Positions 1-41,942 of a DNA stretch of 41,942 nucleotides are shown here, piece after piece; within the stretch, counting starts at the first letter, position 1, and each line of letters begins with the position of its first letter. The notes beneath the pieces are model-generated. The model worked only from the letters and a program-made list of their open reading frames with translations. It did not search any database and was not told where the DNA came from. A program made the translations under genes and the position numbers. This stretch comes from an uncultured Opitutia bacterium (GTDB lineage Bacteria > Verrucomicrobiota > Verrucomicrobiia > Opitutales > Opitutaceae): NCBI GenBank assembly GCA_903855985.1, contig CAIOAO010000040.1, positions 1 through 41,942 on the forward strand, written 5' to 3'.

Positions 1-1418
1 ATCTCGTATTCCTCGCGCTTGCGCTCGTAGCTGGCCTTGGACACGAGGAGCTGCTCCTCCTTGCCCTCGGCGTCGGCGGCGACCAGCGACTGGATCTTGG
101 GGAAGATCTTGATGAAGCGGGCGAGCAGTGACTTCTTGGTGAGTTCCTCGAAGCCCTGGTTGAGCATGAGCGTGTTCGCGAGATCGCGGGCCGTTTCCGG
201 GTCGGCGGTCGAGAGCAAGTCGGCGATGAGGTCGGTGTCCTCGCTGAGGATGTCGGCGAGCGGGATGCGGCGGGCGCTGGAGGCCTGGAGCGCCTCGTAA
301 TCGATGGCGAAGAACACGGCGCCGAGGAGGCGGGGCGTGATCAGGTCGTTGAGCAGCTTCGCGAACTTCTTGGAGTGGCGGTTCTTGACGATCCAGAGGA
401 GGACCGGCGCGCGGAGATTCTGCTCGGTCTGCCAGCGCTTGAGGGCGGCGGCGAGCTCGTCGGCGTGGCCGTCCTCGATGAGGAAGTTGATGCACTCGGT
501 CGTGAACTTGCCCTGCGAGGTCTTGAGGAGGGTGAAGACGATGTCGCGGGACTCGACGGGGTGGGTGGCCTTGACCAGCTCGAGGAAGGCGGACTGGAAG
601 TGGACCGGGATCTTCTCGGCGATGGCGGGCAGGTCGCGGGCGTTGGCGATGAGGGCGGCCTGGGTGGGCTCGAAGACCTCCTCGGAACCGGCGAGCTTGG
701 CGAGGTCGTCGCGGACGGAGGCGCCGTAGAGGCGCTCGGAGGCGTCGAGCTGGTTGGAGTCCTTCACGCCGTCGGCGACGGTCTTGAGGACGGCGAGGAG
801 GTCGGTCTTGATCTCCTTCTTGGCGACGGTGGCGACGAGTTCCTCAGCCAGCGCGATGCGGCGGCGGGCGGAACGGGTGGAGTGGAATTGCTCGAGGATC
901 TCGTCCTCGGCCGAGACGGGCGTCTCGCGCAGCACGAAGAGCTCGGTCTTCTTCTCCGGCATCTGGATGCGCGGATCCTTGCCGATGGCCTTCTTGGCGG
1001 CGGACCACCATTTCTTGTATTTGTCCTCGCCGACGACCTGGGTGAGCGTGATTTCGAGGTCAATGGCGCTGGTGGCGTGATTCGGGTAGGCCTCGAGGGC
1101 CTCGGCGACGAGCTGGGCCGGATCATCGGCGATGAGCTCGGCGATCTTCTTGGGCTCGGTTTCCTTGCGCACGAGGAGGTGCTTGGCGGGCAGGACCTCC
1201 ATGGTGTTCAGGCAGAAAGCCGGGTCCATGGGGTGGGCCTTCTTGCCCTTGAAATCGATCAGGAGGCGCTGGGCGGAGTCGTCGTAGGACTTGATCTGGC
1301 CAAACCCCCAGCTCCGGTGGATGACGTAAGAACCCGGTTCCATGAGCTCAAGTTTGGCTTTCGCCGCCTTGAGGGACGGATTCTTGGCGATGAGTGCGGA
1401 GAGGGCTTCTGAATTCAT
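1..1418 (-). CDS. greA: GreA/GreB-type transcript cleavage factor with long N-terminal extension (3' end cut by window)
   Basis: The frame is open from an ATG at 1418 down to base 1, giving about 472 residues with no stop, so the C-terminus lies outside the window. The visible N-terminal ~450 residues are a largely helical extension (start MNSEALSALIAKNPSL). The last residues (LLVSKASYERKREEYE) look like the first strand and coiled coil of the GreA N-terminal domain. GreA rescues backtracked RNA polymerase by stimulating its transcript cleavage. Chlamydial and verrucomicrobial homologues are known to be much longer than the ~158-residue E. coli protein, with the GreA part at the end, which fits. 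It diverges from the rsmB-like gene with only about 31 bases between starts. I see no Shine-Dalgarno. The GreA core itself cannot be checked here. Confidence 0.8.
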   Translation of the reverse strand, partial: MNSEALSALIAKNPSLKAAKAKLELMEPGSYVIHRSWGFGQIKSYDDSAQRLLIDFKGKKAHPMDPAFCLNTMEVLPAKHLLVRKETEPKKIAELIADDPAQLVAEALEAYPNHATSAIDLEITLTQVVGEDKYKKWWSAAKKAIGKDPRIQMPEKKTELFVLRETPVSAEDEILEQFHSTRSARRRIALAEELVATVAKKEIKTDLLAVLKTVADGVKDSNQLDASERLYGASVRDDLAKLAGSEEVFEPTQAALIANARDLPAIAEKIPVHFQSAFLELVKATHPVESRDIVFTLLKTSQGKFTTECINFLIEDGHADELAAALKRWQTEQNLRAPVLLWIVKNRHSKKFAKLLNDLITPRLLGAVFFAIDYEALQASSARRIPLADILSEDTDLIADLLSTADPETARDLANTLMLNQGFEELTKKSLLARFIKIFPKIQSLVAADAEGKEEQLLVSKASYERKREEYE

Positions 1419-1449
1419 AGTTACGAAAGTGATGGCCTGAACGGGATAG

Positions 1450-2850
1450 TTGAGCGGAGAATGGCTAACCTTGTCAAACAGTGTGTCGAAATCGTCTTTC
1501 CCGGGTGCTGGCACCCCCAACGCCCGTCTAACCGCCTGGCCGGCCGCCATCGGCCTGCTGGCCAAGTGGCTCGACCGCCGCGAGCGCATCGATGAGCTCA
1601 TCGACTCGCTGCCGCCCGGCCTCAGTGGCCCCGAGCGGGCGCGCTGCCAGCACCTCGTGTTTGGCGTGGTCCGCCACTTCGGCCGGCTGGAGGCTGCGCT
1701 GGGCCGGCTGGTGTCGCATGCCCCGCGGTTTCCGACCCGGGCGGTGCTGTTCATGGCCGGTTATGAGCTGATCGAGGCGGCGGATACGCCCGAGAGCGAC
1801 GGGTTGGTGGCCAAGATCGTGCACCATGCCGTCGAGCAGACCAAGGCCGTCGCGAGCAAGTCCGAGGCCGGACTGGTCAATGCGGTCGTCCGCAAGCTGG
1901 CCCTGGCGCTGGCCGTGCCGCCGCCGCCGAAGGTCGCGTCTGCGGACGTGCTGGCGGAGTATTTTTCGCATCCGGACTGGCTGGTGAAACGCTGGCTGGT
2001 GGACTTTGGCGCGGACGCGACCCGCAAGCTGCTCGAATGGAACCAGCAGCCGGCGACGGTTTATGCCCGCTGGCGCGGGCCGGAGGGCGAGACGGCCCCG
2101 GACTTTCTGAAACCCACGCAATGGGCCGGCTTTTACGAGGTGCCGTCCGGGCAGTGGTCGAAAGTCGAGCCGCTGCTCAGGAGCGGGAAAATCTACCTGC
2201 AGGATCCGGGCACGCGCCTGGCGGTGGAGCTCCTCGCGCCGCAGGCGGGCGAGACGATCCTCGATGGCTGTGCGGCGCCCGGCGGCAAGAGCCTGCTGAT
2301 GGCCGATGCGATGAACGCCCATTCGACGGGTTCGACAGGCTCACCGCCGGCAGGCCCAGGGCCGGCGGGCAAGATCGTCGCGATGGACCTGCCGGGTCCG
2401 CGCATTGTCCGGCTGAAGGAAAACCTGTCCCGCGCCCACGGCGTGGAAGTCGCGCTCGTGCAGGCCGACCTGCTGGCGAATCCCGCGCCGACGCTGTTCG
2501 AGCACAAGCTGCCGGACAGTTACGATGCGGTGATCATTGATGTGCCGTGCTCGAACACGGGCGTGATGCGGCACCGGGCCGATGTGAAATGGCGGCTGGA
2601 GCCGCGGGACTTCGACAAGCACGGCCGCCAGCAGCTCGCGCTGCTGCACGCCGCGGCGCGGCTCGTGGCACCCGGCGGCCGGCTGGTCTACTCGACCTGC
2701 AGCATCGACCCCGAGGAGAACGAGCGGGTGATCAAGGCGTTTTTCGATAGCCGCGCTGGCGGGCCGTTCAAGCTGGCCGGGAGCGCGATCAGCCAGCCGT
2801 GGGTGACGGGGCATGATGGCGGGACGGCGTTCCTGCTGCGCAAATCGTAG
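1450..2850 (+). CDS. rsmB: RsmB/NOP2-type rRNA (cytosine-C5) methyltransferase
   Basis: Probable 16S rRNA m5C methyltransferase using S-adenosylmethionine. An N-terminal NusB-like helical domain covers about residues 30-155 and a Rossmann methyltransferase domain follows. Motif I is DGCAAPGGKS (272-281), motif IV DVPCSNTGV with Cys367, and motif VI YSTCSIDPEE with the catalytic Cys417. The two-cysteine arrangement is diagnostic of RNA m5C methyltransferases, and the NusB-like part points to RsmB rather than RsmF. Length (466 aa) is slightly above E. coli RsmB. The start is uncertain: TTG 1450 is used here, but TTG 1471 (with GGAG upstream) and GTG 1483 are in frame and no ATG is near. A Gly/Ser/Pro-rich linker at residues 289-307, just after motif I, looks like an in-frame repeat insertion. 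Confidence 0.88.
   Translation: MSGEWLTLSNSVSKSSFPGAGTPNARLTAWPAAIGLLAKWLDRRERIDELIDSLPPGLSGPERARCQHLVFGVVRHFGRLEAALGRLVSHAPRFPTRAVLFMAGYELIEAADTPESDGLVAKIVHHAVEQTKAVASKSEAGLVNAVVRKLALALAVPPPPKVASADVLAEYFSHPDWLVKRWLVDFGADATRKLLEWNQQPATVYARWRGPEGETAPDFLKPTQWAGFYEVPSGQWSKVEPLLRSGKIYLQDPGTRLAVELLAPQAGETILDGCAAPGGKSLLMADAMNAHSTGSTGSPPAGPGPAGKIVAMDLPGPRIVRLKENLSRAHGVEVALVQADLLANPAPTLFEHKLPDSYDAVIIDVPCSNTGVMRHRADVKWRLEPRDFDKHGRQQLALLHAAARLVAPGGRLVYSTCSIDPEENERVIKAFFDSRAGGPFKLAGSAISQPWVTGHDGGTAFLLRKS
2322..2372. repeat. repeat-like insertion inside rsmB
   Basis: The words ttcgacgggttcgacaggc and a flanking gccggc...gccggc dyad encode an unusual Ser/Gly/Pro-rich linker between motif I and the next beta strand. 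From experience, words like ttcgacaggctcac occur in short palindromic repeats scattered through many bacterial genomes. This origin is inference; only one copy is visible here. Confidence 0.35.
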
Positions 2851-2865
2851 CCTGAAGCTGTCAGT

Positions 2866-2926
2866 GGTTAGCTTTCAGCGGTCAGCCCGGTTTCGGAAGC
2901 TGAACGCTGACGGCTGAAAGCTGACC
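2866..2926. repeat. imperfect inverted repeat (21-bp arms) after rsmB
   Basis: The left arm at 2866-2886 and right arm at 2906-2926 are reverse complements at 19 of 21 positions (core agctttcagc / gctgaaagct), separated by 19 bases. It lies between the convergent rsmB-like and protease genes, is AT-richer than its neighbours, and could fold as a long hairpin in either transcript. Confidence 0.75.
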
Positions 2927-2929
2927 GCG

Positions 2930-2950
2930 GGCCGGCGCTTCGCGCCGGCC
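2930..2950. terminator. perfect GC hairpin at the protease stop codon
   Basis: A perfect 9-bp stem (ggccggcgc / gcgccggcc) with a ttc loop ends at the first base of the TAG stop complement (2950-2952). It sits between two convergent genes and could act as a bidirectional terminator or 3'-end stabiliser. There is no T-run, so intrinsic termination is unproven. Confidence 0.5.
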
Positions 2951-4191
2951 TAAGGCACCAGATCGAAGACGTTTACGCGTTCCGGGATCTCGGCGTTGCC
3001 GTTGAGGAACGTGAACTCGATCGAAGTCGCGGTGGCGACGAGCAGCTCGTAGCGGCGGATGTCCCATTTCGCGACGGGCTCGCCGTTGAGGCGGGTGACG
3101 AGGTCGCCGGGCTGCACGCCGGCGGTGGCGGCGGGGGAACCGGGCACCACGCTCGCCACGCGCCAGTAGACGGGGGTCTTGGTGAAGCTTAGCCCGGCAC
3201 TACGGCGCGGTTCCGGCAGGATGGGCGCGGGCGGGTCGCGCAGAAAGGTCACCTGGTTGTGCTCCTGGTCGAAGGTGACGGTGAAGTTTTTCAGGATGCC
3301 GCCGCCGAGTGAGGCGAGTTCGTCGGTGAGGTTCGCGACCGGGCGGTCGAGGGTGTAGTTCCCGATGCCCAGCGTGGCGGCGAGGCGGCCCACCTGCTCG
3401 GCGCGGTCGCCGGTCAGGGTGCCGACGGTGGCGCCAGGCCGCGGCGCGACGGCGAATTCGGGATTCAGGCCGACGGGGTTCAGGCTCAGGGCGGCGTCGC
3501 TGCCGGAGTCAATCAGCGCGGCAAACGTCCGGTCGCCGAGGCGCACGGGGATGATCGGGGTCTTGCGGTCGTTGTTGAAGGCGATGGTCGAACCCGGGAG
3601 GCGCGGCGCGGCGCTCCGGCGCTGGAGCAGCACCTGGCTGTGGGGGTAATCGAGCGTCAGCAGGGTTTCCCGGAAGAGCGGGAAGCCAAGAATGGCGTCG
3701 ATCTTCATGCCGAGGTGGGCAGAGAGCGGCGCGCAGTCGTAGATGAGCGCCTGCACGTCCTCAAAGCGCGCGCCGTCGAGTTCGAGGCGCCGGAGCATCG
3801 TGGGGGCGAGCAGGGCGGTGTCGCCCTCGGCGGATTTCACGCGCACCAGCGGGGTGCCGGGCGGGAACGGGTTTTTCTGCCCGTAGCGCGCGGCGAGTTC
3901 CGGCGAGACGAGGGTGACGGAGGCGCCGGTATCGATGAGAAAGTGATACGGCCCGTGCTTGTCCCACTTGGCCTCGACCACCAGGTAATTGGAAACCGTG
4001 AGCGCGGACAGGACGACGAGGGGCGAGTCGAGCTTGGTGCGGCCCGGGCGCGGCGGCTCGCGGTGGAAGGAAATGCAGCCCGAGACCAGCGCCAGGGCGG
4101 TGGCGGCGGCGAACCAGCGGATGAGGCGGGACGGGGCGGCGGGGGACACGGGTGAAAAGGAAACGAAAAACGGTTCGACCACCGACGCCAA
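2950..4191 (-). CDS. Lipoprotein with two retropepsin-like aspartyl protease domains and a PDZ domain
   Basis: The N-terminus has a hydrophobic segment (about residues 26-38) ending in a lipobox, LVSGC, with Cys39, so the protein is predicted to be a membrane-anchored periplasmic lipoprotein. Two retropepsin-type domains follow, with active-site motifs FLIDTGAS (Asp87) and ALIDSGSD (Asp228). Retroviral-type proteases normally dimerise to bring two Asp residues together; here one chain carries both, so it may work as a pseudo-dimer. A PDZ domain covers roughly residues 335-400 (VVPGSPAATAGVQPGDLVTRLNG). The substrate is unknown. The 25-residue stretch before the hydrophobic segment is long for a signal peptide, and a GTG start at the Val in FSPVSPA would shorten it. 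It may be cotranscribed with the channel-like gene 66 bases upstream. Confidence 0.8.
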   Translation of the reverse strand: MASVVEPFFVSFSPVSPAAPSRLIRWFAAATALALVSGCISFHREPPRPGRTKLDSPLVVLSALTVSNYLVVEAKWDKHGPYHFLIDTGASVTLVSPELAARYGQKNPFPPGTPLVRVKSAEGDTALLAPTMLRRLELDGARFEDVQALIYDCAPLSAHLGMKIDAILGFPLFRETLLTLDYPHSQVLLQRRSAAPRLPGSTIAFNNDRKTPIIPVRLGDRTFAALIDSGSDAALSLNPVGLNPEFAVAPRPGATVGTLTGDRAEQVGRLAATLGIGNYTLDRPVANLTDELASLGGGILKNFTVTFDQEHNQVTFLRDPPAPILPEPRRSAGLSFTKTPVYWRVASVVPGSPAATAGVQPGDLVTRLNGEPVAKWDIRRYELLVATATSIEFTFLNGNAEIPERVNVFDLVP

Positions 4192-4257
4192 GGCGCAAAG
4201 GGAGGAGCGGAGAAATACCCGGATGTGATCGCGTTTCCGCGCTTCGGCCGGGGTCGA

Positions 4258-4617
4258 TTACTCCTCGCGCCGGGTTTTTCCGGACTCGAGGTGAAGCGTG
4301 TGCAGCAACCGGTGGAGGACCGGCATGAGGAAGAAGCCCACGGTGGTGAGGAAGACCACGCCGCTGAACAGGGAGTACGTGCCAACAAAGAGACGTCCGC
4401 CGGTGGTCTTGATCGGGTCCAGCGGACCCATGCCCGAGAGGATCATCGTGGCGTTGGTGTAGGAATCCACCCAGCCCAGGCCCTCATAAAAATGATAGCC
4501 GATCATGCCGATACCGACGGAGCCCACGAGGGTGAGACCGGCCAGGAGGCCGTGCCGGCGGAGGCGGGTGTAGAATTTCCGGCGGGGCAGCAACGGCTCG
4601 TGATGGCATTCGTACAT
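4258..4617 (-). CDS. Small two-TM membrane protein resembling a potassium-channel pore module
   Basis: This is a 119-residue protein with a basic N-terminus, one membrane segment at about residues 24-44, a re-entrant-like loop, and a second segment at about 78-100. The layout TM-P-loop-TM is that of Ion_trans_2/KcsA-like pores. The expected filter TVGYG is replaced by TMILSGMGPLDP (57-68), so K+ selectivity is doubtful. I recall similar short proteins with an SGMGP loop in other bacteria, usually annotated as hypothetical. Function is unknown. It lies 92 bases downstream of glyA on the same strand. Confidence 0.7.
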   Translation of the reverse strand: MYECHHEPLLPRRKFYTRLRRHGLLAGLTLVGSVGIGMIGYHFYEGLGWVDSYTNATMILSGMGPLDPIKTTGGRLFVGTYSLFSGVVFLTTVGFFLMPVLHRLLHTLHLESGKTRREE

Positions 4618-4686
4618 GGGGACGCGGGCTCAGCTCCGCATCGCGCGGGGCGTGATGGCCAGCATGGCCCAATTCCGGCGGGCGGC

Positions 4687-4711
4687 AATCGTTTCCCGGA
4701 GGGAGACGATT
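4687..4711 (-). terminator. stem-loop at the glyA stop codon
   Basis: An 11-bp stem (aatcgtttccc / gggagacgatt, one G-T wobble) with a 3-base loop overlaps the glyA TAA at 4710-4712. It would fold at the very end of the glyA message. No U-run follows, so it may be a 3' stabiliser or a weak terminator. Confidence 0.5.
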
Positions 4712-5975
4712 AGCAGCGATACGGCAGGGGGTAGCGGGAGGTCAGGGCGACGACCCGCGTCTTCGTGGCGGCAATGGCCGCGGCCTCGCCCGGCTGGCCG
4801 ATAGCAGTGAGCACGGCGTCAATGCACGCGGCGATTTCGTCCATGTCCGTTTCGACGAACCCGCGGGTGGTGACGGCCGGGGTGCCGAGGCGGATGCCGG
4901 AAGCCTGGAACGGCGAGCGCGTCTCAACGGGGACGGTGTTCTTGTTGCAGGTGATGCTGGCGCGATCGAGCGTCTCCTGGGCGACCTTGGCGGTGAGGTC
5001 GGGGAGTTTCGGGCGCAGGTCCACGAGCATGAGGTGGTTGTCGGTGCCGCCGGAGACGATCTTGTAGCCCCGCGCGGTCATGGCGGCGGCGAGGGCGCGG
5101 GCGTTCTTCACGATCTGGGCCGAGTAGGTCTTGAACTCAGGCTTGAGCACCTCGCCGAAACACACGGCCTTGGCGGCGATGACATGCATCAGCGGGCCGC
5201 CCTGGGTGCCGGGGAACACGGCGGAGTCGAGGGCCTTGGCGTGTGCGGCCCGGCAGAGGATGAGGCCGCCGCGCGGGCCGCGCAGGGTCTTGTGCGTGGT
5301 GGTCGTGACGAAGTCGGCGTGCGGCACGGGCGACGGGTGCACGCCCGCGGCGACGAGGCCGGAGATGTGGGCGATGTCGGCGAACAGGAGCGCCCCGACG
5401 CTGCGGGCGATCTCGCCCATGCGGGCGAAGTCGATCACGCGGGAGTAGGCGCTGGCGCCGACGGTGATCATCTTGGGCTTTTCGCGGACGGCGACGGCGG
5501 CCAGTTCATCGTAGTCAATGAGGCCGTTGTCCTCGCGGACGCCGTACTGGCAGAAATTGTAGAGCTTGCCGGAGAAATTGGCGGGGTTGCCGTGGGTGAG
5601 GTGGCCGCCGTGGCTGAGGTTCATGCCGAGGAGCTTGTCGCCGGGCTGCAGCACGGAGGCGTAGACGGCGGTGTTGGCCTGGGCGCCGGAGTGGGGCTGG
5701 ACGTTGGCGTGCTCGGCGCCGAAGATCTGCTTCGCGCGCTCGATGGCGATGAGCTCGACCTGGTCGACAAACTCGCAGCCGCCGTACCAGCGCTTGCCCG
5801 GATAACCCTCGGCGTACTTGTTGGTGAGCACGCTGCCCTGCGCCTCAAGGACGGCCGGGTAGGTGAAATTTTCCGAGGCAATGAGCTCGATGTGACTCTG
5901 CTGGCGCGCGAGCTCGGAGGCGATCGCGGCGTGAATGGCAGGGTCGAGGGACTTGAGGGGGGCGGCGTTGAGCAT
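4710..5975 (-). CDS. glyA: Serine hydroxymethyltransferase
   Basis: PLP enzyme that interconverts serine and glycine with tetrahydrofolate, the main source of one-carbon units. The 421-residue protein has the family hallmarks: [22 protein letters not shown] near the N-terminus, [17 protein letters not shown], and the PLP-lysine motif [14 protein letters not shown]. Length matches the family. The start is ATG 5975 ([12 protein letters not shown]). The frame extends upstream to 6122, but that stretch translates a repeat element and is not conserved-looking, so it is left out. A low-molecular-weight phosphatase gene lies upstream on the same strand; a similar neighbourhood occurs around glyA in Bacillus. 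Confidence 0.97.
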
Positions 5976-5993
5976 GGGGAAAATTTCGAATTT

Positions 5994-6163
5994 GGATTTT
6001 CGAATTTCGATTGCAAGCCAACTGGCGGCCAAGGGGGCGGGAAGTTTGCCGAGCAGGCCGCCTGCCTGCAGGTGCGTGTCCGGCGCGTGAGCAAGCTCGC
6101 CGGCGACGAAAACCACCGGCACCAGCGTCCAATCGAAAATCGCGAAGCGAAAATCGAAAATCC
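5994..6163. repeat. 170-bp element bounded by ggattttcga-type inverted repeats
   Basis: The segment between glyA and the phosphatase gene starts with ggattttcgaatttcgatt (5994-6012). It ends with tandem cgaaaatc units (6131-6163), whose reverse complement begins ggattttcgattttcg. The ~118 bases between the arms are GC-rich and have no recognisable gene. The layout resembles a small MITE-like or palindromic repeat. The same cgaaaatc word recurs inside queG at 13905-13933. Confidence 0.6.
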
Positions 6164-6165
6164 AA

Positions 6166-6648
6166 TCACGCCTTCAGGCGGGACTTGAGCGCGGCCAGCA
6201 GCGACGGCAGGGCCTCGACCATCTCGTCGCGGGCGGTTTCGTAGAGCCGGATCGAGCCGCCGAACGGGTCGCCGATCTCCTTGTCGGCGGGCGCCGGCAT
6301 GAATTCGCGGAAGAGAAAGAGGTTTTTCGGCGCCGGATCGGCCTGCAGCTGGATCATCGTGCGGTGCGACTCGGTCATGCAGAGCACGGCGAAGGCCTCG
6401 TCGAGCATCGCCTGCGTGAGCGGCTGGCTGCGGTGGCGGGAGATGTCGATGCCGGCCTTCCGAAGCGCGAGCACGGAGTTTTCCGAGACGCGTTCGCCTC
6501 CGCGGGCGGCGACGCCGGCGGAGACGATCCGCAGCGAGCGCAGCGGCTCGGGCTGGGCGGCAAATGCATGCGCCAGCAGGCCGGCGGCCATCGGACTGCG
6601 GCAGATGTTGGCCGTGCAAACGACGAGGACGGTGGCGGGCGCGGGCAT
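6166..6648 (-). CDS. Low-molecular-weight protein-tyrosine phosphatase
   Basis: Cytoplasmic phosphatase of the LMW-PTP fold, 160 residues. The P-loop CX5R(S) is CTANICRS with nucleophile Cys11 and Arg17. The general-acid loop is likely GDPFGGS near the C-terminus. In the Bacillus arginine phosphatase YwlE a Thr replaces the Ile of the P-loop and confers phosphoarginine specificity. Here the Ile is kept, which favours tyrosine (or a related substrate). Such enzymes often control exopolysaccharide tyrosine kinases, but none is visible in this window. It sits upstream of glyA and 64 bases downstream of the secreted-protein gene. Confidence 0.9.
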
Positions 6649-6712
6649 CAGGGACGGCTTAACGGATCCGGTTTTCGATGAAAGGCAAAATCGGCGGGCC
6701 GGACGTGGCGAC

Positions 6713-7363
6713 TCACAGTTTCCGCAGCGCCAGCAAGGCGCGGTGCAGGTGCACGGCGCGAAGCAGCACGTGGTCGATCACCGGCGGGGGCGGGGGGGGC
6801 GGGGCGGCGGCCGGGGTTTCGGCGAGATCGGTGTCCGGCGTAGGTGCGTCGTCGGCCGGCGCGGCGTGTTCCTGGGCAATCGCGGCCTCGTCATGGCGGG
6901 GCTTGGCGGAGGGATCGGTCAGGAGGGTTGCCAGCGGCGTGCCGTGCTCGAGCGCCTCGTAGGCGGTGCGCTCGGCGGTGGGGGAGATTTTTAGGGTGAT
7001 ATCGGGGGAGAACGCAGGCGACGTGACCCCGAGCGTGACCAGGCCGGCGCCGGGATCGTGGGCGGTGAAATAGGCGAGCACGACCGGGGCGGTGTCGGCA
7101 TTGAGGAGCACGAAGACCGGGGCGGCGGCGCTGCGGGTCTTGAGCCAGGATCCGAGGGCGGCGGTGGCGCCCTCCTCGCCGCGGGCGTAGCGCAGATCGA
7201 GCACGACCGCGCCGGGTTTGCCGGTGGCGGCCGGCAGATCGGCGGGCAGTGCATGGACGCGGGAGTAAGTGAGGCCCTTGCCGAGGTCGCGCGCGAGTTG
7301 CTCGGCGGCAGCGGGGGCGGCGGCGCTGGCGGCGAGGGCGAGGAGCAGGAGGAGTTTTTTCAT
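6713..7363 (-). CDS. Small secreted protein translationally coupled to purD
   Basis: The ATG at 7363 overlaps the purD stop as ATGA, implying coupled translation. The 216-residue product starts MKKLLLLLALAASAAAPAAA, a clear Sec signal peptide. The mature part contains GAVVLDLRYARGEEG followed by PVFVLLNADTAP. This loosely recalls the core strands of S41 (C-terminal processing) proteases, but the catalytic Ser/Lys region is not evident. A Pro-rich low-complexity tract (eight consecutive Pro) lies before the C-terminal helix. I do not recognise the family. An upstream in-frame extension to 7417 would bury the signal peptide and is rejected. Confidence 0.7.
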   Translation of the reverse strand: MKKLLLLLALAASAAAPAAAEQLARDLGKGLTYSRVHALPADLPAATGKPGAVVLDLRYARGEEGATAALGSWLKTRSAAAPVFVLLNADTAPVVLAYFTAHDPGAGLVTLGVTSPAFSPDITLKISPTAERTAYEALEHGTPLATLLTDPSAKPRHDEAAIAQEHAAPADDAPTPDTDLAETPAAAPPPPPPPVIDHVLLRAVHLHRALLALRKL

Positions 7364-8646
7364 CGGCGGTTGAGCTGGCGGGCGCCGATGTCGCGGCGGA
7401 AATATTTGCTGGCGCACTGGACCGCGTCACAGGCGGCGTAGGCCCGGGCGGCGGCCTCGGCGAGGGTGGGAGCGAGGGCGGTGGCGCCGAGGACGCGTCC
7501 GCCGTTGGTCACGACCTGGCCGGCGGGATTTTTCGCGGTGCCGGCGTGGTAGATGAAGGTGGCGGGAGGGAGGGCGGAGGGAGCCGGGAGGCTGATGACA
7601 TCGCCCTTGGGGAAGGCCTCGGGGTAACCCTGGGCGGCGATGACGACGCAGAGTGCGTAGTCCGGCTTCACCGCGAGCTTTACCCCGGCGAGTTCGCCGC
7701 GGGCGGCGGCCCAGAGGAGGGCCAGCAGGTCGGTCGCGAGGCGCGGGAGCACGACCTGCGTCTCGGGATCGCCGAAGCGGGCGTTGTACTCGATCACGCT
7801 CGGACCGGTGGGCGTGAGCATGAGGCCGATGAACAACGTGCCGCGGAAATCAATGCCCTCGTCGGCGATGGCGTTGACGGACGGGCGGACGATTTCGCGC
7901 TCGATGCGGGCGAAGAGCTCGGGCGTGACGACCTCGGCGGGGGAGTAGGCGCCCATGCCGCCGGTGTTGGGTCCGGTGTCACCGTCGCCGATGCGTTTAT
8001 GGTCCTGCGCGGTCGGCAGCATCACGTAGTCGCGGCCCGAGACGACGACCAGCTGGGAGGTCTCCTCGCCGTACAGGCAGTCCTCGATGAGAATCTGGCT
8101 GCTGCTCGCGCCGAACTTGCCGCCGAGCATGTCGCGCACGGCGGCCTCGGCCTCGGCGAGCGTGGCGGCTACGACCACGCCTTTGCCGGCCGCCAGTCCG
8201 TCGGCCTTGATGACGATGGGGATCGGCCGCGTGCGGAGATACGCCAGGGCGGGGGCGACCTCGCGGAAGAAACCCGCGGCGGCGGTCGGGATTTTGTACT
8301 TCAGCAGGATTTCCTTGGTGAAAACCTTCGAGGCTTCGAGGCGGGCGCCGTCGGCCTGGGGGCCATAGGCGGGCAGGCCGATCTTGATCAGCTCATCCAC
8401 GAGCCCGAGCGCCAGCGGCACCTCGGGGCCGACGACGACGAATGCAACCTGCTCCTGCTGCGCGAGCGCGACGAGGCCGGCAATGTTGTCCACGGCGACC
8501 GGGAAGCACGGCACATCCTGCGCGATGCCCGCATTGCCCGGCGCGCAGATCACGCGCGGCTGGGCGGGCGAGGCGAGGAGCTGACGGACGAGCGTGTGTT
8601 CGCGTCCGCCGGCGCCGACGACGAGGACTGAGGATGGCAGGGGCAT
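7360..8646 (-). CDS. purD: Phosphoribosylamine--glycine ligase (GARS)
   Basis: ATP-grasp enzyme for step two of de novo purine synthesis, joining glycine to phosphoribosylamine. The 428-residue protein shows the N-terminal LVVGAGGREHTL motif and VIKADGLAAGKGVVVA. It also has the purD signature TGPNTGGMGAYSP and the metal-binding EYNARFGDPETQ motif. Length is typical. Start is ATG 8646. The product uses glycine, which links it metabolically to glyA about 1.4 kb downstream on the same strand. Confidence 0.97.
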   Translation of the reverse strand: MPLPSSVLVVGAGGREHTLVRQLLASPAQPRVICAPGNAGIAQDVPCFPVAVDNIAGLVALAQQEQVAFVVVGPEVPLALGLVDELIKIGLPAYGPQADGARLEASKVFTKEILLKYKIPTAAAGFFREVAPALAYLRTRPIPIVIKADGLAAGKGVVVAATLAEAEAAVRDMLGGKFGASSSQILIEDCLYGEETSQLVVVSGRDYVMLPTAQDHKRIGDGDTGPNTGGMGAYSPAEVVTPELFARIEREIVRPSVNAIADEGIDFRGTLFIGLMLTPTGPSVIEYNARFGDPETQVVLPRLATDLLALLWAAARGELAGVKLAVKPDYALCVVIAAQGYPEAFPKGDVISLPAPSALPPATFIYHAGTAKNPAGQVVTNGGRVLGATALAPTLAEAAARAYAACDAVQCASKYFRRDIGARQLNRR

Positions 8647-8658
8647 CGCAGAGGTGTC

Positions 8659-8720
8659 AGGTTTTACGGGTTAGGTGTTAGGTGACCAGTTCCACGGCTT
8701 TTGCCTAACACGTAAAACCT
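8659..8720. repeat. inverted repeat aggttttacg(g/t)gttagg
   Basis: The arms at 8659-8675 and 8704-8720 are reverse complements at 16 of 17 positions and lie in the 102-base gap between the LOG-like gene and purD. They are distinctly AT-richer than the surroundings. The sequence family differs from the repeat at 2866-2926, but the placement at a gene border is the same. Confidence 0.75.
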
Positions 8721-8732
8721 AAAACTTAACAT

Positions 8733-8749
8733 GGCGCGCCACGCGCGCC
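8733..8749 (-). terminator. GC hairpin at the LOG-like gene stop
   Basis: A perfect 7-bp stem (ggcgcgc / gcgcgcc) with a cac loop ends at the first base of the TAG stop complement (8749-8751). It is placed exactly as the hairpin at 2930-2950 is for the protease gene. No T-run follows. Confidence 0.4.
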
Positions 8750-10656
8750 TACAGCACCTGCAGCTTCTTGCGGTAGAACGCCACGACCTCGGCGGGGTCG
8801 TCGGTGAAGAGGATGTAGTCGGCGATCCAGGCGGGGGCGCGCTTGGTGCGGATCATTTCCTTGATCTGCTTGCGGAGGTCGCCCCAGAAGCGGGCGTTGA
8901 AAAACACGTAGGGCACGCGCGGGCGGATGCCGAGTTTGAGGTTGCACATTTCGATGCCGATTTCCTCGAGGGTGCCGACGCCGCCGACGTTGAAGATGCA
9001 AAAATCCGCGGCCTCGAACCATTTCTGGCGGAAGTGGCGGGAGGATTCCTGGAAGGTGTTGAAGAAATCCACGCCGAACTCCGGGGGCTGGGCCTCGAGT
9101 TCGAGGAAGCACGCGCCGGTGAGGGCGCCCTGGCCGCGGGCCTGGTCGGTCGCGAGGCGCATGACGCCGCCGCCACCGCCGGTGAGCACGCCGACGTTGG
9201 GGCCGATGAAGCCGGTGAGCTGCTCGACGAGGCCGGTGATGCGGGCGGTGTCGGCCTGGTCGATACCCACGGCCGAGCCGTAGAAGGCGAGGATGGTGGT
9301 CTCCTGGAACTTGCGGGCGTTTTCCTCGCGGACGAAGAAGCCGTGGTCCTTCTTGTAGGTGTGCAGGTACAGGTCCTTGGTGATCTCGTCATACCAGTAG
9401 ACCTGCACGCCGATGGCCTCGTAGGTGTCGAGCCGGGCGTGGGCGTTGCTGGAGAGGAAGTAGCCGTGGGTGCGCGAGGCCTTGCGGAAGATGATGCGGC
9501 GCAGCTTCACGTCGCCGATGCGGGTCAGCAGCTCGATGTGCTCGAGCAGGTCGGGGAAGTAGTCGATGATGAGCGTGTCGGAATCGGCCGGGGCGTCGTC
9601 AAGCGCCTGGATCATGGTGCGGCAGCCGATGGGGCAGGCCTCGCCCTCGAGGAATTTCTTCAGGTCCTCGTTGGCGCGGACGAGCACGCTGCGGTTTTCC
9701 ATGGTGCCGCTCTGACCGCGGACCATGATCTTGGTCTTGGGGCGCGCCTCGGCGGTGTGCACGGGCGGGTTCTCATCGAGGCACTTGTAGAGGTTGCTGG
9801 CGGTGGCCAGCAGGCGGACGCGCTTCTTGGTGAGCGTCTTGACCTCGGGGTTGGTGAACGGCGGAGCGCGGAAAATGTCCACGGACACCATCGGGTTCAC
9901 CACGGGCTGGTCGCCGGTGTTGTAGATTTCCAGCATGACGTTCGTGCCGAACGTCTTGATCGGGTCGAGCAGGATGGCGCTGGTGTGCAGGCCGAAGTTG
10001 CCCTCGCCCTGGTTGAGGACGACGTAGTGCTCCTTGAGGTACATGGAGCAGCTGGTGAGGAGGCCGGCGCGGGGCGGGATGGTCAGGGGCGAGGCGTCGT
10101 GGCGGACCTGGACCTTGTCGAGGAACGAGCGGCCGGCGTTACCGCTGACGATGTGCTCGAAATTGATGCGCTGGAGCTTGGTGGAGAGCGTGTAGCTGAC
10201 CTGATGGGGTGTGAGGAAGACCCGGCCGCGGCTGTCGATGCTGATGGTGTTGGGCAGCTTGAGGTCGTTGGCCTTGATGGCGTCCCAGATCTCGGCGGAG
10301 GAAAGCTTGGCGGCGGGCGGGGCGAAAAAGAGCCGGCCGACGGGGGTGCCGGGGCGGAGGAGTTTCTTCCAATAGGCGGAGTTGGGGAAGTTGGCGTCGT
10401 AGATGAAGGCGTCGGCGTCCAGCACGAGGCGGTTGCCCTCCAGGCGGACCGGGCCGTGCGTCAGCATCTCTATCCCAATGCGGGCGAGGGAGCTGCGCTC
10501 GGTGAAATGCAGGTCGGGCAGGTGGAGTTTCAGGAGCTCCAGCTCGGCCGGGTTGCGGGGCCAGAAGGCGAGGGTGAGGGCGACCGTGCGCTCGTCCTTG
10601 TTCTTCACGGTCAGGATCTGGCCATCCAGGCTGGTCCAAAATTGATCGGGGTTCAT
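8749..10656 (-). CDS. LOG-family (nucleotide phosphoribohydrolase-like) protein with ~430-residue N-terminal extension
   Basis: The C-terminal ~200 residues are a Rossmann domain of the LOG/TIGR00730 type. They carry GGGGGVM (493-499) and VGGVGTLEE (557-565), the counterparts of the GGGxxGLM and PGGxGTxxE motifs of cytokinin-activating and PpnN-like nucleotide 5'-monophosphate hydrolases. The first Pro of the second motif is Val here. The N-terminal ~430 residues are not recognised. E. coli PpnN also has extra domains around a LOG core, but at 635 residues this is longer. Start is ATG 10656 (MNPDQFWTSLDGQ); the frame runs on upstream across the FKBP gene but without support. It diverges from the FKBP gene. 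Confidence 0.75.
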   Translation of the reverse strand: MNPDQFWTSLDGQILTVKNKDERTVALTLAFWPRNPAELELLKLHLPDLHFTERSSLARIGIEMLTHGPVRLEGNRLVLDADAFIYDANFPNSAYWKKLLRPGTPVGRLFFAPPAAKLSSAEIWDAIKANDLKLPNTISIDSRGRVFLTPHQVSYTLSTKLQRINFEHIVSGNAGRSFLDKVQVRHDASPLTIPPRAGLLTSCSMYLKEHYVVLNQGEGNFGLHTSAILLDPIKTFGTNVMLEIYNTGDQPVVNPMVSVDIFRAPPFTNPEVKTLTKKRVRLLATASNLYKCLDENPPVHTAEARPKTKIMVRGQSGTMENRSVLVRANEDLKKFLEGEACPIGCRTMIQALDDAPADSDTLIIDYFPDLLEHIELLTRIGDVKLRRIIFRKASRTHGYFLSSNAHARLDTYEAIGVQVYWYDEITKDLYLHTYKKDHGFFVREENARKFQETTILAFYGSAVGIDQADTARITGLVEQLTGFIGPNVGVLTGGGGGVMRLATDQARGQGALTGACFLELEAQPPEFGVDFFNTFQESSRHFRQKWFEAADFCIFNVGGVGTLEEIGIEMCNLKLGIRPRVPYVFFNARFWGDLRKQIKEMIRTKRAPAWIADYILFTDDPAEVVAFYRKKLQVL

Positions 10657-10780
10657 CGGGAAAGGGCCAGTACATGGCCGGTCGCGGCAACGGACACAAG
10701 CGGGGAGTAATTGGTTGCATTCCGGGGGGCCGGCTGGCACATGAAAAACTTTTACGGCACAAATTCCGGCCGTTTGGTTC

Positions 10781-10786
10781 CATAAT
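10781..10786 (+). promoter_or_regulatory. possible -10 box for the FKBP gene
   Basis: The hexamer cataat lies 18 bases upstream of the FKBP start codon in a 147-base divergent gap. No good -35 hexamer sits 16-18 bases upstream of it, so support is weak. Confidence 0.3.
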
Positions 10787-10803
10787 CGTTCTCCCCCTAA
10801 CTC

Positions 10804-11628
10804 ATGAAACTTAAGTCTACTCTCGTGACCTGCCTGCTGGCGCTCGGCACCTTTGCCATGCTCCGTGCGCAGGACATCAAGCTCAACATCCCCGGCCAGA
10901 CGACCACGCCGGCCCCGGCCGCCCCCGCCGCCGCCCCCGCCGCCGCCCCGGCCGCGCCCGCGACGAAGTACACGGACGCCCAGCTGCTCGAGGAGTACGG
11001 CTGGTTCATCGGCAAGCGCATCGGGCTCTCCGACCTCAATTTCACGCCCGAGCAGGTGGACACGGTGCTGAAGGGCATCACCGCCGCTTCCCAGGGCAAG
11101 GCGACGCCGTTCGAGCTCGAGAAAATCGGGCCGGTGATGGATGACTTCATCAAGGCCAAGCAGAATGAATTCCTCGCCAAGGTCCGGGCGAAGGGCCTGG
11201 CCGAGTCCGCCGCGTTCCTGACCGAGATCAAGAAGAAGGCCGGCGTGACTGTGCTGCCCAGTGGCCTGGTCTATGAAATCCTCAAGCCCGGCACCGGCCC
11301 GGCGCCGAAGATCACCGACACGCTGACGGTCAATTACACCGGCGCCTTGGTGGATGGCAGCGTGTTTTCCAGCACCCAGGGTGCCGAGCCCGCGAGCCTG
11401 CCGCTCGACAAGATGATCCCGGGCTGGATCGAGGGCATGCAGAAGACCGCCAAGGGCGGCAAAATCCGCCTCTACATCCCGCCGGATCTGGCCTTCGGCG
11501 ACGAAGTCCACCCCGGCATCCCGCCGGCCTCGACGCTCGTCTTTGAAATCGAGCTTCTCGACATCAAGCCGACGCCGCCTGCCCCGATGCCGGCCCCCGA
11601 GGCGGCTCCGGCCTCCACGGGCAAGTAA
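10804..11628 (+). CDS. Secreted FKBP-type peptidyl-prolyl cis-trans isomerase
   Basis: This is a 274-residue protein with a Sec signal peptide ending near MLRAQ (about residue 23). An Ala/Pro-rich linker (about 30-55) and a helical N-terminal domain of the FKBP_N/Mip type (about 55-150) follow. The C-terminal FKBP domain (about 155-258) contains VNYTGALVDGSVFSS, MIPGWIEGMQ and the YIPPDLAFGDE loop, all typical. It should catalyse proline isomerisation during folding of periplasmic proteins. The Pro/Ala-rich C-terminal tail is low complexity. The gene stands alone, with a strong terminator 17 bases after its stop. Confidence 0.92.
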   Translation: MKLKSTLVTCLLALGTFAMLRAQDIKLNIPGQTTTPAPAAPAAAPAAAPAAPATKYTDAQLLEEYGWFIGKRIGLSDLNFTPEQVDTVLKGITAASQGKATPFELEKIGPVMDDFIKAKQNEFLAKVRAKGLAESAAFLTEIKKKAGVTVLPSGLVYEILKPGTGPAPKITDTLTVNYTGALVDGSVFSSTQGAEPASLPLDKMIPGWIEGMQKTAKGGKIRLYIPPDLAFGDEVHPGIPPASTLVFEIELLDIKPTPPAPMPAPEAAPASTGK

Positions 11629-11638
11629 GCCTCCCGTT

Positions 11639-12748
11639 TTAACGAGCCCCCGGCTTTTTCGCCGGGGGCTTTTTTTTGCCCGTTTTCGCGGCCGCGGCAC
11701 CGCGCATGACCCTCGTCAGATCCGCCGCGAACGCCGCCACGTCCGAGTCGGTCGTATCCCAGGCGCACATCAGCCGATAGCCGTGCTCGCCGATGAACCG
11801 GTAGAAATGCCAGCCGCGGGACTCGAGCGCGGCGAACACCGCCGGCGGCAGTTCGACGAACACGCCGTTGACCTCGGGCTTCGCGATCAGCCGCAGTGCG
11901 GGGTGGCGGCGGAAGGCGGCGGCGAGTTTTTGCGCCATGGCGTTGGCGTGGGCCGCATGCTTGAGCCAGGCGCCGGTGCGGAGCATGGCGTCCCATTGCG
12001 CGGCGGCGAAACGCATCTTGGAGTCCAGCTGGCCGGCCTGTTTCACCCGGCGGTCAAAATCGCGGGCGAGGTCGCGGTTGAAAAACACCACGGCCTCGGT
12101 CGCGTGGAGGCCGCCCTTGGTGCCGCCCATGCAGAGCACGTCAACGCCCGCGCGCCACGTGAGGTCCGCCGGGGTGATCCCGCGGCCGCGCAGGGCCGCG
12201 GCGGCATTGGCGAAGCGGGCGCCGTCCATGTGCACGGCGAGGCCGTGCGCATGCGCGAGCGTGGCGAGGGTGCGGATCTCAGCGAGGGTGTAGAGCGTGC
12301 CCCATTCCGTGGACTGGGTGAGGGACAGGGCGCCCGGCTTCTGGAAATGGACGCCCCGCTCGCGGCGGAGCGCGCGCTCGACCGCGACGGGCTCGAGTTT
12401 GCCGTTGGGTCCGGCGAGGGCCATGAGCTTGGAGCCGCCCGTGAAAAACTCCGGGGCACCGCATTCATCGGAGTCCACGTGCGAGTAGTCGTGGCAGATG
12501 ATGCTGTTGAAGGGCTGGCAGAGCGCGGACAGTGCCAGCGCGTTGGCGGCGGTGCCGTTGAGGACGAGGAACACGTCGCAGTCGGTCGCGAAAATTTTGC
12601 GGAAATGCTGCTGGAGCCGCGCGGTCCAGGCGTCGGCGCCGTAGCTGGGCACGCGGCCGGTATTGGCGGCGGCGAGGCCGGCCCAGGCCTCGGGGCAGAT
12701 GCCGGCGGTGTTGTCGCTGGCGAAAGTGTAGTCGGCGCGGGCGGGCAT
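11639..12748 (-). CDS. ltaE: Low-specificity threonine aldolase (beta-eliminating lyase fold)
   Basis: PLP enzyme that cleaves threonine or allo-threonine to glycine and acetaldehyde. The 369-residue protein has FASDNTAGICPEAW at the N-terminus, HMDGAR with PLP-contacting Asp175, and the PLP lysine in CMGGTKGG (Lys211), all of the aromatic amino acid beta-eliminating lyase/threonine aldolase family. Start is ATG 12748; a TTG 21 bases upstream is also in frame. It diverges from aroK. The last ~14 codons (KTGKKKPPAKKPGAR) are encoded by the complement of the FKBP terminator hairpin and its T-run, so the Lys/Pro-rich tail is probably a by-product of the terminator. Confidence 0.88.
   Translation of the reverse strand: MPARADYTFASDNTAGICPEAWAGLAAANTGRVPSYGADAWTARLQQHFRKIFATDCDVFLVLNGTAANALALSALCQPFNSIICHDYSHVDSDECGAPEFFTGGSKLMALAGPNGKLEPVAVERALRRERGVHFQKPGALSLTQSTEWGTLYTLAEIRTLATLAHAHGLAVHMDGARFANAAAALRGRGITPADLTWRAGVDVLCMGGTKGGLHATEAVVFFNRDLARDFDRRVKQAGQLDSKMRFAAAQWDAMLRTGAWLKHAAHANAMAQKLAAAFRRHPALRLIAKPEVNGVFVELPPAVFAALESRGWHFYRFIGEHGYRLMCAWDTTDSDVAAFAADLTRVMRGAAAAKTGKKKPPAKKPGAR
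11645..11677 (+). terminator. strong intrinsic terminator of the FKBP gene
   Basis: A perfect 10-bp stem (agcccccggc / gccgggggct) with a tttttc loop is followed by an unbroken run of T up to 11677. It lies 17 bases past the FKBP stop and inside the coding end of the convergent threonine aldolase gene. Confidence 0.93.
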
Positions 12749-12804
12749 GGTGATTTTCGTGTTTGGCAACGCGGGACGGGGCGCGTTTCGTGACAGCGCA
12801 CGCG

Positions 12805-13359
12805 ATGAATGCAGCGGACGTCAATCTCTACCTCGTCGGGTTCATGGGCACGGGCAAAAGCACCGTGGGGCGCGCCGTGGCCCAGCGGCTGGGTTTCACG
12901 GCGCTGGACAGCGACCATGAGATCGAGCGGGTGGTGGGGAAAAGCATCCCCGAAATCTTTGCGCACGAGGGCGAGGCGGCGTTCCGCGCGCGCGAACGGG
13001 AGTTTGTCCTGGGCGGACATCCTGCGACCCGCACGCTCGTCGCCTGCGGCGGTGGGCTCATCATGCCGCCGGGCATGCTCGAGCTGCTGAAGGTCCGCGG
13101 CGTGGTGATCTGCCTGCATGCGTCCATCGAAACGATCCTCGAGCGCACTTCGCGGCACCGGAACCGGCCGCTGATCAACGTGGACAATCCCGAGGAGCGG
13201 GTGCGCACGCTCTACGCCGAGCGGGAGCCCGTCTACAAGCGCGCCGGCGCGGTCATCCTTACCGACTCGCGGCCGCTCAGCGACATCGTCGCGCATGTGG
13301 TCCGCACGTGGCGGCGCGAGGCGGCGGATTTTGCCCGCCGGCCTCCGGGCGCCGCCTGA
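12805..13359 (+). CDS. aroK: Shikimate kinase
   Basis: Phosphorylates shikimate at O3 with ATP in the chorismate pathway; cytoplasmic. The 184-residue protein has a Walker A loop GFMGTGKST (12-20), the shikimate-binding acidic motif LDSDHEIE (Asp35/Asp37), the CGGG motif (81-84), and a lid region with Arg residues (TSRHRNRPL). Start ATG 12805 gives the usual N-terminus just before the first strand; the frame extends upstream without support. The stop is 2 bases before queG, so the two genes are probably one operon. Confidence 0.95.
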   Translation: MNAADVNLYLVGFMGTGKSTVGRAVAQRLGFTALDSDHEIERVVGKSIPEIFAHEGEAAFRAREREFVLGGHPATRTLVACGGGLIMPPGMLELLKVRGVVICLHASIETILERTSRHRNRPLINVDNPEERVRTLYAEREPVYKRAGAVILTDSRPLSDIVAHVVRTWRREAADFARRPPGAA

Positions 13360-13361
13360 CC

Positions 13362-14504
13362 ATGGACGCCCGGCAGGAGGAGTTGCGCCGGCGGCTGGCG
13401 GCGCTGGGCTTCGATGACGTGCGTTTCGCCGCGGCGGACCCGCTGGTGGGCGAGGGTTTGCCCGGCTGGCTCGCGGCCGGCCAGCAGGCCGACATGGCCT
13501 GGATGGAGCGAACGGCGGAAAAACGCCTGCACCCGGAGCAGGTGCTGCCGGGCACGCGCTCCGTGATCATGCTTGGCGTGAATTACGGGCCCGGAAAACC
13601 GCGCGCGGGCGGCCCGGTGTGGGCGCGGTATGCGCTGCATGGGGATTACCATGACACGATGAAGCCCGGCCTGGTCGCGGCGGGGCGCGTGCTGGAGGAA
13701 ATCTACGGCGTGGGTGGCGAGGATTACCGCTACTACGTGGACACCGGCCCGGTGCTGGAGCGCAGCTGGGCGGCCCGCTCGGGTCTCGGCTTCATTGGGA
13801 AGAACGCGATGCTCATCTCGCGGCGCCATGGCAACTGGCTGCTGCTCGCGGCCATCCTGGCCCGGGTCGAGTTCACGCCTGATCCGCCGATCCGGAAACT
13901 GTTAGAAAACCGAAAATCAAAGATCGAAAATCCCGTCGGCCTGCTCTGTGGCAAATGCACGCGCTGCCTGGACGCTTGCCCGACGCAGGCGTTTCCCCGG
14001 CCGGGGGTGGTGGATGCGCGCCGGTGCATCTCGTACCAGACAATTGAGAACAAGGGCGTGATCCCGCGGGCGCTGCGCCGCGGGATCGGGGCGCACCTCT
14101 ACGGCTGCGATGTGTGCCTGGAAGTCTGCCCGTGGAACCGGTTCGCGCGCGAAGGCCGGCGGCTGCTGCTGGCGGTGCGTGATGAACTGACCGAGCTGAC
14201 CCTGGCGGAGCTGCTGGAGCTGACGCCGGAGCGGTTTGCCACGGTGTTCAAGGGTACCCCGATCAAGCGCGTGAAACACGCCGGCCTGCTGCGCAACGCC
14301 TGCATCGTGGCCGGTAACTCGGGCGACGTGAGCCTGCTCCCGCAGCTGGTGCGGCTGGCGGCGCATGAGTTGCCGTTGATCCGCGTCCACGCCGTGTGGG
14401 CGGTCCGCCGGCTCGGCGGCGAGTCTCGGCTCGCGGCGGCGCAGGCGGCGGAGACGGATGCGGCCGTGCTCGAGGAGTACGGCGCGCCCGCGGCGGATTA
14501 TTGA
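13362..14504 (+). CDS. queG: Epoxyqueuosine reductase
   Basis: Cobalamin- and iron-sulfur-dependent enzyme for the last step of queuosine synthesis in tRNA. The 380-residue protein carries two [4Fe-4S] motifs, CGKCTRCLDACP (Cys196, 199, 202, 206) and CDVCLEVCP (Cys249, 252, 256). It also has the conserved VDTGPVLERSWA segment with the proposed catalytic Asp127, and a HEAT-like C-terminal helix pair. The start follows aroK by 2 bases. Residues 182-191 (ENRKSKIENP), just before the first cluster motif, are encoded by an AT-rich repeat and are not typical of the family. The gene ends in a 7-base tail-to-tail overlap with the thioesterase gene. Confidence 0.94.
   Translation: MDARQEELRRRLAALGFDDVRFAAADPLVGEGLPGWLAAGQQADMAWMERTAEKRLHPEQVLPGTRSVIMLGVNYGPGKPRAGGPVWARYALHGDYHDTMKPGLVAAGRVLEEIYGVGGEDYRYYVDTGPVLERSWAARSGLGFIGKNAMLISRRHGNWLLLAAILARVEFTPDPPIRKLLENRKSKIENPVGLLCGKCTRCLDACPTQAFPRPGVVDARRCISYQTIENKGVIPRALRRGIGAHLYGCDVCLEVCPWNRFAREGRRLLLAVRDELTELTLAELLELTPERFATVFKGTPIKRVKHAGLLRNACIVAGNSGDVSLLPQLVRLAAHELPLIRVHAVWAVRRLGGESRLAAAQAAETDAAVLEEYGAPAADY
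13905..13933. repeat. in-frame cgaaaatc repeat inside queG
   Basis: The words gaaaaccgaaaatc and agatcgaaaatcc are much AT-richer than the rest of queG and match the repeat units at 6131-6163. The insertion keeps the frame and adds about ten charged residues to a loop ahead of the first iron-sulfur motif. Confidence 0.65.
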
Positions 14505-14899
14505 AACGTCTCGCCCATCTTCGCGACGAAGGCGGGCGGCGGGCGGGTGGGGCGGCCGTTGAGGTCGCAGAAGGCGTGGGCGCTGTGCCCGGAGGCGAGC
14601 AGTTCCTCGCCGCGGAAAACCTCGTATTCGAGGCGGATTCGCAGAAGCGGCTTTTCGCGCATGGTGACGACGATGGTCAGGTTGTCATCGTAAACGGCCG
14701 GGCGGATGAATTTCGCGGCGACCTCAAGCACCGGGATGCGGTAGCCGTCGGCCTCGAGCTGGCGGTAGGGAAAGCCCTGCTCGCGGAGCAACTGGGTGCG
14801 GGCGACCTCGAACCAGGGGAGGTAGTTGGCGTGATAGACGATGCCCATCATGTCGGTCTCGGCGTAGCGGACCGTGACCGAAGCGCGCGACTGGATCAT
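14498..14899 (-). CDS. Acyl-CoA/ACP thioesterase, YbgC/4HBT hotdog family
   Basis: A 133-residue single hotdog domain. The 4-hydroxybenzoyl-CoA-type active-site motif is RYAETDMMGIVYHANYLPWFE with catalytic Asp16 and His23. It hydrolyses thioesters; YbgC members act on short acyl-CoA or acyl-ACP and usually belong to the Tol-Pal operon, which is absent here. Its ATG overlaps the stop of the upstream GT4 gene by 4 bases, so the two are translationally coupled. Together with the nearby ACP, ketoacyl synthase and alpha-oxoamine synthase genes, this suggests a role in handling a special acyl chain, though that is inference. Confidence 0.88.
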   Translation of the reverse strand: MIQSRASVTVRYAETDMMGIVYHANYLPWFEVARTQLLREQGFPYRQLEADGYRIPVLEVAAKFIRPAVYDDNLTIVVTMREKPLLRIRLEYEVFRGEELLASGHSAHAFCDLNGRPTRPPPAFVAKMGETFQ

Positions 14900-16059
14900 G
14901 TTTCGACCTCCAGGGCGTGATTACCAAACAGCGCCTCGGCAGACTGCTTCCAGCAGTTGCGCCCGGCCCAGGCACGCCCGGCCTCGCCGAGCCGGTGGCG
15001 GAGATTTTCGTCGTGGATGAGCCGTTCGAACGCGGCGGCGAGCTGTGCGGGACGGTGGGGCGGGACGAGCAGGCCGGTGACGCCGTCAGCGACCGCCTCG
15101 GACACGCCCCCGACATCGTGGGCCACAACAGGCAGCCCATGGGCGGCGGCCTCGAGGTAGACGAGGCCGAAGCCCTCGATGCTGTGCTGCAGGTTGACGC
15201 TGGTCATCGCAAAGATGTCGGCGCGGTCGTAGATTTCCGCGAGTTCATCGTCCGGCAGGTTGCCTAGGAACTTGACGGCCAGGTCCGAGCCGGCCGCAGC
15301 GTTACGGAGGGACTCGCCGTAGCCGCCCTTGCCCGCGGCGCCGACGATCCAGTACTCGATCCGGCTCCGGACATCGGGCGCGAGCGACTGGAGGGCCTGC
15401 AGGGTGAGCAGCTGGCCCTTGCGCGGGTGGAGGCGGCCGACGGTGAGGACGATGATCTTATCCCGGGACCGAACGGGCTTGGGCGGGACGACGACGAAGT
15501 CGGTGCGCAACGCGCCGGGCGTAAGGAAGATCTTGTCGGCGGCCTCGGGGAAGGAGGCGAGCAGCAGCTCCTGGGTGTAGTTGGTCAGGGTGCTGACGCG
15601 CGCGGCGTGGCGGATCAGGCGGCGGGCGAGCCAGGTCCGCACCGGGCTGCGGGTGAACTTCAGGATCTCCGAGCCGTGAAAGGTCAGGACGAGCCGGCGG
15701 GGCCGGAAGGCGTGGAAGAATTGCAGGAGCATCATCGTCAACATCGGCCCGGGCTCGGGCAGGTAGACGATGGCATGGCGCAGCTGACGGCGGGTACGGA
15801 CGAGCTGGCAGGCCAGGCGGAACTGGCACCACAGGTCATGGGTGCCCTTGAGGGGCAGGCGCCGCAGGCGGAAGGGCCATTTTTTCTCCGCCTGGGGTGG
15901 GGCGGAGGGGGCCCAGACCTCGACATCATAGCCGAGTCCGGCGCTGGCCTTGGCGATTTCCTCGGCAAAGGTCGCGATGCCCCCGCGCACCGGGTAAAAC
16001 TCATGGGTGATGAGAAAAACGGGCCCGGCGGCGAAAGAAGAAAGGGAGGGTGAACTCAT
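14896..16059 (-). CDS. GT4-family glycosyltransferase
   Basis: A 387-residue GT-B glycosyltransferase. The N-terminal acceptor domain begins FLITHEFYPVRGGIATFAEE, a typical GT4 opening. The C-terminal donor domain has VGRLHPRKGQ and the E(x7)E motif EGFGLVYLE (295-303), followed by GLPVVAHDVGGVSEAV. It should transfer a sugar from a nucleotide-sugar donor to a lipid or glycan on the inner face of the membrane; donor and acceptor are not predictable. It is coupled to the thioesterase downstream and divergent from the ACP-dehydratase gene, with a 177-base gap. Confidence 0.9.
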   Translation of the reverse strand: MSSPSLSSFAAGPVFLITHEFYPVRGGIATFAEEIAKASAGLGYDVEVWAPSAPPQAEKKWPFRLRRLPLKGTHDLWCQFRLACQLVRTRRQLRHAIVYLPEPGPMLTMMLLQFFHAFRPRRLVLTFHGSEILKFTRSPVRTWLARRLIRHAARVSTLTNYTQELLLASFPEAADKIFLTPGALRTDFVVVPPKPVRSRDKIIVLTVGRLHPRKGQLLTLQALQSLAPDVRSRIEYWIVGAAGKGGYGESLRNAAAGSDLAVKFLGNLPDDELAEIYDRADIFAMTSVNLQHSIEGFGLVYLEAAAHGLPVVAHDVGGVSEAVADGVTGLLVPPHRPAQLAAAFERLIHDENLRHRLGEAGRAWAGRNCWKQSAEALFGNHALEVET

Positions 16060-16224
16060 GCGCGGGCAGCGGGTGCCAACGGGTTAGGTTTGGGGCCGGC
16101 AAGGGCCAGCGTCACGCGCAAATACAGGGAATCAAGCGCGGGGAACTTTTGCCGGCATTTTGCCACCATGGGAGGGCAGCCCAACCCAAGAATGGGGTTT
16201 ACATTCCAAGCCCCCGTAGCATAC

Positions 16225-16230
16225 AAAGGA
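16225..16230 (+). promoter_or_regulatory. Shine-Dalgarno of the ACP-dehydratase gene
   Basis: The sequence aaagga lies 6 bases before ATG 16237. It is one of the few clear ribosome-binding sites in the window and fixes this start. Confidence 0.6.
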
Positions 16231-16236
16231 TGAACA

Positions 16237-17214
16237 ATGCCCGAAGCCGTTCAACTCAACCAAGGCAGCAATAAACCGTTTGTCATTCCAGGCAAACCAT
16301 TTGCGGCAGAGGATGAGGCCGCGCTCCGCGAGGCCCTGAAGCGTTGCTCCCCCTCGACTTTTGAGGCGGCGGTCCAATTTCGCAAAACCGGCAATCCCGA
16401 GCACTTGCCGGCGGTGGTGATCGGGGTGATTGAGCGCTTTGTTGAGCCGGACCTCCGGATGAAGCTGAAGGATGCGGACGACGACCTGCGGCTCATCGAG
16501 GACCTGGGCATCGATTCGCTGACGATGATGGAAATCGTCATCCTGGTGGAAGACGTGCTCCAGATGTCGATTAACAACGACGAGTTGCGCAACTTGCGGA
16601 CCGTGGGCGACGTGAAGACCTTCATTGATTGCAAGGTGCGCGGGCTGGCCCTGCCGAAACCCACGAAATTCCTGCCCATCGAGCAGATCGCCGCGATCAT
16701 GCCGATCCAGCCCCCCTTCCTGTTCCTCAACGAGGCCTCGGTCAGCTCCAACGGCGCCAACGGCAAATACAAGATCACCGGCCAGGAGTTCTTCCTGCAG
16801 GGCCATTTCAAGGACAACCCCGTCATGCCGGCCTCGATCATGCTCGAGGCGCTGGGCCAGCTCGCGGTGCTCTACCTGCTCGAGGGTGCGGCGACCGAAC
16901 CGGGCAAGGTCATCAGCCCGAACACCATTTTCTTCACCGGCTGCGAGGGCGTCCGCGCCCACCGCGTGTGCCGGCCCGGTGACATCCTCACTCTGTCCAT
17001 CAAGCCGAAGCGCATGAAGATGCCGCTCGCGACCTTTGAGGGCGCGATCCGTGTCGGCCAGGAAAAGGCCGCCATCGCCGAGGAAATCACGATGACTTTC
17101 GGTTTTGCCGATGCCGTCGCCCAGCCGGTGCCCGTGAACGGGGCCACCACCAAGCTCAACGGTGAGAATGGCGCGCATGCGCCGACCCCGTTCCGCGCGG
17201 CGGTCAACACCTGA
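16237..17214 (+). CDS. Acyl carrier protein fused to a FabZ-like hotdog dehydratase
   Basis: This is a 325-residue two-domain protein. Residues ~58-133 form an acyl carrier domain with the phosphopantetheine site DLGIDSLTMME (Ser94). Residues ~145-290 form a hotdog domain with the FabZ-type signature GHFKDNPVMPASIMLEALGQ, including catalytic His190 and Glu204. The last ~35 residues are low complexity. A carrier domain fused to its dehydratase implies a dedicated chain in which the 3-hydroxyacyl intermediate is dehydrated while tethered. FabZ and ACP are separate proteins in ordinary type II fatty acid synthesis. The ketoacyl synthase gene follows after a terminator. The first ~45 residues are unassigned. 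The product chain is unknown. Confidence 0.88.
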   Translation: MPEAVQLNQGSNKPFVIPGKPFAAEDEAALREALKRCSPSTFEAAVQFRKTGNPEHLPAVVIGVIERFVEPDLRMKLKDADDDLRLIEDLGIDSLTMMEIVILVEDVLQMSINNDELRNLRTVGDVKTFIDCKVRGLALPKPTKFLPIEQIAAIMPIQPPFLFLNEASVSSNGANGKYKITGQEFFLQGHFKDNPVMPASIMLEALGQLAVLYLLEGAATEPGKVISPNTIFFTGCEGVRAHRVCRPGDILTLSIKPKRMKMPLATFEGAIRVGQEKAAIAEEITMTFGFADAVAQPVPVNGATTKLNGENGAHAPTPFRAAVNT

Positions 17215-17234
17215 GCCCGCGTCACCCCTGATCC

Positions 17235-17263
17235 GGCGGCCTCCTGCTGGGGCCGCCTTTTTT
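17235..17263 (+). terminator. intrinsic terminator after the ACP-dehydratase gene
   Basis: A 7-bp stem (ggcggcc / ggccgcc), a 9-base loop and six T residues lie about 20 bases after the stop. It separates this gene from the ketoacyl synthase, so the latter may have its own promoter in the 17264-17399 gap; ttgacc at 17293 is a possible -35 box, without a good -10. Confidence 0.8.
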
Positions 17264-17399
17264 GTGCCCGGCGGGAATCCCTGCCTCCCGCGTTGACCAG
17301 CGGCGGCGAACTGCCTTCATCCTTAGGGTCTATTCCACGGCGCAAGGCCCGGTCCCGGCAACGGGGCCGGAACCGAAGCTCCGCCCCACCATTTCCAGC

Positions 17400-18662
17400 A
17401 TGCCCAGAGTTTTCATCACCGGCCTCGGGTTCATCACCAGCATCGGCAACGACGCGACCCAGGTCACCCAGAGCCTGCGCGAACTCCGCCATGGCTTCGA
17501 ACTCTACCCGCCCTTTCAAAAACCGGAGATCCCGGTCAAGGTCGCCGCGCCCGTCCGGGGTTTCGCCACCGATTCGACCGATTGCGAGGACTGGTCCTTC
17601 CCCGCGCGCTACAGCATCAAGCGCGAGGTGCTCCGGGGCATGGCGCCGCACGGCGTTTATGCCTGGTGTGCGATGCAGCAGGCGGTCGAGGACGCGAAGC
17701 TGAGCGAGGCCGACGTTTCCAACGCCCAGACCGGCCTGTACGCCGCCTCCGGCGGATCGCCCTACCTGATGGGGCACATGTTGCAGCGCATGCACACGCT
17801 GGGCGTGATGCGCTGCTCGCCCCTCGGCATCGTGGCCTCCATCTCGGGCACGGTGCAGTTCAACCTCGTGGCGCATTTCAAGATCAAGGGCTCGTCCTGC
17901 GGCTTCGCGTCCGCCTGCGCCTCCTCCTCCCATGCCCTGGGCTTCGCCTACGACGACCTCGTGCTGGGCCGGCAGAAGCGCATGTTTGTCGTCGGCGCGG
18001 AGGACGGGAACATGGATGCCATCCTGCCGTTTGCGGGGATGCGCGCGCTTTCGCTCCAGGCCGACCCGAACCTTGCCTCGCGGCCGTTCGATGTCGCGCG
18101 CGACGGCTTTGTGGGCACCGGCGGTGGCGTCGTGCTGGTGCTGGAGACCGAGGACGAGGTGGCCCGGCGCGGTGTGAAACCCTACTGCGAAGTCCTGGGT
18201 TGGGGCCAGGCGTCCGACGGCCACAACGTCGCCATTTCCCATCCCGAGGGCACGGGCCTGCGGGCGGCGATGGAGAACGCGCTCCGTGCCACGGGCACGG
18301 CGGCCGAGGAGGTTGACTACGTGAACGCCCACGCCACCTCGACGCCGATCGGCGACCTGTCCGAGGCCAAGGCCCTGAAGGCGATTTTCAAGACCCCGGC
18401 GGCGCGCCCGGCGATCAGCAGCACCAAGTCCCTCACGGGCCACGGCCTCTCCCTGGCCGGGGCGATGGAGAGCGGCTTCTGTGCGCTGGCGATCCGGGAC
18501 GGTTTCATGCCCGGCTCCGCGCACATCTCGAAGCTCGATCCGGAATGCGAGGGCCTGAACATCATCCGCTCCACCCTTTCCGCGCAGCCCCACATCGCGC
18601 TCAACAACGTCAGCGGCTTTGGCGGGGCCAACGTCTCGCTCGTGTTCAAGCAAACCAGCTAA
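17400..18662 (+). CDS. Beta-ketoacyl-ACP synthase II-like (KAS) enzyme
   Basis: Decarboxylating condensing enzyme of the thiolase fold, 420 residues, close to the usual FabF length. The Cys-His-His triad is complete: Cys173 in SACASSSHA, His311 in NAHATSTP and His348 in KSLTGHGLSLAG, with Lys343. The N-terminus MPRVFITGLGFITSIG matches KAS II, so ATG 17400 is the start; the longer upstream frame runs into the terminator region. Placement between an ACP-dehydratase fusion and a lipid-type glycosyltransferase suggests a specialised chain-elongation step rather than the housekeeping fab cluster, since no fabD, fabG or acpP is nearby. Confidence 0.92.
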   Translation: MPRVFITGLGFITSIGNDATQVTQSLRELRHGFELYPPFQKPEIPVKVAAPVRGFATDSTDCEDWSFPARYSIKREVLRGMAPHGVYAWCAMQQAVEDAKLSEADVSNAQTGLYAASGGSPYLMGHMLQRMHTLGVMRCSPLGIVASISGTVQFNLVAHFKIKGSSCGFASACASSSHALGFAYDDLVLGRQKRMFVVGAEDGNMDAILPFAGMRALSLQADPNLASRPFDVARDGFVGTGGGVVLVLETEDEVARRGVKPYCEVLGWGQASDGHNVAISHPEGTGLRAAMENALRATGTAAEEVDYVNAHATSTPIGDLSEAKALKAIFKTPAARPAISSTKSLTGHGLSLAGAMESGFCALAIRDGFMPGSAHISKLDPECEGLNIIRSTLSAQPHIALNNVSGFGGANVSLVFKQTS

Positions 18663-18729
18663 CCGTGACCGCCGCGTGCTGCGAACCGGGTCGTTAATCC
18701 CGGCGCCTTCCCCCGACGCTTCCTGCCGC

Positions 18730-19929
18730 ATGTCCAAAGTCCGCATCCTTGTCCTCACTTCCAGCACCGGCGGCGGCCATGACGCCCGCGCGGAGGCCTT
18801 TGCGGAATGGTGTTTCCAGCTGTACCGGCACGACGTGGACGTGCGCATCGAGCAGATGCTCGAGCAGTCCTCCGTGGTGAACCGGGTGGGCGTGAAATTC
18901 TACAACCGCATCCAAAAGGCGGCGCCGTGGGTGCACATCTGGTTTTACACGGTGGTGGAAGTGCTGAGCTACCTCAACCGCCGCCGGGTGACCTTCGGTG
19001 CGCGCTACTACACCGAAGTCCTCCGCGAGTACCGGCCGCACCTCGTGTTCAGCGTGCACGACTGCCTCAACCGCGGCTACTTCCAGCTGGCGCGCCAGGT
19101 CCTCGGGGCGGACCGCGTGCGCTGCGCGACTTATTGCGGGGAGTTTTCCGGCGGCTGGGGCTACTCGCGCAACTGGATCGAGCCGACGGTGGACCTGTAC
19201 ATTTCCCGCACGCCGACGGCGCGCGACTTCGCGGTCAAGAAGGGCATCCCGGCGGAAAAGACGCTGGTCCGCGGCAACCTGATGCTGCCGACCGCCTATC
19301 TCGAGCCGATCCCCCCGGGCCAGCGCGGCACGTTCCGGGAGCACCGGCTCGGCCTGCGACCCGACCTGTTTACGGTGTTTCTCGCCACCGGCGGCAATGG
19401 CGCGAACAACCATGCCGACCTGCTGCCGGCGCTGGTGAAGCACGCGGACCGCGTGCAGGCGATCGTGATCTGCGGCAAGAACAAGCAGGCCTACCACGAT
19501 CTCGTCCACTGGCGGGCGAACCACCCGGAGTTCAACTGCTACATCGAGGGTTACTCCGAGATCGTGCACCTGCTCATCCAGGCGAGCGACGTCATCGTCA
19601 CCCGCGGCGGCACCACCACCTGCGCCAAGGCGCTGCATTTCGAGTGTCCGATCATTTTCAACGCCTTCGGCGGCATCATGCCGCAGGAGGAGCTCACCTG
19701 GAAATTCTTCCGCAACGGGGCGAGGTGCGAGAAGATCGAGAATGCGGCGGATTTTGAGGCCATCCTCGACCTGTGGATGGCCGACGCCGCCACCTACGGC
19801 AAGGTGCGGGAAGAGTTCCTGAAGCTGCGCTACGTGGATGACCCGACGGTGGTCATTGACGAACTGGTGGCCCTCGCGAACCAGCCGGCGCACGCCAAGC
19901 TCAAGCGCCGGCCGTTTCCGCCGCCGTGA
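18730..19929 (+). CDS. GT28 / MGDG-synthase-like glycosyltransferase
   Basis: A 399-residue GT-B enzyme. The opening ILVLTSSTGGGHDARAEAF is the glycine-rich acceptor-side motif of monogalactosyldiacylglycerol synthase and processive diacylglycerol glycosyltransferases. The C-terminal domain holds the nucleotide-sugar site, with DVIVTRGGTTTCAKAL and the later MPQEELTW segment. Family members glycosylate diacylglycerol or, as MurG, lipid I, at the cytoplasmic membrane. The context next to KAS and ACP genes makes a lipid acceptor likely here. Start is ATG 18730, 67 bases after the KAS stop; it converges on the methyltransferase gene with a 12-base gap. Confidence 0.85.
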   Translation: MSKVRILVLTSSTGGGHDARAEAFAEWCFQLYRHDVDVRIEQMLEQSSVVNRVGVKFYNRIQKAAPWVHIWFYTVVEVLSYLNRRRVTFGARYYTEVLREYRPHLVFSVHDCLNRGYFQLARQVLGADRVRCATYCGEFSGGWGYSRNWIEPTVDLYISRTPTARDFAVKKGIPAEKTLVRGNLMLPTAYLEPIPPGQRGTFREHRLGLRPDLFTVFLATGGNGANNHADLLPALVKHADRVQAIVICGKNKQAYHDLVHWRANHPEFNCYIEGYSEIVHLLIQASDVIVTRGGTTTCAKALHFECPIIFNAFGGIMPQEELTWKFFRNGARCEKIENAADFEAILDLWMADAATYGKVREEFLKLRYVDDPTVVIDELVALANQPAHAKLKRRPFPPP

Positions 19930-19941
19930 GGCGGCGCCGGG

Positions 19942-20658
19942 TCAGGCCGGCTTGGTGATCTCGACGAAGCTGGTGACGACGGGAATCTTGCCACCGTAGC
20001 ACCAGTTCACCGGGGAAAAATCCGGGTGGTTGCGGGGGGACGTGACCGGGTAGGGGGCGAAGAGGCGCTCGAGCTCCGCCTCGCTGAAATAGCGTACGCC
20101 CCGGGCAAACGGCACGGGCTCCTGCGAGCAGTCGGTGGTGATCAGCAGGCGGCCGCCCGGGGCGAGCACGCGGTACATCTCGGCGAGGGCCTGCTCGATG
20201 GCGGGGATGTGCTCGATGACCGAAAGCGAGATGATGCAGTCGAAGGACGCGTCGGGCAGGTTGATCCGCGTGAGGTCGATGTTGCGCACGGCGAGGCCGT
20301 GCTGGCGCATCGTGCGGTGCCAGGCAAGGTAGCCGATCTCGGTGGGCTTGGCCGGCGCGAGGCCGACGCGGCGCAGGGCGCTTTTCCAGGCCCGGGCCCA
20401 GAGCAGGTCGGAGACGGTGACCTGGGCGGGCAGGCGGGCCAGGTGCAGCCCGAGATAGGTGTTGAAGGCGCCGGTATCGAGGATGCGCGCGCCGGGTTTC
20501 AGGCCGGCGGTGGCCGCGAGCACGCGGCGCAGTTCCCAGTCGCGCATGCGCACCGGGAACCGGAAATCGGGCCCGAGCTGGGCGAGGATTTCCTGGTCAT
20601 AGGCCGCGAGCAGGCGCTCATCGTCGGGGGTGAAGTCGCTGCGGCGGTAGAAATTCAT
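19942..20658 (-). CDS. Class I SAM-dependent methyltransferase
   Basis: A 238-residue Rossmann methyltransferase. Motif I is degenerate: ARILDTGAFNTYLGLHLA replaces the usual DxGxGxG. The post-I and motif III region reads FDCIISLSVIEHIPAIEQALAEMYRVLAPGGRLLITTDC, typical of UbiE/Methyltransf_11 enzymes. The substrate is not predictable; in this setting a sugar, lipid or glycan is plausible. It diverges from the GT4 gene at 20747 and converges with the MGDG-like gene. Confidence 0.82.
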   Translation of the reverse strand: MNFYRRSDFTPDDERLLAAYDQEILAQLGPDFRFPVRMRDWELRRVLAATAGLKPGARILDTGAFNTYLGLHLARLPAQVTVSDLLWARAWKSALRRVGLAPAKPTEIGYLAWHRTMRQHGLAVRNIDLTRINLPDASFDCIISLSVIEHIPAIEQALAEMYRVLAPGGRLLITTDCSQEPVPFARGVRYFSEAELERLFAPYPVTSPRNHPDFSPVNWCYGGKIPVVTSFVEITKPA

Positions 20659-20746
20659 TCAGGAAAGGAAAGGGCAGGTTCCATGGCCGGCGGGGGCTCC
20701 GCGAGCGAAAAATTGGGACGCAAAGGGCTTCCCGTGCGGCCCCGGC

Positions 20747-21997
20747 GTGCTTTACGTTGAGGCCTTGGAACCGCCCAAGCCCACCGTCGCCTACCTTTAC
20801 ACCACGTTTCCCAAAGCCACGGAGACGTTCATGCAGCGCGAGATCATTGCGATGCGCGCCCACGGGGTGCAGCTGCGGATCTATTCGCTCTGGGGCGGCG
20901 GCGGCTCGTTTCGCGGGCTGCCGGTGGCGCGGTTCAACAAGTGGAAGCTGCTCACGCTGTTCTGGATGATCCCCTATGAATCCTGGCGGCGGCCCGAGGT
21001 GCTGCGGCAGGTGCTGCGCGGGCTGGTCACGCGCCGGCCGCCGTCGTGGATCAATTTCTGGGAGAACATGCTCGGCGCGGGTTTTGCCTGCCTCTGGGCC
21101 CGCGAATTCCGGCAGAATCCGCCCACCCTGATCCATGCGACCTGGGGCGGGGCGCCCGCCACCGCCGCGTGGCTGCTGTGGCGGCTCGACGGCCACCGCT
21201 ACAGCGCGGCGGCGCACGCCTACGACCTCTACGAGCACGGCGGCGACTGGTGGCTGCGCGACAAGCTGGAGCATGCGGCCTTCATTCACACCTCGACCGA
21301 GATGGGCCGCCGGGCGCTGGTCGAGCGCGGGCTGGCGGCGGAAAAGATCTTTTGCATCCGCCGTGGCCTCGACCGGCTGGCCGCGCTCAAGCCGCTGCGC
21401 GCCTCGCGGGCACCGCTGCACCTGCTGTGCGTGGCGCGCCTCGTGGAAAAGAAGGGCCTCGACCACCAGCTCCGCATCTACGCCGCCCTGCAGGCCGCGG
21501 GCGTGGAGTTCGAGGCGCACATCGTCGGTGAGGGTCCGCTGCGGCCCGAGTTGGAAAAGCTGGCCGGCCACCTCGGCGTCGCCGCGCAGGTCGCCTTCAC
21601 CGGGCATCTGCCCCAGCACGAGGTCTGGACCCAGCTCGCCTGGGCCGACGTGCTGCTGCACACGGGCGTCATCGCCCCGAGTGGCGACCGCGACGGCCTG
21701 CCCAATGTCATCCCCGAGGCGATGTCGCTCGGGACGCTGGTGGTGACCTCGCCCATTGCGGCGACGACCGAGGCCATCACCGATATGGTCACCGGCCTGG
21801 TGGCCCCGGCGACCTCGCCCGGCGCGTGGGTTGACGCGCTGCGCCGCCTCTCGACGGATGATGTGCTGGCGGAAAAGCTCCGGGCGGCGGCGCACCGGTG
21901 GGTGGAGGACAATTTCGACGCGCATAAAAACGCCGAGCGGCTGCTCCGGCAGTTTGAGCGCGTCATCGCCGAGGCCGGGGAAGACGCCACGCCATGA
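20747..21997 (+). CDS. GT4-family glycosyltransferase, WcaL-like
   Basis: A 416-residue GT-B enzyme. The opening AYLYTTFPKATETFMQREI is typical of colanic-acid WcaL-like GT4 proteins. The donor domain shows VARLVEKKGLDHQL and DGLPNVIPEAMSLG (about 314-329), where Glu replaces the first Glu-x7-Glu position by context. It should add a sugar to a lipid-linked glycan. No ATG precedes the first strand: GTG 20747 is used and TTG 20765 is the alternative. Its stop overlaps the next gene's start as ATGA, so the two GT genes are coupled. Confidence 0.88.
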   Translation: MLYVEALEPPKPTVAYLYTTFPKATETFMQREIIAMRAHGVQLRIYSLWGGGGSFRGLPVARFNKWKLLTLFWMIPYESWRRPEVLRQVLRGLVTRRPPSWINFWENMLGAGFACLWAREFRQNPPTLIHATWGGAPATAAWLLWRLDGHRYSAAAHAYDLYEHGGDWWLRDKLEHAAFIHTSTEMGRRALVERGLAAEKIFCIRRGLDRLAALKPLRASRAPLHLLCVARLVEKKGLDHQLRIYAALQAAGVEFEAHIVGEGPLRPELEKLAGHLGVAAQVAFTGHLPQHEVWTQLAWADVLLHTGVIAPSGDRDGLPNVIPEAMSLGTLVVTSPIAATTEAITDMVTGLVAPATSPGAWVDALRRLSTDDVLAEKLRAAAHRWVEDNFDAHKNAERLLRQFERVIAEAGEDATP

Positions 21998-23037
21998 TTT
22001 ACTTCGACGTCACCAAGGCCGCCGAATCCGGGCACCGCTCCGGCCTGCAGCGCGTGAGCGCGCGGCTGGGGGAGGCGCTTGGGACGGCTGCGACGCCGGT
22101 GACCTGGGACGAGGGCCTGCGGGACGCGCGGAAACTGGAGCGGGTGAAGCCTGCGCCCGGCGACTGGTTCTTGACCGCGGAAGTTTTCTCCGGGGACGAA
22201 CGGCCGGGCTTCGGTGAGTTCATCCGGTCGGGCCGCGTGCGCACGGCGGCGATGTTCCATGATGCCATCCCGCTGAAATTCCCGCACATCACCTGGCCGC
22301 AGAGCGTGGCGCGGCATCCGGGTTACCTGAAGTTTCTCGCGGCGTATGACCGCGTGTGGGCGGTGTCGGAGGCGAGCCGGTCCGAGCTCACCGGCTTCTG
22401 GCGCTGGCAGGGCCTCGAGAAAACCCCGCCGGTGGGCGTGCTGGCGCTCGGGGCGGATTTCAATGGCGCGGCGCGGGTGACCCGGCGGGACGTGCCCGCG
22501 GGGGCGAAGCCGAAGCTGCTCTGCGTGGGCATCCTCGAGCCGCGCAAGAACCAGGCGCTGCTGCTCGACGTGGGCGAGGAGCTCTGGGCCGAGGGCCTGA
22601 AGTTCGAGCTGCACCTCGTCGGTCGCGTCAACCCGCATTTCGGCGCCCCGCTGGTGGCGCGGATCAAGGCGCTGCAGCAGAAGTTTCCCGGGCTGCGTTA
22701 CCATGACGCGGCCAGTGACGACGAGGTGGCCCGGCTCTACGCGAGTGCCCGGGCCAGTGTGTTCCCGACGATCGCCGAGGGCTGCGGGCTGCCGCTGCTG
22801 GAGTCGCTCTGGCAGGGCGTGCCCTGTGTCTGCAGCGACCTGCCGGTGCTGCGGGAAAACGCCGACGGTGGCGGCTGCCTGCCGGTGGCGGTCAACGACC
22901 GGGTAGCGTGGAAGGATGCGCTGCGCCGGGTGCTGACGGACGAGGCACTGTCCGGGCGCCTGGGTCGCGAGGCGGAAGTCCGGACGCTGCCAACCTGGGC
23001 GGCCGCGGCGGCGGCGCTGCGGGCGGAGCTGGGTTGA
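21994..23037 (+). CDS. GT4-family glycosyltransferase (paralogue of the gene at 24302)
   Basis: A 347-residue glycosyltransferase with a GT4 donor domain: LCVGILEPRKNQALLLD, FPTIAEGCGLPLLESLWQGVPCVCS. The central part (TAEVFS, FHDAIPLKFP, ARHPGYLKFL, VSEASRSEL, FWRWQG) matches the minus-strand gene at 24302-25465 segment by segment, so the two are paralogues. They flank the alpha-oxoamine synthase gene in opposite orientation. It starts with a 4-base ATGA overlap with the upstream GT4 and converges on the oxoamine synthase with a 7-base gap. Confidence 0.88.
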   Translation: MIYFDVTKAAESGHRSGLQRVSARLGEALGTAATPVTWDEGLRDARKLERVKPAPGDWFLTAEVFSGDERPGFGEFIRSGRVRTAAMFHDAIPLKFPHITWPQSVARHPGYLKFLAAYDRVWAVSEASRSELTGFWRWQGLEKTPPVGVLALGADFNGAARVTRRDVPAGAKPKLLCVGILEPRKNQALLLDVGEELWAEGLKFELHLVGRVNPHFGAPLVARIKALQQKFPGLRYHDAASDDEVARLYASARASVFPTIAEGCGLPLLESLWQGVPCVCSDLPVLRENADGGGCLPVAVNDRVAWKDALRRVLTDEALSGRLGREAEVRTLPTWAAAAAALRAELG

Positions 23038-23044
23038 ACCCGGC

Positions 23045-24241
23045 TCAGAGCTTCTTCACCGCGTAGGCCATGGCCTCCGCGATTTTTTCGAGCTGCTCCT
23101 CGGTGTGCATCGCCGAGATGGCGGTGCGGATCAGGTCCTTGCCGGCGGGCACCGCGGGGGCGATGGACATGACGGTGAAGACGCCCTTGTCGAGGAGTGC
23201 CTTCCAGAAGGGGTAAACGCGCTCCTTCGAGCCGAGCACGATCGGCACGGCGGGCGTCTCGCTGTTCCAGATATCCAGGCCCAGGCCCTTGAGCATGGCC
23301 TTGTATTTCTTCGTGTTGGCCCAGAGCCGCTCGAGGTGCTGCGGCTCGCTCTGCATGATCTCGAGCGCGGCCATGGCGGCGGCGGTCTGGCCGGCGCTGA
23401 TGGCGGCGGAGAAAATCGTCTGCTTCGAGTTGGTGCGCAGGTATTCGATCACCTCGCGCGAGCCGGCCACGTAGCCGCCGGTGCTGGCGAGGGACTTGGA
23501 CATGCTGCCGCAGATCAGGTCAACCTTGTCGCCCAGGCCAAAGTGCTCGGTGGTGCCGCGGCCCTGGCGGCCGAGGACGCCGAAGCCGTGGGCATCATCG
23601 AGGATCGTGAAACAGCCGTATTCCTCGCCGATCTCGGTGAGCTCGGGCAGGCGGGCGATGTGGCCCTCCATGGAGTAGACGCCCTCGATCACAAGGAGCT
23701 TGGCGGCGTCGAGATTGCTGGTGCTGAGCACCTCGCGCAGGTCATCCGGGCTGTTGTGCGAGAAGCGCTCGACCGTGGCGTGGGAGAGGCGGATGCCGTC
23801 CCAGAGGCAGGAGTGGAGATTCTTGTCGCCGAGGATGACGTCGCCCTTCTGCGCGAAGGTGGCGACGGTGGTCATCACGGACAGGTAGCCCGCGGCGTGG
23901 ATGTGGCAGGCCTCCTTGCCGAGGAACGCGGCGAGCTTGTCCTCGAGCTCCACGTGGAAGGAGCGCGAGCCGTTGGAGGAGCGGGCGCCGTTGGTGCTCG
24001 TGCCCCACTGGCGGGTGGCGGTGTTGGCGGCCTCGATGACCTTGGGGTGGAAGGACAGCCCGAGGTAATCATTGCTCGAAAGCATGATCATGTCGCGTCC
24101 ACCGAGCCGGACGGTCGTGTCCTTCTGCGACTCCATCGCCAGATAATAGGGCGCGTATTTCAGCCGCATCTTCGTCGCGTAATCATCGCGGCAGCGGTTG
24201 AGAATCGCCTTTTTATTTTTAACGAAGAAGGAAAGCGCCAT
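23045..24241 (-). CDS. Alpha-oxoamine synthase (serine palmitoyltransferase / AONS / KBL family)
   Basis: PLP enzyme that condenses an amino acid with an acyl thioester, releasing CO2 and giving an alpha-amino ketone. The 398-residue protein has the substrate-loop motif SSNDYLGLSFHP, Asp216 and His218 in DDAHGFGVLG, and the PLP lysine Lys249 in GSMSKSLASTGG. Family choices are 8-amino-7-oxononanoate synthase (biotin), 2-amino-3-ketobutyrate ligase, ALA synthase and serine palmitoyltransferase. No other bio or tdh gene is nearby, while an ACP, KAS, thioesterase and glycosyltransferases are. A sphingoid-type role is therefore plausible but not proven. It is the last gene of the minus-strand run from the MBOAT gene. 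Confidence 0.87.
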   Translation of the reverse strand: MALSFFVKNKKAILNRCRDDYATKMRLKYAPYYLAMESQKDTTVRLGGRDMIMLSSNDYLGLSFHPKVIEAANTATRQWGTSTNGARSSNGSRSFHVELEDKLAAFLGKEACHIHAAGYLSVMTTVATFAQKGDVILGDKNLHSCLWDGIRLSHATVERFSHNSPDDLREVLSTSNLDAAKLLVIEGVYSMEGHIARLPELTEIGEEYGCFTILDDAHGFGVLGRQGRGTTEHFGLGDKVDLICGSMSKSLASTGGYVAGSREVIEYLRTNSKQTIFSAAISAGQTAAAMAALEIMQSEPQHLERLWANTKKYKAMLKGLGLDIWNSETPAVPIVLGSKERVYPFWKALLDKGVFTVMSIAPAVPAGKDLIRTAISAMHTEEQLEKIAEAMAYAVKKL

Positions 24242-24301
24242 GGGAGCGATGGACGATGGGGATGGCGGGACGGGCTTGGCAAACGCAAAGGCAGGTCAAA
24301 A

Positions 24302-25465
24302 TCACCCCCGGCGGGGCAATTCCTGCATCCAAGCCGACACTTCGGCGGCATACGCGGACCAGGGCTTGAACGTGCGGGTCCGCGCCGTGGCGGACAGCGC
24401 GGCGAGTTCGGCCGGGTCGGCGAGCAGGCGGGCGATGGCGGCGGCGAGGCTGGTCGCATCCACGGCCGCGAGGGCAAGGCAGCCCCCGTCGCGGGAAAGT
24501 TCGCCGAGGGCGCCCGAGGCGGAGCAGATGCAGGGCCGGCCGCGGGCGAGGCTTTCGATCACGGGCAGGCCGAAACCCTCGGCGAGCGAGGGATAAACCG
24601 TGAAGGCGCAGGCGGCGTAGGCCGCGTCCACGTCGGCATCCGGCAGCGGACCGTCGTAGCGCAGCGGCCGGCCGGCGAGTTGGAGGGCCCGCAGTTTGGC
24701 CAGCGCGACGGCGCCGGTCTGCCGCTGGACCGAGCCGACTAGGCGCAGCTCAAACTTCTCGCCGCGGGTCCAGAGCAGTTCGCAGGCCTCGAGCAGGGCG
24801 AGGTGATTCTTGCGGCCCTCGAGGGTGCCGACCGACAGCACGACGGGAGTTTCGGCGCTGGTGGCGGCAGGCTGGTCCGCGACGGGCGGCAGATCGACAC
24901 CCAGGGAAATGGTTTTGACCGGCGGCGGATTGGACTCTCCCAGCCAGCGCCAGTAGGCGAGGAGTGATTCCCGGGATTCCTCCGACACGGCCGCGATGCC
25001 ATCGAAACGCAGCAACTCCTGCAGGTAGCCGGGGAAACGGGCCACAGTGCCGGCCGGGGAGAGCTCGGGAAAACGCAGGGCAATCGCGTCATGGAAAACC
25101 GCCACGCGTGGAAAAACCTCCGGCAGCCGCGCGGCCACGGCGGGAGAGAAAACCTCGGCGGTGAGGAAACCGCAAAAGTCGCCGCGCAGGCCCAGGTCCG
25201 CCGCGCGGGTGTTGAAGCGGCGCCACCGGCTGCGCCAGCGGGCGGTCCACGGCCACTGCGCCCCGCGCGTTGCGCTCGTGTCGGTGGCCGAGAGGTTGGC
25301 GAGTTCCCATGCCTCGAGCGGCCGCCATTCCCCGAGATAGGGATCATGCGTGACCGCGGTCGCCGTCGCGCCCAGTTCGCGGTGCAGCGCGCGCGCCACG
25401 CGCTGGATGCCGGTGCGGGCCCGCGTGTGGCTGGTGTGGGTCAGGTCGAGCAGGAGGGCGGGCAT
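24302..25465 (-). CDS. GT4-family glycosyltransferase (paralogue of the gene at 21994)
   Basis: A 387-residue glycosyltransferase starting MPALLLDLTHTSHTRARTGIQRVARAL, an opening seen in GT4 proteins with the RTGIQR motif. The donor domain has LSVGTLEGRKNHLALLEA and SLAEGFGLPVIESLARGRPCICS with the E-x7-E pair. Shared segments with the gene at 21994 (TAEVFSPAV, FHDAIALRFP, ARFPGYLQEL, VSEESRESL, YWRWLG) show paralogy. ATG 25465 is chosen; a TTG at 25486 is in frame. It lies between the GT-C gene and the oxoamine synthase on the same strand, probably in one operon. Confidence 0.88.
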   Translation of the reverse strand: MPALLLDLTHTSHTRARTGIQRVARALHRELGATATAVTHDPYLGEWRPLEAWELANLSATDTSATRGAQWPWTARWRSRWRRFNTRAADLGLRGDFCGFLTAEVFSPAVAARLPEVFPRVAVFHDAIALRFPELSPAGTVARFPGYLQELLRFDGIAAVSEESRESLLAYWRWLGESNPPPVKTISLGVDLPPVADQPAATSAETPVVLSVGTLEGRKNHLALLEACELLWTRGEKFELRLVGSVQRQTGAVALAKLRALQLAGRPLRYDGPLPDADVDAAYAACAFTVYPSLAEGFGLPVIESLARGRPCICSASGALGELSRDGGCLALAAVDATSLAAAIARLLADPAELAALSATARTRTFKPWSAYAAEVSAWMQELPRRG

Positions 25466-25511
25466 GGCGTGCGGGGAATCGGTCAACGGACTGGGGGTGC
25501 CCCGGGGTGAC

Positions 25512-27005
25512 TCACGGTTGCTGCCCTGCGGAAACCGGTGGAGTGGCCGGCAGGTGCAGCTTGTACAGGGGCATGCCGCCCCACAGCGGAATCACCGTGA
25601 TCATTTCCGAGGGAAAATCCTTCAGAATTTGCCGGATGACCGGATGGTTGAGGTTCCACGACTCGACCAGAAGATAAACGTCTCGCTGCCGCCGCAGGCC
25701 CTCGCGAACCAGGTTCGGCGGGTCGTCCTGGACCGAGACAAAGCCGGTCAGCTCCGAGTAAAGGCGGAAGGAACCGGCAAATTCGACGCAACCCACGAAG
25801 CTGTGCGCTGGCACGATGGCGGCGACGCGCTGGACGACATCATAGTAGACGTGCCCCTTGTTGCGCTCCCAGAGATCCTGCTGGCTCCGGCCAAAATGAA
25901 TTTCCCACAGGGGCAGCAAGGCGATCGAGGCAAACAGGACGACGATGCGCCAGTCGCGCCAGGGGGGCTTGGCCGCGGCGGTGCGCCAGCGGTCGCGCAG
26001 CCGGCTGAAACCGCCCGCGGCGAGCAGGAAAATCGCCGGGTAGCCCGGCAGCAGGAAGCGGGTCCACCACCAGCGGTCACCGCCCGAACGCCAGAAGCAA
26101 TAGAATGCCAGGAAGACCGTGAACCACAGGACCTGGAATAATTTCTCCCGGCTCCACGGCCGCAGCCCCCACAGCGCGAGCGCGATGATGACCGGGCTGC
26201 ACTGGGCCAGGGTTTGCCAGAGATAGAACCCGACGTGCTGGGTAAACACCTCGCGGGCGAGGTCACCCCGGAAATCGGCGTAGCCGGTCCGCAGGGGACT
26301 GCCGTAGATGGTGAAATTGTACAGGCCGTAGAGCACGACCGGTCCGGCGAGATAAAGTCCGTAGCGGATGAGCCGGCGGTCGCGCCAAAGCGGCAGGACG
26401 AAAACCGCGAGAAAGAGCACGTTGGTCGGCCGCACGCAAAAACTGTACCCGAGCACCCAGGCCGAAAGCAGCAGCAGCCCCCGGCGGTAGGCGAGGTAGG
26501 CACCGATCAGGCACATGGCGGCGAGGAGATCGCTCATCAGGGTGGTGCTGCCAAAGACCACGATGGGAAAAAACGCCCATGCGAGGGTGAAGACGGCGGC
26601 CACCCAGCGGTCGGTAAAGTCGCGGATCAGGAAAAACATCAGCAGGCACGAGATCAGACCGAGGAGCGGGGTAACGAAGAAGGTCAGCCCGGCCATGCTC
26701 CCCGCCGCGAGCAGCAGCGGAAAGCCCGGTGTATATTGCGGTACGGCGTGGCTGCCCGCGACCACGTAGCCGAACGGCACGATGGCCGGGTACTGGTCGC
26801 ACGGGAATGCGGTGGGCAGGAACACCCGGCCGGTCTTCAGCAGTTCGCCCTGCTGGTAGTAGCCATACCAGTCGGTCGCGCCCACGTAACGCTGGCGAAA
26901 GGTAGCATACACGAGGAAGACGCCGACCAGCAGGGCCGGAAAAATCCAGCGGAAGAAGATCCGGTCAAACCGGGCGGCGGTCGGGGTCAGGGCGGCGGCG
27001 GTCAT
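25512..27005 (-). CDS. Polytopic membrane protein, probable GT-C (GT39/ArnT-like) glycosyltransferase
   Basis: A 497-residue protein with roughly ten to twelve hydrophobic segments by eye. After the first segment the loop reads YVGATDWYGYYQQGELLKTG, matching the Asp-plus-aromatic first-loop motif of GT-C enzymes that use polyprenyl-phosphate sugars. A soluble C-terminal region follows residue ~390. Such enzymes transfer a sugar from a lipid carrier on the outer face of the membrane. It overlaps the AlgJ-like gene by 4 bases, so it is likely part of the same polysaccharide decoration operon. Donor and acceptor are unknown. Confidence 0.75.
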   Translation of the reverse strand: MTAAALTPTAARFDRIFFRWIFPALLVGVFLVYATFRQRYVGATDWYGYYQQGELLKTGRVFLPTAFPCDQYPAIVPFGYVVAGSHAVPQYTPGFPLLLAAGSMAGLTFFVTPLLGLISCLLMFFLIRDFTDRWVAAVFTLAWAFFPIVVFGSTTLMSDLLAAMCLIGAYLAYRRGLLLLSAWVLGYSFCVRPTNVLFLAVFVLPLWRDRRLIRYGLYLAGPVVLYGLYNFTIYGSPLRTGYADFRGDLAREVFTQHVGFYLWQTLAQCSPVIIALALWGLRPWSREKLFQVLWFTVFLAFYCFWRSGGDRWWWTRFLLPGYPAIFLLAAGGFSRLRDRWRTAAAKPPWRDWRIVVLFASIALLPLWEIHFGRSQQDLWERNKGHVYYDVVQRVAAIVPAHSFVGCVEFAGSFRLYSELTGFVSVQDDPPNLVREGLRRQRDVYLLVESWNLNHPVIRQILKDFPSEMITVIPLWGGMPLYKLHLPATPPVSAGQQP

Positions 27006-28162
27006 GGCAGGGCCCGGTCCAGGGTTTCGATGAAGCCCCAGGAATCGAAGTCGAAGGCGATCTCCGTCCAGACAATGACCACGGCGTCATACGATTTCAG
27101 CCGGACCTCCCAGTCGATTTTTTTCAGGTCGGTGTCCTGCTTCACGGCACCGGGGATGCGGTAGACCGTGTTGAAATAATACAGCGACTCCGAGGGCTGC
27201 ATGGCGTGCGCCGCGTAGAGCTGGTCAATCAGCACCCAGCCGAAACTGTCATGGACCCAGAGGATGCGCGGCAGCTGGTCGGTGGGGACGGCATGCTGCG
27301 GCTGGAGCACGGGGTAGGGCTGGGAGTGCTCGTAGGGCGAAGTGACGAGCAGGTTGGTGAGGTCAAGGAGGTCGCGGTCGGTCACGCGCGGCGGCCCCAC
27401 CGGGGTGGAGGAGACGGTGAACTCGGGCAGCGGGTGGCGCATGCCGGGGTTGAGCCGGGCGCGGATTTCCCCGAGCACGCGCAGCGAGGACTGGTAACTC
27501 CAGTGGGTGCCGGCGCGGGCGAAGAGGTTGCGTTCGCCGGCGGCCTTCCACGCCGCATAGCGGGCGGGACCGTCGTAGTAATTGATCCCGGCCGCCTGCA
27601 GGAGCGGCCGCGCGAGCTCGAAATCCGAGAGATTGTCCGCGGGTTTGCGTCCGCCAAAATAAGCCGCCGGCACGTGCTCCGGGTAAACCTCCACCTTGCT
27701 GGGGGCCACGACCACGAGCAGCGGGATGCCGCGGCGGGCGAGTTTTTCCTGCACGGACTTGAGCCGCTGCACCACGGAGGGCACCGCGGCCCGCCACAGG
27801 CTGGGGGTCACCGCGGTCTCGATGTACTGGTATTCGAAGAACCAGTCGTGTTCGCCGGCGATGACGCGCGAGCCCTCGGAGCGCGGGTTGACCTCGCCGA
27901 AGAAGGTGTAGGAAACCTGGTTGTCGAGCATGACCCAGAAGTTCCGCAGGCCGACGCGGACGTTGTACCAGGCCTCGATTTCGCGGGCGGTTTTGCCGGC
28001 CTTGAACTCAGTCCAATCCCACTTCACCGGTGGAGGCTCGGCGCTGACCCCGCGCAACTTTTCGCCCTGCGGCAGAAACGGCCACACGGCCTGCAGGCCC
28101 ACCAGCGCGAGGGTGCCGGTGAAAAGCGTGACGAGCAGGGTTGGCCAGGGGCGGCGGGTCAT
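27002..28162 (-). CDS. AlgJ/AlgX-like (SGNH-type) polysaccharide acetylation protein
   Basis: A 386-residue protein with one N-terminal membrane anchor (about residues 8-28) and a periplasmic domain of the alginate O-acetyltransferase type: HDWFFEYQY, VVVAPSKVEVYPEHVP, GTHWSYQSS (His220, Trp221) and WVHDSFGW with candidate nucleophile Ser306. In AlgX and AlgJ the first of these active-site motifs reads DTHW; here the Asp is Gly218, so the usual Asp-His pair is broken. It lies directly after the MBOAT gene (10-base gap), the standard pairing in which the MBOAT protein passes acetyl groups across the membrane to this protein. Confidence 0.82.
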   Translation of the reverse strand: MTRRPWPTLLVTLFTGTLALVGLQAVWPFLPQGEKLRGVSAEPPPVKWDWTEFKAGKTAREIEAWYNVRVGLRNFWVMLDNQVSYTFFGEVNPRSEGSRVIAGEHDWFFEYQYIETAVTPSLWRAAVPSVVQRLKSVQEKLARRGIPLLVVVAPSKVEVYPEHVPAAYFGGRKPADNLSDFELARPLLQAAGINYYDGPARYAAWKAAGERNLFARAGTHWSYQSSLRVLGEIRARLNPGMRHPLPEFTVSSTPVGPPRVTDRDLLDLTNLLVTSPYEHSQPYPVLQPQHAVPTDQLPRILWVHDSFGWVLIDQLYAAHAMQPSESLYYFNTVYRIPGAVKQDTDLKKIDWEVRLKSYDAVVIVWTEIAFDFDSWGFIETLDRALP

Positions 28163-28172
28163 GGGTCGGTCC

Positions 28173-29618
28173 TCAGAAGCGGAAATAAATGAAGGGATTG
28201 TAGCTCTGGCCGGCGAGGGCGGCCGAGGCGAGGAGCAGGCAGGCCGCGGCGATCACGGTGCGCAGGACGCCGCCGCGGAAGCTGCGGGGCAGCGGGTCAT
28301 CCCAGCCGAAGCGCGTCCAGAAGCGGTCCGGGAGGAAACTGATCACCGCGGCCAGCAGCAGCACGGCGGTGGCGCGGCGGGAGATCACCTCGGGCCAGAC
28401 AAAATCCAGCGGCGGATTCACCGCGTTCCAGTGGGCGAAGTCAAAGAGCCGGCCGACATAGGTGATCGCATCGGCCAGGGTCGCGGTGCGGAACAGCACC
28501 CAGCCCAGCAGGACGAGGAGGAACGTGAGGACGGTGCCGAGCACGGCCGGCAGGCGTTCGAGCCGCTGGCGGCCGAGGCCGCGCTCGAGGGAAAGCAGGG
28601 AGCCGTGGTAGGCGCCCCACGCGATGAAGCTTGTGCTGGCGCCGTGCCAGAAGCCGGACACGAGGAAGACGAGCCAGAGGTTGAGGCCGGTGCGGGACGA
28701 ACCGGCGCGGTTGCCGCCGAGCGGGATGTACAGGTAGTCCCGCATGAAATTCGTCAGCGAGATGTGCCAGCGCCGCCAGAACTCGGTCACCGAGCGCGCG
28801 GTGTAGGGCCGGTTGAAATTCTCGATGAACTCGAAACCCATCATCCGGGCGAGGCCGATGGCCATGTCGGAGTAACCGGCAAAATCAAAGTAGATCTGGA
28901 AGGTGTAGCAGAGGATGCCGACCCAGGCGTAGGCCGCGGGCAGGCTGGCGAGGTCGTGGCCGAAGATGCGGTCGGCGACGAGGCCGAGCGGATTGGCGAA
29001 GAGGACCTTGCGCCCGAGGCCGAGCAGGAAGCGCCACGCGCCGGCCAGGAAGCGGTCGGCGGTGTGGTCGCGGTGCTCAATCTGCCCGGCGATGTCATGG
29101 TAGCGGATGATCGGCCCGGCGATAAGCTGCGGAAACAGCATCACGTAGAGCAGGAAGTCCGGGAGGTTGCGCGCGGGGCGGGAAGTGCCGCGGTAGACGT
29201 CCACCAGGTAGCTGATCTTCTGGAACGTGAAGAACGACACGCCGATCGGCAGCGCCACGGCGGTCCAGGCGATGCTGCCATGCCGCAGGTAGCCGAGCAG
29301 GCCGTTGAGGTTCGCGACGAAGAAATTGCTGTATTTGCAGTAGACGAGCAGCGCGAGGCTCGCGACCAGCCCGAGGGCCAGCAGCCACTGGCGCGGGCGG
29401 CGGGAGGTGACCGGGAGACGCTGGATCCCAAGGCTGATGAGATAAACCACCACGCTGGCAACGAGCAGGATCCCGGCAAAGACGGGTTCACCCCAGGCGT
29501 AGAAAACAACACTCGCGACCAGCGCCACCGCGTTGCGCCAGCGCAGTGGGGCCAGATAATAGCAGCCCAAAAACAGGGGCAGAAAAGCGTAGAGAAAAAA
29601 TAACGAGGCGAAAACCAT
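28173..29618 (-). CDS. MBOAT-family O-acyltransferase (AlgI/DltB-like)
   Basis: A 481-residue polytopic membrane protein of the AlgI type. It carries WRRWHISLTNFMRDYLYIPLGGNR (His285 in this motif) and the conserved membrane His325 in FLVSGFWHGAS, the residues essential in AlgI and DltB. It should move acetyl groups from a cytoplasmic donor to the periplasm for O-acetylation of an exopolysaccharide. It is the first gene of a minus-strand operon continuing into the AlgJ-like protein, GT-C, GT4 and possibly the oxoamine synthase. Start is ATG 29618; no Shine-Dalgarno is evident. Confidence 0.93.
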   Translation of the reverse strand: MVFASLFFLYAFLPLFLGCYYLAPLRWRNAVALVASVVFYAWGEPVFAGILLVASVVVYLISLGIQRLPVTSRRPRQWLLALGLVASLALLVYCKYSNFFVANLNGLLGYLRHGSIAWTAVALPIGVSFFTFQKISYLVDVYRGTSRPARNLPDFLLYVMLFPQLIAGPIIRYHDIAGQIEHRDHTADRFLAGAWRFLLGLGRKVLFANPLGLVADRIFGHDLASLPAAYAWVGILCYTFQIYFDFAGYSDMAIGLARMMGFEFIENFNRPYTARSVTEFWRRWHISLTNFMRDYLYIPLGGNRAGSSRTGLNLWLVFLVSGFWHGASTSFIAWGAYHGSLLSLERGLGRQRLERLPAVLGTVLTFLLVLLGWVLFRTATLADAITYVGRLFDFAHWNAVNPPLDFVWPEVISRRATAVLLLAAVISFLPDRFWTRFGWDDPLPRSFRGGVLRTVIAAACLLLASAALAGQSYNPFIYFRF

Positions 29619-29724
29619 TTAGGAGTGTCGAGCGGCAGTGGAAGCAGCTGGGCGGGATGTGATTAAGGAAGACAAATACGGGGCCGATAAACTCTAGTGG
29701 CGAGGCAAAATACCGGTGAAATAT

Positions 29725-29757
29725 CCCTTCCGGCTCACCCGGGAATCAGCGGAAGGG
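29725..29757 (-). terminator. hairpin downstream of the GT4 gene at 29792
   Basis: Arms cccttccggct and agcggaaggg pair with one bulged base around a 12-base loop, in the 173-base gap before the MBOAT gene. The feature is correctly placed to end the GT4 transcript, but no U-run follows. Confidence 0.4.
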
Positions 29758-29766
29758 TTAATGTAA

Positions 29767-29782
29767 ATGGTCGTCAGACCAT
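29767..29782 (-). terminator. short perfect hairpin 10 bases past the GT4 stop
   Basis: The stem atggtc / gaccat with a gtca loop immediately follows the GT4 stop at 29792. It could assist the larger hairpin at 29725-29757; on its own it is a weak signal. Confidence 0.3.
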
Positions 29783-29791
29783 GGGGATAAA

Positions 29792-31426
29792 CTAAACGAT
29801 ATTCTCGAGCCGCTGCCGGTACCGCGCGCCGATGACGGCGGGTGAGAAACGCTGCTCCATCGTAACCCGCGCGGCGGCACCGAGCCGGGCCGCGAGCGCC
29901 GGGTCGCCCGATATTTTTCGCATCCACGCCGCGGCCTGGTCCACGTCGGCCTCCGCCCAGACCGAGCCCTTCATGTAGGGCCCATGATTCTGTTCCAAAG
30001 TGACGATGCGGGCGTCCACCGGGCAGCCGTTGTCGGCGGTGACATACTCGGCGGTGGCGGACCAGTTCGTGGAGATGACGGGCTTGCCGAGATACATGCA
30101 CTCCGCGACCGCGAGGCCGAAGCCCTCGGCGCGGTGAAGGGAGACAAAACAGTCGCAGGCGGACTCGAGCTGGTAGATTTCGGCACGGGTGAGGGTGTCG
30201 GAGATCAACACCGTGCCCGGCAGGTCGGCCACGGCCGCCTGGAGCGCGGCGAAGTCGGCCTCGTTGCCGGCGACGTTCTGGACCTTCACGACGAGGGCCG
30301 CGTGCGCGCCAGCGAGGCCCGACCGGCGGAACGCCGCGATCACCGCGCCGGGATTCTTGCGCGCGGAGTAGGAGTTGAGGTCGTAGATGAAGAGGAAAAG
30401 GAACTTGTCTGCCGGCAGCCGGAACCGAGGCCGGAAATCTCCAGCGGGCCGGTCGAACGCGATGGCGTGGGGCATCCGGATGACGGGGAGCGGCGACTTC
30501 ATCTCAAGGGCAAGGCGGGTGAAATCGCTGGGGCACCAGATTTCGTCGTAGTAACCGAAGGCCGTCATCCAGGCGTCGGGAAACTCGGGTAGTTCCCACG
30601 CCCAATAGGCGATGTTGTATTTCCCGGCCGAAAATCTTTTGCCGTGGTGATGCTCGAGGTCGTGGGTGGCCGGCGGGTCGAGGTGCACGATGTTCACCGG
30701 GTGGGGATTCGTGTTTTGGAGGCGGGCGGCGTAGGTCTGGTCGCCGAGGCGGTTCTTGCAGTGCAGCTTCAGCGGCACGAGCGCGGCCGGGATGGCGGCG
30801 GCGTCGGCGGCGCGGACCATGCAGCGGGCCGATTCGCCCACGCCGAGGTCGGCGGTGAGGAAGCCGGCGATATTGATCCCGCGCCCGGCATGCTTCCGGG
30901 CGTAGGCGATCGAGTAGGGGGCGAGGCGGATGGAGAAGTCGAAGATAACCTCGCCCGTGTCATCGGTCAGCGTGGTGATCCGGAGCTGGCGGTTTTTATT
31001 CTGCGCACGGAAGCGCTGCAGGGACGCGAGCCCGGTGATGCGCCCGAGCCAGGCGAGGAAATTGGCGCGTCCGGTACCCTGCAGGGCGAGGGAGATGACG
31101 GCAACATGGTCGGCGGAGTCGGCGGGCAGGCGGAGGGCGAGTTCGAAAGGGCCGGGCGGCTGCTGTCGGAGTTCGCCGGCGAATCCGCCGTTGATGCGGA
31201 CGACCAGGTCCGGGGCGGAGACTTCCAGCCCGCGAACCTCGGGATGCGGTTGGAAGTGGCCGCGCAGGGTCAGGGTGCGGACCCGGCCGACAGGGGGCAG
31301 GCGGAGTTCAGCGGTCTCCTTGATCCAGACAGACGACGAATCAAAGTCGTCAAAAAACAGCCCGGTGGCGTGCGAGGCGCGCCACGTGGGGGTGGCACCG
31401 GAAAGGTTGGAACGGGCGGCGCACAT
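29792..31426 (-). CDS. GT4-family glycosyltransferase with N-terminal beta-rich domain
   Basis: A 544-residue protein. Residues ~190-544 form a GT4 enzyme: INIAGFLTADLGVGESAR at the acceptor side, YNIAYWAWELPEFPDAW, and the donor motif EGFGLAVAE (434-442) followed by YLGKPVISTNWSA. Proteins with the LGVGESAR and WAWELPEFP segments are common in multi-enzyme rhamnan and O-antigen synthesis. The N-terminal ~185 residues alternate hydrophobic and polar residues (VRTLTLRGHFQPHP, DLVVRINGGFAG) like a beta sandwich; I do not recognise a named family. It diverges from the methyltransferase at 31502. Confidence 0.87.
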   Translation of the reverse strand: MCAARSNLSGATPTWRASHATGLFFDDFDSSSVWIKETAELRLPPVGRVRTLTLRGHFQPHPEVRGLEVSAPDLVVRINGGFAGELRQQPPGPFELALRLPADSADHVAVISLALQGTGRANFLAWLGRITGLASLQRFRAQNKNRQLRITTLTDDTGEVIFDFSIRLAPYSIAYARKHAGRGINIAGFLTADLGVGESARCMVRAADAAAIPAALVPLKLHCKNRLGDQTYAARLQNTNPHPVNIVHLDPPATHDLEHHHGKRFSAGKYNIAYWAWELPEFPDAWMTAFGYYDEIWCPSDFTRLALEMKSPLPVIRMPHAIAFDRPAGDFRPRFRLPADKFLFLFIYDLNSYSARKNPGAVIAAFRRSGLAGAHAALVVKVQNVAGNEADFAALQAAVADLPGTVLISDTLTRAEIYQLESACDCFVSLHRAEGFGLAVAECMYLGKPVISTNWSATAEYVTADNGCPVDARIVTLEQNHGPYMKGSVWAEADVDQAAAWMRKISGDPALAARLGAAARVTMEQRFSPAVIGARYRQRLENIV

Positions 31427-31457
31427 GAAAGGGTGGGCTAGAGCGAAGGCGGACGCG

Positions 31458-31471
31458 TTTGCCTTGGCAAA
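31458..31471. promoter_or_regulatory. perfect dyad tttgcc-tt-ggcaaa in a divergent gap
   Basis: A 6-bp perfect inverted repeat with a 2-base spacer lies in the 75-base gap between divergent GT4 and methyltransferase genes. It has the size of a small operator half-site pair. No regulator is nearby, so function is speculative. Confidence 0.3.
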
Positions 31472-31501
31472 GCTTTATCCCGCGGTTTCCATGCCCTGCA
31501 C

Positions 31502-32233
31502 ATGGATGCCGGGGAATACCGCAAGCTGGCCGCCGTGGAAGATGCCATGTGGTATTTCCGCGCGCTGCATGCGCATGTCGGCCGGGAGCTGTCGGCGCAC
31601 CTGCCGGTGGGGCCGGGGCGGATCCTGGACGCGGGCTGCGGCACCGGCGGGCTGATCCGGCGGCTGGCGCCGCTGCGGCCGGAGTGGACGTGGACGGGCG
31701 TGGATGTGTCGTCGCTAGCCTGCGAACTCGCGCGGGAGCGGGGTGCGGGCGACGTGACGGAGGCGTCGGTCACGGCGCTGCCCTTTCGGGCCGGGGAATT
31801 TGCGGCGGTGGTATCGGCCGACGTGCTCTATCATTTGGATGACGACGAGGCGGCCCTGCGGGAAATGACGCGCGTGCTCCGTCCCGGCGGCATCGTGGTG
31901 ATCAACGTGCCTGCCCATCGCTGGCTATGGTCGTACCATGATGTCGCGGTGGCCGGCCGGCGGCGCTATACGCGGCCGGAACTGGCGGAAAAACTGGCGC
32001 GGGCGGGCCTGACCACGCTGCGACTCACGCATTGGAACAGCGTGCTGCTGCCGCTCATCGCCGCACGGCGCAAGTTGCTCCCGGCGCCGAAGGGCGGCAG
32101 CGACGTGAACCTATCGCCAGCGTGGTTGGAGTCCGGGCTTTCCGCGGTTCTGGCGGGCGAGTCCGCGTGGATCCGTCGCGTGGGTAACCTGTCGCTGGGC
32201 AGTTCGATCCTGGCGGTAGCCCGCCGCAGGTAG
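31502..32233 (+). CDS. Class I SAM-dependent methyltransferase
   Basis: A 243-residue methyltransferase with a clean motif I, ILDAGCGTGGLIRRLA. WTGVDVSSLACELARERG follows for the acidic ribose contact, then SADVLYHLDDDEAALREMTRVLRPGGIVVINVPA. These place it in the UbiE/Methyltransf_11 group, whose close relatives often accompany polyprenyl-linked glycosyltransferases. The substrate is unknown. It is the first gene of a plus-strand run with the GT-C-like protein, SDR, DegT and GT2. Confidence 0.87.
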   Translation: MDAGEYRKLAAVEDAMWYFRALHAHVGRELSAHLPVGPGRILDAGCGTGGLIRRLAPLRPEWTWTGVDVSSLACELARERGAGDVTEASVTALPFRAGEFAAVVSADVLYHLDDDEAALREMTRVLRPGGIVVINVPAHRWLWSYHDVAVAGRRRYTRPELAEKLARAGLTTLRLTHWNSVLLPLIAARRKLLPAPKGGSDVNLSPAWLESGLSAVLAGESAWIRRVGNLSLGSSILAVARRR

Positions 32234-32292
32234 TTCTCCCGGTGCTTTTCATTGCCAGGCAGTCCCGGGTCGTGATAGGGTGTTTCCGCTTC

Positions 32293-34515
32293 ATGATTTA
32301 CCTGTTGGTTTCGTTCGGGCTGCTGCTGCATATCCTGATCTGGGGTGTGGGTTTGGCCCTGCTCGTGACCCCCGCACGCTGGCGGAAATTCTGGCCGGTG
32401 TGGATTGCGCCGTGCGGCTTGGTTCTGCAATCCGCGGTGGTCTGGCTGGGTGCGCATACCACGCTGGTGGGGACCAATGCTTATGGTCGCTGGGCGGAAC
32501 TGCTGCCCGTGGCGTTGTTGCTGTGGGGCCTGGCGCGGCGGGGCTGGCGCACGAGTGGCCGGGAGCTTGGCCGTTTTGCCGGATTGGGCGGGTTGATGGC
32601 GGTCTGTCTGCTGCTGCTGACCCTGCCACTGTCGCGAGTGACCCGGGACCTGACGACAGTCTCCATCGGCAGCTGTGATGCGGCGGATTACGCGGCGGGG
32701 GCGCGGGTGTTGCAGGAGTTCGCCAGCAATGACCGCAGCGGTTTTTTCGGGCTCACCGAGGTGGTGTCGGTCGCGTCGGTGGATAATTTTTATGATTTCT
32801 GGCTGAAGCTGAACCATTTCACCCCCTCGGCGCTGATTGCGTTCAACGATTCGGTGCTGGGCCTGGAGCCGCACGAAAGCACCGGCCTGATGACTGTCGT
32901 GCTGCTGGTCCTGGTTATGCCGCTGGTCTACTGGCTGGCGCGTTCGACCGCGAATTTTGGCCGTGGGGCGAGCAGCTGGCTGGCCTTCATCTTCACGATC
33001 AGCCCGGTGACGGGATACGCGGTTTACAATGTGGCGCCCGGCCAGATCCTGGCCGCGGAAGCCATCGCGCTGGTGACCTGGGCGGGATTGGCGATGTGGC
33101 GGGAACCGGGTGCCGGGCGGCGCGGCTGGACGTATGGCGGACTGCTGCTGGTGGGTTTCGGCCTGATCTGGGGTGCCTATAATTTCATCGTGATCATCTG
33201 CCTGGTCCCGGTGACCGCCTGCGTGGCGGGCTGGACTCTGGAGAAAAATGATTTCCGGAAATTGGCCCGCTGGTTGGGCTGGATGCTGGGGCCTCTTTTG
33301 CTCAGCGCCCTGTTTTTTTACGCGCGGGCGGCCGGTTTGGTGGAGCGTTTCCTCCTGTTCCGGCAGTATGATTTTGGCTGGAAAATCCCCGTGCTCTGGC
33401 CGGAGGGCTGGCTTGGCATGGTGAGCGGAGTCGGGCCACTTCCGCTGGGCGAACTGACCGGGGTGGGGTCCTGGATTCTCGGCGGCCTGACCGTGCTGCT
33501 GCTGGTCGGGGCGTGGCTGCGGTCGGTCATCAAGCGCTGGAAGCAGGCGTGGCTGGTCGTGGCATTCATCCTCCCGGTCATGGCCGGTTACGCCTACCTC
33601 GAATGGCGCGGCCTGAAGCTCGGCAACAATGCCAGCTATGACGCGTACAAGCTTTTCTCGGTATTTTATCCCGTGCTGCTGGTGGCGTTCTGCCACTGGC
33701 TGCTCTGGCTGAAGGATCGCAGCTCCTTGTTGCGGGGCCTCGCCCTCGGCATGATCGCCGTGGTCACGGTCATGAACCTGCGCGGCCTGTACTTGCTGTC
33801 GCAGCGGGTCGAGGCCAGTCTGCTCATCGTCGACCGGGACCTGCTGGCAGTGGGAAAAGTGGAAACCATGGCCCGGGTGAAGTCCGTGAACATCCTGGTG
33901 CCGGATTTCTGGACGCGGCTCTGGACGAACGCGCTGCTGCTGCGCAAACCGCAGTATTTCCCGACCCACACGTATGAAGGCCGGCTGAACACGCCGCTGC
34001 GGGGCGAATGGTACTTGAACGGTGGCATGGTGCAGGTGCGGCTGCCGGGACCGGACTGCGAAATCATTGGCCGGCGGTATGCCCTCGTGCGCACGGGCAG
34101 TCCCTACTGGCTGCGGGCCGAACTGGGCGAGGGCTGGTATGGCACGGAACTATTGCGCGGCCGCCAGAGCCAGCTGTGGAACTGGACCAAGGGCGACGCG
34201 GCCCTGGAGCTGGTCAACCCCCAGGATCATCCCCTGAAGGTGGAGTTGCATTTCACGGCGCGAAGCCTAGTCGCCCGCGACATCCAAATTTGGGTCGGCG
34301 GCATCCAGTTGCGCACTTTCCATCTGGGCACCGAGCTGAAGCCGGTGCGCGTGCCGCCCATTTATATTCCGCCGGGCAAGGTCACCGTGTGGCTGCGCTC
34401 CAGCGTGCCGCCGACGCGGGCTAGTGCCCGGGATCCGCGTTTGCTGGGCTTCGCCGCCTATTCGATTGTGGTGGCCGTGCGACCGAACGAAGGAGCGATG
34501 GAGTTGGAGTTCTGA
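32293..34515 (+). CDS. Large polytopic membrane protein, probable GT-C glycosyltransferase with periplasmic C-terminus
   Basis: A 740-residue protein. Roughly ten to twelve hydrophobic segments fill residues ~1-510. A first loop, SIGSCDAADYAAGARVLQEF, has Asp129 and Asp132, which fits the acidic first-loop motif of GT-C enzymes. The last ~210 residues are soluble and beta-rich (DIQIWVGGIQLRTFHLG, KVTVWLRSS), possibly a carbohydrate-binding domain outside the membrane. The start is uncertain: ATG 32293 is preferred, and GTG 32242 is in frame. Its place upstream of the SDR, aminotransferase and ArnC-like genes suggests it adds the sugar they make to a surface glycan. No named family is recognised. 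Confidence 0.7.
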   Translation: MIYLLVSFGLLLHILIWGVGLALLVTPARWRKFWPVWIAPCGLVLQSAVVWLGAHTTLVGTNAYGRWAELLPVALLLWGLARRGWRTSGRELGRFAGLGGLMAVCLLLLTLPLSRVTRDLTTVSIGSCDAADYAAGARVLQEFASNDRSGFFGLTEVVSVASVDNFYDFWLKLNHFTPSALIAFNDSVLGLEPHESTGLMTVVLLVLVMPLVYWLARSTANFGRGASSWLAFIFTISPVTGYAVYNVAPGQILAAEAIALVTWAGLAMWREPGAGRRGWTYGGLLLVGFGLIWGAYNFIVIICLVPVTACVAGWTLEKNDFRKLARWLGWMLGPLLLSALFFYARAAGLVERFLLFRQYDFGWKIPVLWPEGWLGMVSGVGPLPLGELTGVGSWILGGLTVLLLVGAWLRSVIKRWKQAWLVVAFILPVMAGYAYLEWRGLKLGNNASYDAYKLFSVFYPVLLVAFCHWLLWLKDRSSLLRGLALGMIAVVTVMNLRGLYLLSQRVEASLLIVDRDLLAVGKVETMARVKSVNILVPDFWTRLWTNALLLRKPQYFPTHTYEGRLNTPLRGEWYLNGGMVQVRLPGPDCEIIGRRYALVRTGSPYWLRAELGEGWYGTELLRGRQSQLWNWTKGDAALELVNPQDHPLKVELHFTARSLVARDIQIWVGGIQLRTFHLGTELKPVRVPPIYIPPGKVTVWLRSSVPPTRASARDPRLLGFAAYSIVVAVRPNEGAMELEF

Positions 34516-34540
34516 GCCCGGCCGCCCTAGGCCTATACCC

Positions 34541-35542
34541 ATGTCCACCCTCTCATCCTATCGCGCGGCCTATGCCGGAAAACGCGTATTGATCACTGGC
34601 GGGCTGGGTTTCATCGGGTCGAACCTGGCCCGCGCCCTGGTGACGCTGGGAGCGAAGGTCACGATCGTGGACAGCCTCATCCCGGAATACGGCGGCAACC
34701 GCCGCAACCTGGCCGGGATCGCGGGCCGCATGCGGGTGCATATCGCGGATGTGCGCGACTGGCCGAAGTTGCCGAGTCTCGTGCGCGGGCAGGATTTCCT
34801 GTTCAACCTCGCGGGACAGACGAGCCACATGGACTCGATGACCGATCCGCAGACGGATCTCGACATCAACGGCCGCGCGCAGCTTGCGATCCTCGAGGCG
34901 TGCCGGCTGCACAATCCCGGCATCAGGATCGTCTTCGCCAGCACGCGCCAGATCTATGGCCGGCCGGATTACCTGCCCGTGGATGAAAAGCACCCGCTGC
35001 GTCCGGTGGATGTGAACGGCATCAACAAGATCGCCGGCGAGTCCTACCACCTGCTTTATTCCCGCGTGTACGGCCTGCGGGCCACGGCGCTCCGGCTGAC
35101 CAACACCCTTGGGCCCGGGATGCGGGTGAAGGATGCGCGGCAGACCTTTGTCGGCGTCTGGATTCGCCGCCTGATTGAGGGCGAGCCCTTCGAGGTGTGG
35201 GGCGGGGAACAGCTGCGCGACTTCACGTACGTCGGGGATGCGGTGGAGGCGTTCTTGCTCGCCGCCAGCCGGCCGGAGGCGGTCGGTGAGGTGTTCAATC
35301 TCGGCGGTCCGCCGCCCGTCACGCTACAGCGGCTCGCGGAGACGCTCGTCGAACTCAACCGGGGCGGTTGTTTCGTGGTGCGGGCGTTTCCCGCGGACCG
35401 GAAGAAAATCGACATCGGCGATTTTTACGCGGACGACCGCCGGATCGCCCGCAAGCTTGGGTGGCGCCCGCGCACGGATTTGCGCCGGACCCTGGCCCAG
35501 ACCCTGGCCTACTACCGCAAGGAACTAAAACATTATGTCTAA
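34541..35542 (+). CDS. Extended SDR, NAD-dependent sugar-nucleotide epimerase/dehydratase-like
   Basis: A 333-residue protein with the NAD motif TGGLGFIGSNLA (19-30) and the VFASTRQIYG strand holding Ser134/Thr135. The catalytic motif normally reads YxxxK; here it reads NGINK, with Asn159 at the Tyr position and Lys163 kept. Classical epimerases and 4,6-dehydratases need that Tyr, so the chemistry may differ or use another acid/base. I recall relatives with the same VNGINK segment beside DegT genes, so the change is probably a family trait. Start is ATG 34541; the last 8 bases overlap the DegT gene. Confidence 0.85.
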   Translation: MSTLSSYRAAYAGKRVLITGGLGFIGSNLARALVTLGAKVTIVDSLIPEYGGNRRNLAGIAGRMRVHIADVRDWPKLPSLVRGQDFLFNLAGQTSHMDSMTDPQTDLDINGRAQLAILEACRLHNPGIRIVFASTRQIYGRPDYLPVDEKHPLRPVDVNGINKIAGESYHLLYSRVYGLRATALRLTNTLGPGMRVKDARQTFVGVWIRRLIEGEPFEVWGGEQLRDFTYVGDAVEAFLLAASRPEAVGEVFNLGGPPPVTLQRLAETLVELNRGGCFVVRAFPADRKKIDIGDFYADDRRIARKLGWRPRTDLRRTLAQTLAYYRKELKHYV

Positions 35543-36644
35543 GCCGCTGCTGACCGCCGACCCGCACGCGGGTTTTCTGGCCCACGCCGACGAAATCCGC
35601 GCGGCGGTGGACCGCGTGCTCGCAGGCGGCCGGTATATTCTCGGCCCGGAGGTCGAGACCTTTGAACGGGAATTCGCGTCGTACCACGGCGGCGGGCACG
35701 CGGTGGGCGTGGCCAACGGCACGGAGGCCCTCGAGCTGGCCTTGCAGGCGGTGGGGGTGAAGGCCGGCGATGCCGTGGTAACCGTGGCCAATTCCGCCTC
35801 GGCGACGGCGGCGGCGATCCAGCAGATCGGCGCGCAGCCGGTCTTCGTGGAAATCGAGGCCGACACGATGCTCATGTCACCGGCGGCGCTGGAGCGCGTC
35901 CTCGCGGCGCAAAAGGGGAAAGTGAAGGCCGTGGTGCCGGTGCAGCTTTACGGCCTGCCGGCGGCGATGCCGGCCATCCTCGAACTCGCCCGCCGCCACG
36001 GGGCGAAGGTGGTGGAGGACTGCGCCCAGGCGCACGGTGCCACGCTCGACGGACGCAAAGCGGGCACGTGGGGCGACGCCGCGGCCTACAGTTTTTATCC
36101 CACAAAGAACCTCGGTGCCCTCGGCGATGGCGGTGCGGTATTTACCCGCGATGCGGCGGTGGCGGAGCAGTTGCGGCTGCTGCGCCTCTATGGCTGGCGC
36201 CAGCGCTACGTGAGCGAGATTCCCGGGCGCAACAGCCGGCTCGATGAACTGCAGGCGGCGATCCTGCGGGTGAAGCTGAAGTATCTCGACGCCGAGAACG
36301 CCACGCGCCGGACGCTAGCGGAGCGGTACCTGAAAATCCTCGCGGGCACGCCGCTGCAGCTGCCGGTCATCCCGCCGGGCACCGAACCGGTGTGGCATCA
36401 ATTTGCCGTGCGGACGCCGCGGCGCGATGCGCTGCAGGCCCACCTGGCGGCGCAGGAAATCCACTGCGGGGTGCTGTACCCGATGCCGATTCACCGCCAG
36501 CCGGCCTATGCGGTGCCGGCGTTGTCCCTGCCGGTGACGGAGCGGGCATGTGCCGAGGTGCTCTGCCTGCCGGTGCACCCGGCGCTGGCGACCGGGGACA
36601 TTGACAGGGTCGGCGAAGAAATCCTTCGTTGGAGCCGGTCATGA
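35535..36644 (+). CDS. DegT/DnrJ/EryC1/StrS-type sugar aminotransferase
   Basis: PLP-dependent aminotransferase of 369 residues that converts a keto-sugar nucleotide to an amino sugar. The PLP site is FYPTKNLGALGDGG with Lys191. The pyridine-contacting Asp162 lies in VVEDCAQAHGA, and VANGTEALELAL gives the phosphate-binding loop. It starts inside the SDR gene (8-base overlap) and its stop overlaps the GT2 start as ATGA, so the three products are made together. The SDR upstream would supply the keto sugar. Confidence 0.95.
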   Translation: MSKPLLTADPHAGFLAHADEIRAAVDRVLAGGRYILGPEVETFEREFASYHGGGHAVGVANGTEALELALQAVGVKAGDAVVTVANSASATAAAIQQIGAQPVFVEIEADTMLMSPAALERVLAAQKGKVKAVVPVQLYGLPAAMPAILELARRHGAKVVEDCAQAHGATLDGRKAGTWGDAAAYSFYPTKNLGALGDGGAVFTRDAAVAEQLRLLRLYGWRQRYVSEIPGRNSRLDELQAAILRVKLKYLDAENATRRTLAERYLKILAGTPLQLPVIPPGTEPVWHQFAVRTPRRDALQAHLAAQEIHCGVLYPMPIHRQPAYAVPALSLPVTERACAEVLCLPVHPALATGDIDRVGEEILRWSRS

Positions 36645-37585
36645 ACACGGCAAACCCCGCCCTGAGTTTCGTCATCCCGCTCTACAACAGCGCGGAAACC
36701 ATTGGTGCGGTGGTGACGGCCATTGACGGCCTGACGGTCGAGGGCGGGCATGAGATCGTGCTGGTCAATGACGGCAGCGCGGATGCCACTGGCGACGTCT
36801 GCCGGGCGCTCCTGAAAACGACGCGCGTGCCGGTGACCTATGTCGAGCACGCGCGCAACTACGGCGAGCACAACGCGGTGCTGACCGGCTGGCGGCACGC
36901 GCGGGGCGCGTACCTGGTGAATCTGGACGACGACGGGCAGAATCCCCCGGCCGAGGCGGTACGCCTGTGGCAGCAGGCCAAGACCACCGGGCTCGATGTC
37001 GTGTACGGCCACTACGCGGTCAAGCAGCACTCGCTCTGGCGGAACTTTGGCAGCTGGGTGACGAACCGGATGACGAACTGGGCGTTGGAAAAGCCGCCGG
37101 GTTTTTATCTTTCCAGCTTTCGTTGTGTGACGGCCTTTGTGGCGCGGGAAGTCGCCCAGCACACCGGCCCCTATCCGTACATTGACGGCCTCATCCTGCA
37201 GGTGACGCAGCGCATCGGCTCGATCGAGGTCACGCACGAGGAGCGCAAGGCGGGGGCGAGCGGCTACACGCTGCGGCGGCTGATGCGGCTTTGGCTGAGC
37301 GCGTGGGTGAATTTTTCCGTGCTGCCCCTGCGGGTGGCCACGGCGCTCGGGCTGGTGATGGCGCTGGCCGGCCTGGCGGGGTTCGGCTGGGTGGTATGGC
37401 TGCGCGTCACCAACGAGGGACCGTCCTTCGGCTGGGGTTCGCTGATGGCGGCGTTGCTGGTGTTTTCCGGCACGCAACTGGTGCTGCTCGGCCTGATCGG
37501 CGAGTACATCGGACGGACCTTTTTGACGGTGAACCAGCGGCCGCAGGCCATCCTGCGGCTGGTGACCCGGAGCGGCCAGTCCTGA
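36641..37585 (+). CDS. GT2-family polyprenyl-phosphate glycosyltransferase, ArnC/DPM1-like
   Basis: A 314-residue protein with a GT2 domain: FVIPLYNSAETIGAVV, LVNDGSADAT and the metal site NLDDDGQNPP. Two C-terminal hydrophobic segments (about 228-251 and 266-292) anchor it in the membrane. This is the layout of ArnC and dolichol-phosphate mannose synthase, which place one sugar on undecaprenyl phosphate at the cytoplasmic face. The start ATG 36641 overlaps the DegT stop by 4 bases. With the SDR and DegT genes it would make an amino-sugar carrier lipid for an outer-face transferase. Confidence 0.9.
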   Translation: MNTANPALSFVIPLYNSAETIGAVVTAIDGLTVEGGHEIVLVNDGSADATGDVCRALLKTTRVPVTYVEHARNYGEHNAVLTGWRHARGAYLVNLDDDGQNPPAEAVRLWQQAKTTGLDVVYGHYAVKQHSLWRNFGSWVTNRMTNWALEKPPGFYLSSFRCVTAFVAREVAQHTGPYPYIDGLILQVTQRIGSIEVTHEERKAGASGYTLRRLMRLWLSAWVNFSVLPLRVATALGLVMALAGLAGFGWVVWLRVTNEGPSFGWGSLMAALLVFSGTQLVLLGLIGEYIGRTFLTVNQRPQAILRLVTRSGQS

Positions 37586-37612
37586 CCGGACCGCGGAAAT
37601 GCGGCGCGGGTG

Positions 37613-38557
37613 TCAGGTTCTTGGCGGCGAGCCGAACATTTCCTGCCATCTCACCATCTCCGAATCGATGGCGGCATCCAGCGCGAGCAAAGCCTCGGAT
37701 GGAGGGGTGGAACGCAGATGCAGGATATAAGCGAGCATCTGTCTGGCCGTGGCATGACTGGCCGGGTCTCTCATCTCCGGCCAGTTTGCCTCAAGGTAGC
37801 GCCAACACCACGCCCGGTCCACCAGACGCCTGAGTTCATGGCGCCATTGGCGGGTAAAACGGTAGGTGTTTTCCTCATCGTGTACCTTGCGGCCGAGCGA
37901 AGCACTCACGTGATGGCGCACGACACTGCGCAGGACGACCACGTTCATCCGGCCCGCGTTGAGGGCGCGGAGGCAGAGGTCGACATCCTCGCTGCCGTTG
38001 ATGAAGCCCTCGTCGAATCCTCCGAGTTCCTGCCACAGCGCACGGTCGAGCAGCATGCAAGCGCCCGTGACCGCTCCGACAGACTGTACGGGGAATAATA
38101 ACCGAAACAGCGGGATGGGCAGGGTGCGGATGTGCTCGAGCTTGCCCTTGAGATTGAGGGCAAGCCCGGCGTGATCCACGGCGCCGGTGGCGACGCTTAA
38201 CTGGACATTGCCGACCAATCCCGCGCGGGAGCCGAGCCGGCGGTGCGCGGCGAGCAGGGGCTTGATCCAGCCGGGCGGGAGCAGGAGATCGTTGTTGAGC
38301 AGGGCGAGGATTTCGCCGCGCGCGATTTCGGCGCCGCGGTTGTTGGCCCCGGCGTAGCCGAGGTTGCGCTCATTGAGCACGACTTGAAACGGGGCGGACA
38401 GCCGGGCGAGCCATTCCCGCGTGCCATCGGTGCTGCCGTCGTCCACGAGGATGATTTCATGCGTCAGGCCGGCGGGCAGCGAAGCCTGCAGGCTCGCAAC
38501 CATCGCCCGCGTGAGGGGCAGACCGTTGAACAGCGGGATGACGAAGGAGACCTGCAT
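37613..38557 (-). CDS. GT2-family glycosyltransferase (rhamnosyltransferase-like)
   Basis: A 314-residue GT-A enzyme. The nucleotide-binding start is SFVIPLFNGLPLTRAMVASL, followed by EIILVDDGSTDGT, the NNDLLLPPGW metal motif and GGFDEGFINGSEDVDLCLRA, which carries the catalytic Asp region. No membrane anchor is seen. GT2 enzymes of this shape often add rhamnose to O-antigen. The neighbouring rfbA and rfbB genes, which make the first intermediates of dTDP-rhamnose, fit that use. Start is ATG 38557; an extension to 39229 runs antisense to the acyltransferase gene's sense and is rejected. Confidence 0.88.
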   Translation of the reverse strand: MQVSFVIPLFNGLPLTRAMVASLQASLPAGLTHEIILVDDGSTDGTREWLARLSAPFQVVLNERNLGYAGANNRGAEIARGEILALLNNDLLLPPGWIKPLLAAHRRLGSRAGLVGNVQLSVATGAVDHAGLALNLKGKLEHIRTLPIPLFRLLFPVQSVGAVTGACMLLDRALWQELGGFDEGFINGSEDVDLCLRALNAGRMNVVVLRSVVRHHVSASLGRKVHDEENTYRFTRQWRHELRRLVDRAWCWRYLEANWPEMRDPASHATARQMLAYILHLRSTPPSEALLALDAAIDSEMVRWQEMFGSPPRT

Positions 38558-38595
38558 CGGCCCGAAGGATGGGGTGGTGGGGGGACGGCGCAAAA

Positions 38596-39750
38596 TCAAA
38601 CTTGGCGGCCGGCCAACCGGCGTCCGAGCTGCATGAGCGGGGCTTCCAGCCAGGTATTCAGCCGGCCGGTGAGGACCAGCACGACGGGCAGGCCCGCGAC
38701 CAGCATCCAACCGGCGGCGGCCGGGCCCGAGATCGCGGGGGCGAACTGCAGGATCAAGGCCAAGGCGCCGACCAGCACCGGCCAGTGCAACAGATAGAGC
38801 GAATACGAGACGCGGCCCAGCCAGAGCAAGGGGCGGCGGGTCAGCAGCCACTGCCAGCCGGATCCCCGATGCTTGGCCGAGACGATCGCACCGAAAGTCA
38901 GCAGCCAGATCAGCACGGCGGGATTGTGGATGAACCAGGTCAGCGGCACGGCGAGTCCGAGCGCGGGCAGCCACCATCCGCGCGGCCCGCCGGGTGGGGC
39001 AGAGGCCAGGCGCTCGTGAACGAGGGCCGAGATCATCCCCAGGACAAAGAGCCAGAGTTTCAGCCCGATAAAACCAGGGTAAACCCATCCGCCCGCCGTG
39101 GCGAGGCGCGCCGCACCCAGCGCCAACAACAGCAGCAGCCCCAGGAAAAATCCGCGGCGCGGTCCCCGGCTCAAGGCCACCAAGGCCGGGGCCACGAGGT
39201 AGAACTGCCATTCGAGCGTGGCGCTCCACGCCGGCGGCAGGAAATCAACGATGCCCGCCGGCGACGGCCAGCCGGGTGGAGCCAACCCGTGCAGCAACGG
39301 CAACTGGAGTCCCAGTTGCGCCGGCCAGTGGGCGGACAGGGTGGAAAGCCCTGCCGTCCAGCGCTGAAAATATCCGGTCGCATGCCACGGTGCGGCCACA
39401 GCCACCGACCGACTGACCGCCAGGAGCGCGACAGTCAGTGCGAGACAGGCCAGGTAAACCGGAAAAAGGCGGAAGGCCCGGCCGGTGAAAAACGCGCGAT
39501 ACCCCAGCGGCGGGCCCTGCAGCATCTTGAAAATGGCGAAGCCGCTGAGGATGATGAACACGTCCACGGCCGGGCCGGCGTAAAGGAGCCATTCCCAGAT
39601 TCCGCGACGGATCAGGGCGGGCCGGAGGGCGTCCAGGCCACACAGGCAGGCGACGTGGGACACCGCCACCCAGAGGGCGAGAAGCCCGCGCAATCCCTCC
39701 AGCTCAGCGATGCGCCGGGCTCCGGGGCGGGCAACGGGGGCCGGAGGCAT
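38596..39750 (-). CDS. Acyltransferase-3 family (OafA/YrhL-like) membrane protein
   Basis: A 384-residue protein with about ten hydrophobic segments. It starts with RIAELEGLRGLLALWVAVSHV, the conserved R-x-x-LD/EG-LRG-A/L-x-H motif of family 3 acyltransferases, with the essential His in SHV. Later come ILSGFAIF and RLFPVYLACL. Members acetylate O-antigen or other surface sugars. It lies 7 bases after rfbA, so it is in the dTDP-sugar operon. The window therefore has two separate O-acylation systems, this and the MBOAT pair. Confidence 0.92.
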   Translation of the reverse strand: MPPAPVARPGARRIAELEGLRGLLALWVAVSHVACLCGLDALRPALIRRGIWEWLLYAGPAVDVFIILSGFAIFKMLQGPPLGYRAFFTGRAFRLFPVYLACLALTVALLAVSRSVAVAAPWHATGYFQRWTAGLSTLSAHWPAQLGLQLPLLHGLAPPGWPSPAGIVDFLPPAWSATLEWQFYLVAPALVALSRGPRRGFFLGLLLLLALGAARLATAGGWVYPGFIGLKLWLFVLGMISALVHERLASAPPGGPRGWWLPALGLAVPLTWFIHNPAVLIWLLTFGAIVSAKHRGSGWQWLLTRRPLLWLGRVSYSLYLLHWPVLVGALALILQFAPAISGPAAAGWMLVAGLPVVLVLTGRLNTWLEAPLMQLGRRLAGRQV

Positions 39751-39757
39751 GACGGGA

Positions 39758-40651
39758 TCAGCTCAGGAGGCGCTGGAGGTAGATCCCGTAACTGGATTTG
39801 CCGAGCCGCTTGATGTTCGCCTCCATCCCGGCGCGATCAATCCACCCCTGATGATAGGCGATCTCCTCGAGACAGGCGATCTTCAAGCCCTGGCGGTTCT
39901 CGATGACGGACACGAACTGCGCGGCCTCGAGGAGGGAATCGTGGGTGCCGGTGTCGAGCCAGGCAGTGCCGCGGCCGAAGAGCTCCACGTGGAGTTTGCC
40001 CCGTTCGAGGTAGAGGCGGTTGAGGTCGGTGATCTCGAGCTCGCCGCGGGCGGAGGGCTTGAGGCTCTTGGCGAGCTTCACCACCTCGGAGTCGTAGAAA
40101 TACAGGCCCGGCACGGCGTAGTTGGACTTGGGCTGCTTCGGTTTCTCCTCGAGGGAAAGCACGCGGCCGTCGGGAGCGAATTCCACGACACCGTAGTCGG
40201 TGGGATTGGCCACGCGGTAGCCGAAGATGGTGGAGCCGCTGGTGCGGGCCGAAGCCTCGGCGAGGCACTTCACGAAATCAGCGCCGTGGAACAGATTGTC
40301 GCCCAGCACCAGCGCGGACGGTTCGCCCTTGAGGAACCCGGTGTCGCCGGCGATGTGGAACGCCTGGGCCAGGCCGTCCGGGCTCGGCTGCTCGGCGTAG
40401 CTGAACTTGAGCCCGAGGTTGGCGCCGTCGCCGAGGAGCTTCTTGAAATTGGGCAGGTCCGTCGGCGTGGAAATGATCAGGATCTCGCGAATCCCGGCGA
40501 GCATCAGCACCGACAGCGGATAATAGATCATCGGCTTGTCGTAGACCGGCATGAGCTGCTTGCTCACCGCGATGGTCAGGGGATAGAGCCGGCTGCCGGA
40601 GCCGCCGGCCAAAATGATGCCCTTGCGGGCGGGTAAGGGGTTTTGGGTCAT
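39758..40651 (-). CDS. rfbA: Glucose-1-phosphate thymidylyltransferase
   Basis: Makes dTDP-glucose from dTTP and glucose-1-phosphate, the first step of dTDP-rhamnose and related sugars. The 297-residue protein has the family motifs: [44 protein letters not shown], and [15 protein letters not shown]. Length is typical. The ATG at 40651 lies inside the inverted repeat that bounds the S23-family gene, so its translation start region was probably reshaped by the insertion. It is followed after 7 bases by the acyltransferase. Confidence 0.97.
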
Positions 40652-40664
40652 GGGTTATCGGTCA
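40645..40664. repeat. left inverted-repeat copy bounding the S23 gene
   Basis: The sequence gggtcatgggttatcggtca carries the core acccatgaccca (reverse complement) at 40645-40656 that is also found at 41018-41029 in opposite orientation. It contains the rfbA start codon. Confidence 0.65.
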
Positions 40665-41023
40665 GAACGTGCGCGGGCTTTGATGAGTGAGCCAAGCATA
40701 CGGCCGATTTTGGCACAAGTGACTTCCAGTTGGTCGTAAATCTTCGGTTCCAACGCCTCGATATCGCGCGCAATCTCCAATTGGGTTCGAAGTTCACCCA
40801 GTGAACCCTTTGCGATATATAAAAAGCGAACCGAGTCCCTATTCGTGTCCCGTTCATCGCCTTCCGCGATGTTGGAAGAGATGGAAACAGCTGCTCTTCG
40901 GATTTGGTCTCGTAAACCAAAGTCCCGGGCGAGTGGCCCGTTGGCGGTGAGGCGGTAAATCGTCACAGCGAGCGACTTGGCGCTCTGCCACACTCGCAGT
41001 TCACGGAATCCTTGGTCACCCAT
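40655..41023 (-). CDS. Four-helix-bundle protein, 23S rRNA intervening-sequence (S23) family
   Basis: A 122-residue protein with the S23-family pattern: FRELRVWQSAKSLAVTIYRL, DFGLRDQIRRAAVSISSNIAEGDERD, FLYIAKGSLGELRTQLEIA. Members form small four-helix bundles; some are encoded in 23S rRNA intervening sequences, and the related Avd proteins assist diversity-generating retroelements. No reverse transcriptase is present here and the cellular role is unknown. The gene is visibly AT-richer than its neighbours and sits inside the rfbB-rfbA operon, bounded by an inverted repeat. This suggests it was inserted as a mobile passenger. Confidence 0.93.
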   Translation of the reverse strand: MGDQGFRELRVWQSAKSLAVTIYRLTANGPLARDFGLRDQIRRAAVSISSNIAEGDERDTNRDSVRFLYIAKGSLGELRTQLEIARDIEALEPKIYDQLEVTCAKIGRMLGSLIKARARSDR

Positions 41024-41040
41024 GACCCATAACCTATCAC
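41010..41040. repeat. right inverted-repeat copy bounding the S23 gene
   Basis: The core acccatgaccca lies at 41018-41029, the reverse complement of the copy at 40645-40656, and extends into the word taacctatcac. It overlaps the S23 start codon and the last bases of rfbB's 3' flank. Confidence 0.65.
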
Positions 41041-41942
41041 TCCTGACCGGTTCCCAGTCTCTCCCTCGAATATTTCTTTTTCGTAATATCCGAGCACCAG
41101 GTGCGATTGGCCAGATACCAGTCCACGGTCTTGGCGATCCCGGTGGTGAAATTCTCCTGCGGTTTCCAGCCGAGCTCGCGCTGGAGCTTGGCGCAGTCGA
41201 TGGCGTAGCGGCGGTCGTGGCCCGGCCGGTCGGCGACGTAGGTGACCTGGGAGAGGTAGGGCTTCCCGTCGGCGCGCGGCGACTTCCGGTCGAGCAGGGC
41301 GCAGATGGTCTGCACGATCTCGATGTTGGGTTTTTCGTTCAGGCCGCCGACATTGTAGGTCTCGCCGACGCGGCCCTGGCGGAGGACGAGCCAGATTGCG
41401 GCGGCGTGGTCCTCGACATAGAGCCAGTCGCGGATCTGCTGGCCGTCACCGTAAACCGGGAGCGGTTTGCCCTCGAGGGCGTTGAGGATCATCAGGGGGA
41501 TGAGCTTCTCCGGGAAATGATACGGGCCGTAGTTGTTCGAGCAGTTGGTCGTCAGCGTCGGCAAGCCGTAGGTGTGCTGGTAGGCGCGCACGAGGTGGTC
41601 GCTGGCGGCCTTCGAGGCGGCGTAGGGGCTGTTGGGCGCGAAGGGTGTCTCCTCGGTGAAGGCGGGGTCGGACGCCGCGAGCGTGCCGTAAACCTCGTCG
41701 GTGGAGACGTGCAGGAAGCGGAATGCGGCCTTTTTTGCCTCGGGGAGTTTCGCCCAATATTGCTTGGCGCAGTTGAGCAGGCGGAGGGTGCCGACGACGT
41801 TCGTCTGGATGAACGGCTCGGGCGAATCGATGGAGCGGTCCACGTGCGACTCGGCGGCGAAGTTGACCACCGCGTCGATCGCGTGCTCGGCGAGGAGGCG
41901 GGTCACGAGGGCCGGGTCGCCGATGTCGCCCTGCGCAAAGAC
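41037..41942 (-). CDS. rfbB: dTDP-glucose 4,6-dehydratase (5' end cut by window)
   Basis: Converts dTDP-glucose to dTDP-4-keto-6-deoxyglucose with NAD. The frame is open to the right window edge ([17 protein letters not shown] precedes [15 protein letters not shown]), so the start and the N-terminal NAD-binding Gly motif lie outside. Visible hallmarks are HVSTDEVYG with the catalytic Thr-Asp-Glu, [14 protein letters not shown] with Tyr and Lys, and [20 protein letters not shown]. The C-terminal ~15 residues ([14 protein letters not shown]) are unlike the family and close to the S23 insertion. rfbC and rfbD are not in the window. Confidence 0.97.

Follow-up and report, generated by a model that had tools for sequence, protein, structure and literature searches.

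A stretch of DNA from an uncultured bacterium of the Opitutaceae (the window, 41,942 nucleotides; all positions below are window positions) holds, at 14498-24241, genes for acyl-chain building, for glycosylation and for an alpha-oxoamine synthase (AOS), and this raises the question whether they make one sphingoid-type glycolipid. We analysed the parts of this locus, their conservation in related genomes and the placement of the AOS. The genome of the window is denoted G000, and other G-numbers denote the genomes with which it was compared.

Gene content of the locus

The interval encodes a thioesterase, three family 4 glycosyltransferases (GT4), a fusion of an acyl carrier domain with a FabZ-like dehydratase (ACP-dehydratase), a beta-ketoacyl-ACP synthase (KAS), an MGDG-synthase-like GT28, a methyltransferase and the AOS. 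The parts named in the sequence-only reading were all recovered by Pfam profiles and motifs, and the gene list agrees with that reading in that a ketoreductase, an enoyl reductase and an N-acyltransferase are absent from the interval. The hotdog thioesterase (14498..14899, minus strand; 4HBT_2, E 1.1e-17) adjoins GT4a and ACP-dehydratase in many loci of the family, and the position of GT4a (14896..16059, minus; Glycos_transf_1, E 9.8e-40) is conserved as well. The ACP-dehydratase (16237..17214, plus) consists of a conserved N-terminal helical extension, a carrier domain (PP-binding, E 4.4e-6; Ser94 within a DSL motif) and a dehydratase domain (FabA-like, E 1.8e-15; FabZ-type His190) that resembles FabZ structures in the predicted model (pLDDT 76.5). 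The KAS II-type enzyme (17400..18662, plus; the ORF opens at 17262 and 17400 is the probable start) matches ketoacyl-synt and Ketoacyl-synt_C and carries the motifs SACASS, NAHATST and KSLTGHG, which we take to represent the Cys-His-His triad; the catalytic motifs of what had been described as a complete KAS II are intact, and the score against the NCBIfam fabF model is 314 bits, below the cut-off of 493.75.

The GT28 gene (18730..19929, plus; ORF from 18619, with 18730 as probable start) was identified by profiles and by an AlphaFold2 model (pLDDT 86.4). Its score against Pfam MGDG_synth (24.8 bits) just misses the cut-off of 25.0. The top PDB matches of the model are 4wyi (Arabidopsis MGD1; TM-score 0.86 by target, 0.73 by query) and 4x1t, ahead of MurG, which supports an MGD1-like predicted fold and fits the lipid-type enzyme proposed earlier; MGD1 is the closest in structure, yet only 19% identical. 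It is followed by a SAM methyltransferase (19942..20658, minus; Methyltransf_11, E 1.2e-13), which was missing from the earlier list and occurs sporadically, in some relatives only. GT4b (20747..21997, plus), GT4c (21994..23037, plus) and the AOS (23045..24241, minus; Aminotran_1_2, E 5.7e-48) complete the interval. Just outside it lies GT4d (24302..25486, minus), which, like GT4c, adjoins the AOS in many loci; GT4b and GT4c were assigned by Pfam.

Conservation in the Opitutales and deletion of a reductase gene

Of the relatives the best 80 of 321 were kept, and the genome comparison comprised 57 genomes including G000. Co-occurrence in relatives had been put forward as a check on the locus: AOS and ACP-dehydratase are both present in 44 of the 57 genomes, one only in 5 and neither in 8 (Fisher p 2.5e-6, a statistic that ignores phylogeny and genome reduction), and they lie within 15 kb of each other in 24 of the 44. 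In the other 20 they do not lie this close, the two genes being on separate contigs in 19 (some at contig ends) and on the same contig, far apart, in G016. ACP-dehydratase occurs without an AOS orthologue in G021, G051, G055 and G056. Among the neighbours of stand-alone AOS genes that were scanned, which are part of all neighbours and included MurJ, a polyprenyl synthetase, GT2, GT9 and others, no shared acyltransferase was found.

The loci of two other families define a smaller unit. ACP-dehydratase, GT4b and AOS lie within 3.5 kb in G039 and together, with GT4c, in G053; KAS and GT28 do not adjoin them, and KAS is found elsewhere in both genomes. The local core in these families is thus ACP-dehydratase, GT4b and AOS, with KAS and GT28 outside it. 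The locus is split in G019 and G023, where AOS goes with SDR (short-chain dehydrogenase/reductase), GT28, GT4b and GT4c, and KAS and ACP-dehydratase go with the thioesterase and GT4a. With respect to G014, G030 and G017 the identity is 76-80% for AOS and 71-89% for ACP-dehydratase, against 59-73% for three housekeeping neighbours, and 50-64% for GT4c and GT4d, mostly below these neighbours. The best match to GT28 is just 32-37% identical in 8 of the 12 genomes searched, and none was found in G049.

Of 85 distinct loci, 60 have an SDR gene located between KAS and GT28. This census started from 100 loci; those in which the KAS or GT28 match was short were dropped, as were rows identical to one another, and its loci share their origin in part with the 57 genomes. 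Comparison of the KAS/GT28 junction of G000 with that of the SDR-bearing G003 shows that the gene was cleanly deleted, leaving a scar at 18663..18729 (plus), and no match above 32% identity to this SDR was found elsewhere in G000. The gap could be an assembly fault of one MAG; 24 other loci of the census also do without the SDR. The sequence-only reading had supposed that a ketoreductase would have to come from elsewhere, which does not hold for the lineage, since the SDR belongs to the locus in 60 of the 85 loci and was lost in G000. When the SDR of G003 was compared with four genomes, its identity was 50-56% in two (other locus members 67-84%) and 70-72%, similar to that of its neighbours, in the remaining two.

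The alpha-oxoamine synthase and the ceramide partners

Placement of the AOS relative to serine palmitoyltransferase (SPT), AONS, KBL and ALAS, also suggested beforehand, was done in an IQ-TREE phylogeny of 57 rows that includes the window and 17 of 37 Opitutales orthologue ORFs and is drawn midpoint-rooted (L207 yielded no AOS; SulA and CqsA are absent). The Opitutales clade (18 rows) is placed among the SPTs, within an SPT-containing group with support 99/93, and is sister (98/90) to a Rubrobacter enzyme whose gene adjoins bCerS- and CerR-like genes; AONS references (98/86, with other rows) and KBL (100/100) form separate groups, a second AOS of G000 falling with KBL. The best PDB match is the SPT of Sphingobacterium multivorum (3a2b; 330.7 bits), followed at a distance by the best AONS/KBL entry (263.8) and a cysteate acyltransferase (202.9); 3a2b is the nearest solved sequence and shares the catalytic residues, but lies outside the Opitutales clade. 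The types of residue to which the consulted part of PMC9304779 assigns a role in SPT/SulA catalysis are kept (Asn57, His143, Asp215, His218, Lys249, Arg372). An SPT model ranks first among NCBIfam models, with cut-offs missed throughout (NF047600, 393.2 vs 640; NF047599, 343.7 vs 500; NF047603, 266.6 vs 670); the Rubrobacter enzyme is also below the SPT cut-offs, and the cut-off of NF047599 is exceeded by the enzymes of Roseomonas and P. veronii. The stretch NGARSSNGSRSFH is unlike the reference SPTs. By tree, residues and database matches it is well supported that the AOS is an SPT-branch enzyme, which would catalyse an SPT-type step. Neither this placement nor the co-occurrence in relatives thus refuted the sequence-only reading.

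We then inspected G000 for the partners that finish ceramides. PF04339, which we assumed to be a proxy for bCerS, had no match in G000; it was dropped because it matched Caulobacter and Synechococcus but not Bacteroides, and bCerS-like plasmid sequences were used in its place. With the Rubrobacter bCerS-like protein as query no match at E ≤ 1e-4 was found in G000 (3 of the 57 genomes were positive), and the search for CerR, in 6 genomes, left G000 without a match at E ≤ 1e-12. The latter search was positive in G020, where the gene adjoins its bCerS, and gave weak matches (1e-13 to 1e-16) in G009, G014 and G030. A canonical ceramide locus is present in one relative in addition to the present locus; for G000 the canonical ceramide pathway was rejected, homologues of bCerS and CerR not being found.

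Two known systems are comparable, as far as the consulted parts of their descriptions go. The Caulobacter-type ceramide pathway (Spt, AcpR, AasR, CerR, bCerS; PMC11324152, PMC11087976) also has an SPT-branch AOS and, encoded nearby, a dedicated carrier, but the carrier of the present locus is fused to a dehydratase, KAS adjoins it, a classical SDR is present in the locus of many relatives, and bCerS and CerR were not found in G000. SgaA/SgaB of Pseudomonas fluorescens MYb115, which make polyketide-derived sphingolipids (PMC12134224), likewise pair an SPT-active or SPT-type AOS with its own chain builder; there the builder is a monomodular PKS, whereas the locus has discrete KAS, ACP-dehydratase and SDR and several glycosyltransferases.

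A putative sphingoid glycolipid route and its alternatives

We consider it about an even chance (roughly 0.5) that the locus makes a sphingoid-type glycolipid, with a 2-amino-3-keto or 2-amino-3-hydroxy alkyl base, using its own chain-building set. The scheme that we infer, from the acyl donor and the amino acid to the order of the steps, the SDR substrate, N-acylation, the glycolipid product and its cellular role, would run as follows. KAS and ACP-dehydratase, with housekeeping keto- and enoyl-reductases, would assemble or complete an acyl chain attached to the dedicated carrier, while the thioesterase would clear mis-loaded carrier. The SPT-type AOS would join the acyl thioester to serine or another small amino acid, with loss of CO2, to give a 3-keto long-chain base, the keto group of which would be reduced by the SDR in lineages that retain it; since the SDR is lost in G000, the ketone would there be kept or another SDR would take over. 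The MGDG-like GT28 would add the first sugar, and GT4b and GT4c (and GT4a and GT4d) would extend it. More tentatively, the Opitutales might hold a second, independent sphingoid route, in which a discrete, ACP-bound module of KAS and ACP-dehydratase, the latter with its unusual N-terminal extension, feeds the SPT-type enzyme directly, the SDR replaces CerR (or the ketone is kept where the SDR was dropped), and sugars are added to a base that has undergone no bCerS-type N-acylation; we regard this extension as possible but doubtful.

In favour of the single route stand the SPT placement of the AOS, its linkage to ACP-dehydratase, the high conservation of these two genes and the MGD1-like predicted fold of GT28. 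The location of the AOS on the strand opposite to ACP-dehydratase, KAS and GT28 is a point against a single pathway, and in several genomes the gene lies elsewhere. Further points against it are the four genomes with ACP-dehydratase but no AOS orthologue, the position of KAS and GT28 outside the local core, the mostly lower conservation of GT4c and GT4d, the N-acyltransferase that was looked for and not found, and the published polar lipids described below. The locus may instead comprise two separate adjoining modules, KAS, ACP-dehydratase, SDR and the glycosyltransferases making an acyl-derived glycolipid or the lipid anchor of a surface polysaccharide, and the AOS making a sphingoid base from housekeeping acyl-ACP. 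This fits with the four genomes that have ACP-dehydratase without AOS, with the pairing of KAS and ACP-dehydratase with thioesterase and GT4a in G019 and G023, and with two observations made by eye: a polysaccharide cluster (RmlA, RmlB, DegT and others) borders the locus, and in G051 a separate dehydratase and KAS are followed by a gene resembling a Kdo transferase. Such a division agrees less well with the 44:5:8 distribution and with the continued linkage of ACP-dehydratase, GT4b and AOS in G039 and G053, where KAS and GT28 do not adjoin, and we judge it a real but rather unlikely possibility.

Other alternatives concern the AOS itself. Its amino acid substrate might not be serine but glycine or alanine, which would give 1-deoxy bases, or a charged amino acid; the product would then be an amino-ketone glycolipid and no true sphingolipid. 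The low score against the first-ranking NCBIfam SPT model and the departing stretch named above point this way, and other amino acids are hypothesised for Spt in the consulted part of PMC11334938; given the position among SPTs, as sister to an enzyme encoded near bCerS- and CerR-like genes, and the fact that this Rubrobacter enzyme falls below the same cut-offs, we find such a specificity improbable. A SulA-type cysteate acyltransferase for sulfonolipids shares the fold family, and SulA accepts acyl-ACP (PMC9304779, consulted in part), but at the position of the diagnostic Lys281 of SulA, which was located by a mutagenesis primer printed in that paper and not by alignment to SulA, the AOS has Ala279, and its match to the cysteate acyltransferase is well under that to SPT; in spite of the absence of SulA from the tree we rejected this identity as very improbable. 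The organism's biotin AONS or threonine-catabolic KBL would have the PF00155 fold in common with the AOS, but both groups are separate in the tree, the KBL group holding the second AOS of G000, and this placement rules them out with hardly any probability left.

Returning to the sphingoid-type glycolipid, this product may be one not described before, because the known ceramide-finishing partners were not found in G000. SPT-like proteins from 22 Verrucomicrobiota MAGs have already been published, and in the parts of the literature consulted no description of the present locus was found. Harmless members of the Opitutaceae are in culture. In the part of PMC13274419 consulted, the polar lipids of an Opitutales isolate (UHPLC-HRMS) are PC, DPG, PE, PG and relatives, sphingolipids being unmentioned, and its table has polar-lipid entries for 3 of 8 taxa, phospholipids only; the isolate and these taxa may or may not carry the locus. 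The consulted parts of PMC12193912 and PMC5303756 yielded no polar lipids and reported fatty acids, respectively.

According to the part of PMC11334938 consulted, one survey took the joint presence of Spt, bCerS and CerR as the mark of a sphingolipid producer; a later survey relied on the tree of Spt and pointed out groups, Cloacimonadota among them, that have no partners nearby. A conserved SPT-type gene in a locus for chain building and sugar transfer, with the partners undetected in G000, would mean either that the three-gene rule has a blind spot or that a different class of lipid is made. From the repeated SDR losses it can be predicted in which lineages keto bases, and in which hydroxy bases, might occur.

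Identity of the oxoamine synthase and ceramide-pathway partners

All parts that the sequence-only reading had listed for the locus (window 14498-24241, on contig C40 of a 2.9 Mb genome in 110 contigs) were matched by Pfam and NCBIfam, and inspection of the sequence found the catalytic motifs kept (ACP Ser94, dehydratase His190 and the KAS motifs). In a 57-row tree, the alpha-oxoamine synthases (AOS) of the Opitutales form a single clade (100/100) within a group (99/93) whose other members are SPTs, two unclassified rows and one PKS-borne AOS; the AONS, ALAS and KBL references lie outside that group, and a second AOS of the window genome was placed with KBL. The sphingoid-like role proposed earlier for the synthase thus withstood the comparison, as it groups with neither AONS nor KBL and falls among the SPTs. 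We consider an SPT-type first step at the locus well supported (probability about 0.85). As a prediction, SPT in Verrucomicrobiota is not new, since a Black Sea study, which used the same tree logic for Spt assignment, has already reported Spt-like proteins in 22 Verrucomicrobiota MAGs (PMC11334938).

The sister of the Opitutales clade is a Rubrobacter enzyme (98/90), and next to its gene stand one resembling bCerS (38% to the Roseomonas counterpart) and one resembling CerR (29% to that of P. veronii). Type I-D CRISPR genes are found not far from the Spt-, bCerS- and CerR-like genes of Rubrobacter radiotolerans plasmid 1, an actinobacterial plasmid. Homologues of bCerS were recovered in 3 of the 57 genomes, and a search of the window genome found none. 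One Opitutaceae relative, G020, carries a canonical set (Spt, AasR, bCerS, LptF/LptG and CerR, with a weakly matching AcpR; L191, at G020:C13:57000-70000, and L221) besides the conserved locus. In G003, a bCerS homologue adjoins an AOS that clusters with the PKS-borne AOS and lies inside a 1371-codon open frame, with a ketosynthase match 1.5 kb off (G003:C69:58000-67595). The canonical ceramide pathway is therefore sporadic in these genomes and separate from the conserved locus. YghO is a homologue of bCerS. The bCerS and CerR reference identities are our own assignments, based on mutual similarity, on where the genes stand relative to Spt, ACP and LptF/G in annotated plasmids and on the Caulobacter gene order given in PMC11324152.

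Conservation and gene order

The sample of 57 genomes spanned genus, family and order and included the window's own. With ortholog cut-offs chosen after the E-value gap was visible (E ~1e-39 for ACP-dehydratase, ~1e-90 for AOS), and with ACP-dehydratase counted as a fusion or as separate genes, ACP-dehydratase was present in 48 and AOS in 45 genomes: both in 44, ACP-dehydratase only in 4, AOS only in one half-complete MAG and neither in 8. The expected co-occurrence in relatives was borne out, the two genes lying within 15 kb in 24 of the 44. The best 80 of 321 relatives of ACP-dehydratase were labelled as Opitutae, Opitutaceae and other Verrucomicrobiota MAGs, some from the same genomes; 52 of these 80 loci had at least 8.5 kb of downstream sequence, and the AOS was found there in 28. 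It was elsewhere or farther away in 22 of the 24 genomes whose flank had none. Across the phylum (E ≤ 1e-25), ACP-dehydratase occurred in 20 of 145 genomes, all of the same class and 18 of the same order.

The complete order is TE-GT4a, divergent from ACP-dehydratase, KAS, SDR, GT28, GT4b and GT4c, with AOS and GT4d convergent. L060 (G056) contains ACP-dehydratase, KAS, GT28 and GT4b and no AOS; L059 (G051) contains a separate dehydratase and KAS without AOS, followed by a gene resembling a Kdo transferase. The SDR (adh_short, E 3.2e-38) lies between KAS and GT28 in many relatives. Its top NCBIfam matches are general SDRs (≤140 bits); the scores for FabG (113 bits) and for 3-ketodihydrosphingosine reductase (106 bits) fall far below the respective cut-offs. 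It was present in 60 of 85 distinct loci and absent from 25, the window included, a distribution that takes 12 or more changes on a quick KAS+GT28 tree; it is thus a normal but dispensable member. G003, whose KAS is 97% identical to that of the window, retains it; relative to G003 the window skips from the first SDR codons to the SDR end, and no match above 32% identity exists elsewhere in the window genome. The earlier statement that a ketoreductase is not seen holds for the window locus itself, but the supply from elsewhere that it invoked need not apply to the lineage, as an SDR belongs to 60 of the loci.

Related carriers and neighbouring genes

A second locus of the same genome (G000:C105:30000-46000; L041 594-3218 and 6889-8855) combines an ACP, a KAS (55% to the window KAS) and a DXD-type glycosyltransferase with, 3.7 kb further, two stand-alone ACPs and then a phytanoyl-CoA dioxygenase. 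The ACPs share an N-terminal extension (LKRCSPxT...GVIERFxEPD; window 16300-16450, L041 594-971, 6889-7353 and 7396-7920), which is kept in 12 aligned fusions and predicted to be helical. We know of no such extension in other acyl carrier proteins, and these perhaps form a lineage-specific subfamily. To the right of the locus, a polysaccharide-type cluster (window 31502-41906; RmlA, RmlB, DegT, GT2s and an acyltransferase) was assigned mostly by eye; it includes a 757-aa protein with no Pfam match.

One pathway or several

The best, circumstantial, evidence for one pathway is that the AOS is kept with SDR and GT28 in some genomes and with ACP-dehydratase in other lineages. The locus of G019 and G023 lies in two places, TE-GT4a-ACP-dehydratase-KAS in one and SDR-GT28-GT4b-GT4c-AOS in the other, and therefore the SDR and the lipid-type glycosyltransferase remain with the AOS there. 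In other families of the order (G039, G053) the genes found together are ACP-dehydratase, GT4b and AOS, with GT4c added in G053 and the KAS located elsewhere in both genomes. GT28 would likely act on a lipid, because its predicted model (pLDDT 86.4) best matches MGD1, followed by MurG, and NCBIfam ranks diglucosyl-diacylglycerol synthase first (75 bits against a cut-off of 500). Against one pathway, ACP-dehydratase occurs without AOS in G021, G051, G055 and G056, and the GT28 match is weak (32-37%) or absent in 9 of 12 genomes searched. We consider a functional link between ACP-dehydratase, GT4b and AOS likely; that the locus encodes a complete glycolipid pathway is an evenly balanced proposition. 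Like the known bacterial ceramide pathway, the Opitutales variant would use SPT-type chemistry; what sets it apart is a carrier and chain-building module of its own, made of discrete proteins, and the lack of the known ceramide partners.
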